DNA of 64,000 nucleotides from Liquidambar formosana (lineage: Eukaryota > Streptophyta > Magnoliopsida > Saxifragales > Altingiaceae), in the NCBI GenBank assembly GCA_039720395.1, contig CM077829.1, positions 20,868,685-20,932,684 of the forward strand. Direction: 5' to 3'. Each line of letters begins with the position of its first letter. Position 1 is the first letter of the stretch. A program made the position numbers and the translations under genes. Positions 1 through 64,000 of the stretch are shown piece by piece. The notes beneath the pieces were generated by a model. That model was given only the letters and a program-made list of their open reading frames with translations, searched no databases and was not told the origin of the DNA.

Positions 1-267
1 GGATGATGACCTTGAGGGAAATCAACCTCCACCCCTCCCACAGCTAAACTGGTTTGTGAACTTGTGCAATAGGACAGAGTTTGTGAAGACTAACATCACC
101 CATCCACCTTTCGATGAATTTCCTAAGATCGATCCATATTATGAGACTGTGAGTTCCAAACCCTTACCTTCTTGAGATTAGATTCTTTCATTATTATTAA
201 CCATGTTCATACTTTCCTAGGTTCCATGGGACTTTGCCCAGGAATGCCTTGAACTCAATGAAGAACT
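1..267 (+). pseudogene. Exons 1-2 of an intron-containing coiled-coil gene tail, split by element A
   Basis: An open frame runs from the window edge to 148 (reads ...FPKIDPYYET) and ends at a consensus donor, ACT|GTGAGT. A 72-nt intron (149-220) ends in TTTCCTAG. The next exon (VPWDFAQECLELNEEL) is interrupted at 267 by element A and resumes at 21165. Removing A and one TSD copy restores the phase. The C-terminal part is rich in Leu, Glu and Arg in heptad-like spacing, like the coiled-coil tail that follows the plant mobile domain in many PMD genes, but no PMD is visible in this fragment. I infer it is the 3' end of a PMD-type gene in the Tat-like context T2; the family is not certain. Confidence 0.5.
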
Positions 268-1921
268 TGTTGGGAATCGAACAAGAGGGAAAAATTGAAG
301 TGCGGAATATAAAAATTTTTCCTACGATTCCACAGCCCATGAATCTAACTATGCATAACACAAAATCAAACCCTAACTACGAAGAGGGTTAGAACACTTA
401 CAGAATTTTTGTCTTCTCCGTTTTGCTCCAAGCTTCGACTCCGGACAGCGGTGAATGAGCAGCCCAAGTGTGCTGCCTCCAACGGTATCCACACCTAGCT
501 AGAGCTTCAAGTCCTTTCCTCCTTTTCCTTGTTGTTGCTAGTGTAGGAGAAGAGAGGAGAGAGAGAGAGGGAGGCTGGAAATTCTGGCCAGCCTTTGGTG
601 TCTTCTAAAAAAGTGATGATCTCACACATCATAGTGTGACTTAAATAGTCCACACTAAAGGGGCCGGCCCTAGGGGGGAAACCCTTTTAGGGTTTTATGC
701 AATTTCCCTAAATTGCACAATAACCCCTATTGTTTATATCAAATACAAACATGGCCTCAAAGAACTATTCTTTATGCACTCATACCCTTTCTCTCATAGA
801 CTTAAAAGCTCATCTTGCATGATCAGTGTGTGACCCATTGGGTTCACATCATCAAGTAGTAGGAATAGCACGAGGTGTGCACAATGGAACTCTTTCCATT
901 TAGGGTCTAATTGGAACTCCTTCCAATTCCCTAATTGATTATAACTCACTTATATCAATTAGGGCTTCTACTAACCATGAGTAACACCTAGCATATGGCT
1001 CATGGTGTGGTCCTTAATGAGGTGAATAGTCATTTACAAAGAACCCTTTTGTTATAGTTTATAGGTTACAATTGCATCCTTCCTTCAACACAATGTCTCC
1101 AATTGAACTAATAGGACATGGAAGTCTGTCAAGTCCCTAGTTCAATTACTTTATACTCATTCATAGATATCAACTCATTGATGAACTCATGAAACTCTTT
1201 TCATATTCAACCTACCATGGCCATGGATTTAATGAGTTATATTATGAATGCTATATGAGACATTCTCTCTCTTTTTCCTAAGAATGATGGATCCCTTGTT
1301 GATCACTCACATGCCTTCATACACATAGCAGTAGGGCCAATGAACACCTTTGCAGACCCCTGAATAGGATCTGCACTTAGTGTTATCAAACTTCTAAAGC
1401 TACATGCATAAGGCAACTATGGTGTCTCAGGTCTAAGGATTACTTGTACCACTATAACAATGAGAAACTAATTGACAGGCAGGATAAAACTCCATTCAGT
1501 TTATCTCATATCTTTGGTCACATTTAGTGTACCTATTCTCGTAATAGGCACCCACTTGTTGGTTGTAGTGTCTCCACACAAATAGCTTGAGACTAGCTAT
1601 CCTCCTATAGAGTCAACCTAACAAGTGCTAGTCCTATGGTTCATTACTGTCCATCATAGTGAACTTTCAACTAGGAATGCTTTAGGAGTTTAGTACAGAG
1701 ATATATCTATAGTCTCAAAATTACAACTCTTTGTAATTCCATATTCTCAACTCTAACTCCATGGACATATTATGTAAATATAAATGATGCATATAAACAT
1801 AATAGAATAAGCCCTTTTATTAAATCAATAATAAATGTGACATACATAAATGAAATCAAATGATTGTTCCTAATCCCTAAACAATCATCTCTATGATTGG
1901 CTCTAGGGCATAATCCTAACA
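268..1921 (-). repeat. Element A 3' LTR
   Basis: LTR of 1654 bp that ends exactly at the polypurine tract. In sense direction it has an ATTTAA-type TATA region (about 641-645) inside an imperfect inverted repeat (AGTGTGACT, 633-641, against AGTCCACACT, 646-655), a CT/GA tract near 550-570 and a GTAAGT splice-donor motif near its end. Small frames read across it are LTR sequence, not genes. Confidence 0.95.
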
Positions 1922-1938
1922 ATCTCCCACTTGCACTA
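1922..1938 (-). other. Element A polypurine tract
   Basis: In sense direction it reads GTGCAAGTGGGAGAT directly before the 3' LTR. The same tract occurs at the same place in B, D and E. It would prime plus-strand DNA synthesis. Confidence 0.85.
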
Positions 1939-4833
1939 AAGCCAATCGACCATGTATCGCATACCTATCTTCTCAAGATGTTGGTCTTAGACATAACCAA
2001 TTATGTTTTAAAGCTTTAGTCAGTAGGTCTACAAAAACTTATGTAGATAATATCTTCTGTATTGTATCTATTACCTCTTCTAATGATTCCTCTAATCACT
2101 TGGAATTGTCACTCTATGAGTTTGGACTTTTGATGAGACCGTGATTCCTATACTTGAGCTATAGACCCATTGTTGTCACAAAACAAGGTGTGGGCAACTC
2201 AATGGAAGGAACAACTCTAAGTTCTAAATGAACTTATAGATCCAAACAGTCTCCTAGACAATGCGACAATTAATTCACCCTTAATAATGGAATCCACTGT
2301 ATCTTTCATACAGATCTTCCATTAAGTATTTCACCAACTAAAGTGAATATAAAATATACCCCATATGGATTATATCCAAATCCATATACCCATCTACTAT
2401 GAGTTTACAATTTCCATATACAATCCAATATTCCAAATTTGAATTGATTGATAACTATTTGTAACAATTACAACATAATAGATATCAGGTTCAATACATA
2501 GTGTAAAATAAGGCTTCTTAATACTTTAAGAATCTTACTTGTGTTATCCTAGGGCACATGCCCTTGAATAATGAATTCTTATCTGAAGTAAATCAGACCT
2601 CCCTTAGAATTCTCCATGTTGAACTCCTTCAACATTTCAACTATGTTTGATGATTTGGAGATACTTAGCAATCTATATGATCTATCTCTATAGATCTTAT
2701 TGGATGCTTTTGCCAAATCTTTCATGAATTAGTTTTTCTCCAAAAACTAAAACTTTACATTAGATAACATTCATATATCATTCATAATGATTATGATGTC
2801 ATCCATACTTAGGATAAAGAAAAACGATCGCACTCCCACTAACCTTTTATACACTCATGGTCCATCTATACAATGAGAGAAATCAAACAATTTGATTACT
2901 TCAACTTTATAGATGTTCTAATTATGAGAACCTTGTAGTCTATTAATAGACTTCTATAACTTACACACTTTTATGGTTTTTCACCATTTGATATAACATC
3001 TTTATATCCTTTTTGACATATCTTATATTCAAAATGTGTGTTTATAGATAACAAGTTCCAAATGGATTTCAGCATAACTATTATCAAACAAGTTTCTTTA
3101 TAAACAACTTTTTGCCTATGTTGAAAACATTCTTAAATAGCCAAGCCTTTTAGGTCTCTACCTGTCCATATTGGATTTAATGACTCTTAGTCATTTCTCA
3201 AGTTGATGTCAAACATCGCCTAATCATAATTAATAGGATTATCTTGGTGATCTTTATCACCAAAGAACAATTCTTTCACATTCTAATGGAGATACAATAT
3301 CTCTCTTATGTTAAAGAAATATCCAATTTGATCTATGAAAAGAATGTGGTATAATTAAAGGTTTTGCCTCAATAGGGGCAAGGGTTGGATCTTTGTTGGT
3401 TTGTGGCTTTACAAACAATTCTGTAAATTCTATCTACTTTTGCATCTTTCTTGAATGAACTCTTTCTCAAGAAAATCCAGCAAACATCCTAATGGACAAC
3501 TTTTGTTCATTAGGGTAATAGAAATATTATCCCAACCACTTTTGGGATATACCATAATTTAACACTTACTTGACCTTATTTCCAGATTGTCTACATTATG
3601 TTTCTAGACATACGTAGCCTAAGCCGAAGCCTTAACTTCTTTAAGTTGGGTTTCTTCCCATATCATATCTGATATAATTGGGACAAAACTGGAGTGAACC
3701 CTAAATTATCAATATGTAGCAATTTTAAGGTATATCCTAGATGGATACATTAGTAAAACTCATCATGGATCAAACCATATCTTAATAGGGTTCAATTCGT
3801 TCTCTTCGATTCACCATTGAGCTATGGTATTCTAAGATAAGTCTACTGTAATTGAATGCATGCTCTACATGACTATATACATCACAATGTATTAGTCAAA
3901 TTATAAATGTAACTCTTTCACTTCACCAAGTAAAAGATGGGTTTGGTCATCTCATAACCAAGTCATAATCGTTACATTTAAATGAGAGTCTCTACATCTC
4001 TTGTATTCTAGGAATACGTTGCATTCGCTCTAATTAGTCATTTAAATTCGGAAATCAAATTTCTAGAATGTCTTAAATGACTTAGTTAAGAAATAAGTTC
4101 CCAAAATTAATCTAGCAACTCTTCCTCTATTAAAATTTTTAAAGGTAACTTATTATCTACTTAACTTTCTGCTTCGATTTAGATTATACTAGAATCCAAA
4201 AACCAAGAAGTAGAACTAACCAACAATTTAGTTTAGAGCATGAACCAAAACTTCAAAAGTTTGGTTCTTCTAGGAAGACTGATACTTTATCAAGTTCCCT
4301 TTACGATACCTTATATTTACTACAAAATAATTATATTTCTGTGTCTTTGACTTTTCAAGACTTGCTTTCCTCTATGCTTCCATTTTAAATCACATCTAGC
4401 TTCTCAAGCTATTCTATGTGATTAATCATTTTTCAAAAGAATGATTATTAATAAACAACTTTTATTACATCCTAGTCTAGAAGAAGTCCTTTACAAGTAC
4501 TATACTTTATAGTATTATTTCACTCATAATACACCTTTGTATGTGATGTAGGACATCAAAGGCACTTGCATTGACTAATTTTGCTTCTGAAGCTCATTAG
4601 TCATCAATACTATCATATAGCATGGCAACAAGATGCCAATTGCGCATAGTGTCTTTTTCTTCTTAGAATGTTTTATGGAGGGCCTTTAATAAAAGGCCTA
4701 ATAGCATATAAACAATCTTTTGAAATTGAGAACAATTCTCAATTTCCTAAGTCAATCAAAGAAATCGGGTTTAGTCAAACTATCAATATCCTATATTAGG
4801 AAATAGGGGTTTTGAGGTGAGTAATTAGGTAAT
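1939..4833 (-). pseudogene. Element A decayed gag-pol
   Basis: This stretch aligns by eye with the reduced pol and gag of B, D and E. Shared landmarks are the TGTCTCAACAGGGACAGG-like block near 3370 and the CTCTTTTTCAAGAAAG-like block near 3460, in the same order. It is so altered that no frame above about 60 codons remains. The end nearest the leader (about 4560-4825) corresponds to gag, and the gag start ATGGCTCACC has become AATTACTCACC. The same decayed sequence recurs in element C (31343-33902), so the decay happened before the last rounds of transposition. Confidence 0.75.
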
Positions 4834-4985
4834 CTACATAAACAAAGAATTAGATTTCATTTTTTATCCATAATGATTGGGTCTTTAATCATATGGTACC
4901 TCCCACTATTTTATCAAATTCCATACACCCTCTAATGGAATTCGGGAATCTCATTCCTAATGGGGATTGGGGTCCCACTGTGACC

Positions 4986-5205
4986 TAGAAGCCTCACATG
5001 TTAGTTTCTTGACTTCTAACCCACAATAAGAAGACAACTCTTTGTCTATTGCTTCATAAGCAAGTTCCAATCATTTTGCCTCTGGGGAACATACACCTCA
5101 CATGTTAGTTTCTTGGAATACTTCCCTAGTTAAGTTAAACCCATCATTCACACAGGTATGTTTCGCCAAATATATACCTCACATGTTAGTTTCTTGGTAT
5201 ATACC
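4986..5205 (-). other. Element A triple shared-loop hairpins
   Basis: Three copies of the sense-strand loop AAGAAACTAACATGTGA at 4994-5010, 5098-5114 and 5179-5195. Flanking stems are TAGAAGTC/GGCTTCTA (4986-4993 and 5011-5018), a weaker mismatched stem for the middle copy, and GGTATATACC/GGTATATA for the third. The loops are identical and the stems are unrelated to each other. Confidence 0.8.
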
Positions 5206-5656
5206 AGTTTAGGCACCCCATGATATCTCATATGTGATAGTTTCAAGTAATGTCTTTAACATGGGTAGCTCCTACATGTCTGCAGCTAGGTACCCACATT
5301 AAGGGACGTTAGATGATACTATAATGATGGAAGGCAATGAAGAATTCATTCCCCAATGACTTCTCCATTTTCAACTTAATATTAAATAAGAGGGGTTTTA
5401 AAGGGTCTCATCAAATTAACATGCATCCTATGTATCAAAATTTAAACATATAAATTATGCTATTTATAATCATACATCTCATGCTATTATAAATCATACA
5501 TCGGATGCTATTATATTTCAACATATATAAAGTACCATATTTTGATATTAGTCCCTAAGTGAATTGGAAACATATACCAAACTATGGTATTAGAGCTAAT
5601 ACAATTATCTCATAAATTAAAGCTCCCACTATGATGATTATGGACTTTGAGAGGAT

Positions 5657-5848
5657 TCAATCCAAGCCAATGGATTGAATCCAAGGTCTAAGGTGGGTGT
5701 AGGTGATCGTAAAATTAACCATTCGTAACATGCATGCTTTCTTGAAAAACTTCTCTAAGCTTTCAAGTCCTTCAATCTGCTCCCTTGACTTGATGGTCTC
5801 CACCATTGGCTTATTGGTCTCCACCATTGGCTTGTTGGGCTTCATCAT
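5657..5848 (-). CDS. Leader short frame, 63 codons (element A copy)
   Basis: A short sense-oriented frame inside the leader. It has a duplicated NKPMVET peptide, then IEGLESLEK and a C-terminus FTITYTHLRPWIQSIGLD. The same C-terminal peptide occurs in frame in B (15484-15654) and E (49897-50118); D's copy is cut by TGA. No known domain is recognised. It could be a remnant of an older gag extension, or chance conservation among related copies. Confidence 0.3.
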   Translation of the reverse strand: MMKPNKPMVETNKPMVETIKSREQIEGLESLEKFFKKACMLRMVNFTITYTHLRPWIQSIGLD

Positions 5849-6529
5849 ACTCCTTTGGGTCCACCATGCTCCTTAGTGCGCTCTCGATTACATAACATTT
5901 ACATAATATATAGAAAGGGATACATAAGGGGAATGTGGGGTACATAAGAGAATGATAGAGAGAGAGGGAAGGTGGCATGCAAGCCCCAAATAATAAATTA
6001 CATCACCATAATAAAATTACAACTCTTGAAAAATTATTATAACCCATTCATAAGATGGCCAATCACAATTGGTTTAAGGGGTATAGTCCATAATCATCAT
6101 CCAAACACATACATACAATCTCATTGCATAACGTAAAGAAAAACTGTAAGCATTAAAACATATGGGCATTATGGTAATTCTCTTGAATGATTTACATTAA
6201 TTTCATTAATGCATCCTAATCTTATTAGGTTTAAGCAAAAATATCCAGAATTAAATAAAGTCTTAACATTTAAGACATTTTAGTTTCAATTAATCAAATT
6301 AATTTAAACATATAAAGTTTCCTAAAATAACTCTAATATCCAATATTAGGGTTTCCTTATTTAAACAAAACAATTTCATTCAATTAAGAATTTCCAGATT
6401 TTAATTTAATCCCCAATTGTATTTTAAACCATTTGAAACATTATAAAATTAATCAATGTTAATTAAATAATTAACATGGGAATTAAATAAAATCAATTAA
6501 ATGATGAATTAGTGTATTAGGGTTTCCTA

Positions 6530-6810
6530 AAACCCTAAACCCTAAATGCATAACCCTAAACCCTAAATGCAAGCCCTAATCATTAAATGCCTTATGATTG
6601 GTCATTTAATGACCAATCATTAAAACCCTAGGTTCATACGGTATTTAATAAAAGGGATTAGGGTTTAATTAATGCCAAATAGGGTATTTATTACCCTTAA
6701 TTAATTACACTAGTTAGGGTTATCAAAAACCCTAACCCTAGACATCATTAATGGTATTAATTATGCCCTAACAATTAATAACCATGATTGGTCATTTAAT
6801 GACCAATCAT
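6530..6810 (-). repeat. Element A leader: telomere-like blocks and CCAAT palindromes (2 units)
   Basis: Blocks of AAACCCTAAACCCTAAA type alternate with palindromes whose arms are ATGATTGGTCA and TGACCAATCAT (6594-6620 and 6784-6810). B, D and E have three such units; A has two. Confidence 0.8.
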
Positions 6811-8304
6811 TAACTCTTAATTAAGGTAATTAATATTCCAATTAGGGTTTTAATTAATGCCATAATGAAATTAGAGTTTCATCATTAACTCAAAATTAGG
6901 GTTTCATCCTTAACTCTATGCAGCCGTCACTACCAGGGGGCTGCCTGAGCTTGGCTAGGCTGCCATGGCCACCAACGACTGTGGGAGGCCATGGCCAGTC
7001 ATGGGAGAACATCCTAGGGGTGTGGGACAAGCCTCTGGACACGTGAGAGGTGGTGGAAGTGGCTGCCATCATCAAGAACAATCAGAGTTTCCAAAACCCA
7101 TTGCTGGAGCCATTGTTGCAGACCTTGAAGGTCACAATAGCTTCTAAATCCTTATCAATTCGACTCCTCCATTGAAACCAGCTTTTGTATCATGTCCCTA
7201 CATGAAATACTAAGCTAATAGAAGAGGTTTGGATGATCGAATCATCACCAATTGTTCTAAACAATTAAAACAACAGTAGGCTGCCCAGAATTTGACAGCA
7301 TACTGTCCATGGTCAGAAATTGATTTAAAACCCAGCAAGATGATTAAGTCAGGCTACCAAACGAATTTTCCCAGTATCCTACATGTCTTAGGAAACTAAT
7401 GCAATTCGTTTCATGCAATTTGGAGTTCCCTAACTCAAGTTCTAATCAAAACTCCATTGATGACTTTTCTGCAGAGAAAATCTGCTATGCTGTTCATGAA
7501 AAATTTTCAAACTTTTTGAATCTTTTTCCATCAAAACCTTTTTGAAACTTAAAGAAAATCATATACACATGATATATAATGATCCTACAATGATCTTCCA
7601 TCATAAATACAGCAGCTTTAATTAGAATTAATTGCAAGAACCTTAGGGTTCTAAAACCCAGATTCAGCCTCCATGGTGTTCTTCTCCTTCTTCCTTCTGT
7701 TCTAGCATCTTAATCCAATTATGATGCATCTAAATGCTTGGGAACCTTTCCCTACCATGTCTAGAACATAACCCAAGTGGTGGCAACCATTGCCATGCCT
7801 TTGATCTCCATCAATAACTCAAAGTTGTGGCTATTGCATCATTCCCGAGCAAAACTGTCTTTCCAGACAGCCTGTAGTAAAAAATTCATAACTTTCACTA
7901 CAGAACTCGGATTGATGCACCGTTTGTTGGGTTGGAAAGCTGATTCGAAGAGCTAGAGCTTTCTAACCATATATGGCTCCAAAATGTTGGAGAAGAACTC
8001 TGAATTCGGCATGCAAAACAAGATGATGGTTTTTCATGGCTACCATGAAAACTGTTCATAACAGTTTTATAAAACCCTAGTTTCCTTATTCTTCTTCTCC
8101 AAACTCAAACCCTATGCAACCTATTGCATCCATGGCTACACTTAACCATCAATAAGAAGAGGAGTAGAAGAGAATTGACCTAAGGTTCCAAACCCTAGGT
8201 TCAGCCATGGAGGAAAACCAATTATGCAGAAAAATTTTCCAGATTTTTGAATCATTCAACTACACCATAATTACCAGCCCATATGTATTTTGTATTATAT
8301 ATAA

Positions 8305-8321
8305 TCATGGCTCTGATACCA
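8305..8321 (-). other. Element A primer binding site
   Basis: In sense direction TGGTATCAGAGCCATGA, one base after the 5' LTR; it matches the 3' end of plant initiator Met-tRNA, the usual Copia primer. It lies downstream of the LTR splice donor, so it would be lost from spliced RNA. Confidence 0.9.
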
Positions 8322-8322
8322 C

Positions 8323-8733
8323 TGTTGGGAATCGAACAAGAGGGAAAAATTGAAGTGCGGAATATAAAAATTTTTCCTACGATTCCACAGCCCATGAATC
8401 TAACTATGCGTAACACAAAATCAAACCCTAACTATGAAGAGGGTTAGAACACTTACAGAATTTTTGTCTTCTCCGTTTTGCTCCAAGCTTCGACTCTGGA
8501 CAGCAGTGAATGAGCAGCCCAAGTGTGCTGCCTCCAACGGTATCCACACCTAGCTAGAGCTTCAAGTCCTTTCCTCCTTTTCCTTGTTGTTGCTAGTGTA
8601 GGAGAAGAGAGGAGAGAGAGAGAGGGAGGCTGGAAATTTTGGCCAGCCCTTGGTGTCTTCTAAAAAGTGATGATGTCACACATCATAGTGTGACTTAAAT
8701 AGTCCACACTAAAGGGGCCGGCCCTAGGGGGGA
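8323..8733 (-). repeat. Element A 5' LTR, first part
   Basis: First 411 bp (plus-strand reading) of A's right LTR. It is interrupted after GGGGA by element B and continues at 19918. It holds the splice-donor motif at 8456/8457. Confidence 0.95.
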
Positions 8734-10407
8734 TGTTGGGAATCAAACTAGGGAGGAAAAATACAAAGGCGGAATTTAAAATTTTTCCTGTTATTCCCAA
8801 AACCATGAATCTTAATTATGCTTAATACAAAAACCATAAACCTAACTACCAAGAGAGTTAGGGTACTTACAGTTGAACAAGTCTTCTCCTTTATGCTCCA
8901 AGCTTTGTCTTCTGATTGAGCAGTCCAAGTGCACTGCCTCCAACAGTATCCACACCTAGCTTGAGCAAGTTGTCCTTTCCTTCTTCTTCCTTAGGGTTGC
9001 TAGAGGTGGAGAAGAGGGAGAGAGAGAGAGAGAGAGAGAAAGAGGTGAAATTTTCGGCCAGCACTTGGGAGCCTCCAAGAGTGCATCAAGTGATGATGTC
9101 ATCACATCATAAAAGGCTTTAAATAGCCTCCAACTAGGGCCGGCCAAGGGGGGTCTCCAAACCCTAATCTAATTTGTGTAATTACTCTTAATTACACAAT
9201 TAGCCCACTAGTTTGCATCAAATACAAATTAGCCCCTTAAAGAACTTTTCTTTAATCACTTATGCCCTTTCTCTCATAGACAATCAAGCTCTCTTAGCAT
9301 GATCAGTGTGTGACCCATTGGGTTCACATCATTAAGTAGTAGGGATAGCACGAAGTGTGCACAATGGAACACTTTCCATTAAGGGTCTAATTGAAACTCC
9401 TTTCAATTCCCTAATTGATTATAACTCATTTATATCAATTAGGGCTTCTACTAACCATGAGTAACACCTAGCATATGGCTCATGGTGTGGTCCTTAATGA
9501 GGTGAATAGTCATTTACAAAGAACCCTTTTGTTATAGTTTACAGGTTACAATTCCATCCTTCCATCAATACAATGTCTCCAATTGAACTAATAGGACATG
9601 GAAGTCTGTCAAGTCCCTAGTTCAATTACTTTATACTCATTCATTAATATCAACTCAATGATGAACTTATGGAAACTCCTTTCCATATTCATTCTACCAT
9701 GGGCCCATGGATTTAATGAGTTATATTCAATGAATGCTGTATGAGACATTCACTCTCTTTTTCCTGAGAGTGATGGATTCCTTGTTGATCACTCACATGC
9801 CTTCACACACATAGCAGTAGGGCCAATGAACACCCTTACAGACCCCTGAATAGGATCTGCACTTTGTGTTATCAAACTTCTAAAGCTACATGTATAAGAC
9901 AACCATGGTGTCTCAGGTCTAAGGATTACTTGTACCACTATAACAATGAGAAACTGATTGACAGGCAGGTTAAAACTCCATTCAGTTTATCTCATATCTT
10001 TGGTCACATTCAGTGTACCTATTCTTATAATAGGCACCCACTTGTTGGTTGTAGTGTCTCCACACAAATAGCTTGAGACTAGCTATCCTCCTATAGAGTC
10101 AACCTAACAAGTGCTAGTCCTATGGTTCATTACTGTCCATCATAGTGAACCTTCAACTAGGAATGATTTAGGAGTTTAGTACAGAGATATATTTACAGTC
10201 TCAAAATTACAACCCTTTGTAATTTCATATTCTCAACTCTAACTCCATGGACATATTATGTAAATATAAATGATGCATATAAACATAATAGAATAAGCCC
10301 TTTTATTAAATCAATAATAAATGTGACATATATAAATGAAATCAATTGATTGTTCCTAATCCCTAAACAATCATCTCTATGATTGGCTCTAGGGCATAAT
10401 CCTAACA
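8734..10407 (-). repeat. Element B 3' LTR
   Basis: Starts TGTTGGGAATCAAAC and ends TCCTAACA at the polypurine tract. A (GA)n tract near 9010-9040 is longer than in the partner LTR (near 18529). The TATA region TTAAAT (9119-9124) lies between AGGCT (9114-9118) and AGCCT (9125-9129). Confidence 0.95.
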
Positions 10408-11950
10408 ATCTCCCACTTGCACTATAGCCAATCCACCATGTATCTCATACCCATATCCTGTCGGTGGTGATCCAATACACTTGGTTCATAGCCTTAGTGA
10501 AGGGGTCTTCTTTATTCTCTATTGTATTAAACTTCTATATGTATATGTCATCTCTTCCAATGATCTCTCTAATCACTTGGAATCGCTGCTTAAAGTTTGG
10601 ACTTTTGATGAGACCGTGGATCCTTGTCTTGAGCACTAGCCTTATTGTTGTCACAAAAACAATAGTAAAGGCTTCTCAATGTTAGGAACCATTCCTAGTT
10701 CTGCAATGAACTTACTCATCCAAACATGCAGCAATGAGCTCAAATTTACAGCTCCACCATTTAAGGTGAGAACATACCTCGATGTTGATCTCCTATCATC
10801 ATCGTCAGATTGAAAATCTGAATCCGTTATACCAACCATTTCTAAGTTTCTTTCTCCATAGACAAAGCATGGGTCCTTAGTTCTTCCCAAGTACTTAAGG
10901 ATAGCTTTGACTTCTTCCCAGTATACCTTATCTGGGTCTACCTGATATCTGTTCATAACATTTACAGCAAAACTGATATCTGGTCATGTACATAGCATAG
11001 CATATGCTTTTAGACAACATGATTTCATGTCTGACAGGAATTAGACTTCTCTTGAAATCATGCATTTTGAACCCATTCAAAATCTTGTCTACGCACATCG
11101 ATTGGGAGAGACTTAGCATCCTTTAAGATCTATCTCTATAGACCTCTATTCCTAGAATATAGGATGCTTCTTCCAAATCTTTTATGGAGAAACTTTGTGA
11201 AAAACTAATTTTTCACTGTTGACAACGTCTCTACATTATTCCTAATAAGTAGAACGTCATTTACTTATAGGACCAAAATATGATCGCACTCCCACTAACC
11301 CTTTGTACAATCATGGTACAATAATGGGTTCTGTCTCAACAGGGACAGGGGTTGCATCAATGTCGGTTTGTGTCTCATTAGACAACTCTTTGAGTTCTAT
11401 TTTCCTGTTGTTGTTGCCTTCTTGAATAAACTCTTTTTCAAGAAAGATTGCAAACATATAAACAAAATACCTTTTGTTCATCAGGATAATAGACTTAGTA
11501 TCCTAAACTCTATTTAGGATAATCCACAAACTGTTGGACCTAAGGGTTCAATCCCATGTATTTTGATGATAACAAAGCAAGAATGTTTTGCTAAGTTGCT
11601 AATGAAGTTGTAAGTTTGAGATTAACAGGCTGTATCATCTATACCCTTCATAAGTAGCAACAATGAAAGTTTATGGAGTTCAAAGAAGGCACATTACATC
11701 GAATGAATCATGGAATTCAAGCTGAAGGCAATTCAAGCTCTTTTAAGTGAGATTGTAAGAACTTAGGATCTTATGTAAGGTTAATTTCAAAATCCTTGCT
11801 CACTTAGGACATATGGGCTTTTTACATATTAAATGGTTACAAACTAAACAAACTAAGTTTTTGTACCAAAATGGTACCATAAGCTTTTTGAGTTGTATCC
11901 CAAAGTGGTAGACTTGTTCCAAACATTTCTGCTTTTTATCACTGGGAAAC

Positions 11951-12238
11951 TCAGACGATCCCTCAGACGTTCGAAATGAAACTCAGACGTCCGAGTGGAC
12001 ACTCAGACGTTCGAAAGTTCCATCAGACGTCCAAGTCTATATCTCAGACGTCTAACTATTCCAGAGAACTTGGCATTGCTTCTCCTTGGACACTGACTTT
12101 TTCAGACGATCCCTCAGACGTCCGAAATGAGACTCAGACGACCTAACTATTGATTTCACTGATAAGTCATTTTTATTGAAAATTGCTACTGTGATTTTCA
12201 GACGTCCAAGTCACAACTCAGACGTCCGAAACCTTCAG
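11951..12238 (+). repeat. CAGACG motif array in solo LTR G
   Basis: Eleven copies of CAGACG within about 290 bp, most extended to CTCAGACGTCCGA or CTCAGACGTTCGA. A larger block starting CAGACGATCCCTCAGACG occurs twice (11953 and 12105 regions). The array ends about 110 bp upstream of the TATA box, where an LTR enhancer is expected. GACGTC is a palindrome of the bZIP-site type. Confidence 0.85.
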
Positions 12239-12349
12239 ATCTGACTTATAATGGCTAGTTTTCTAAGAGTTGTTTGAAGCATTTATTGCCCACCAAACCA
12301 CTTTTCCCGGCATTAATTGTTACAGAACAGTCATTTTGGACCCTTGGAC

Positions 12350-12357
12350 TATAAATA
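12350..12357 (+). promoter_or_regulatory. TATA box of solo LTR G
   Basis: TATAAATA in GGACTATAAATACATC, downstream of the CAGACG array, marking the sense direction of this LTR. Confidence 0.7.
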
Positions 12358-13831
12358 CATCACCTGTACTCATTTATGTGTATTGATTGAGAAAAATACA
12401 AACAAATCACATTCCATTACTCTCAAGCCCTAGAAAATCAAGTGAGCATTCATTGTGAAATTAATCAGTAGCTGAGTGAGCTGTGTACAACTGTATCATC
12501 TACTCTTTGAAGAGAGTTCTTGTATTCAAATATCTCTACAAATCATCTTGTATTAAAGGGTTGTGAAAATCCTTGGCTTTGAAGCCTTTGAAGAAGGCTG
12601 TGTATTAAGTGTTTGAGTAAAACACTTGCTGCTGTAAAGGTTTTATCTTCACCTTGGAAGAAGATTGTTTAGTGGATTTGAATCCTCAAGTGAGCTCTTG
12701 AGGCGAGGACGTAGGCGGGAAGCTGAACCTCGTTAAAATCGTTTGCATTCTCTTTCCTTACATCTTCTTATTATAGCATACTTGTGTTATTTCTTGCTCT
12801 AGCAATAATCAGATTTTTTATTGTGCATTTAAATTTTTATTTGGCTAAAAACCCTATTCACCCCCACTCTAGGGTTATTTACTTGGGACAACACAAACCT
12901 ACGTTCAAGTTATCTTGATTTCCAATTTGGTTACATCATGTGTCTCTACATATGCAGTGCAACCCCTATACCTTAACATGCTTAAGGTTTGGTGCTTCCC
13001 TTTCCATATCTCATATAGGTCCTAAAGGACAGCCTTGGTTTGAACTCTGTTTCACACGTACGTGGAAATTTCTAGGGCATATCCTAACAAGGATAATATT
13101 AGGTTGTTGTAACTTATCATGGATCGGACCATATCCAATAAGGTCCTCTTCCTCCTTTCTGACACACCATTTAGTTATGATGTTCTAAGGGGTGTCCATT
13201 AGAATAGAATGCCTATTTGAACAAGTTGATCTGAAAGATCACCAGTTAAATATTCGCCTCCTCGATCCAATCAAAGAGTTTGATACTTTTACTAGTTTAT
13301 TTCTCTACTTCATATCTGAATTCTTTGAACCTTTTCAAATGTTTCAGATTTGTACTTCTTTAAGTATATGAACCTATACCTAAACATTTTTATGTAAAGG
13401 TTCATAAAGTATGAGAAACTATTTCTCTTGTTCTCTTGGGTTTATTAGCATTCAATTTTTGGAGCTATCATGTTTCATGCAATTCATATTTTCAAGGTAG
13501 TTTAGAAGATAAATGCTATAAATTCCAGAAGTAATGAACTCTTCATAAAAACATTTATTAAATCAAACTAAAACACTGTTTAGGCAAAACTGAAATAAAG
13601 ATAATGTTTCTAAAAACTTCTGGAATGTCAAGATAGCTTATTAATTCTAAACTACTCCTTCAGGTAGAGTCAAGCAACAAGTCCCATAGCTAATATATAG
13701 CAACACTTTGCTCCATTCTCTACTCGTAGGGATATTCCGCTTCTACTCAGCCTTCTGCTTCCCACTAGATCCTACATGGAATTCAAAATTCACATCAGAA
13801 TTAAGTACCCAAGTGGAAGCAAAACTAACAT

Positions 13832-14704
13832 TTAGTTTAGAGCATGATCCATACCTTCCGAAGGTCGGCTCTTTAGAGTATCCAGATACTCCCGGCAGTT
13901 ACGTTTCCAGTGCCCATCCTTGCCGTAGTGAAAACAGGTTCCTTTGGCCTTGTTAGTATTACCTTTCTTGACACCTCCCTTTGGCTTCAAGTTCTTCTTC
14001 TTCTTCCCTTGGGTACTCTTACCCTTTCCTTTGCCCTTGCCCTTAGGCTTGGGCTTGGCCTTGGAAGTAGAAGCTCCATCAAATGCGAGCAAAGAACCTT
14101 TTCCCTTCTTCATTGTCTCCTCAGTCATCTTGAGCAAATTGTGCAGCTCGGGGAGAGTGGGCTCAAGCTTGTTCATATGAAAATTCATTATGAACGGCCC
14201 AAATGAATCAGGAAGGGACTGCAGTATAATGTCTGAACACATATCAGCTTCAATGATCACATCAAGCTTTTCAAGCTGCTCGATATGGTTGATCATTTTC
14301 AAGGTGTGATCAGTCACAGACGAACCCTCATTCATCCTTGCCTTGAATAGATCCTTGACAATATTATACTTCGCGGTCCTACTTTGCTCCCCATACAACT
14401 CTTGTAAGTGGAGAAAGATGTCGCGAGCACTCTTCATGGACTCATGTTGCTTCTGAAGCTCAGGGCTCATGGATGCCATCATATAGCATCTTGCCTTCAA
14501 ATCGTCGTCCATGCGCTTCTGAAAAGCGTCTCTCTCTTGCTGAGTTGCAGTCTCAGCCAGTGCCTCAGGAAGTGTGCCATCAAGTGTGTAGGTAATCTTT
14601 TCGGAAGTTAAAACTATTTTTAAATCCCTCAGCCAATCAAGATAGTTTGGTCCAGTCAAACGGTTGATGTCCAATATTTTGGATAGCGGGTTGAGGTGAG
14701 CCAT
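13832..14704 (-). CDS. gag: Copia Gag, element B (290 codons)
   Basis: Full-length frame starting MAHLNPLSKILDINRL. The N-terminal and middle parts match Copia-type Gag (UBN2 family): GPNYLDWLRDLK at about 19-30, LKARCYMMASM around 69-79, QELYGEQSRTAKYN near 102-115. A Lys/Gly-rich stretch (about 215-250) precedes a zinc knuckle at 257-270. The knuckle reads C257-F-H-Y260...H265...C270: the second Cys of CX2CX4HX4C is Tyr, while D and E keep Cys. The frame is closed before any protease. The start is supported by the splice-acceptor motif 10 nt upstream and by the matching starts in D and E. It would coat element RNA in virus-like particles; RNA binding is doubtful with the Tyr change. Confidence 0.88.
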   Translation of the reverse strand: MAHLNPLSKILDINRLTGPNYLDWLRDLKIVLTSEKITYTLDGTLPEALAETATQQERDAFQKRMDDDLKARCYMMASMSPELQKQHESMKSARDIFLHLQELYGEQSRTAKYNIVKDLFKARMNEGSSVTDHTLKMINHIEQLEKLDVIIEADMCSDIILQSLPDSFGPFIMNFHMNKLEPTLPELHNLLKMTEETMKKGKGSLLAFDGASTSKAKPKPKGKGKGKGKSTQGKKKKNLKPKGGVKKGNTNKAKGTCFHYGKDGHWKRNCREYLDTLKSRPSEGMDHALN

Positions 14705-14869
14705 TTCTATGAACTACATATAAAATTAGAGAATTAGATTTCATTTTTAATCCATAATGATCGGGTCTTTAATCATATGGTACCTCCCACTATTTTATCA
14801 AATTCCATACACCCTCTAATGAAATTCGGGAATCTTATTCCTAGTAGGGATTGGGGTCCCACTATGACC

Positions 14870-15089
14870 TAGAAGCCTCACATGTTAGTTTCTTGACTTC
14901 TAACCCACAGTAAGAAGACAACTCTTTGTCTATTGCTTCATAAGCAAGTTCCAATCATTTTGCCTCTAGGGTACATATTCCTCACATGTTAGTTTCTTGG
15001 AATACTTCCCTAGTTAAGTTAAGCCCATCATTCACACAGGTATGTTTCACCAAATATATACCTCACATGTTAGTTTCTTGGTATATACC
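14870..15089 (-). other. Element B triple shared-loop hairpins
   Basis: The loop AAGAAACTAACATGTGA is present at 14878-14894, 14982-14998 and 15063-15079. Stems in sense direction are TAGAAGTC/GGCTTCTA (8 pairs, one G-U), GTATTCC/GGAATAT extended by CTAGGG/CCCTAG (about 14 pairs with small interruptions), and GGTATATACC/GGTATATATT (about 10 pairs). The stems differ from each other in sequence while the loops are identical. Confidence 0.85.
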
Positions 15090-15483
15090 AGCTTAGGCAC
15101 CCCATGATATCTATATATGTGATAGTTTCAAGTAATGTCTTTAATATGGGTAGCTCCTACATGTCTGTAGCCAGGTACCCACATTAAGGGACGTTAGATG
15201 ATCCTATAATGATGGAAGGCAATGAAGAATCCATTCCCTAATGTATTCTCCATTTCCAACTTAATATTAAAAGAGAGGGGGTTTTAAGGGTCTCATCAAA
15301 TTAACTAATCTAACATACATCTCATGCATTTAAATAAGAAATATATAATAACATTATATATATGTAATCCACTTATCGATATTAGTCCCTATAAGGTGAC
15401 ATATAACGATCTTTGGATTTGGAGCTATCTCTATTAATCTCATTAAAAGCTCCCACTATGATGATTATGGACTTTAAGAGGAT

Positions 15484-15654
15484 TCAATCCAAGCCAATGA
15501 ATTGAATCCAAGGTCTAAGGTGGGTGTAGGTGATCGTAAAACATTCATTTGAAACATAGCATGCTCTCTTGAAAATCTTCTCCAAGCTTTCAAGTCCTTC
15601 AATCTCCTCCATTGGCTTCATGGTCTCCACCATAGGCTTATTGGGCTCCACCAT
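15484..15654 (-). CDS. Leader short frame, 56 codons (element B copy)
   Basis: ATG at 15654 gives MVEPNKPMVETMK, then EEIEGLESLEKIFK, ending THLRPWIQFIGLD. It is homologous in frame to the A and E copies. Imperfect GAGCATGGTGGA repeats lie over and just upstream of the start. No domain is recognised. It lies inside the candidate intron, so it could only be read from unspliced RNA. Confidence 0.3.
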   Translation of the reverse strand: MVEPNKPMVETMKPMEEIEGLESLEKIFKRACYVSNECFTITYTHLRPWIQFIGLD

Positions 15655-16311
15655 GCTCCTTTAGGTCCACCATGCTCCTTAGTGCGCTCTCGGTTACATA
15701 ACATTTACATAATTTAAAGAAAGGGATACATAAGAGGAATGTGGGGTACATAAGAGAATGATAGAGAGAGAGAAGAAGGTGGCATGCAAGCCCCAAATAA
15801 ATAATACATCACCAAAAATTGACAACTCTTGAAAAATTATACAACCCATTCATAAGACAACCAATCACAATTGGTTTAAGGGTATAGTCCATAATCATCA
15901 TCCATCCATAACCATACAATCACATTGCATAATAAAGGAAATAACTGTAAGCAATAAACATATGGGCATTCATGGTAACTCTATTGATTGGTTTTCATTA
16001 ATCTCATTAATGTGTCCTAATCTTATTAGGATATGCATAAGTTCTTGAATTAATTAAGTCTTAACATTTAAGACATTTAATTTCAATTAATCAAATCAAT
16101 TGAAACATTTAAAGGCCCCTAATAAAACTCTAATATCAAATATTAGGATCTCTTTAATTAAACAAAACAATTTCATTTAATTAAAAAATTCCAGATTTTA
16201 ATTTAATCCTAAATTGTGTTTTAAACCATTTAAAACATTATAAAATTAATCACCATTAATTAAATAATCAATTTTGGAATTAAATAAAATCATTTTATTA
16301 ATTAATTAGTG

Positions 16312-16787
16312 CATTAGGGTTTCCTAAAACCCTAAACCCTAAATGCATTAACTCTAAACCCTAAGTGTAACCCTAATGCATTAAATGCCTTATGATTGGT
16401 CAATTAATGACCAATCATTTAAACCCTAGGTTTATACGGTATTAATGATTAGGATTAGGGTTTAATTAATGCCACCTAGGATATTAATTACACCTAATTA
16501 ATATGCACTAATTAGGGTTTCTAAAACCCTAAACCTTAAACCTATTAAATGCCAATGATTAATTACTAAACCATTAATGATCATGATTGGTCATTAATAA
16601 CCAATCATTTAACCCTAGGTTAGACACATTAATTACTAGGTTTAGTTATTAATTAATGCATTAATAGAATTAGGGTTTAATTAATATGAATTAGGGTTTC
16701 CTAAACCCTAAACCCTAGACATCATAAATGCCATTAATAATACCCTAATGATTAATAACCATGATTGGTCAATTAATGACCAATCAT
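16312..16787 (-). repeat. Element B leader: three telomere-like/CCAAT-palindrome units
   Basis: Three units of about 180-190 bp. Each has a block where TTAGGGTTT faces AAACCCTAA (16312, 16503 and 16680 regions), then a palindrome with arms ATGATTGGTCA/TGACCAATCAT (16392-16418, 16583-16608 with one change per arm, 16761-16787). The stretch is very AT-rich. Confidence 0.85.
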
Positions 16788-17731
16788 TAAACACTTTAAT
16801 TAAGGTAATTAATAGCCAAATTAGGGTTTTTAATTAATGCAATTAATGAATTAGGGTTTCATCATTAAAGGGAATTAGGGTTTCCTAAGAAACCCTAAGG
16901 CTGCCGCCACCTATAGTGGGCTGCCATGGCTTGGCCAGGCCATGGGAGGCCATGGCCAGCAAAGGGGGACTCAAGCCAGGGTGTGGGCCAAACCCATGGA
17001 CACGTGTGGAGTGGCCAAGAGGGCTGTCTTCTTCAAAGAACATTAGGGTTTCCTGAACCCAGTGCTGGCACCACCATTGAAGGACCTCCAAGGTCACAAA
17101 CATTTCTAAAACTTAATCAATTCGACTCCACCAACAAAACCAGCTTTTGTATCATGTCCCTACATGAATTACTAAGCTAATTGAAGTGGTTTGGATGATC
17201 AAATCATCCCCAATTGTTCTAAACAATTCAAGAACAGTAGGCTGTCCAGAATTTGACAGCATACTGTCCATGATCACAAATTGATTTAAAACCCAGCAAG
17301 ATGATTAATTCAGGCTACCAAATTATTTTTCCTAGTATCCTACATGTCTTAGGAAACTAATAAAATTGGTTTCATGCAATTTGGAGTTCCCTAGCTCAAG
17401 ATATGAACAAAACTCCATTGATGACTTTCTGCAGAAAAACAGCCTGCTGTGTTCTTCCAAGAAATCAAACTTTTTGATTCTTTATGCATCAAGACTCCTT
17501 TGATTATTAAAGAATATGATCTATACATCATATATCATCATCCTATAATGATTATTCATCAATTTTACAGAAGTATCTGATCATAACAGTAGCAAGAACC
17601 CTAGGGTTCTAAAACCCAGATTCAAACATGGTGGTCTTCTCCTTCTTCCTTCTGTTCTAGACTCATAATCCAATTATGATACATCCGAATGCTTGGGAAC
17701 CCTTTCCTACCATGTCTAGAACATAACCCAA

Positions 17732-18061
17732 GTGGTGGCAACCATTGCCATGCCTTTGATCTCCATCAAAAACTCACAATTGTGGCTGTTACATCATTCC
17801 CGAGCAAAACTGTCTTCCCTGACAGCCTGTAGTAAAAAATTCATAACTTTCACTACAAAACTCGGATTGACGAACCGTTTGTTGGGTTGTAAAGCTGATT
17901 TGAAGAGCTTTCTAACCATATATGGCTCGAAAATTTTGGAGAAGAACTCTGATTTTGGCATGCAAAACAAGATGACGATTTTTCATGACTATCATAAAAA
18001 CTGTTCATCATCTTCTCCAAACTCAATCCCCATTCAACTTTTGAATAACCAGCAGCCCTAA
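17732..18061 (+). CDS. Antisense leader frame, 109 codons (element B copy)
   Basis: A frame on the strand opposite to the element, starting MVATIAMPLISIKNSQLW and containing CSKKFITFTTKLGLTNRLLG. The homologous frame is 108 codons in E (52146-52472). In D it is cut by E's insertion, and in A it holds an in-frame TAG in a small duplication. No family is recognised. Conserved length may only reflect recent common origin. Confidence 0.25.
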   Translation: MVATIAMPLISIKNSQLWLLHHSRAKLSSLTACSKKFITFTTKLGLTNRLLGCKADLKSFLTIYGSKILEKNSDFGMQNKMTIFHDYHKNCSSSSPNSIPIQLLNNQQP

Positions 18062-18226
18062 AACTATTTTAGAAGAGGAGTAGAAGGAGAATTAACCTAG
18101 GGTTCATTAACCCTAGGTTCGGCCATGAGAGGGAAACCATTCTAATGCATGAACATAAATTCCAGATTTATTAACCAATCAATTTACCATGAATTACAGC
18201 CCATATGCAGTTTGTATTAGGCATAA

Positions 18227-18243
18227 CCATGGCTCTGATACCA
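18227..18243 (-). other. Element B primer binding site
   Basis: TGGTATCAGAGCCATGG in sense direction, one base from the 5' LTR end; matches initiator Met-tRNA. Confidence 0.92.
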
Positions 18244-18244
18244 C

Positions 18245-19912
18245 TGTTGGGAATCAAACTAGGGAGGAAAAATACAAAGGCGGAATTTAAAATTTTTCCT
18301 GTGATTCCCAAAACCATGAATCTTAATTATGCTTAATACAAAAACCATAAACCTAACTACCAAGAGAGTTAGGGTACTTACAGTTGAACAAGTCTTCTCC
18401 TTTATGCTCCAAGCTTTGTCTTCTGATTGAGCAGTCCAAGTGCACTGCCTCCAACAGTATCCACACCTAGCTTGAGCAAGTTGTCCTTTCCTTCTTCTTC
18501 CTTAGGGTTGCTAGAGGCGGAGAAGAGGGAGAGAGAGAGAGAGGTGAAATTTTCGGCCAGCACTTGGGAGCCTCCAAGAGTGCATCAAGTGATGATGTCA
18601 TCACATCATAAAAGGCTTTAAATAGCCTCCAACTAGGGCCGGCCAAGGGGGGTCTCCAAACCCTAATCTAATTTGTGTAATTACTCTTAATTACACAATT
18701 AGCCCACTAGTTTGCATCAAATACAAATTAGCCCCTTAAAGAACTTTTCTTTAATCACTTATGCCCTTTCTCTCATAGACAATCAAGCTCTCTTAGCATG
18801 ATCAGTGTGTGACCTATTGCGTTCACATCATTAAGTAGTAGGGATAGCACGAAGTGTGCACAATGGAACACTTTCCATTAAGGGTCTAATTGAAACTCCT
18901 TTCAATTCCCTAATTGATTATAACTCATTTATATCAATTAGGGCTTCTACTAACCATGAGTAACACCTAGCATATGGCTCATGGTGTGGTCCTTAATGAG
19001 GTGAATAGTCATTTACAAAGAACCCTTCTGTTATAGTTTACAGGTTACAATTCCATCCTTCCATTAACACAATGTCTCCAATTGAACTAATAGGACATGG
19101 AAGTCTGTCAAGTCCCTAGTTCAATTACTTTATACTCATTCATTAATATCAACTCAATGATGAACTTATGGAAACTCCTTTCCATATTCATTCTACCATG
19201 AGGCCATGGATTTAATGAGTTATATTCAATGAATGCTGTATGAGACATTCACTTTCTTTTTCCTGAGAGTGATGGATTCCTTGTTGATCACTCACATGCC
19301 TTCACACACATAGCAGTAGGGCCAATGAACACCCTTACAGACCCCTGAATAGGATCTGCACTTAGTGTTATCAAACTTCTAAAGCTACATGTATAAGACA
19401 ACCATGGTGTCTCAGGTCTAAGGATTACTTGTACCACTATAACAATGAGAAACTGATTGACAGGCAGGTTAAAACTCCATTCAGTTTATCTCATATCTTT
19501 GGTCACATTCAGTGTACCTATTCTTATAATAGGCACCCACTTGTTGGTTGTAGTGTCTCCACACAAATAGCTTGAGACTAGCTATCCTCCTATAGAGTCA
19601 ACCTAACAAGTGCTAGTCCTATGGTTCATTACTGTCCATCATAGTGAACCTTCAACTAGGAATGATTTAGGAGTTTAGGACAGAGATATATTTACAGTCT
19701 CAAAATTACAACCCTTTGTAATTTCATATTCTCAACTCTAACTCCATGGACATATTATGTAAATATAAATGATGCATATAAACATAATAGAATAAGCCCT
19801 TTTATTAAATCAATAATAAATGTGACATATATAAATGAAATCAATTGATTGTTCCTGTTCCTAATCCCTAAACAATCATCTCTATGATTGGCTCTAGGGC
19901 ATAATCCTAACA
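18245..19912 (-). repeat. Element B 5' LTR
   Basis: LTR of 1668 bp, partner of 8734-10407. The TATA region TTAAAT (18618-18623) sits between AGGCT and AGCCT. The splice-donor motif is at 18381/18382. The GA tract (about 18529-18544) is shorter than in the partner LTR. Confidence 0.95.
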
Positions 19913-19917
19913 GGGGA

Positions 19918-21159
19918 AACCCTTTTAGGGTTTTATGCAATTTCCCTAAATTGCACAATAACCCCTATTGTTTATATCAAATACAAACATGGCCTCAAAG
20001 AACTATTCTTTATGCACTCATACCCTTTCTCTCATAGACTTAAAAGCTCATCTTGCATGATCAGTGTGTGACCCATTGGATTCACATCATCAAGTAGTAG
20101 GAATAGCACGAGGTGTGCACAATGGAACTCTTTCCATTTAGGGTCTAATTGGAACTCCTTCCAATTCCCTAATTGATTATAACTCACTTATATCAATTAG
20201 GGCTTCTACTAACCATGAGTAACACCTAGCATATGGCTCATGGTGTGGTTCTTAATGAGGTGAATAGTCATTTACAAAGAACCCTTTTGTTATAGTTTAT
20301 AGGTTACAATTGCATCCTTCCTTCAACACAATGTCTCCAATTGAACTAATAGGACATGGAAGTCTGTCAAGTCCCTAGTTCAATTACTTTATACTCATTC
20401 ATAGATATCAACTCATTGATGAACTCATGAAACTCTTTTCATTTTCATCCTACCATGGCCATGGATTTAATGAGTTATATTATGAATGCTATATGAGACA
20501 TTCTCTCTCTTTTTCCTAAGAGTGATGGATCCCTTGTTGATCACTCACATGCCTTCATACACATAGCAGTAGGGCCAATGAACACCTTTGCAGACCCTTG
20601 AATAGGATCTGCACTTAGTGTTATCAAACTTCTAAAGCTACATGCATAAGGCAACTATGGTGTCTCAGGTCTAAGGATTACTTGTACCACTATAACAATG
20701 AGAAACTAATTGACAGGCAGGATAAAACTCCATTCAGTTTATCTCATATCTTTGGTCACATTCAGTGTACCTATTCTCGTAATAGGCACACACTTGTTGG
20801 TTGTAGTGTCTCCACACAAATAGCTTGAGACTAGCTATCCTCCTATAGAGTCAACCTAACAAGTGCTAGTCCTATGGTTCATTACTGTCCATCATAGTGA
20901 ACCTTCAACTAGGAATGCTTTAGGAATTTAGTACAGAGATATATCTATAGTCTCAAAATTACAACTCTTTGTAATTCCATATTCTCAACTCTAACTCCAT
21001 GGACATATTATGTAAATATAAATGATGCATATAAACATAATAGAATAAGCCTTTTTATTAAATCAATAATAAATGTGACATACATAAATGAAATCAAATG
21101 ATTGTTCCTAATCCCTAAATAATCATCTCTATAATTGGCTCTAGGGCATAATCCTAACA
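19918..21159 (-). repeat. Element A 5' LTR, second part
   Basis: Remaining 1242 bp of A's right LTR after element B. With 8323-8733 it makes 1653 bp, matching A's left LTR of 1654 bp. It ends ATCCTAACA followed by the TSD GAACT. Confidence 0.95.
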
Positions 21160-21164
21160 GAACT

Positions 21165-21412
21165 GAGGAGGGATCTTGTGTGAATGAGTTTAGAGAACTC
21201 AATTTTGGAAGCACGCTTGAATCCCCAAGTAAGTGATCAATTTATTAGCTTTCAACTAGGAGTAGCACCATTTCCTTATTAACCCATTATCTTCTTTGCA
21301 AAAGCATCATCAACTCGTCCACCACAAGATATGCCCCTCTCCTAGAGCTCCTCGTTCAAGTCATGATGGAGCTGGGCCAAGTCAAAAGAGAACGCCCATG
21401 GGAAATCATTGA
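21165..21412 (+). pseudogene. Continuation of the split coiled-coil gene tail (end of exon 2, exon 3)
   Basis: Continues the frame broken at 267: RRDLV, a TGA at 21177, then MSLENSILEARLNPQ ending at the donor CAA|GTAAGT (21228/21229). An intron of 76 nt ends at GCAAAAG (21304). The last exon is basic and Pro/Ser-rich and stops at TGA 21410-21412. The heptad-like Leu pattern suggests a coiled coil. It sits in the context that also holds the PMD gene at 21888. Confidence 0.45.
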
Positions 21413-21887
21413 GTTTCACTCACCTCTTGTTAGGAATGTTAGAATTCTATTATCTTCTTGTAATGTAATAATTAGGAATTTCAATTCCCAAACTTGAACT
21501 CCTTATTATGGATACTTGATGAACCTATATTGAACTTTATTGCAATGGTATGATCTTGTTTTGTGTGAAAAATGGACTCAAATTAAGCACATAAAGGTAA
21601 AAACATCGCAAAAGGGCCAAACGAAGGTGAAATAAGGCAAAATAGGGCAAAGCAAAGCGGCGGCCTCGGGTGACCACCTGGCCCTGGGCGGCTAGCGGCC
21701 TAGGCCCAGGCGGCTAGCCACCCAGGCCTGGGTGGTCATTGGAGCCAGAAGCATAGTTTCATCTGTTTTTAGGAAACTCCCTATTTTGACGGGTTCTTAC
21801 TTTCCAAAATTCAGATTTTCGAATTTTCTTCCATAAAAACACATCCAAGGGGTCTCAAACCCTACTTACATTCATTGAGAGCAAGTT
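21413..21887. other. Spacer upstream of the PMD gene with a GC-rich hairpin
   Basis: No gene seen. It contains a GC-rich inverted repeat at 21659-21746 (GCCTCGGGTGACCACCTGG... opposed by ...CCCAGGCCTGGGTGGTCATTGG) in otherwise AT-rich DNA. The left arm is nearly identical to the hairpin at 24659-24747 in a Tat-like LTR. Confidence 0.7.
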
Positions 21888-23175
21888 ATGGAAGCCCTAG
21901 ACAAATTCATTAGTGATTTTCTGAAAGTTATGAGTGCGGAGGCAAAGAAGGAGTTCAAACGCTTCTGCTTGGATCCGTTGTTCTCTTTGATGCATGTGAG
22001 GCTTGAAACCAACCTTCTTACTACTGCTACATACTTTTGGGATCCTCAACTCCATGTATTTTGTTTCAACTATGAAGAATTATGCCCAACAATGGAGGAA
22101 TTCTGCACTTTGTATGGAGTTTCACCTACAAGACCTTTCATCTTCCCTACACCACGCTCAAGTTACTTGATTTCTTTCTCCAACTTCCTTGGGATTTCTC
22201 AACAAGAGGCCTCCGTATTTATGAAGGACCACATGGTGAATCTGATGCAGGTAGCAACTTCCTTTTTGGCTTATGATAGCAAAGGTACCCTGAATTTCAG
22301 CCTTAATATTCAATACACTCTTGCTTTTTGTTTGATTGGTCGCTTCCTTATCTCCACTGGCACTTTCTATGTCCCCATTCAAATATATGAACTGATCCTT
22401 TTTATTCTCAAACATCACAACCTGATTCCCATGGTGCTAACTGAAGCCCTCAATAATTTAGATAAAGTCCATGTTAATCCCCAAGCCCCACTAGGAGGGA
22501 GCCCCATTCTATTGTAGATGTGGCTTCTCGAAAAGCTTAACTTCTTATCTCCTACCACCATTAATCTATACAAACCTCAACATTATTGTTGCCGTCGAGT
22601 TGAACTCCCTGGTCAATTTTCTTTGAGGGAATGGTTGGGTTACTTTCAAACACTCTCATGGCAAAACATCAAGTGGTTCATCTTCATATAGGGATGCAAG
22701 GAACAAATTCTTCTTCGAACCTCTGGGTGTGCTATGGTCAAGCTCATAGGGTTGAGATCAACTTCATTCTATTGGACTTCAAGAATCCTTCGTTAGATGG
22801 GTGCCATGCAAACCATACCTAATTTTGTGGTATTTGATCATTCTATTGAACCTGTGGGCCCTACAATGGTTAAGTGGGCCAAGACTAGATGGATTGACCA
22901 ACTGAAACTGACTCTAATTGAAAACACTGACGGCCCCCTATGTCATGAGCCCTGAATACGAGACATGGTTGAAGAATAGCTTAAAAGAAAGAGAAACCAT
23001 ACGCAAGGAAAGGATTTATGACCTCATCAAGGATACAAGACTTAAATTTTGTAGGGAAGACATTCTGGAAGCAGTGGAAGCAGCACATGCCCATGACTTA
23101 CGAAAGAAACGAAGACTTGGAAGAAAAGAGAAGAAAACAAATCAAGAGACTCTAAAGAAAATCAAAAGGACTTGA
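21888..23175 (+). pseudogene. Plant-mobile-domain protein gene (PMD), decayed, antisense to Tat integrase
   Basis: The first frame (21888-22517, 209 codons) starts at the first ATG after an in-frame TGA (21876). It contains the PMD hallmark HVFCFNYEELCPTMEEFCTLYGV (about residues 51-73), close to the family pattern FxxxxGExxPTLEExxxLxGL. It stops at TAG after SPILL, where the other PMD copy in this window (38170) also has TAG, and similar sequence (MWLLEKL) follows. More stops and frameshifts follow. A late frame (22918-23175) is Lys/Arg-rich: MSPEYETWLKNSLKERE. PMD proteins occur as host genes and as passengers of transposable elements. The next minus-strand coding block, a Tat-like integrase end, begins 300 bp downstream, tail-to-tail. 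Confidence 0.7.
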
Positions 23176-23476
23176 AGATTTTGAGAAATAGGATATCTAT
23201 GGCACGTCAATAGTTCTTTATTTAATACCAATAAATTGCTTTATCAATCAATTAGTTTAAATGAATTGCCAGTAATAATTTAATTTTGAGATTTATTGTG
23301 GTGGTGTTGTTGGGACCGCACCCAAAGTAACTTTATGGGTTGCCTACGTATCCGCATCCTTTTTTCTTTTCATTTTTTTCATTTTTTTTTTTAAGGAATA
23401 GGGAATCAGGTCCTCGTAGTTCAAGTGCCTTAACTTTTGCCTAGGCCGCCCTTATGGGTTTTCAACTTAGCAGGCC
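23176..23476. other. Tail-to-tail spacer between PMD gene and integrase remnant
   Basis: No gene. It holds a T-rich tract (about 23360-23392) and the block TGCCTACGTATCC, which resembles the GCGCCTACGTACC blocks in the nearby Tat-like LTRs (27469 and 28345 regions). Confidence 0.6.
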
Positions 23477-23901
23477 TTATACATGATATTTTTTCAATTG
23501 ATCCAAATTGGTAGGATGAGCGAACTCAATCCCATCCAAATCCATGAGATGAACAGCCCCTGCTGGTAATATCTCCTTGATGATATACGGGCCACTCCAA
23601 CTTGGCTTGAACTTTCCTCGTGGATCAAAAATTGGAGCTCTGATCTCTTTCAACACCAAATCCCTTTTCTTCAAACCTTGGTCTTTGACATGCTTGTTGA
23701 ATGCTCTTGCAACCCTTCACTGATATCCCTGCACATGATACAAGGCCCTCAATCACCTTTCATCTAGCAATGCCAACTCATTATAATAGTTCTTAACCCA
23801 ATCCACTTCTGCTATCTGACTCTCTATGGCAACTCGTAGTGACGGTACCTCCAACTCAACAGGCAAAACAGCCTCCATCCCATACACCAAAGAATAGGGG
23901 G
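23477..23901 (-). pseudogene. Tat-like Gypsy integrase C-terminal remnant (T2)
   Basis: Minus-strand frames with PYSLVYGMEAVLPVELEVPSLR (end of the integrase core) and, further on, GKFKPSWSGPYIIKEILPAG with the GPY/F motif, ending LDQLKKYHV and a stop at 23477. Nearly the same GMEAVLPVE segment is in T1 (about 40200). The core is cut at 23901 by a Tat-like LTR. No RT or protease of this copy is in the window. Confidence 0.8.
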
Positions 23902-24658
23902 TGTGAACCCCAGAAATTGGGCCCACAAGGATTTGATGAAAAGAAAAGATTCTTTGTGTCACACCCCATTTTTGCCACCTTAGCTAGGGTTTGTCATTTC
24001 ATGTGTCTTTTTGTTTCTTTTTCGAGTCTAGTCTTTTGCATTGAGTTTCTAGGGTCTTGAGGATGATGTGTATGAATTTTGGTTCGATTTGGAGTTGATC
24101 TTGAGGGTTAATAAGAACTTTTGTGACTTAAGGGGCCTAATCGTCTTTTAGGTCACAAACTTTCCATTTGACCTTGAAGTGATCCCCAAATTGCCAATTA
24201 GAGTTCATATGGATGCATTTGTGGTATTTATGAGTTCAATTCGATGAATTAATGGTTCGGGATTAGAATGGCTCAATATGGCTCAGGTTGGTTAAGAGAC
24301 CTATTTCGGGTTAGCTCGAATTGGCTCATGATTCTCACTCCATGACTATTCATTTGACTTTGATTAGCCTTAATTTCATCCCTAAATATGTTTAGGGAGG
24401 TTGAATTTCGAATTGAAAGACATTCGGTGCAACCCTATGTGCATACCTAAGCTAAGCGACGGTGGGGCATAGCGATTAACCGCCTTCGTAGGACCTAACC
24501 ATGTAGCTATGGTTAGGGTTTTTTTCCCTCAAGTGACTCAAATTACATTCCCCTTTGAAACATGGTCGTTTTGGCTTTCGTTTCATCAAAATCGGAGTTG
24601 ATTTTGGCCCTGAAACACATTTGGAAGTCGAAAGGGTTAGAACTAGGCAAGAGATGAC

Positions 24659-24747
24659 GAGGCCTCGGGTGACCACCTAGGCCTGGGCGGCTAGCTGCCT
24701 AGGCCTAGGCTACTAGTCGCCCAGGGCTAGGTGGTCACCCGAGCCTC
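24659..24747 (+). repeat. GC-rich inverted repeat in Tat-like LTR 1
   Basis: Left arm GAGGCCTCGGGTGACCACCT (from 24659) and right arm AGGTGGTCACCCGAGCCTC (to 24747) pair over about 32 bases with few mismatches. CTAG/CCTAGG-rich sequence fills the centre. It lies about 185 bp upstream of the TATA box. Confidence 0.85.
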
Positions 24748-24930
24748 TTTCCTTTTCTGAGTGCTGAAGCGGATCCCTCCCTATTTCCTCGTATTTGTTC
24801 GCCTCCAGCCGCCATTTAACCCTATTTTCAGCCCTAATTGACCTACTTGAGCCCCAAGGGAGCCTCTAAGAACCCTTGGATCAATACCTAGGGTTTTAAT
24901 CCCAACCATTGAGGTTTTTCCCTCAAACTC

Positions 24931-24938
24931 TATAAATA
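24931..24938 (+). promoter_or_regulatory. TATA box of Tat-like LTR 1
   Basis: TATAAATA in CTCTATAAATACCCCCC; fits an LTR promoter with transcription starting about 30 bp downstream. Confidence 0.75.
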
Positions 24939-25218
24939 CCCCCCTTATACTTCAGCATTAGGGGAGGCATGTTTGAGGAAGAGACACTTAGAGAGACTTG
25001 GAGGCAATTACAGCTATCCTTAGGGTAGTTTAACCTAAATTCTAAGTGAAAGAGTGAGAGAGAGAGCTTGAAGGAGGGCTGGAGCTTTGCTTGAAGGCTA
25101 GAAGGAAGGAATTTCCAGCAGTTGATAAGAGGAGAAGGACTCTCTACAGCAGCAGAAAGGGGACTTCACCATAGGTATACCTTCCCCTCTCCTTTCTCTC
25201 TTTTAAATTAGGGTTCAT

Positions 25219-25750
25219 GCCTAGAATAGCATTATTTCATGTTCAAGGTTGAGTTTTTATCATATGTTGATACTTCTACTTGTTAATATATGTGATAAAA
25301 ATATCATTCATGATTAGTTATGCATGTTGTAGTGTTATTCCATGTGATTTTATGAGAGCTTGTGATTCTAGGGTTTCCTTAGTGCTAAAATTGGTTTTCT
25401 GCATGAAATAACTCTTTTGTATATTAAAGAATATGTTTTTATCATGTTTTGCTACTTCTATTAGCTAGTATGCATGATTAGGATGATGTTTATGGGCTGT
25501 TTTGCATGCTAGAGTGTTATTCCATGTGATTTAATGCATAGTTGGGATTCTAGGGTTTCTCTTGTGCTGAAATTGAGTCTATGCTTAGAATAGCTATATT
25601 TCATGTGCAAGCCTATGTCTTTATCATGTGTGGATCATTCTATTGGTTAATATGCATGATTAGAATGCTGTTCATGTTCGGTTTTGCATGATTTAGAGTT
25701 ATTTCATGTGATTTTATGCACAAGTGTGATTCTAGGGTTTCATTCGTCCT
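25219..25750 (+). repeat. Three tandem units of about 180 bp in LTR 1
   Basis: Units start near 25219, 25400 and 25581 (GAATAGC or GAAATAAC then TTATCATG) and each ends with GATTCTAGGGTTTC about 180 bp apart (25365, 25547 and 25728 regions). The units are diverged. Confidence 0.75.
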
Positions 25751-27868
25751 TGTTTTAGGAAAGTTGCATATAGCATGATAGCTTAGGGATTTTCTTTAGT
25801 TTTTCTTCATAGTTGATGTATATGTGTTGCATATTAGATAACTATGATATTTTCTGCATTCATGTGGATGATTTTAGGGTGTTTTGCATGTTATTGCATA
25901 TAGGGTTGGATTAGGGCTTTAGTTAGTTCATGATTCGTGTTGTTTACATGATTTATGGGTGATTTTAAGCTTTATTTCAATTCTGTTCAGATCTGTTTAA
26001 TGGCTTTAATGATATATTGTGAGCTTGTGTTAGCCTATGTTTAAGCATGATAATTGCTTGGTTATAAACTAGGTTTGTTTGTTGGTATTGTTGGTATGTT
26101 TTGCATGCAAATTGCAGGTACATGACAGGTACAAACCCATAGAAAGTGGGATATGACAGGTGCAATTACCCCACCAATGTGGGGTGATTATTTTGGCTAT
26201 TACGAGATGAAATCTTGCAAATAAAGTAATTACCCTATGCAATAGGGTGGTTATTTTGACAGGTTGCTTTTGCTTAAGGTAAGTTGGGTATGAAGGTGCC
26301 CTAATTCACCTTTCCTTCTTTAAAACTTTCCCTTTCTCCCTCCTAGGGTTATTTCATAATAGGGGAACATGGTAAGTCTCTAAAGTTTCCATTCATAAAG
26401 AATTCCTTTTTAAGCAAAAGTTTCTATCTTCACTTGAAATTCCATATTTTCTAAAGATCTTTTGAAAATCATTTATCTTTGGAAACTTACCATATTTCTT
26501 ATGAAAGGAAACTTAGGATTTACCATAGGCCTCTATTAGGTTATAACCCTATTCCCCTTCGAACTACGTGGACTTTAATCCATGTATTTCCATACATGGT
26601 ACGTAGGCGCTCTTCATGAGGTTCAAGTCTGCCCTAGGATACTAAGTATCCTAGGTTTTCTTTCTCCTTTTTCTCTTTTATATTTTTCTTTGATTTAACT
26701 GCTTATGTGGATGAATGAATGGATGATATGCATGCTGTCTTGTGATGATAATTGATATTTTATGTGTGTTTAAGACTTTGATTTAGCCCAATTAAATTAA
26801 GAGACCGTTTAGGGCGATATGGGTGCCTATAGGTTTTGCCTAGAACCCTCCCATATCGTAACTTAGCCTCCGAATCCACAATCTTTGATTTTCAAAAGAT
26901 CTTTTGCCTTACCATTTTTAAACATGGAGTCACTTATTTTGGAAAACAAAACATTTTAGGGTTTTCCTCTTTTCCCTTAAAAAATGAGGTGGCGACTCCC
27001 TTTTCAACCTTTGTGGGCCCACTTTCCGGGGTTCACACTTTGTTTGAAAAAGAAGAAAGAAAAGGAGTTGCCACCTCATTTTTTAAAGGAAACAAGGAAA
27101 ACCCTAAAAATAGTTCGTTTTAAGAAAACAATTTGAAAGACTCCATGTTTAAAAAAGGAAAGACAAAAACAAGTCTTTTGGAAACCAAAGAAAACTGAAG
27201 ATTCAGAGGCCAAGTTATAACATGGGAAGGTTCTAGGCAAAGCCTATAGGCACCCATGTCACCCTTTCGGTCTCTCAGCTTATTTGGGCTAAATGAAAGT
27301 CTTTTCAACACAAATATCATCATATACCATTACAAGACAGCATGCATATCATATATTTCATTCATCCATCCATGCATAATAAGCAAAATAAAACAGAAAA
27401 AATAAAATAAAATACAAAAACTTAGGATACTTGAATCCTAGAACGGACTTGAGCCTCAAAAAGAGTGCCTACGTACCATGCAACGAAATACATGGATCAA
27501 AGTCCACGTAGTTCGAATAGAATTAGGGTTAAATCCTAATATAAACCTATGGTAAAAACCCTAGGTTTCCTTATTTGAAAGAGAATTGAATAAACCAAGT
27601 TTGAATTTAGAAAGAATTCCACAATATGGAAACTTTAATAGAACACCAGAATTTTATTTATGAAGGAAACCCTTAATAGTTACCATGAACCCATATTAAG
27701 AAATAACCCTAGGAGGGAGAAGAGAAAGGATAAGAAAGGAAAGGTGAATTGGGGCACCTTCAAACCCACTTACCTGAGCGCAATAGCTCCAAGCATTAGC
27801 AATTTCAAGCAATGGCAGCCCTATTTGCCATAGGACGATTATCACACCTACTTGCACCCTTACACGTG

Positions 27869-29180
27869 TGTGAACCCCGGAAATTGGGCCCACAAGGGTT
27901 GACGAAAAAAGAAAGAATGGGGTTTTGAAAACAAAAAGGAGTCGCCACCTTATTTTTTAAAGGAAACAAGGAAAACCCTAAAAATAGTTTTGTTTGAAGA
28001 AAACAATTTGAATGACTCCATGTTTAAAAAGGAAAGGCAAAAACAAGTCTTTTGGAAACCAAAGAAATCGGGGATTCGGAGGCTAAGTTATGACATGGGA
28101 AGGTTCTAGGCAAAGCCTATAGGCACCCATGTCACCCTTTCGATCTCTCGGTTTATTTGGGCTAAATTAAGATCTTTCTATACAAAAATCAGCAAGTATA
28201 TCATCACAAGAATTGCATGCATATCATATATTTCATTCATCCATCCATGCATAATAAGCAAATAAAAACAGAAAATAAAGAAAAGAAAAGAATAAACCTA
28301 GGATACTTGGATCCTAGAACGGACTTAAGCCTCACGAAGAGCGCCTACGTACCATGCAACAAAATACATGGATCAAAGTCCACGTAGTTCGATTAATAAT
28401 AGGGTTAAGACTTAATACATACCTATGGTAAAAACCCTAGGTTTCCTTATTTGATCAAAAGAGTTGAATGTGATAGATAAATCAAGTTTGAATTTTAGAA
28501 AGAATTCCACAAAATGGAAACCTTGATAAAAAAACAAAATTTAACTATTGAAGGAAACCTTTGATTATACCATAGATTCATATTAAAAGCTAACCCTAGG
28601 GAGGGAGAAGAGAAAAAGCTAAGAAGAGAGCTGAATTGAGGCACCTTCACACCCGCTTACCAGAGCGCAATAGCTCCAAGCATTTAGCAATTTCAAGCAT
28701 TGGCAGCCCTATTTGCCATAGGACAATTACCATACCTATTTGCACCCTCACACGTGCTCAAAACCATGCAAACACAACAATATGCAAATCTGGACAGAAT
28801 AGTGTTAAGGCCTAAAATCATCCATTAAACATGCTAACAGCAAAGACAGCGACCAATAATAAGCTCTAACACAACCCTAGAACCATATCATGCATAAAAA
28901 CCCTAGAAATCAACTAACATGCATGCAAAAATATCATATTTACTCCATATGTAAAGCACATACAGCAACTATGAAGAAAAATCAATAAAAAGTTCTACTT
29001 TAACATGCTGTATGAAACTAACCCAAAACAAGGACACTAAAACCCTAAACTCACAAATATGCTTAAAAACACACAAAATAAATTCTAAACATGCTAAAAC
29101 CAAACTAAACAGAACCTAAATCATGCATATTAACTAACTAAAGCAATAGAACATGAAAAAAAACCCTAACTCTAACATGC
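27869..29180 (-). mobile_element. Tat-like LTR 3 (reverse, truncated)
   Basis: Starts TGTGAACCCCGGAAATTGGG inside LTR 2, after ACGTG. It repeats the sequence just read in LTR 2 (GAGTCGCCACCTTATTTTTT, AGGCACCCATGTCACCC, the GCGCCTACGTACCATGC block). It is cut near 29180 by a Copia LTR piece, with CTAAAA common to both sides of the junction. Confidence 0.8.
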
Positions 29181-29606
29181 TAAAAGGGTTTCCCCCCTAG
29201 GGACGGCCCCTTTAGTGAGGACTATTTAAGTCACACTATGATGTGTGACATAATCACTTTTGGAAAACACCAAGGGCTGGCTGAAATATTCAGCACTCTT
29301 TCTCTCTCTCTCTCTCTTCTCTTCTCCTACTCTAGCAACAACAAGGAAAAGAGGATTAGGACTTGAAGCTCTAGCTAGGTGTGGATATCGTTGGAGGCAG
29401 CACACTTGGACTGCTCATTCACCACTGTCCGGGGTCGAAGCTTGGAGCAAAAAGGAGAAGATATTCAAACTGTAAGTGTTTTAACCCTCTTTGTAGTTAA
29501 GGTTTGATTTTGTATTATGCATAGTTAGATTCATGGGATTGGGAATCGTAGGAAAATTTTTTTATATTCCGCCTTTGTATTTTTCCTTCTTGTTCGATTC
29601 CCAACA
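29181..29606 (+). repeat. Copia family LTR fragment (sense orientation plus)
   Basis: The promoter-proximal half to the end of an A/C-type Copia LTR: GGGTTTCCCCCCTAGGG, a TATTTAAG promoter region, a CT tract (about 29298-29320), the CT|GTAAGT donor motif, and the terminus TTCGATTCCCAACA at 29606. The first part of the LTR is missing. A 71-codon frame (29260-29475) covers it; similar frames appear at this place in E's LTRs, and I do not treat it as a gene. Confidence 0.85.
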
Positions 29607-29685
29607 GTTTTTACCTATTTCTTCAAGTACTTTTCTATTTCTTTGAAGCTATTTCCCTTTCAATTATGCTCATGTTTGTGTTTAC
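29607..29685. other. Short unassigned spacer
   Basis: 79 bp of T-rich sequence between two Copia pieces; may be intron sequence of the gene that resumes at 35556. Nothing else seen. Confidence 0.4.
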
Positions 29686-31342
29686 TGTTGGGAATTGAAC
29701 AAGAGGGAAAAATACAAAGGCGGAATATAAAAATTTTTCCTGTGATTCCCAATCCCATGAATCTAACTATGCATAACACAAAATCAAACCCTAACTACAA
29801 AGAGGGTTAGAACACTTACAGAATTTTTGTCTTCTCCTTTTTGCTCCAAGCTTTGATTCCGGACAGCGGTGAATGAGCAGCCCAAGTGTGCTGCCTCCAA
29901 CGGTATCCACACCTAGCTAGAGCTTCAAGTCCTTTCTTTCTTCTTCCTTGTTGTTGCTAGAGGTGGAGAAGAGAGAGAGAGAGAAGAGAGCCTCCAAGGG
30001 GCTGGACGGCTAGGGTTTATTGTGCAAGCCTATTATGCCATGTCACACATAAGTGTGACTTATATAGGCAGCCCACTAAAGGGGGCTGGCCATGGGGAAG
30101 AAACCCTAATAGGGTTATGTGTAATTACACTTAATTGCACATTAACCCCTATTATTTGTATCAAATACAAATAGGCCTATAAAGAACTATTCTTTATTCA
30201 CTAAAACCCTTTCTCTCATAGACTTTAAAGCCCTTCTTGCATGATCAGTGTGTGACCCATTGGGTTCACATCATTAAGTAGTAGGAATAGCACGAGGTGT
30301 GCACAATGGAACTCTTTCCATTTAGGGTCTAATTAGAACTCCTTCCAATTCCCTAATTGATTATAACTCACTTATATCAATTAGGACTTCTACTAACCAT
30401 GAGAAACACCTAGCATATGGCTCATGGTGTGGTCCTTAATGAGGTGAATAGTCATTTACAAAGAACCCTTCTGTTATAGTTTATAGGTTACAATTGCATC
30501 CTTCCTTCAACACAATGTCTCCAATTGAACTAATAGCACATGGAAGTCTGTCAAGTCCCTAGTTCAATTACTTTATGCTCATTCATAGATATCAACTCAT
30601 TGATGAACTCATGAAACTCTTTTCATATTCATCCTACCATGGCCATGGATTTAATGAGTTATATTATGAATGCTATATGAGACATTCTCTCTCTTTTTCC
30701 TGAGAGTGATGGATCCCTTGTTGATCACTCACATGCCTTCACACACATAGCAGTAGGGCCAATGAACACCTTTGCAGACCCCTGAATAGGATCTGCACTT
30801 AGTGTTATCAAACTTCTAAAGCTACATGCATAAGGCAACTATGGTGTCTCAGGTCTAAGGATTACTTGTACCACTATAACAATGAGAAACTGATTGACAG
30901 GCAGGATAAAACTCCATTCAGTTTATCTCATATCTTTGGTCACAATCAGTGTACCTATTCTTATAATAGGCACCCACTTGTTGGTTATAGTGTCTCCACA
31001 CAAATAGCTTGAGACTAGCTATCCTCCTATAGAGTCAACCCAGCAAGTGCTAGTCCTATGGTTCATTACTGTCCATCATAGTGAACTTCAACTAGGAATA
31101 CTTAAGGAGTTTAGTACAGAGATATATCTATAGTCTCAAAATTACAACTCTTTGTAATTCCATATTCTCAACTCTAACTCCATGGACATATTATGTAAAT
31201 ATAAATGATGCATATAAACATAATAGAATAAGCCCTTTTATTAAATCAATAATAAATGTGACATACATAAATGAAATCAAATGATTGTTCCTAATCCCTA
31301 AACAATCATCTCTATGATTGGCTCTAGGGCATAATCCTAACA
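29686..31342 (-). repeat. Element C left (3') LTR
   Basis: Starts TGTTGGGAATTGAAC and ends TCCTAACA at the polypurine tract (ATCTCCCACTTGCAC from 31343). The TATA region is TTATATAG. Confidence 0.93.
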
Positions 31343-33902
31343 ATCTCCCACTTGCACTAAAGCCAATCGACCATGTATCGCATACCTATCTTCTCAAGAT
31401 GTTGGTCTTAGACATAACCAATTATGTTTTAAAGCTTTAGTCAGTAGGTCTACAAAAACTTATGTAGATAATATCTTCTATAATGTATCTATTACCTCTT
31501 CCAATGATTCCTCTAATCACTTGGAATTGCCGCTCTATGTGTTTGGACTTTTGATGAGACCGTGATTCCTATACTTGAGATATAGACCCATTGTTGTCAC
31601 AAAACAAGGTGTGGGCAACTCAATGGAAGGAACAACTCTAAGTTCTAAATGAACTTATAGATCCAAACAGTCTCCTAGACAATGCGACAATTAATTCACC
31701 CTCAATAATGGAATCCACTGTATCTTTCATACAGTTCTTCCATTAAGTATTTCACCAACTAAAGTGAATATAAAATATACCCCATATGGATTATATCCAA
31801 ATCCATATACCCATCTACTATGAGTTTACAATTTCCATATACAATCCAATATTCCAAATTTGAATTGATTGATAACTATTTGTAACAATTACAACATATT
31901 AGATATCAGGTTCAATACATAGTGTAAAATAAGGCTTCTTAACACTTTAAGAATCTTACTTGTGTTATCCTAGGGCACATGCCCTTGAATAATGAATTCT
32001 TATCTGAAGTAAATCAGACCTCCCTTAGAATTCTCCATGTTGAACTCCTTCAACATTTCAACTATGTTTGATGATTTGGAGATACTTAGCAATCTATATG
32101 ATCTATCTCTATAGATCTTGTTGGATGCTTCTGCCAAATCTTTCATGAATTAGTTTTTCTCCAAAAACTAAAACTTTACATTAGATAACATTCATATATC
32201 ATTCATAATGATTATGATGTCATCCATACTTAGGATAAAGAAAAACGATCGCACTCCCACTAACCTTTTATACACTCATGGTCCATCTCTACAATGAGAG
32301 AAATCAAACAATTTGATTACCTCAACTTTATAGATGTTCTAATTATGAGAACCTTGTAGTCTAATAATAGACTTCTATAACTTACACACTTTTATGGTTT
32401 TTCACCATTTGATATAACATCTTTATATCTTTTTTGACATATCTTATATTCAAAATGTGTGTTTATAGATAACAAGATTCAAATGGATTTCAGCATAACT
32501 ATTATCAAACAAGTTTCTTTATAGACAACTTTTTGCCTATGTTGAAAACATTCTTAAATAGCCAAGCCTTTTAGGTCTCTACCTATCCATATTGGATTTA
32601 ATGACTCTTAGTCATTTCTCAAGTTGATGTCAAACATCGCCTAATCATAATCAATAGGATTATCTTGGTGATCTTTATCACCAAAGAATTAACAATTCTT
32701 TCACATTCTAATGGAGATACAATATCTCTCTTATGTTAAAAAAATATCCAATTTGATCTATGAAAAGAATGTGGTGTAATTAAAGGTTTTGCCTCAATAG
32801 GGGCAAGGGTTGGATCTTTGTTGGTTTGTGGCTTTACAAACAATTCTGTAAATTCTATCTACTTTTGCATCTTTATTGAATGAACTCTTTCTCAAGAAAA
32901 TCTAGCAATCATCCTAATGGACAACTTTTGTTCATTAGAGTAATAGAAATACTATCCCAACCACTTTTAGGATATACCACAATTCAACACTTACTTGACC
33001 TTATTTCCAGATTGTCTACATTATGTTTCCAGACAAACGTAGCACAAGCCCAAGCCTTAACTTCTTTAAGTTGGGTTTCTTCCCATATCATATCTGATAT
33101 AATTGGGACAAAACTGGAGTGAACCCTAAATTATCAATATGTAGCACTTTTAAGGTATATCCTAGATGGATACATTAGTAAAACTCATCATGGATCAAAC
33201 CACATCTTAATAGAGTTCAATTCATTCTCTTAGATTCACCATTGAGCTATGGTATTCTAAGATGAGTCTACTGTAATTGAATGCATGCTCTACATGACTA
33301 TATACATCACAATGTATTAGTCAAATTATAAATGTAACTCTTACTTCACCAAGTAAAAGATGGGTTTGGTCATCTCATAACCAAGTCATAATCGTTACAT
33401 TTAAATGAGAGTCTCTACATCTCTTGTATTCTCAGAATACGTTGCATTCACTCTAATTAGTCATTTAAATTCAGAAATCAAATTTCTAGAATGTCTTAAA
33501 TGACCTAGTTAAGAAATAAGTTCCCAAAATTAATCTAGCAACTCTTGCTCTATTAAAATTTTTAAAGGTAACTTATTATCTACTTAACTTTCTGCTTCCA
33601 TTTAGATTACACTATAATCCAAAAACCAAGAAGCAGAACTAACCAACAATTTAGTTTAGAGCATGAACCAAAACTTCAAAAGTTTGGTTCTTCTAGGAAG
33701 ACTGATACTTTATCAATTTCCCTTTACAATACCTTATGTTTACTACAAAATAATTATATTTCTTTGTCTTTGACTTTTCAAGACTTGATTTCCTCTATGC
33801 TTCCATTTTAAATCACATCTAGCTTCTCAAGCTATTCCATGTGATTAATCATTTCAAAAGAATGATTATTAATAAACAACTTTTATTACATCCTAGTCCA
33901 GA
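31343..33902 (-). pseudogene. Element C decayed pol
   Basis: Nearly base-for-base the same as A at 1922-4484, including non-coding changes, but at an unrelated locus. No frame of note. Confidence 0.8.
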
Positions 33903-35555
33903 GGGAATCGAACAAGAGGAAAAAATACAAAGGCGGAATATAAAAATTTTTCCTGCGATTCCCAATCCCATGAATCTAACTATGCATAACACAAAATCAA
34001 ACCCTAACTACAAAGAGGGTTAGAACACTTACAGAATTTTTGTCTTCTCCTTTTTGCTCCAAGCTTTGATTCCGGACAGCGGTGAATGAGCAACCCAAGT
34101 GTGCTGCCTCCAACGGTATCCACACCTAGCTAGAGCTTCAAGTCCTTTCTTTCTTCTTCCTTGTTGTTGCTAGAGGTGGAGAAGAGAGAGAGAGAGAAGA
34201 GAGCCTCCAAGGGGCTGGACGGCTAGGGTTTATTGTGCAAGCCTATTATGCCATGTCACACATAAGTGTGACTTATATAGGCAGCCCACTAAAGGTGGCT
34301 GGCCATGGGGAAGAAACCCTAATAGGGTTATGTGTAATTACACTTAATTGCACATTAACCCCTATTATTTGTATCAAATACAAATAGGCCTATAAAGAAC
34401 TATTCTTTATTCACTAAAACCCTTTCTCTCATAGACTTTAAAGCCCTTCTTGCATGATCAGTGTGTGACCCATTAGGTTCACATCATTAAGTAGTAGGAA
34501 TAGCACGAGGTGTGCACAATGGAACTCTTTCCATTTAGGGTCTAATTGGAACTCCTTCCAATTCCTTAATTGATTATAACTCACTTATATCAATTAGGAC
34601 TTCTACTAACCATGAGTAAAACCTAGCATATGGCTCATGGTGTGGTCTTTAATGAGGTGAATAGTCATTTACAAAGAACCCTTCTGTTATAGTTTATAGG
34701 TTACAATTGCATCCTTCCTTCAACACAATGTCTCCAATTGAACTAATAGGACATGGAAGTCTATCAAGTCCCTAGTTCAATTACTTTATACTCATTCATA
34801 GATATCAACTCATTAATGAACTCATGAAACTCTTTTCATATTCATCCTACCATGGCCATGGATTTAATGAGTTATATTATGAATGCTATATGAGACATTC
34901 TCTCTCTTTTTCCTGAGAGTGATGGATCCCTTGTTGATCACTCACATGCCTTCACACACATAGCAGTAGGGCCAATGAACACCTTTGCAGACCCCTGAAT
35001 AGGATCTGCACTTAGTGTTATCAAACTTCTAAAGCTACATGCATAAGGCAACTATGGTGTCTCAGGTCTAAGGATTACTTGTACCACTATAACAATGAGA
35101 AACTGATTGACAGGCAGGATAAAACTCCATTCAGTTTATCTCATATCTTTGGTCACATTCAGTGTACCTATTCTTATAATAGGCACCCACTTGTTGGTTG
35201 TAGTGTCTCCACACAAATAGCTTGAGACTAGCTATCCTCCTATAGAGTCAACCTAGCAAGTGCTAGTCCTATGATTCATTACTGTCCATCATAGTGAACT
35301 TCAACTAGGAATGCTTAAGGAGTTTAGTACAGAGATATATCTATAGTCTCAAAATTACAACTCTTTGTAATTCCATATTCTCAACTCTAACTCCATGGAC
35401 ATATTATGTAAATATAAATGATGTATATAAACATAATAGAATAAGCCCTTTTATTAAATCAATAATAAATGTGACATACATAAATGAAATCAAATGATTG
35501 TTCCTAATCCCTAAACAATCATCTTTATGATTGGCTCTAGGGCATAATCCTAACA
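33903..35555 (-). repeat. Element C right LTR, missing its first four bases
   Basis: Starts GGGAATCGAACAAGAGG directly after decayed pol, instead of after PBS and TGTT. About 1653 bp. Confidence 0.9.
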
Positions 35556-35603
35556 ATTTCTTGTTTCCTCGGTGGTTCTGATACATGTTCTGTTTTTTTA
35601 CAG

Positions 35604-36966
35604 ATGTGGGCTTTTGAGCATATCCCTCCCTTCCGTCCCTCGACGGTTATCGCTAACGCCTTCCCCCATGGGCAGTGGTGGGATCCTGACGCCCAGGACA
35701 TCCAGGTGGCCTTCACTAACTTCCTGACGGCCCGCTTGCAGCTTGAGTGCTTTATGATTGACTTGGTGAGTTGTGTTTGTTGATTTCTGAGATAGTTGAA
35801 CTTGTATGCCTTGTCATAAGTTGTTAACTTCTCTGTTTTTATTTCTCAGACCACTTTCTAGCCTTACCTCGACAGCGAGCACTTTGGGCATGACGAGGTA
35901 GTGGATGCGAGGGGTCGGTCATCGCATCGCATCTCCCTCCGGGGTTGGGATTCCTGGGAGATGTATATGGGTGAGCGGGCCCACCGTCAGCTGACTGGGG
36001 AGATTCGGATCTCACTGTCGCCTCCCGAGGTACTGTTCGAGAGTCTCGACACCTTCTCTGGGGTGATTGAGGACGCGGGTCAACATCTTGGCGAGGCCGG
36101 CGATAGCTACTATGCCTGGTTTGCTACCCAGTCCATCGGTTTCATCATGCCGACCATTCCTACCATTCCGACCATTACTAGCTGGTAAGTTACTGTGACT
36201 CTTTTGCTTTCCATATCATGTCTTTGCTCCTCCCATTTGATGGTTTTGAACTCGCTTGCCTATCTTGACAACTTAGGGCCCGTTCGGACCTGATCGTGGT
36301 GAATCGGGCGGAGCACGAGGCAATGACTCGCTGCCTTAAGGTCCTGGAGCGAGATTGTGCCTACCACATGCAGCGTTATGTGAGTTTTCTTCTTTTCCTT
36401 TTCACTTTTCTTGCTATTCTTTATCTGTGGCTTATCAAGTTCTTTCCTCAGTTGGAGGCGGAGGCAGAGGCGGAGCTCTAGGAGCTGAAGCAGGCTCAAG
36501 CGAGGGCCAGTGGTGAGAGTTCGGGGGCTGCAACCGACATAGAGGCGGTCCTAGACTCTGCCCCAGTTACCGAGGACACTTAGGTTTGTATTTTCTGTAG
36601 TGGTTCTTTTGTTTAGCATCGTTGCTTATAATTGCTTTATTTGATCTTTTCCTTTCTCTTTTCTTTCCTTTTCAGGATACTATGGTGGCTGGTGCCATAG
36701 TGGAGATAGATGTGGCGGCATTGGTGGAGCCGGGGACTGGTAGCGACAAGCCGATGGCGAAGGCAGAGCCTGATGCTAATGCAGAGCCCGATGGAGCTGA
36801 CAAAGATGATACCAGCAATGGCGGCGATGATGCTGAGGCCGAGGAGGATGCCAGGGAGGCGGGTGGCAATGAGGGAGACTCTGAGGAGACTGAGAGCGAT
36901 AATGAGGGCGCTTCAGGCCCACTACTTCTTTGCTCCCTTTTTATGTACTTTTGGACATGTATTTGA
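35604..36966 (+). pseudogene. Five-exon C-terminal part of a PMD-type gene
   Basis: Exons 35604-35765, 35850-36184, 36277-36379, 36452-36583 and 36676-36966 have canonical GT-AG borders and join in one phase throughout. The protein starts MWAFEHIPPFRPS, has YYAWFATQSIGFIMP (as in the region after the plant mobile domain), a Glu/Ala-rich coiled-coil exon (LEAEAEAEL), and an acidic tail rich in Asp, Glu and Gly, ending at TGA. Three in-frame TAG codons lie where Trp or Gln would fit: after TTF (35859), after AEL (36479) and at the end of exon 4 (36581). The N-terminal half is absent; element C lies directly upstream, with an intron acceptor (TTTTTTACAG) between. GC and codon use are richer than in the surrounding repeats. 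Family assignment is by pattern only. Confidence 0.65.
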
Positions 36967-37558
36967 GCGCATGGGCACGTTTACACATGTTGTTACCCTA
37001 TTTATTTAAGCCTTTGGATGTTTGAACCTTGGTATCGATGATCTGTTTGCTTCTGAGTATGATTCTGGAATTGTATGACTGCATGTTGCATTTTTTCTTG
37101 CTTTAGAGTTGCATACTGCAATTGTGGTGATGATTAGATGTTGAGGGAGGCCAGGTGGGCCTTTGACAGAGTTGACATGTCCTTTTGAAGTGTACAGGTT
37201 CTGTTTACTATGCAGGTTGTCCCTTTTATGAAGAAACTGTCGCATCGTTGGAACAAATGGGCCCATGGCCCATGACAGCCTATCCACGCCTACCAGGTAG
37301 GCATGGGCACCCTACCCACTCACGCTGGTATGGTAGGCGTGAGTGGGTTTCTCTTGGTATAAAGTTGCCTGAAGCGGTGGATTGTCCAGCATTCACATCA
37401 TTTGAAACAAAAATACCAGAGAGCACTCTTGGAACTCTGAGGCTTCCCAAAGTTCTCATTTCCTCCGGTTAGGGGCCCCATGGTCGGTGTTTTTGCTCCT
37501 TGATTCTATCCTTGCTCCCATGAGGGTTTGAAGAAGTGAGCACGCAGCTTCTCTTCTG
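36967..37558. other. Spacer upstream of the second PMD gene, with hairpin
   Basis: No gene. It contains a perfect 12-bp inverted repeat, ACCCACTCACGC (37314-37325) and GCGTGAGTGGGT (37337-37348), next to a palindromic CCACGCCTACCAGGTAGGC stretch. This is the same relative place as the GC hairpin before the PMD gene at 21888, with different sequence. Confidence 0.65.
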
Positions 37559-38990
37559 AAGAGGTATGTTATATTCGCCCTGTTTATAGAAATATTGTCT
37601 CATTAGTAGAAGTAGATGTTCATATTTCGCTGATGGAGGCTCTGATTAGCCGTTGGAATAGGGAGCATACTTGCTTTAGATTCGGCACTTGTGAAATGGT
37701 TCCCACTCTAGAGGAACTTGGGAGGTTGATGGGGTTGCCCAAGAGTCATGATGATTTTATTGATCCCATTAGTCAAGGAGGGAAGAATGCTTTGAGTGAC
37801 CTACTTGGGATTTGGCGAAACCATCTGCCTTTGAAATCAGGGGGTTCTGGGATGACCCCTAAGTGTTCTCTGCGTTTCCTTCTAAGTCGTTTCGCTCACT
37901 CGATAGGGTATGCGAGCCATGAAGCGGCGTTCACTTGTGACGAGGAGAGTTGGAGGTATAACCGTCCTCGAGTCTTTGCTTTGGCAGTGTATGGATCGAT
38001 TATCTTTGCATGCGAGCCAGGCCTCGTCGATAGCAAAGTCAGCACTATCGTGGATCAACTGGAGAGAGACAGGACCATGATTCCGATGATCTTGAGAGAG
38101 ATGATTCGTTCCCTGCACTGTTGTAGTGTTGATGGTAGTAGTCCATTTCTGGGGTGCGCTACTCTTCTCTAGGTATGGGTTCTAGAACACTTGTTTCAAT
38201 TCCAAACTATCCCTGCGGGTAGTTATCATCGAGAAGATTTAATTCACGATCATTTGTACCCAAGCACTGTGGCACGGCCTTCCCTAAACATGGTCCAGTG
38301 GGAGTTGTTTATGAGTGATCCCCCTTTTGAGGCGATTGCATGGAAGATGAGTTGGATCTGCCAGTGTGATGCCATTTGGAGCTATGATGCAGGGTTCTTT
38401 GTCCCACTAGTCGGGTTGTATGGCATGTCTGCTTTTCTCCCACACTGAGTACTTCGTCAGTTCGGTAAAGTTCAAGGCATTCCAACTGCTATTGATATCT
38501 TATTCTGGTTCTTTGACTTTGCTCCTTCTTCTGAGAAGAGAACTCGGGAGGTCATGAGGATGTGGGAAGGGAAAAACCACTATCCCATAGCGTATGGGTA
38601 TGAAGTTGAGGGGTCCTTCGGGAATCGGTATACAACTTGGGATTATCTGACCTGGGTGTCACATGGCTTTGGAACCAACCTAGAGCTGTCGGGACCATCT
38701 GCGTCCCTATCTGTCAATCCATCATATGAAGATTTTCTTACCAACCAACAGATGCGTTATGAGACATTCACCATAGTTGGTTGTCTGCCCAGCGGTTTCT
38801 AGAGAGTTAGTGTGCTGAGCTACAGACTGAAAAGGGTCGTTTGAGTGCCGAGCTCGAGTTATTGCGCATAGGTGTGCGAGAGACGGTGGCTAAGGCTGAG
38901 CAACTAGCGTTGCATGAATCATCATATGGCGATACTTTGACTCAGCGGTGCAAGGAGTGCGGTTTCCTTGGTAAAGTGTTGAAAAGGTTG
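37559..38990 (+). pseudogene. PMD protein gene with coiled-coil end, decayed, antisense to T1
   Basis: The frame is open from about 37559; the first ATG is 37633. The PMD hallmark is TCFRFGTCEMVPTLEELGRL followed by MGLP (residues 12-35). The first frame stops at TAG (38170) after ATLL and continues as VWVLEHL. Then TGA at about 38446 (expected Trp in PHWVLRQFG), and a frame to 38802 with YPIAYGYEVEGSFG. A shifted frame gives a Leu/Glu heptad region (CAELQTEKGRLSAELELLR) to about 38990. The order PMD then coiled coil suits PMD-family proteins. It faces T1 integrase tail-to-tail with a spacer of about 830 bp. Not functional as it stands. Confidence 0.7.
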
Positions 38991-39603
38991 TGTGGAGTTT
39001 GATCCAGGGACTATTTCCTGACGCGTTTACCCTTTGTAGTTGCCAGGCTTTATTTTTAAGTAGCTTTCTGTTGCAAAACTAGCATTTGTATCTTTGTGCA
39101 TGTGTGCTTTAGTGCATGCTATGTGTGTTTTGCTTTATTTTGAAAAAGAAAAACTTTGCAAGCAATAAATGTGTAAATTTCTACTTTTTAATTGCAATGG
39201 CTTCATTTGAATCCACTAGGCACTTTTACACAGATTAGTTTGAGAACTTGAACTCATTAGACAAACTAACGGTGTTATGGACGTCCTACTGCTATCCTGT
39301 TTTGAGGGAACTTCAACCATTAGAGCCTTAGTGAGTAGCAAACCATGAATAAGTAGTCACGATCTTCAATTATCCCCGGTTCTATGATCAGAAAGAAGTT
39401 CTGAGTGATGATGGACGCTAAACACTTTCCTTAAGCGACTTTTCTTCTGGTACTCAGTATTTGTGAAGAAGGGAACTTGGATGTCACCCCTTTATAAGAA
39501 TCATTGCAATTTGCCGAAATCCCTTGATTGCTTTGAAACTGTTGGGTCGGAGACCATTGGAGCCGCTTTTTGTTTTGTTTTGTTTTGTTTTTGTTTTTTT
39601 TTT

Positions 39604-39635
<32 letters not shown>

Positions 39636-39819
39636 TTTTGAACGGACTCCCTATTGAATGTGTCTCGTCCCAATCTTGGTAGAACGGAGCAGTCATATAG
39701 TTGAGTTAAGCAAGGGAATTTATTTCATGGAATTGACTTTGGCATTGATCTCAATTTCTTGATGACAAAAAAAGGGTTTTCACAAATCCCTATCTTTTGA
39801 CTGAATTCATTTTTTATCC
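38991..39819. other. Spacer with TTTTG microsatellite
   Basis: AT-rich, no gene recognised. A TTTTG/poly-T microsatellite occupies 39567-39640. Low-complexity Lys/Asn and Phe frames on both strands over this tract are artefacts. Confidence 0.75.
39567..39640 (+). repeat. TTTTG microsatellite
   Basis: Runs of TTTTG on either side of a poly-T core of about 16 T; expected to be length-variable. Confidence 0.9.
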
Positions 39820-40870
39820 TTAGGCATAGTACCTTCGGACTATGTCGAAGTTCACTGGGCCATAGAGCTCTTGGCCGTCCATCTCTGTCAGTATAAGGGC
39901 TCCTCCTAAGAATGCTTTTTTCACGACATAAGGGCCATTATAGTTTGGAGCGAATTTTCCTCAGGGATCTTCTTGGAGTGGTAGTCTCTTCTTAAGGACT
40001 AAGTCTCCTTCTCTAAACTGCTTGACTCTCACTTTCTTGTTGTAGGCTCTTGCCATTCTCATTTGGTGGCATTGGCTATGACAAATGGCTCTCAATCTCT
40101 TTTCTTCGATCAAATTAAGCTAGTCGTGTCAGGCCTTGGCCCATTCTACTTTTTCGAGCTCTGTTTCCACAAAGATCCTGAGAGACGGTATTTCAACTTC
40201 AACCGGGAGCACTGCTTCCATCCCGTAGACCAAAGAATACGGAGTTGCCCCTGTAGAAGTGCATATGGAAGTGCGGTATGCCAAAAGTGCATATGGTAGC
40301 ATGTCATGCCAGTTATGGTAAGTGGTAGTCATCTTCGCGACTATCCTCTTAATGTTCTTGTTTGCTGTTTCAACCACCCTATTCATCTATGAGCAATAGG
40401 CTGTGGAATTGAGATGGTCGATCCTGAATGTGCCACACAGTTCCTTCATCATGTCGTTGTTCAGGTTGGTGGCGTTATCGCTAATGACGCAACTTGGGCT
40501 ACCATATCTGGCGATGATTTTGCTCCTGATGAACTTGGTCACCACTTTTTTGGTTACGTTGGCATACGATTCTGCCTCTACCCACTTGGTGAAGTAATCA
40601 ATGGCCACTAGGATGAATTGGTAATCGTTTGAGGCTTTCGGGTTTATGCTGCCTATAACATCCATGCCCCACATTGAAAATGGCCATGGAGTTGTCATAT
40701 TGTTGAGGGGCAGCGTGGGTACTTTCTCCTTCGCCGCATAGACTTGGCATTGGTTGCATGAACAAGCAAACCTAACGCAATCATTTTCCATGGTCGTCTA
40801 GTAGTAACCTATCAGAATGATTTTTCGAGCTAGCATGAACCCATTCATGTAGGCCCCACATTGCCCCGAT
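39820..40870 (-). pseudogene. T1 integrase
   Basis: Zinc-binding end (CVRFACSCNQCQVYAA near 40760), then the catalytic core: first Asp in WGMDVIGSI, second in CVISDNATNL, Glu in VVETANKN. An in-frame TAG (expected Gln in PYRPQMN-type context) sits just before the Glu block at 40387. The core end reads TPYSLVYGMEAVLPVEVE. The C-terminal GPY/F domain (APNYNGPYVVKKA) ends RRYYA with a stop at 39820; it holds a TGA where Arg fits (DP*GKFA). All three catalytic acidic residues are present. It would insert element DNA into chromosomes if intact. Confidence 0.85.
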
Positions 40871-40974
40871 GAGTCGCGAAGCTTCTCGACGCATTTGAGT
40901 AGTACAAAGTCATAAGACCTTTTGTAGAGAATATCACCATCGAGGAAGAATTGCATTGCCATCCTCCGAATGGT

Positions 40975-41724
40975 TCATTTGTCTATGTCAGTCGCGGCTT
41001 CAGGGTATTTCCTCTCCTTGATGAAGACTATGATGTCTTGGTACCACGGTTTCTCATCAGGTTCTTCCTCTATCGAGATCTGCATGATGCCTTCTATTAG
41101 GCAGGTATAGGTTGGGCTGTACCTGATTGTGATTTCCACAGGATGTATGTCACGATCATCCGGGATGTTCATAAGAGAGGCCAGGGTGGCAAGTGTGTCA
41201 ACGAACTGGTTCCTAAACCTTGGCAGGTATTCGAATGTAATCTTACGGAACCTAATGATGAGTTTCGTGAGATATTTGTGGTATCTGACTAACTTCAGAT
41301 CTTTCGTCTTCCAATCGCCCAATATTTGACAGATGATGAGTGTAGAGTCTCCGTATACCTCGATATCTTGAATACCAAGATCTAATGCTGCTTGTAGACC
41401 CAGAATGCATGCTTCGTATTCGGCCATGTTGTTGGTGAGTGAGAATCGGAGCTTGATGGAAAGTGGGAGATGAGTACCCTGTGGTGATACGAGGACAGCC
41501 CCGATTCCTTGGTCTGTTATGTTGGTAGATCCGTTGAAGTATAGCCGCCATTCAGGGTATTCTTTGGGTTCGTCTTCCATAAGGTTTATCAAATCCTCAT
41601 CTGGAAAGAATATTTGCATAGATTCGTAATCCGGCAGGGGCGTTTTAGCTAACTGATCGGCAATGGTCTGCCCTTTTATGGCTTTCTGTGTGATGAATAC
41701 TATGTCAAATTCTATTAATAGCAT
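40975..41724 (-). pseudogene. T1 additional RNase H (Tat-type), with D-to-N change
   Basis: A frame of 249 codons. The RNase H fold signature is WRLYFNGSTN (about residue 58), NNMAEYEACILGLQAAL, then VYGDSTLII. The first catalytic Asp of the usual YFDGS motif is Asn (codon AAC), a G-to-A type change; the Glu (AEYEA) and second Asp (GDS) remain. This second RNase H after the retroviral-type one is characteristic of Tat Gypsy elements. Confidence 0.88.
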
Positions 41725-41727
41725 CTG

Positions 41728-42234
41728 CTACCTGCCTATTCTGGCCGTAAGTGAGGGCTTTTCGAATATGTACTTGAGTGGATCCATGCAGGCTATGACG
41801 TACGTAGTGAAATAGAGCATGTAGTTCCGCAGTCGATGCGCTGACCAAGCCAAAGCACAACAAGTTTTTTCCAAGGCAGTGTACCTTGTTTCGTAATCCG
41901 TAAACTTTTTGCTTAGGTAGTAGATGGCCCTTTCTTTCCTTTTGGTTTCATCATGCTGCCCCAATATACACCGCATAGAGGTCTCTAGGACAGTTAGGTA
42001 CATGAGCAATGGTCGACCTGGTGTTAATGGTTCCAGGACTGGCGGGTTGAGGAGATGATCCTTGATCTTTTCAAAGGCTTGCTGGCATTCTGCGGTCCAT
42101 TTGATGGGCACGTCTTTCCTCAGTAGCTTGAAAATTGGTTCGCAGGTAGTAGTCAATTGAGAGATAAACCTGCTGATGTAATTGATTTTGCCTAGGAAAC
42201 CTCTGATCTCCTTCTGAGTTCTTGGTGTCAGCAT
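41728..42234 (-). pseudogene. T1 RT connection and RNase H domain
   Basis: TQKEIRGFLGKINYISRFI marks the RT thumb/connection, then WTAECQQAFEKIK. The RNase H-like part includes MRCILGQHDETKRKERAIYY and LSKKFTDYETRYTALEKTC. It follows RT directly and precedes the second RNase H after a stop at 41728. Confidence 0.87.
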
Positions 42235-42772
42235 GTCGATGATAGCTTTGGCTTTGGATGGATCGGCCTCGATTCCTTCTTGGCTGACTATGAATCCCAG
42301 TAACTTGCCTGATGTGACCCCGAATATGCACTTGGCGGGGTTAAGCTTGAGTTGATACTTACGAAGCCTTCGAAAAAGCTTTGTAGGTCTGTCAAATGGT
42401 CTTCTTCTTTCTAAGATTTGGCAATCATGTCATCTACATAAACCTCCAGTTCTCTGTGCATCATGTCATGGAATAGGGTTGTCATAGCTCTCTGATACGT
42501 TGCTCCTGCGTTCTTTAACCCGAAGGGCATGACTTTGTAGCAAAAGGTGCCCTAGTGTGTAATGAAAGACGTCTTTTCCTAGTCAAATTCAGATATCTTG
42601 ATCTGGTTATATCCTAAGAAACCATCCATGAAGGAGAACATCTCATGCCCGGCAATATTGTCCATCAGTACGTCTATGTGCGGTAAGGAGAAATCGTCTT
42701 TAGGGCTAGCCCGATTAAGATTTCTGTAATTGACACACATCCAGACCTTGCCATCTTTCTTTGGAACTGGCA
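42235..42772 (-). pseudogene. T1 reverse transcriptase, catalytic part
   Basis: The frame starts VPKKDGKVWMCVNYRNLNRA (fingers). DVLMDNIAGHEMFSFMDGF holds the first catalytic Asp region. LEVYVDDMIAKS holds the YVDD motif (42426-42440). In-frame TAGs lie at EFD*EKTSF, ITH*GTFCY (expected Trp) and AKS*KEED. The N-terminal RT part is on the far side of D (61874-62123). Confidence 0.87.
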
Positions 42773-42777
42773 CTATG

Positions 42778-44471
42778 TGTTAGGATTATGCCCTAGAGCC
42801 AATCATAGAGATGATTGTTTAGGGATTAGGAACAATCAATTGATTTCATTTATATATGTCACATTTATTATTGATTTAATAAAAGGGCTTATTCTATTAT
42901 GTTTATATGCATCATTTATATTTACATAATATGTCCATGGAGTTAGAGTTGAGAATATGAAATAACAAAGGGTTGTAATTTTGAGACTCTAAATATATCT
43001 CTGTACTAAACTCCTAAATCATTCCTAGTTGAAGGTTTACTATGATGGACAGTAATGAACCATAGGACTAGCACTTGTTAGGTTGACTCTATAGGAGGAT
43101 AGCTAGTCTCAAGCTATTTGTGTAGACACTACAACCCACAAGTGGGTGCCTATTATAAGAATAGGTACACTGAATGTGACCAAAGATATGAGATAAACTA
43201 AATGGAGTTTTAACCTGCCTGTCAATCAGTTTCTCATTGTTATAGTGGTACAAGTAATCCTTAGACCGAAGACACCATGGTTGTCTTATGCATGTAGCTT
43301 TAGAAGTTTGATAACACTAAGTGTAGATCCTATTCATGGGTCTGTAAGGGTGTTCATTGGCCTTACTGCTATGTGTGTGAAGGCATATGACTGATCAACA
43401 AAGAATCCATCACTCTCAGGAAAAAGGGAGTGAATGTCTCATATAGCATTCATTGAATATAACTCATTAAACCCATGGGCCCATGGTAGAATAAATATGG
43501 AAAGGAGTTTCCATAAGTTCATCATTGAGTTGATATTAATGAATGAGTATAAAGTAATTGAACTAGGGACTTGACAGACTTCCATGTCCTATTAGTTTAA
43601 TTGGAGACATTGTGTTGATGGAAGGATGGAATTGTAACCTAAAAACTATAACAGAAGGGTTCTTTGTAAATGACTATTCACCTCATTAAGGACCACACCA
43701 TGAGCCATATGCTAGGTGTTACTCATGGTTAGTAGAAGCCCTAATTGATATAAATGAGTTATAATCAATTAGGGAATTGAAAGGAGTTTCAATTAGACCC
43801 TTTAATGGAAAGTGTTCCATTGTGCACAACATGTGCTATTCCTACTACTTGATGATGTAAACCCAATGGGTCACACACTGATCATGCTAAGAGAGCTTGA
43901 TTGTCTATGAGAGAAAGGGTATAAGTGATTAAAGAAAAGTTCTTTAAGGGGCTAATTTGTATTTGATGCAAACTAGTGGGCCAATTGTGTAATTAAGAGT
44001 AATTACACAAATTCCACTAGGGTTAGGAATCCCCCTATGGCCGGCCCTATTAATGGGCTATATAATGCCCATTATGTGGGGATCACATAAGGACAATTCA
44101 TTCTCCCAAGGGCTAGCTAGAAAAATTACAGCTCTCCCTTTCTCTCTCTCCCTCTTCTCCACCTCTAGCAACCATAAGGAAGAAGAAGGAAAGGACAACA
44201 AGCTCTAGCTAGGTGTGGATACCGTTGGAGGCAGCACACTTGGGTTGCTCATTCACCGCTATCCAGAGACAAAGCTTGGAGCAAAAAGGAGAAGAAAAAT
44301 CTTGGAGAATAAAGGAGAAGACATTAATCAACTGTAAGTAATCCCAACTCTCTTGGTAGTTAGGGTTTATGTTTTCGTATTATGCATAATTAAGATTCAT
44401 GGTTTTGGGAATCATAGGAAAAATTTTAATTCCGCCTTTGTAGTTTTTCCTCTCTAGTTAGATTCCCAACA
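42778..44471 (+). repeat. Element D 5' LTR
   Basis: Starts TGTTAGGATTATGCCC and ends GATTCCCAACA. The promoter region is followed by a CT tract (about 44133-44155) and the splice donor AACT|GTAAGTAA (44333/44334). Confidence 0.95.
44051..44074 (+). promoter_or_regulatory. TATA box inside a perfect palindrome (element D)
   Basis: TAATGGGC, then TATATAAT (44059-44066), then GCCCATTA. The arms pair perfectly. In E the arms are TAGTGGGC and GCCCACTA, a matched double change. Confidence 0.75.
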
Positions 44472-44472
44472 G

Positions 44473-44489
44473 TGGTATCAGAGCCATGG
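44473..44489 (+). other. Element D primer binding site
   Basis: TGGTATCAGAGCCATGG, one base after the 5' LTR; complementary to initiator Met-tRNA. Confidence 0.93.
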
Positions 44490-44799
44490 TTATGCCTAAT
44501 ACAAACTGCATATGGGCTGTAATTCATGGTAAATTGATTGGTTGATAAATCTGGAATTTATGTTCATGCATTAGAATGGTTTCCCTCTCATGGCCGAACC
44601 TAGGGTTAATGAACCCTAGGTTAATTCTCCTTCTACTCCTCTTCTAAAATAGTTTTAGGGCTGCTGGTTATTCAAAAGTTGAATGGGGATTGAGTTTGGA
44701 GAAGATGATGAACAATTTTTATGATAGTCATGAAAAATCATCATCTTGTTTTGCATGCTGAAATCAGAGTTCTTCTCCAAAATTTTCTAGCCATATATG

Positions 44800-46492
44800 T
44801 GTTGGGAATCTAACTAGGGAGGAAAACTATAAAGGGCAGAATTAAAATTTTCCTGTGATTCCCAAACCCATTAATCCGATTATGCATAATACAAAAACAT
44901 AAACCCTAACTACCAAGAGAGTTGGGATTACTTACAGTTGATTAATGTCTTCTCCTTTATGCTCCAAACTTTGTCTTCTCCTTTTTGCTCCAAGCTTTGT
45001 CTCCAGACAGCGGTGAATGAGCAGCCCAAGTGTGCTGCCTCCTAACGGTATCCACACCTAGCTTGAGCTTGAAGTCCTTTCCTTCTTCTTCCTTGTTGTT
45101 GCTAGAGGTGGAGAAGAAAGAGAGAGAGAGGGGGAGAGCTGTAATTTTCAGCCAGCCCTTGGGGAGGAGTGATTGTGATGATGTCATCACCTTATAGTGG
45201 GCATTATATAGCCCACTAATAGGGCCGGCCAAGGGGGGATTCCAAACCCTAATCTAATTTGTGTAATTACTCTTAATTACACAATTAGCCCACTAGTTTG
45301 CATCAAATACAAATTAGCCCCTTAAAGAACTTTTCTTTAATCACTTATACCCTTTCTCTCATAGACAATCAAGCTCTCTTAGCATGATCAGTGTGTGACC
45401 CATTGGGTTCACATCATCAAGTAGTAGGAACAGCACAAGTTGTGCACAATGGAACACTTTCCATTAAGGGTCTAATTGAAACTCCTTTCAATTCCCTAAT
45501 TGATTATAACTCATTTATATCAATTAGGGCTTCTACTAACCATGAGTAACACCTAGCATATGGCTCATGGTGTGGTCCTTAATGAGGTGAATAGTCATTT
45601 ACAAAGAACCCTTCTGTTATAGTTTACAGGTTACAATTCCATCCTTCCATCAACACAATGTCTCCAATTGAACTAATAGGACATGGAAGTTTGTCAAGTC
45701 CCTAGTTCAATTACTTTATACTCATTCATTAATATCAACTCAATGATGAACTTATGGAAACTCCTTTCCATATTCATTCTACCATGGGCCCATGGATTTA
45801 ATGAGTTATATTCAATGAATGCTGTATGAGACATTCACTCTCTTTTTCCTGAGAGTGATGGATTCCTTGTTGATCACTCACATGCCTTCACACACATAGC
45901 AGTAGGGCCAATGAACACCCTTACAGACCCCTGAATAGGATCTGCACTTAGTGTTATCAAACTTCTAAAGCTACATGTATAAGACAACCATGGTGTGTCA
46001 GGTCTAAGGATTACTTGTACCACTATAACAATGAGAAACTGATTGACAGGCAGGTTAAAACTCCATTCAGTTTATCTCATATCTTTGGTCACATTCAGTG
46101 TACCTATTCTTATAATAGGCACCCACTTGTTGGTTGTAGTGTCTCCACACAAATAGCTTGAGACTAGCTATCCTCCTATAGAGTCAACCTAACAAGTGCT
46201 AGTCCTATGGTTCATTACTGTCCATCATAGTGAACCTTCAACTAGGAATGATTTAGGAGTTTAGTACAGAGATATATTCACAGTCTCAAAATTACAACCC
46301 TTTGTAATTTCATATTCTCAACTCTAACTCCATGGACGTATTATGTAAATATAAATGATGCATATAAACATAATAGAATAAGCCCTTTTATTAAATCAAT
46401 AATAAATGTGATATATATAAATGAAATCAATTGATTGTTCCTAATCCCTAAACAATCATCTCCATGATTGGCTCTAGGGCATAATCCTAACA
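44800..46492 (-). repeat. Element E 3' LTR
   Basis: Starts TGTTGGGAATCTAAC and ends TCCTAACA at the PPT (ATCTCCCACTTGCAC from 46493). The TATA palindrome is at 45195-45218 (arms TAGTGGGC and GCCCACTA). A 91-codon sense frame (44957-45232) crosses the presumed transcript start region and is probably untranslated leader. Confidence 0.94.
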
Positions 46493-48564
46493 ATCTCCCA
46501 CTTGCACTATAGCCAATCCACCATGTATCTCATACTCATATCTTGTCGGTGGTGATCCAACACACTTGGGTCATAGCTTTAGTAAAGGGGTCTTCTTTAA
46601 TCTCTGTTCTTTTAAACTTTTATATGTATATGTCATCTCTTCCAATGATCTCTCTAATCACTTGGAATTGCCGCTTAAAGTTTGGACGTTTGATGAGACC
46701 GTGGATCCTTGTCTTGAGAACTAGCCTTATTGTTGTCACAAAAACAATAGTAAAGGCTTCTCAATGTCAGGAACCACTCCTAGTTCTACAATGAACTTAC
46801 TCATCCAAACATGCAGCAATGCACTCAAATTTACAGCTCCACCATTTAAGGTGAGAACATACCTCGATGTTGATCTCCTATCATCATCGTCAGATTGAAA
46901 ATCTGAATCCGTTCTACCAACCATTTCAAGTTTCTTTCTCCATAGGCAAGGCATAGGTCCTTTAGTTCTTCTCAAGAACTTAAGGATAGCCTTGACTGCT
47001 TCCCAGTGTTCCTTATCTGGGTCTGCCTGATATCTGCTCGTAACATTTACAGCAAAACTGATATCTGGTCTTTTAGTTATAGACAACTTGATTCCATGTC
47101 TGACAGGAATTAGACCTCCTTTTGGAATCATGCATTTTGAACTCTTTCAAAATCTTGTCTATGTACTTCAATTGGGAGAGACTTGGCATCCTTTAAGATC
47201 TATCTCTATAGACCTCTATTCCTAGAATATAGGATGCTTCTTCCAAATCTTTTAGGGAGAAACTTTGTAAAAAACTAATTTTTCACTGTTGACAACGTCT
47301 CTACATTATTCCCTAATAAGTAGAACGTCATTCACTTATAAGACCAAAATATGATCGCACTCCCACTAACCCTTTGTACAATCATGGTACAATAATGGGT
47401 TCTGTCTCAACAGGGACAGGGGTTGCATCAATGTCAGTTTGTGTCTCATTAGACAACTCTTTGAGTTCTATTTTCCTGTTGTTGCTGCCTTCTTGAATAA
47501 ACTCTTTTTCAAGAAAGATTGCAAACATACAAACAAAACACCTTTTGTTCATCAGGATAATAGACTTAGTATCCTAATCTCTATTTAGGATAATCCACAA
47601 ACCTACGTTTAAGTTATCTTGATTTCCAATTTGGTTACATCATGTGTTTCTACATATGCAGTGCAACCCCCATACCTTAACATGCTTAAGGTTTGGTGCT
47701 TCCCTTTCCATATCTCATATAGGTCTTAAGGGACAGCCTTGGTTTGAACTCTGTTTCACAGGTATGTGGCAATTTCTAGGGCATATCCTAACAAGGATAA
47801 TATTAGGTCGTTGTAACTTATCATGGATCGGACCATATCCAATAAGGTCCTCTTCCCCCTTTCTGACACACCATTAAGTTATGGTGTTCCAAGAGGTATC
47901 CATTGTGATTGAATGCCCATTTGAACAAGTTGATCTAAAAATTAACCGGTTAAATATTCGCCTCCCCGATCTAATCGAAGAGCTTTAATACTTTTACCGG
48001 TTTGTTTCTCTACTTCATATCTGAATTCTTTGAACCTTTCAAATGTTTCAGATTTGTACTTCATTAAGTATACACACCCAAACCTAGACTGAATCATCGG
48101 TAAAGGTTGTAAAGTTAGAGAAACTTCTACATACATCACTATGTATATCTTGTTCTCTTAGGTTTATTAGCATTCAATTTAGAACTATCATGCTCCATTG
48201 CAATTCATATTTGCAATAAAGTTTAGAAAATAAAGGCCATCCATATAAACTCCAGAAGTAATGAACTCTTCATTTAATAGAAAACATTTATTAAATCAAA
48301 CTAAAACCTCGTTTAGATAAAACTGAAATAAAATTAATGTTTCTAATAACTTCTGGAATGTAAAGATAGCTAACTATTATTTCTAAACTACTCCATTAGG
48401 TAGAGTCAAGCAACAAGCCCCACAGCTAATGCAGCAACGTTTGCTCCATTCCCCACTTGTAGGGTTGATCCGCCTTTACTCTGCCTTCTGCTTCCCACTA
48501 GATTCTGCATGGAATTCAAAATTCACATCAGAATTAAGTACCTAAGTGGAAGCAGAACTAACAT
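46493..48564 (-). pseudogene. Element E reduced Copia pol remnant
   Basis: About 2.07 kb. Order from gag: protease trace, integrase core (47942-48139: FERFKEFRYEVEKQTGKS, then LRLDRGGEYLTG), RT end and RNase H (46736-47131: RPDISFAVNVTSRYQADPDK, TDSDFQSDDDDRRSTSRY). The RNase H part has the same missing segment after LNGGAV as B and D. Confidence 0.8.
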
Positions 48565-49113
48565 TTAGTTTAGAGCATGATCCATACCTTCCAAAGGTTG
48601 GTTCTTTAGAGTATCCAGATACTCCTGGCAGTTACGTTTCCAGTGCCCATCTTTGCCGCAGTGAAAACAGGTTCCTTTGGCTTTGTTGTTACCTTTCTTC
48701 TTCCTTCGGGTAATCTTGCCCTTGCCTATGCCCTTGCCCTTGGGCTTGAGCTTAGACTTGGAAGTAGCAGCTTCATTAAATTCAAGCAAGAATTCTTTCC
48801 CATACAATTCTTGTATGTTGATAAAAATCTCGTAAGCACTTCCCATGGACTCATGTTGCTTCTTAAGCTCGAGACTCATAAATACCATCATATAGCACAT
48901 TGCCATGAGATCGTCGTCCATGCGCTTCTGGTAAGCGTCTTTCTCTTGCTGAGTTGTAGCCTCAGCAGGAGCAATGGGAAGTGGATTATGAAGTGCATAG
49001 GTAAGATTCTTGGAATCCAAAACAATTTTTAGATTCCTAAGCCAATCAAGACAATTTGGTCCAGTCAAACGGTTGATGTCCAATATTTTGGATAACGGGT
49101 TGAGGTGAGCCAT
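48565..49113 (-). CDS. gag: Short Copia Gag, element E (182 codons)
   Basis: The same N-terminus as B's Gag (MAHLNPLSKILDINRL) to QELYGKE, then a direct jump to FLLEFNEAATSKSK. About 100 residues of the middle Gag region present in B are missing in frame. The basic Lys/Gly stretch and the intact zinc knuckle remain: C149-F-H-C152...H157...C162. D has the same shortened form. The start is fixed by homology and by the acceptor-like TATATGTAG 10 nt upstream. Probably unable to assemble alone, but still RNA-binding. Confidence 0.85.
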   Translation of the reverse strand: MAHLNPLSKILDINRLTGPNCLDWLRNLKIVLDSKNLTYALHNPLPIAPAEATTQQEKDAYQKRMDDDLMAMCYMMVFMSLELKKQHESMGSAYEIFINIQELYGKEFLLEFNEAATSKSKLKPKGKGIGKGKITRRKKKGNNKAKGTCFHCGKDGHWKRNCQEYLDTLKNQPLEGMDHALN

Positions 49114-49283
49114 TTCTATGAACTACATATAAAAATTAAATAGAGAATTAGATTTCATTTTTAATCCATAATGATCGGGTCTTTAATCATATGGTACCTC
49201 CCACTATTTTATCAAATTCCATACACCCTCTAATGGAATTCAGGAATCTTATTCCTAATGGGGATTGGGGTCCCACTATGACC

Positions 49284-49503
49284 TAGAAGCCTCACATGTT
49301 AGTTTCTTGACTTCTAACCCACAGTAAGAAGACAACTCTTTGTCTATTGCTTCATAAGCAAGTTTCAATCATTTTGCCTCTAGGGTACATACTCCTCACA
49401 TGTTAGTTTCTTGGAATACTTCCCTAGTAAAGTTAAACCCATCATTCACACAGGTATGTTTCACCAAATATATACCTCACATGTTAGTTTCTTGGTATAT
49501 ACC
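49284..49503 (-). other. Element E triple shared-loop hairpins
   Basis: The loop AAGAAACTAACATGTGA is at 49292-49308, 49396-49412 and 49477-49493. Stems match those of B; in the middle stem one A-U pair of B has become a G-U pair (GGAGTAT in place of GGAATAT). Confidence 0.85.
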
Positions 49504-49896
49504 AGCTTAGGCACCCCATGATATCTACATATGTGATAGTTTCAAGTAATGTCTTTAATATGGGTAGCTCCTACATGTCTGCAGCCAGGTACCCACATTA
49601 AGGGACGTTAGATGATCCTATAATGATGGAAGGCAATGAAGAATCCATTCCCTAATGTATTCTCCATTTCCAACTTAATATTAAAATAGAGGGGTTTTAA
49701 GGGTCTCATCAAAATAACTAATCTAACATACATCTTAGGCATTTAAATAAGAAATATATAACAACATTATATATATGTAATCCACTTATCGATATTAGTC
49801 CCTATAAGGTGACATATAACGATCTTTGGATTTGGAGCTATCTCTATTAATCTCATTAAAAGCTCCCACTATGATGATTATGGACTTTAAGAGGAT

Positions 49897-50118
49897 TCAA
49901 TCCAAGCCAATGAATTGAATCCTAGGTCTAAGGTGGGTGTAGGTGATCGTAAAACATTCATTCGAAACATAGCATGCACTCTTGAAAGTCTTCTCCAAGC
50001 TTTCAAGTCCTTCAATCTCCTCCATTAGCTTCATGGTCTCCACCATAGGCTTGTTTGGGCTCCACCATGCTCCTTTATGTACACCATGCTCCTTAGTGCG
50101 CTCTCGATTACATAACAT
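49897..50118 (-). CDS. Leader short frame, 73 codons (element E copy)
   Basis: Starts MLCNRERTKEHG and passes through NKPMVET and EEIEGLESLEK to THLRPRIQFIGLD. One extra A relative to B puts the upstream ATG in frame. No domain recognised. Confidence 0.3.
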   Translation of the reverse strand: MLCNRERTKEHGVHKGAWWSPNKPMVETMKLMEEIEGLESLEKTFKSACYVSNECFTITYTHLRPRIQFIGLD

Positions 50119-50808
50119 TTACATAATTTTAAAGAAAGGGATACATAAGGGGAATGTGGGGTACATAAGAGAATGATAGAGAGAGAGAAGAAGGTGGCAT
50201 GCAAGCCCCAAATAAATAATACATCACCATAATAAAATTACAACTCTTGAAAATAATACAACCCATTCATAAGACGGCCAATCACAATTGGTTTAAGGGT
50301 ATAGTCCATAATCATCATCCATCCATAACTATACAATCATATTGCATAATAAAGGAAATAACTGTAAGTAATAAACATATGGGCATTCATGGTAACTCTA
50401 TTGATTGGTTTTTATTAATCTCATTAATGTGTCATAATCTTATTAGGATATGCATAATCTCCAGAATTAATTAAGTCTTAACAATTAAGACATTTAATTT
50501 CAATTAATCAAATCAATTGAAACATTTAAAGTCCCCTAATAGAACTCTAATATCAAATATTAGGATCTCTTTAATTAAACAAAACAATTTCATTTAATTA
50601 AAAAATTCCATATTTTAATTTAATCCTAAATTGTGTTTTAAACCATTTAAAACATTATAAAATTAATCACCATTAATTAAATAATCAATTTTAGAATTAA
50701 ATAAAATTATTTTATTAATTAATTAGTGCATTAGGGTTTCCTAAAACCCTAAACCCTAAATGCATTAACTCTAAACCCTGAGTGTAACCCTAATGCATTA
50801 AATGCCTT

Positions 50809-51204
50809 ATGATTGGTCAATTAATGACCAATCATTTAAACCCTAGGTTTATACAGTATTAATGATTAGGATTAGGGTTTAATTAATGCCACCTAGGATA
50901 TTAATTACACCTAATTAATATGCACTAATTAGGGTTTCTAAAACCCTAAACCTTAAACCTATTAAATGCCAATGATTAATTACTAAACCATTAATGATCA
51001 TGATTGGTCATTAATGACCAATCATTTAACCCTAGGTTAGACACATTAATTACTAGGTTTAGTTATTAATTAATGCATTAATAGAATTAGGGTTTAATTG
51101 ATATGAATTAGGGTTTACTAAACCCTAAACCCTAGACATCATAAATGCAATTAATTATACCCTAATGATTAATAACCATGATTGGTCAATTAATGACCAA
51201 TCAT
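50809..51204 (-). repeat. Element E leader: three CCAAT-palindrome/telomere-like units
   Basis: Same layout as in B. Palindromes at 50809-50835, 51000-51025 and 51178-51204, separated by blocks of CCCTAAACCCTAAA type. Confidence 0.85.
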
Positions 51205-52145
51205 TAAACATTTTAATTAAGGTAATTAATAGTCAATTAGGGTTTTTAATTAATGCAATTAATGAATTAGGGTTTCATCATTAATGGGAATTAGGGTTTC
51301 ATCATAAACCCTAAGGCTGCCGCCACATTAGTGGGCTGCCATGGATTGGCCAGGCCATGGGAGGCCATGGCCAGCAAAGGGGGACTCAAGCTAGGGTGTG
51401 GGCCAAGCCCATGGACACGTGTGGAGTGGCCAAGAGGGCTGTCTTCTTCAAAGAACATTAGGGTTTCAAGAACCCTTGCTGGCACCACCATGGGAGGACC
51501 TCCACGGTCACAAACGTTTCTAAAAATTAATCAATTCGACTCCACCAACAAAACCAGCTTTTGTATCATGTCCCTACATGAATTACTAAGCTAATTGAAG
51601 TGGTTTGGATGATCAAATCATCCCCAATTGTTCTGAACAATTCAAGAACAGTAGGCTGTCCAGAATTTGACAGCATACTGTCCATGATCACAAATTGATT
51701 TAAAACCCAGCAAGATGATTAATTCAGGCTACCAAATTATTTTTCCCAGTATCCTACATGTCTTAGGAAACTAATAAAATTGGTTTCATGCAATTTGGAG
51801 TTCCCTAGCTCAAGATATGAACAAAACTCCATTGATGACTTTCTGCAGAAAAACAGCCTGCTGTGTTCTTCCAAGAAATCAAACTTTTTGATTCTTTATG
51901 CATCAAGACTCCTTTGATTATTAAAGAATATGATCTATACATCATATATCATCATCCTATAATGATTATTCATCAATTTTACAGAAGTATCTGATCATAA
52001 CAGTAGCAAGAACCCTAGGGTTCTAAAACCCAGATTCAAACATGGTGGTCTTCTCCTTCTTCCTTTTGTTCTAGACTTATAATCCAATTATGATGCATCC
52101 GAATGCTTGGGAACCCTTTCCTACCATGTCTAGAACATAACCCAA

Positions 52146-52472
52146 GTGGTGGCAACCATTGCCATGCTTTTGATCTCCATTAAAAACTCACAATTGTGGC
52201 TGTTACATCATTCCCGAGCAAAACTGTCTTCCCTGACAGCCTGTAGTAAACAATTCATAACTTTCACTACAAAACTCGGATCGACGAACCGTTTGTTGGG
52301 TTGTAAAGCTGATTCGAAGAGCTTTCTAACCATATATGGTTTGAAAATGTTGGAGAAGAACTCTGATTTCGGCATGCAAAACAAGATGACGGTTTTTCAT
52401 GGCTACCATGAAAACTGTTCTTCTTCTCCAAACTCAATCCCTATTCAACTTTTGAATAACCAGCAGCCCTAA
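52146..52472 (+). CDS. Antisense leader frame, 108 codons (element E copy)
   Basis: Starts MVATIAMLLISIKNSQLW; homologous to 17732-18061 in B, antisense to the element. No family recognised; the frame may be open by chance. Confidence 0.25.
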   Translation: MVATIAMLLISIKNSQLWLLHHSRAKLSSLTACSKQFITFTTKLGSTNRLLGCKADSKSFLTIYGLKMLEKNSDFGMQNKMTVFHGYHENCSSSPNSIPIQLLNNQQP

Positions 52473-52646
52473 AACTATTTTAGATGAGGAGTAGAAGGCG
52501 AATTAACCTAGGGTTCATTAACCTAATGAACCCTAGGTTCGGCCATGAGAGGGAAACCATTCTAATGCATGAATATAAATTCCAGATTTATTAACCAATC
52601 AATTTACCATAAATTCCAGCCCACATGCAGTTTGTATTAGGCATAA

Positions 52647-52663
52647 TCATGGCTCTGATACCA
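52647..52663 (-). other. Element E primer binding site
   Basis: In sense direction TGGTATCAGAGCCATGA, one base after the 5' LTR end; initiator Met-tRNA type. Confidence 0.92.
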
Positions 52664-52664
52664 C

Positions 52665-54356
52665 TGTTGGGAATCTAACTAGGGAGGAAAACTACAAAGG
52701 GCGGAATTAAAATTTTCCTGTGATTCCCAAACCCATGAATCCGATTATGCATAATACAAAAACATAAACCCTAACTACCAAGAGAGTTGGGATTACTTAC
52801 AATTGATTAATGTCTTCTCCTTTATGCTCCAAACTTTGTCTTCTCCTTTTTGCTCCAAGCTTTGTCTCCGGACAGCGGTGAATGAGCAGCCTAAGTGTGC
52901 TGCCTCCAACGGTATCCACACCTAGCTTGAGCTTGAAGTCCTTTCCTTCTTCTTCCTTGTTGTTGCTAGAGGTGGAGAAGAAAGAGAGAGAGAGAGGGAG
53001 AGCTGTAATTTTCAGCCAGACCTTGGGGAAGAGTGATTGTGATGATGTCATTACCTTATAGTGGGCATTATATAGCCCACTAATAGGGCCGGCCAAGGGG
53101 GGATTCCAAACCCTAATCTAATTTGTGTAATTACTCTTAATTACACAATTAGCCCACTAGTTTGCATCAAATACAAATTAGCCCCGTAAAGAACTTTTCT
53201 TTAATCACTTATACCCTTTCTCTCATAGACAATCAAGCTCTCTTAGCACGATCAGTGTGTGACCCATTGGGTTCACATCATCAAGTAGTAGGAACAGCAC
53301 AAGTTGTGCACAATGGAACACTTTCCATTAAGGGTCTAATTGAAACTCCTTTCAATTCCCTAATTGATTATAACTCATTTATATCAATTAGGGCTTCTAC
53401 TAACCATGAGTAACACCTAGCATATGGCTCATGGTGTGGTCCTTAATGAGATGAATAGTCATTTACAAAGAACCCTTCTGTTATAGTTTACAGGTTACAA
53501 TTCCATCCTTCCATCAACACAATGTCTCCAATTGAACTAATAGGACATGGAAGTTTGTCAAGTCCCTAGTTCAATTACTTTATACTCATTCATTAATATC
53601 AACTCAATGATGAACTTATGGAAACTCCTTTCCATATTCATTCTACCATGGGCCCATGGATTTAATGAGTTATATTCAATGAATGCTATATGAGACATTC
53701 ACTCTCTTTTTCCTGAGAGTGATGGATTCCTTGTTGATCACTCACATGCCTTCACACACATAGCAGTAGGGCCAATGAACACCCTTACAGACCCCTGAAT
53801 AGGATCTGCACTTAGTGTTATCAAACTTCTAAAGCTACATGTATAAAACAACCATGGTGTTTCAGGTCTAAGGATTACTTGTACCACTATAACAATGAGA
53901 AACTGATTGACAGGCAGGTTAAAACTCCATTCAGTTTATCTCATATCTTTGGTCACATTCAGTGTACCTATTCTTATAATAGGCACCCACTTGTTGGTTG
54001 TAGTGTCTCCAAACAAATAGCTTGAGACTAGCTATCCTCCTATAGAGTCAACCTAACAAGTGCTAGTCCTATGGTTCATTACTGTCCATCATAGTGAACC
54101 TTCAACTAGGAATGATTTAGGAGTTTAGTACAGAGATATATTCACAGTCTCAAAATTACAACCCTTTGTAATTTCATATTCTCAACTCTAACTCCATGGA
54201 CGTATTATGTAAATATAAATGATGCATATAAACATAATAGAATAAGCCCTTTTATTAAATCAATAATAAATGTGATATATATAAATGAAATCAATTGATT
54301 GTTCCTAATCCCTAAACAATCATCTCCATGATTGGCTCTAGGGCATAATCCTAACA
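52665..54356 (-). repeat. Element E 5' LTR
   Basis: Partner of 44800-46492, with the TATA palindrome at 53059-53082 (arms TAGTGGGC and GCCCACTA around ATTATATA). Confidence 0.95.
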
Positions 54357-54361
54357 ATATG

Positions 54362-57300
54362 GTTAGAAAGATCTTCGAATCAGCTTTACAACCCAATAAA
54401 CGGTTCGTCAATCCGAGTTTTGTAGTGAATGTTATGAATTTTTTACTACAGGCTGTCAGGGAAGACAGTTTTGCTCGGGAATGATATAACAGCCACAATT
54501 GTGAGTTTTTGATGGAGATCAAAAGCATGGCAATGGTTGCCACCACTTGGGTTATGTTCTAGACATGGTAGGAAAGGGTTCCCAAGCATTCGGATGCATC
54601 ATAATTAGATTATGAGTCTAGAATAGAAGGAAGAAGGAGAAGACCACCATGTTTGAATCTGGGTTTTAGAACCCTAGGGTTCTTGCTACTGTTATGATCA
54701 GATACTTCTGTAAAATTGATGAATAATCATTATAGGATGATGATATATGATGTATAGATCATATTCTTTAATAATCAAAGGAGTCTTGATGCATAAAGAA
54801 TCAAAAAGTTTAATTTCTTGGAAGAACACGGCAGGCTGTTTTTCTGCAGAAAGTCATCAATGGAGTTTTGTTCATATCTTGAGCTAGGGAACTTCAATTA
54901 GGATGCTAGGAAAAATAATTTGGTAACCTAAATTAATCATCTTGCTGGGTTTTAAATCAATTTGTGATCAGGTACAGTGTGCTGTCAAATTCTGGACAGC
55001 CTACTATTCTTGAATTGTTTAGAACAATTGGGGATGATTTGATCATCCAAACCACTTCAATTAGCTTAGTAATTCATGTAGGGACATGATACAAAAGCTG
55101 GTTTTGTTGGTGGAGTCGAATTGATTAAGTTTTAGAAACTTTTGTGACCTTGGAGGTCCTCCAATGGTGGTGCCAGCATTGGGTTCAGGAAACCCTAATG
55201 TTCTTTGAAGAAGACAGCCCTCTTGGCCACTCCACACGTGTCCATGGGCTTGACCCACACCCTGGCTTGAGTCCCCTTTTGTTGGCCATGGCCTCCCATG
55301 GCCTGGCCAAGCCATGGCAGCCCACTATAGGTGGCGGCAGCCTTGGGTTTTATTAGGAAACCCTAATTCCCATTAATGATTTAACCCTAATTCATTAATT
55401 GCATTAATTGAAACCCTAATTAAGCTATTAATTACCATAATTAAAGTGTTTAATGATTGGTCATTAATTGACCAATCATGGTTATTAATCATTAGGGTAT
55501 TATTAATTGCATTTATGATGTCTAGGGTTTAGGGTTTAGGAAACCCTAATTCATATTAATTAAACCCTAATTCTGTTAATGCATTAATTAATAACTAAAC
55601 CTAGTAATTAATGTGTCTAACCTAGGGTTAAATGATTGGTCATTAATGACCAATCATGATCATTAATGGTTTAGTAATTAATCATTGGCATTTAATAGGT
55701 TTAAGGTTTAGGGTTTTAGAAACCCTAATTAGTGCATATTAATTAGGTGTAATTAATATCCTAGGTGGCATTAATTAAACCCTAATCCTAATCATTAATA
55801 CCGTATAAACCTAGGGTTTAAATGATTGGTCATTAATTGACCAATCATAAGGCATTTAATGCATTAGGGTTACACTTAGGGTTTAGAGTTAATGCATTTA
55901 GGGTTTAGGGTTTTAGGAAACCCTAATGCACTAATTAATTAATAAAATGATTTTATTTAATTCCAAAATTGATTATTTAATTAATGGTGATTAATTTTAT
56001 ATTGTTTTAAATTGTTTTAAAACACAATTTAGGATTGAATAAAAATCTGGAAATTTTAATTAAATAAAATTGTTTTGTTTGATTAAAAAGAAACCCTAAT
56101 ATTTGATATTAGTGTTCAATTAGGGGACTTTAAATGTTTCAATTGATTTGATTAATTGAAACTAAATGTCTTAATTGTTAAGACTTAATTAATTCTAGAG
56201 ATTATGCATATCCTAATAAGATTAGGACACATTAATGAGATTAATGAAAACCAATCAATAGAGTTACCATAAATGCCCATATGTTTATTGCTTACAGTTA
56301 TTTCCTTTATTATGCAATGTGATTGTATGGTTATGGTTGGCTGATGATTATGGACTATACCCCTTAAACCAATTGTGATTGGCCGTCTTATGAATGGGTT
56401 GTATAATTCTTCCAGAGTTGTCAATTTTTGGTGATGTATTATTTATTTGGGGCTTGCATGCCACCTTCTTCTCTCTCTCTATCATTCTCTTATGTACCCC
56501 ACATTCCCCTTATGTATCCCTTTCTTTAAATTATGTAAATGTTATGTAATCGAGAGCGCACTAAGGAGCATGGTGGACCTAAAGGAGCATGGTGGAGCCC
56601 AATAAGCCTATGGTGGAGACCATGAAGCTAATTGAGGAGATTGAAGGACTTGAAAGCTTGGAGAAGATTTTCAAGAGTACATGATATGTTTCGAATGAAT
56701 GTTTTACGATCACCTACACCCACCTTAGACCTTAGATTCAATTCATTGGCTTGGATTGAATCTTCTTAAAGTCCATAATCATCATAGTGGGAGCTTTTAA
56801 TGAGATTAATAGAGATAGCTCCAAATCCAAAGATCGTTATATGTCACCTTATTGGGACTAATATCGATGATTGGATTATATATATTGTTGTTATATATAT
56901 ATTTATTTAGATGCATGAGATGTATGTTAGATTAGTTAATTTGATGAGACCCTTAAAACCCCTCTCTTTTAATATTAAGTTGGAAATGGAGAATACATTA
57001 GGGAATGGATTCTTCATTGCCTTCCATCATTATAGGATCATCTAACGTCCCTTAATGTGGGTACCTGGCTGCAGACATGTAGGAGCTACCCATATTAAAG
57101 ACATTACTTGAAACTATCACATATATAGATATCATGGGGTGCCTAAACTGGTATATACCAAGAAACTATAATGTGAGGTATATATTTGGCAAAACATACC
57201 TGTGTGAATGATGGGCTTAACTTAACTAGGGAAGTATTCCAAGAAACTATAATGTGAGGAGTATGTACCCTAGAGGCAAAATGATTGGAACTTGCTTATG

Positions 57301-57541
57301 AAGCAATAGACAAGGAGTTGTCTTCTTATTGTGGGTTAGAAGTCAAGAAACTATAATGTGAGGCTTCTAGGTCATAGTGGGACCCCAATCCCCATTAGGA
57401 ATAATATTCCCAAATTCCATTAGAGGGTGTATGGAATTTGATAAAATAGTGGGAGGTACCATATGATTAAAGACCCGATCATTATGGATTAAAAATGAAA
57501 TCTAATTCTCTATTTTAATTTTTATATGTAGTTCATTAGAA
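54362..57541 (+). other. Element D leader, main part
   Basis: Continues D's leader after E. It holds a remnant of the antisense frame (to 54546), a GC-rich stretch (about 55140-55345) with overlapping frames on both strands, three palindromes (55453-55479, 55632-55657, 55822-55848) among telomere-like blocks, a short frame cut by TGA near 56682, and three hairpins (57150-57369). No conventional gene. Confidence 0.75.
57150..57369 (+). other. Element D triple hairpins with altered loop
   Basis: All three loops read AAGAAACTATAATGTGA (57160-57176, 57241-57257, 57345-57361). They differ from the A, B and E loop (CTAACATG to CTATAATG) at the same positions. The stems stay paired: GGTATATACC/GGTATATA, GTATTCC/GGAGTAT, TAGAAGTC/GGCTTCTA. 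Confidence 0.88.
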
Positions 57542-58090
57542 ATGGCTCACCTCAACCCACTATCCAAAATATTGGACACCAACCGTTTGACTGGACCAAA
57601 TTGTCTTGATTGGCTTAGGAATCTAAAAATTGTTTTGGATTCCAAGAATCTTACCTATGCACTTCATAATCCACTTCCTGTTGCTCCTGCTGAGGCTACA
57701 ACTCAGCAAGAGAAAGACGCTTACCAGAAGCGCATGGACGACGATCTCATGGCAAGGTGCAATATGATGGTATTTATGAGTCTCGAGCTTAAGAAGCAAC
57801 ATGAGTCCATGGGAAGTGCTTACGAGATTTTTGTCGACATACAAGAGTTGTATGGGAAAAAATTCTTGCTTGAATTTAATGAAGCTGCTACTTCCAAGTC
57901 TAAGCTCAAGCCCAAGGGCAAGGGCATAGGCAAGGGTAAGAGTACCCAAAGGAAGAAGAAAGGTAACAACAAAGCCAAAGGAACCTGTTTTCACTGCGGC
58001 AAGGATGGGCACTGGAAACGTAACTGCCAGGAGTATCTGGATACTCTAAAGAACCGACCTTTGGAAGGTATGGATCATGCTCTAAACTAA
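57542..58090 (+). CDS. gag: Short Copia Gag, element D (182 codons)
   Basis: Almost the same as E's Gag: N-terminus MAHLNPLSKILDTNRL, in-frame loss of about 100 middle residues between QELYGKK and FLLEFNEAA, a basic linker, and the intact knuckle C149-F-H-C152...H157...C162. The start lies 10 nt after the acceptor TATATGTAG. The following sequence has a protease trace (TWVLNSD, where DSG is expected), then stops. Confidence 0.85.
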   Translation: MAHLNPLSKILDTNRLTGPNCLDWLRNLKIVLDSKNLTYALHNPLPVAPAEATTQQEKDAYQKRMDDDLMARCNMMVFMSLELKKQHESMGSAYEIFVDIQELYGKKFLLEFNEAATSKSKLKPKGKGIGKGKSTQRKKKGNNKAKGTCFHCGKDGHWKRNCQEYLDTLKNRPLEGMDHALN

Positions 58091-60161
58091 ATGTTAGTTC
58101 TGCTTCCACTTGGGTACTTAATTCTGATGTGAATTTTGAATTCCATGCAGAATCTAATGGGAAGCAGAAGGTAGAGTAAAGGCGGATCAACCCTACAAGT
58201 GGGGAATGGAGCAAACGTTATTGCATTAGCTGTGGGGCTTGTTGCTTGACTCTACCTAATGGAGTAGTTTAGAAATAATAGTTGGCTATCTTTACATTCC
58301 ATAAGTTATTAGAAACATTAATTTTATTTTAGTTTTATCTAAACGAGGTTTTAGTTTGATTTAATAAATGTTTTCTATTAAATGAAGAGTTCATTACTTC
58401 TGGAGTTTATGTGGATGGCCTTTATTTTCTAAACTTTATTGCAAATATGAATTGCAATGGAGCATGATAGTTCTAAATTGAATGCTAATAAACCTAAGAG
58501 AACAAGATATACATAATGATGTATGTAGAAGTTTCTCTTACTTTACAACCTTTACCAATGATTCATCATAGGTTTGGGTATGTATACTTAATGAAGTACA
58601 AGTCTGAAATATTTGAAAGGTTCAAAGAATTCAGATATGAAGTAGAGAAACAAACCGGTAAAAGTATTAAAGCTCTTAGATTGGGTCAAGGAGGCAAATA
58701 TTTAACCGGTCAATTTTCAAATCAACTTGTTCAAACGGGCATTCAATCACAATGGACACCTCTTGGAACACCATAACTTAATGGTGTGTCAGAAAAGAGG
58801 AATAGAACCTTATTGGATATGGTTAGGTCCATGATAAGTTACAATGACCTAATATTATCCTTGTTGGGATATGCCCTAGAAATTGCCATGTACTTGTGAA
58901 ACAGAGTTCAAACCAAGGCTGTCCCTTAGAACCTATATGAGATATGAAAAGGGAAGCACCAAACCTTAAGCATGTTAAGGTATGGGGTTGCACTACATAT
59001 GTAGAGACGTATAATGCAACCAAATTGGAAATCAAGATAACTTAAATGTAGGTTTGTGGATTACCCTAAAGAAAGTTTAGGATATCATATCTATTATCCT
59101 GATGAACAAAAAGTGTTTTGTTTGTAAGTTTGCAATCTTTCTTGAAAAAGAGTTTATTCAAGAAGGAGATAACAACGGGAAAATAGAACTCAAAGAGTTG
59201 TCTAATGAGACACAAACCAACATTGATGCAACCCCTATCCCTGTTGAGACAGAACCCATCATTGTACCATGATTGTACAAAGGGTTAGTGGGAGTGCGAT
59301 CACATTTATGGTCCTATAAGTGAATGACGTTCTACTTATTAGGGAATAATGTAGAGACGTTGTCAAAAGTGAAAAATTGGTTTTTCACAAGAGTTTCTCC
59401 ATAAAAGATTTGGAAGAAGCATCCTATATTCTAGGAATAGAAGTCTATAGAGATAGATCTTAAAGGATGCTAAGTCTTTCCCAATCGATGTACGTAGACA
59501 AGATTTTTAATGGGTTCAAAATGCTTGATTTCAAGAGAAGTCTAATTCCTGTCAGACATGAAATCAAGTTGTCTAAAAGCACATGCCATGCTGTGTACAT
59601 TACCAGATATCAGTTTTGCTGTAAATGTTACGAGCAGATATCGGGTAGACCCAGATAAGGTATACTGGGAAGAAGTCAAAGCTATCCTTAAGTACTTGAG
59701 AAGAACTAAGGACCCATGCTTTGTCTATGGAGAAAGAAACTTAGAAATGGTTGGTATAACGGATTCAGATTTTGATCTGACGATAATGATAGGAGATTAA
59801 CATCGAGGTATGTTCTCACCTTAAATGGTGGAGTTGTAAATTTGAGCGCATTGCTGCATGTTTGGATGAGTAAGTTCATTGCAGAACTAGGAGTGGTTCC
59901 TAACATTGAGAAGCCTTTACTATTGTTTTTGTGACAACAATAAGGCTAGTGCTCAAGACAAGGATCCACGGTCTTATCAAAAGTCCAAACTTTAAGCGGC
60001 GATTCCAAGTGATTAGAGAGATCATTGGAAGAGATGACATATACATATAGAAGTTTAATACAACAGGGAATAAAGAATACCCCTTCACTAAGGCTATAAC
60101 CCAAGTGTGTTGGATCACCACCGACAGGATATGGGTATGAGATACATGGTGGATTGGCTAT
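58091..60161 (+). pseudogene. Element D reduced Copia pol remnant
   Basis: Protease trace (VGNGANVIALAVG near 58200). Integrase core at 58516-58776 (FERFKEFRYEVEKQTGKS, then TPLGTP, TAA where Gln is expected, LNGVSEKRNRTLLDMVRSM). RT end at 59330-59660 and RNase H at 59640-59930 (NGGVVNLSALLHVWMSKFIAELG). About 2.1 kb in all. Most of RT, including its catalytic motif, is absent. Confidence 0.8.
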
Positions 60162-60177
60162 AGTGCAAGTGGGAGAT
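60162..60177 (+). other. Element D polypurine tract
   Basis: AGTGCAAGTGGGAGAT directly before the 3' LTR; plus-strand primer site. Confidence 0.88.
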
Positions 60178-61873
60178 TGTTAGTATTATGCCCTAAAGCC
60201 AATCATAGAGATGATTGTTTAGGGATTAGGAACAATCAATTGATTTCATTTATATATGTCACATTTATTATTGATTTAATAAAAGGGCTTATTCTATTAT
60301 ATTTATATGCATCATTTATATTTACATAATATGTCCATGGAGTTAGAGTTGAGAATATGAAATAACAAAGGGTTGTAATTTTGAGACTCTAAATATATCT
60401 CTATACTAAACTCCTAAATCATTCCTAGTTAAAGGTTCACTATGATGGACAGTAATGAACCATAGGACTAGCACTTGTTAGGTTGACTCTATAGGAGGAT
60501 AGCTAGTCTCAAACTATTTGTGTGGAGACACTACAACCAACAAGTGGGTGCCTATTATAAGAATAGGTACACTGAATGTGACCAAAGATATGAGATAAAC
60601 TAAATGGAGTTTTAACCTGCCTGTCAATCAGTTTCTCATTGTTATAGTGGTACAAATAATCCTTAGACCTGAGACACCATGGTTGTCTTATGCATGTAGC
60701 TTTAGAAGTTTGATAACACTAAGTGCAGATCCTATTCATGGGTCTGTAAGGGTGTTCATTGGCCCTACTGCTATGTGTGTGAAGGCATGTGAGTGATCAA
60801 CAAGGAATCCATCACTCTCAGGAAAAAGGGAGTGAATGTCTCATATAGCATTCATTGAATATAACTCATTAAACCCATAGGCCCATGGTAGAATAAATAT
60901 GGAAAGGAGTTTTCATAAGTTCATCATTGAGTTGATATTAATGAATGAGTATAAAGTAATTGAACTAGGGACTTGACAGACTTCTATGTCCTATTAGTTC
61001 AATTGGAGACATTGTGTTAATGGAAGGATGGAATTGTAACCTATAAACTATAACAGAAAGGTTCTTTGTAAATGACTATTCACCTCATTAAGGACCACAC
61101 CATGAGCCATATGCTAGGTGTTACTCATGGTTAGTAGAAGCCCTAATTGATATAAATGAGTTATAATCAATTAGGGAATTGAAAGGAGTTTCAATTAGAC
61201 CCTTTAATGGAAAGTGTTCCATTGTGCACAACATGTGCTATTCCTACTACTTGATGATGTGAACCCAATGGGTCACACACTGATCATGCTAAGAGAGCTT
61301 GATTGTCTATGAGAGAAAGGGTATAAGTGATTAAAGAAAAGTTCTTTAAGGGGCTAATTTGTATTTGATGCAAACTAGTGGGCTAATTGTGTAATTAAGA
61401 GTAATTACACAAATTCCACTAGGGTTAGGAATCCCCCTATGGCCGGCCCTATTAATGGGCTATATAATGCCCATTATGTGGGGATCACATGAGGACAATT
61501 CATTCTCCTAAGGGCTGGCTGGGAAAATTATAGCTCTCCCTCTCTCTCTCTCCTTCTTCTCCACCTCTAGCAACCATAAGGAAGAAGAAGGAAAGGACAA
61601 TAAGCTCTAGCTAGGTGTGGATACCGTTGGAGGCAGCACACTTAGGTTGCTCATTCACCGCTGTCCAGAGACAAAGCTTGGAGCAAAAAGGAGAAGAAAA
61701 AGCTTGGAGCATAAAGGAGAAGACATTAATCAACTGTAAGTAATCCCAACTCTCTTGGTAGTTAGGGTTTATGTTTTTGTATTATGCATAATTAAGATTC
61801 ATGGTTTTGGGAATCGTAGGAAAAATTTTAATTCCGCCTTTATAGTTTTTCCTCTCTAGTTAGATTCCCAATA
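60178..61873 (+). repeat. Element D 3' LTR with altered terminus
   Basis: Starts TGTTAGTATTATGCCC and ends GATTCCCAATA; the usual terminal CA is TA. It is followed by the TSD CTATG. Confidence 0.95.
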
Positions 61874-62123
61874 CTATGTTGGCGACCCAATCTGGGTAAG
61901 GAGCGACTCTCAAGAATCCCACTTTGAATTGCTTCATGACTACTTCCCTGATCTTGAGCGACCATTCTGATTTTATTCTCCTGAGTTTCTATTTAACTAG
62001 TTTGAATTCAGGTTTTAGAGGTAACTGATGCTCCACAATGTCTGTGTCTAAACCCAGCATGTCTTGGTACGACCAAGCGAATACGTCCTAGTATTCTGTT
62101 AAGAGAGACGTGAGCTCCTCCTG
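61874..62123 (-). pseudogene. T1 RT N-terminal segment
   Basis: Minus-strand reading gives EYQDVFAWSYQDMLGLD, then VEHQLPLKPEF, the usual lead-in to Tat RT, and continues to AP(Y)PDWVANI, which abuts the D insertion and is followed by VPKKDGKVW on the other side. Confidence 0.82.
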
Positions 62124-62376
62124 CTAAGAGAGTGATAGATTGGAACCAATCCTGACTTCCTGGACACTATCTTTCGCCCCAATGTTGATAACGATGGCCT
62201 CTTCTAGATTGGGTTTTGGACAATTGTCGTATCGTTTGACCATTTCCAGTATTTCCTGCATCTCCTCCTCCTCATAATCATTTTCAGTAGCTGCATTGAT
62301 CTCAGCCTCGAAGTCATGTCTAATGAGAGGGTTTTCTTGTTTATCTGTGTTATGGTGCCTGTTTTGTGGATTGTTC
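62124..62376 (-). pseudogene. T1 linker exon downstream of the PR-RT intron
   Basis: Reads RNNPQNRHHNTDKQENPLI, an acidic stretch (DYEEEEMQEILEM) and EEAIVINIGAKDSVQEVRIG, the conserved lead to RT in Tat elements. It begins at the intron acceptor, in frame with the upstream exon. Confidence 0.8.
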
Positions 62377-62631
62377 CTGAAGTACACGCATTTTATAGGC
62401 AAAAATTAAGAACACATTCCTTTTTGAAGGAAAACGAGATAATTGCAATGCATTAATCATCAAGTAAAGTATAAGTGATAATACTCTTTTAAGGAAAGCA
62501 TAAAGATAGTTTGAAAATAAAATCACACAATATTTAAAAGAAAGATAGTGGTCTCCTGTGTGAAAGAGGTTGCCCCTGCTAGTGGGAGACCGTGAGCTAA
62601 CAGGGGGTAATGCTGTTTGCAACTGATTTAC
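62377..62631 (-). other. Ogre-type intron in T1 (255 nt)
   Basis: Sense donor TTAAG|GTAAATC at 62632/62631 and acceptor GTACTTCAG|GAACAATCC at 62377/62376. It is AT-rich and full of stops in the pol frame. Removing it joins ...RQASL to RNNPQ without a frame change. An intron between protease and RT is established for Ogre elements of the Tat lineage. Confidence 0.75.
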
Positions 62632-62999
62632 CTTAAGGAGGCCTGCCTCTTCATAGGGATAGGCACAGCGATCCAGTTATGGAGTTGCTCCCTGGTCTCT
62701 GCAACACGAATGGAGTTGGTGGGTGGAATCATTGGAGATTCATCTACGGTAGTGACCTCAGCATCTTCGGAAAAGACCCACTTCAAGACTTCTTCTTGCA
62801 CCTCACCATAGTCAAAGGCTTTTTGGTAATCTTGAGACACCATTTAGCCTTGGTTTTCTTGCAGATCATCCCTGATGTCTATCACGGGGATGGCATTGTA
62901 GTGTTCTAAGAGGGTCAACTTCTTTCGCCTTCTCTTCTCCCTTTCCTATTTCTTGTCTTGCCTGGTCGGACGATATCCAAGTCCCCAAGTACCGATGGT
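62632..62999 (-). pseudogene. T1 segment between protease and intron
   Basis: Frames include EVQEEVLKWVFSEDAEVTT and TREQLHNWIAVPIPMKRQ, usual for the Tat region after protease. A degenerate G-patch-like LGYRPTRQDK lies near 62960. A few stops interrupt it. Confidence 0.7.
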
Positions 63000-63595
63000 C
63001 TACAGTAGTTCTATTGGGTTTACGATCCCCTGTAGTGTCTTCCCTAGTCCTTTTCCTGTCTTGAACCCGTTTTTCAGAAGGGTTTTGGCGATCATGAGGC
63101 AGTTCTCTAGAATCTCTGCTTTTCCTGGCATTGGTGCTCCTTCTGAGACATAAGTAGTGGGAACCACTTCGTAAGAGCTGAAGGATGTCAGATTGTTCAT
63201 GATGCCGATGTAGGGGATTGTTGAGGCATGGTAGATAGCATAATCATCTTCTGCAAAGATCGTGACCAGGCGATCTTTTATCACATACTTGATACTTTTG
63301 TGGAGGCTCGAGGAGACTACCCCTGCTGAATGAACCCAAGGATGCCCGAGTAGGAAGTTGTAGGCAATGGGTATGTCAAGGACTTGGAATGTGATCTGGA
63401 AAGTGTATGGTCCCATTTCCACAGGCAAATCTATTTCTCCCAGCACGTTCCTGCGTGATCCGTCGAAGGCTCGGATAACCGTGCTGCAGAGGCGAAGATC
63501 CGATCTCTCGTACCCTAGTTTTGTGATTGTGACTAGCAGGCACACATTGAGTGCTAACCCGTTGTCTATCAAAACTCTTCCTACCACCTTGTCTT
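63000..63595 (-). pseudogene. T1 aspartic protease
   Basis: Retropepsin-like frame. The catalytic motif region is GRVLIDNGLALNVC; the flap/second half holds GPYTFQITFQVLDIPIAYNFLLGHPWVHSAG (ILLGRPW-type motif). A G-patch-like NGFKTGKGLGK is near the end. It is truncated at its N-terminus by F at 63596. It would process the polyprotein. Confidence 0.85.
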
Positions 63596-64000
63596 TGTTA
63601 GGATTATGCCCTAGAGCCAATCATAGAGATGATTGTTTAGGGATTAGGAACAATCATTTGATTTCATTTATGTATGTCACATTTATTATTGATTTAATAA
63701 AAGGGCTTATTCTATTATGTTCGTATGCATCATTTATATTTACATAATATGTCCAAGGAGTTAGAGTTGAGAATATTGAATTACAAAGAGTTGTAATTAT
63801 GAGACTGTAAATATATCTCTGTACTAAACTCCTAAATCATTCCTAGTTGAAGGTTCACTATGATGGACAGTAATGAACCATAGGACTAGCACTTGTTAGG
63901 TTGACTCTATAGGAGGATAGCTGGTCTCAAGCTATTTGTGTGGAGACACTACAACCAACAGGTGGGTGCCTGTTAATAGAATAGGTACACTGAATGTGAC
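63596..64000 (+). mobile_element. Copia element F, LTR start (runs off the window)
   Basis: Begins TGTTAGGATTATGCCCTAG and follows the D-type LTR for 405 bp to the window end. The preceding five bases are GTCTT (63591-63595), the predicted TSD. It is in the same orientation as D and inserted in T1's protease. Confidence 0.9.

Follow-up and report, generated by a model that had tools for sequence, protein, structure and literature searches.

The leaders of a Copia retrotransposon family in Liquidambar formosana carry, upstream of gag, an RNA domain of ~500 nt with a loop that is usually alike in three predicted hairpins, and we read this domain, with moderate confidence, as a packaging signal for genomic RNA selected by Gag. 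The structure of the domain is conserved by compensatory change, and alignments show its loops to be conserved in sequence. What is new here is that the central dinucleotide of the loop is usually matched across all three hairpins of an element (64/74). More broadly, we favor a signal acting in cis for replication—most likely through Gag-driven packaging—over a role in controlling the translation of gag.

Nested Copia elements and their leader domain

The window—the whole 64,000-nucleotide stretch of DNA analyzed—contains nested Copia elements (A, B, D, and E) with LTRs of ~1.7 kb, each with a 5-bp target site duplication (TSD) read from its flanks, a primer binding site (PBS) of the initiator-Met type, and a polypurine tract (PPT). 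Element B lies on the minus strand, with a 5' LTR at 18245..19912 that is 98.2% identical to the 3' LTR at 8734..10407, a TSD (GGGGA) at 8729-8733 and 19913-19917, a PBS (TGGTATCAGAGC, 18232..18243) whose motif we take to be of the initiator-Met type, and a PPT core at 10410..10418, before the 3' LTR. Its gag (13832..14704, minus strand; 290 aa; Retrotran_gag_2, PF14223, E 5.9e-26) is the only frame of at least 150 aa between the LTRs, and no pol frame is present. Both the LTR pair with its TSD and the Copia-type gag place B among Ty1/copia elements; the order of integrase before reverse transcriptase is seen not in B but in a relative that shares its leader (L119 then L122). Element A is likewise a real insertion, with TSD (GAACT), PBS, and PPT all present. 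The sequence designated C, by contrast, lacks the hairpin domain, PBS, and TSD alike and is therefore no evidence that a copy lacking the domain can be mobile.

In B, the conserved structured domain (14724..15305, minus strand) sits directly upstream of gag and ~3 kb from the PBS; it was recognized by alignment with A, D, E, and a more distant sequence, L001, and the fold computed from B alone is conserved in L001 and in divergent lineages of the same genome. The same domain occurs in A (4839..5420, minus strand; loops at 4994-5010, 5098-5114, and 5179-5195), where the downstream gag is decayed, in D (49137..49718, minus strand; loops at 49292-49308, 49396-49412, and 49477-49493), and in E (56935..57515, plus strand; loops at 57160-57176, 57241-57257, and 57345-57361). 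The loop itself, the 17-mer AAGAAACTAACATGTGA, was found by sequence search on the minus strand of B at 14878-14894, 14982-14998, and 15063-15079, in agreement with the positions and arms given by an initial annotation made from the sequence alone. The stems also proved to be as claimed there, with 9, 7, and 10 uninterrupted pairs (G-U included) in HP3, HP2, and HP1, respectively, all on the minus strand: HP1 (15053..15089, around the third loop) has the 10-pair arms GGTATATACC/GGTATATATT, HP2 (14966..15013, around the second) has the arms GTATTCC/GGAATAT plus CTAGGG/CCCTAG, and HP3 (14857..14915, around the first) has the inner 9-pair stem TTAGAAGTC/GGCTTCTAG with an outer extension. A 17-nt loop can be closed by at least 7 pairs at 11 of 3481 positions in the B leader, HP1-HP3 among them. 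Across the window, the 17-mer has 12 matches with up to two mismatches (0.01 expected)—three exact copies in each of the A, B, and D leaders, and three in E with two changes each, AC having become TA in all three loops. The further claim that the set is kept in A, D, and E thus stands for the presence of all three loops but not for their exact form, as the loops of E are of the TA type and the HP2 stem of A is altered, retaining only 2 uninterrupted pairs and folding in a shifted form.

The three hairpins differ in predicted stability. In whole-leader ensembles, the innermost pair of HP2 and HP3 has a probability of 0.77-1.0 in A, B, D, and E; for HP1, the corresponding value in the whole-leader fold is 0.22-0.31 in A, B, and D and ~0 in E. 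By these models HP1 is a weak hairpin: in A, B, and D only a minority of the ensemble adopts it, and in E it hardly forms, its loop pairing elsewhere in the whole-leader fold. Separately, the TA change in E extends the possible pairing of the HP1 loop with an upstream stretch, CACATATATAG (in the domain at 56935-57515); the local HP1 costs 5.5 kcal/mol there, and a two-state switch may be possible. An Rfam search of window positions 4500-20000 returned five matches, none of which reached its gathering score.

Two side observations concern the elements as a whole. A and B are ~95% identical in the hairpin domain (4839-5420 in A) versus mostly 75-93% upstream of it (5421-8322), where two alignment windows reach 94-95%; the higher identity in the domain may reflect either selection or a recombinant leader. 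The PPT core AGTGGGAG also recurs inside elements, with 21 occurrences in the window, tracts included (1.7 expected), among them 14784-14792, 15450-15458, and 11289-11297, one of which falls inside the conserved domain. L001 has 4 copies (0.07 expected), at 2510-2517, 1879-1886, and 4240-4247 among others, and such internal copies may be extra plus-strand priming sites.

Stems change in compensated pairs while loops are conserved

L001 is a contig filed under the bacterium Geminicoccus harenae. Its Copia gag is 51% identical at the amino acid level to that of B, its leader can be aligned across the whole domain, and its LTR-start sequence resembles the window's; we infer that it represents plant contamination. 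Plant-like Copia gag also turned up in assemblies filed as Modestobacter marinus and Enterobacter cloacae (homologues P0004 and P0121), probably contamination as in L001.

The minimum-energy structure of B was computed without L001 and then scored on the aligned L001 sequence, where 132 of 183 positions paired in B still pair and 51 are broken, versus 36-48% pairing with slid partners. Pairs changed on both sides were still able to pair in 33 of 39 cases (18.5 expected; none of 200000 simulations as high), and those changed on one side in 22 of 67. In a second, larger alignment, L001 retains 133 of 182 pairs, and pairing survives in 26 of 38 that changed on both sides (18.1 expected); a pair counter applied to B and L001 found 34 double-changed pairs versus 7.6 after shuffling (0/500 shuffles). 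A fourth hairpin, upstream of HP1 (window 15122-15207; L001 2081-2152), has 10 double-changed pairs between B and L001, the most of any helix. The plant's own genome also contains domain lineages whose stems differ, and six divergent sequences—three of them related TC copies—keep 915 of 1086 pairs (84%), versus 40-44% with slid partners. Double changes were kept well above expectation in TT sequences (e.g., 19/24 versus 11.4 expected), while in TC sequences they are few and kept little above it (e.g., 5/9 versus 4.4 expected). In each hairpin, cognate arms fold ~3 kcal/mol better than arms swapped between lineages, a comparison covering only 3, 5, and 3 divergent arm pairs.

In all 11 leaders tested, the predicted fold of the sense strand is 20-52 kcal/mol more stable than that of the antisense strand (five leaders at 20-41 kcal/mol and eight at 23-52, two being common to both sets), a bias more in keeping with an RNA in the sense of gag than with DNA palindromes. 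Energy alone was rejected as proof of structure, as upstream stretches of the leader also score low (z -0.8 to -7.8). The compensatory changes, the sense-strand bias, and the conservation of the loops together support the original proposal of an RNA structure, not a duplicated DNA block. Covariation, which had been named as the check to make, likewise bore this out overall, yet single hairpins remain weak—HP1 in the window and HP2 in one TT lineage of the plant's own genome, in which the short local HP2 fold is weak or different (L129, L143-L145, L147, and L148). In L001, the arms of HP1 have a pairing probability of ~0.75, but a model trained on the remaining 14 hairpins recovers this HP1 only at E 3.9.

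Loops no more conserved than nearby sequence would have spoken against such a structure, and three comparisons agree that they are more so. Between B and L001, 43 of 51 loop positions are identical, versus 27/70 in 12-nt arms and 188/296 in the rest of the domain; in the second alignment the counts are 43/51, 31/59 (10-nt arms), and 198/324, so that identity comes to 84% in loops and 39-53% in arms. The third comparison used copies selected blind to the loop, by a 16-mer between HP2 and HP3; in this sample—20 of 2313 places, all AC and on one contig—diversity was 0.0059 in loops, 0.036 in arms, and 0.030 elsewhere, i.e., five to six times lower in loops, and all 20 copies had the same dinucleotide in their three loops.

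Loop types are matched within elements across the genome

Within the genome of the species (718 Mb), we counted 7890 copies of the exact loop and 796 of the TA loop, with the domain 16-mer at 2313 places; the family has at least two thousand copies. The central dinucleotide of the loop falls into four types, AC, TA, TC, and TT, the latter two also occurring in sets. Of 74 distinct elements whose three loops are all nearly intact, 64 carry one type throughout (26 TA, 21 AC, 10 TT, and 7 TC) and 10 are mixed, versus 6.9 uniform elements expected after shuffling; because this set was gathered by loop patterns and shares descent, the figure describes the sample and does not count independent events. 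The 100 TA loops listed of the 796 group into 20 triples, 17 pairs, and 6 singles, and loops absent from this listing were usually TA loops with a further mutation. Four of the 40 TA elements fetched (from 43 among the matches listed) contain one AC loop (L062, L068, L079, and L082). Because mixed elements exist, strict loop identity is unnecessary for insertion, and in L001 the three loops are not identical to one another.

When 34 AC copies were compared with 40 TA copies over 527 columns (L079 being left out as neither type), near-fixed differences (≥0.93) were confined to two bases in each loop, the next value being 0.77; the copies had been picked by exact loops, so loop diversity within a type was not used. 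Two candidate roles for the loop were rejected. A long-range partner was sought with 8-mers spanning the variable dinucleotide in A, B, C, D, and E, and the 10-nt complement found just after the gag stop of B fails to track the change in E. The loop also contains CTAAC, a branch-point consensus, which is lost in all three loops of E and lies far from the 3' splice-site-like end. A search of viral contigs found no related locus.

The domain is kept across differing coding states

The domain accompanies gag with pol (L166, with a full-length gag containing stops and broken pol frames), a capsid-deleted gag with pol in open frames (L119 and L122), gag only (B), and sequence with no gag match. The gag of A is decayed, with stops, yet its three loops are perfect, and the same holds for nine of the 10 AC copies sampled on one contig (C1). 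The tenth, L119, has an open frame comprising capsid-deleted gag, zinc knuckle, Pol beta-barrel domain, and integrase (gag_pre-integrs, rve), followed by RVT_2 in L122. Five of 10 TA copies match both parts of the capsid-deleted gag (each with at least one stop), one matches its start only, one has a decayed gag, and three match nothing. Nine divergent TT/TC copies, out of 20 fetched, were examined downstream: two have a full-length gag with stops, four a decayed gag, and three no gag match. Such retention across coding states would not be explained by control of an element's own gag, whereas replication by proteins supplied in trans would account for it.

Among window elements, the gag of D (48565..49113, minus strand) lacks ~93 capsid residues relative to B, and that of E (57542..58090, plus strand) has the same deletion; both keep the zinc knuckle. 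The knuckle of B is CFHYGKDGHWKRNC, with tyrosine at the second cysteine, and was not called by Pfam; this substitution is common to the homologues P0001 and P0006. A pol-bearing member missing ~93 capsid residues (L119 and L122, as in the gag of D and E) thus stands opposite B, with its full gag and no pol, and the two types could possibly form a divided, complementing pair sharing one leader. TR-GAG elements are gag-only LTR retrotransposons, and B resembles them in having LTRs, PBS, PPT, and a gag frame with no pol frame; unlike TR-GAG, its family also includes pol-bearing, gag-plus-pol, and coding-free members with the same leader.

A candidate packaging signal and its alternatives

Elements without a working gag keep the domain, which would accordingly serve in cis for Gag supplied in trans. 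As a candidate mechanism, Gag from certain members would recognize the exposed loops and thereby single out RNAs carrying them, including those of gag-less members. Three like loops could engage several Gag molecules per RNA with higher avidity, and the stems would merely hold the loops apart, which would leave the arm sequence free to change. The central dinucleotides of the subfamilies would then reflect changed or re-matched recognition. Were the domain to lie in a leader intron, splicing would remove it from gag mRNA and packaging would be limited to unspliced RNA; both B and L001 have, ahead of gag, an end resembling a 3' splice site, and the candidate donors were judged by matrix score only.

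Two properties expected of a packaging signal (psi) are found here: structured RNA upstream of gag with conserved loops, only weakly so for HP1 and with loop exposure predicted, and retention by elements that would rely on Gag in trans (A, nine of 10 AC copies, and three of nine divergent copies without a gag match). As a counterpoint, the distance between psi and PBS is shorter in retroviruses than the ~3 kb seen for this domain. In HIV-1, too, psi consists of several hairpins, lying between the splice donor and gag, whose exposed loops are bound by the nucleocapsid part of Gag (PMC7599994, in part). Unlike in HIV-1, one 17-nt loop is here set on three unrelated stems, changes together, and stands ~3 kb from the PBS, and the binding of Gag is a proposal. 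BARE1 and BARE2 are, like the present family, Copia elements with a long leader. BARE has spliced and unspliced RNA pools. In barley the gag-less BARE2 is packaged by another element's Gag, and its dimerisation and packaging signals are said to be conserved, so that Copia RNAs retaining a packaging signal in the absence of gag have a precedent (PMC3735527, in part). The consulted part of that account describes no matched-loop hairpin set (PMC3735527). The BARE intron lies inside gag, in contrast to the candidate intron in the leader here. Among Copia elements, Sireviruses also have repeated motifs of dyad symmetry in non-coding regions; there, however, the palindromic arms are conserved and the middle varies, near env or the 3' LTR TATA box, the opposite of a conserved loop on varying arms (PMC2829016, in part). 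In the literature searched—mostly open-access and judged largely by title and the opening of the abstract—we found no matched-loop packaging signal in plant LTR elements.

Several observations count against packaging, namely the weak HP1, the HP2 of one TT lineage, the non-uniform loops of L001, the mixed elements, and the altered knuckle of B; in addition, Gag of the related yeast Ty1 binds RNAs with low specificity in vitro (PMC8396678, in part). Only tentatively would we go further and suggest that the loops are an identity tag matching one Gag, so that the thrice-repeated dinucleotide would set both packaging specificity and the choice of helper by a parasite, and gag-only and capsid-deleted pol-bearing elements sharing a tag would form a divided, mutually dependent replication system; this extension we regard as rather doubtful.

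The main rival to packaging, which shares most of its evidence and which we consider unlikely, is an RNA export element, a role akin to the host-factor recognition that the initial annotation had listed: the matched loops would be recognized by a host factor that exports unspliced, intron-containing genomic RNA, as for retroviral constitutive transport elements (CTEs). Identical loops are part of the architecture of the MPMV-type CTE, where two internal loops lie in one stem near the 3' end, unlike the three hairpin loops upstream of gag here. Both arrangements present like loops on paired stems to one partner (for CTE function, PMC8579622, in part), and simian and mouse elements export through the structured CTE, RTE, and MTE (PMC8579622, PMC12786077, and PMC11379458, each in part). 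If the domain lies in an intron, the unspliced RNA would need an export route, and export, too, predicts that the domain be kept without gag. The intron is only a candidate, however, and the coexistence of AC and TA types (thousands versus hundreds of loops) is more simply explained by changing, element-encoded partners than by a single host factor.

The co-ordinated change of the loops could come from a changed partner or from homogenisation, and the data do not decide between these origins. Homogenisation by copying, through template switching or gene conversion among loops, would make loop identity uninformative on selection, with the hairpins still structural; as an account of the whole pattern we judge it improbable. 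Confinement of near-fixed AC/TA differences to six loop bases is also expected from conversion, but homology between loops extends over ~21 nt and the tracts must stay inside the loops three times. Ordinary changes, moreover, have not spread—among 58 loops altered at position 11 alone, none is accompanied by another of this kind within 250 nt—and the loops are conserved across lineages too.

Translational control of gag by AUG-UGA start-stop codons in the hairpin loops is, in our view, very improbable. All four loop types end in ATGTGA, and a plant AUG-stop element stalls ribosomes (PMC11915504, in part), but the B leader contains 132 ATGs and 11 start-stop pairs, HP1 of L001 has no start-stop, and nine of the 10 sampled AC copies combine three perfect loops with a dead gag. 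Least credible is a dimerisation (kissing-loop) signal, another of the early candidates, for although the AC loop holds the palindrome ACATGT, the TA, TC, and TT loops contain no six-base palindrome, and a self-complementary loop is thus not conserved.

Conclusions

How plant LTR retrotransposons select RNA is little known, though non-autonomous elements that borrow Gag fill plant genomes. The domain described here is a precisely defined candidate for such a signal, one that varies naturally within a family of thousands of copies, so that its recognition is directly testable, and its three loops, changing in concert on unrelated stems, are a clean natural case of matched RNA evolution.
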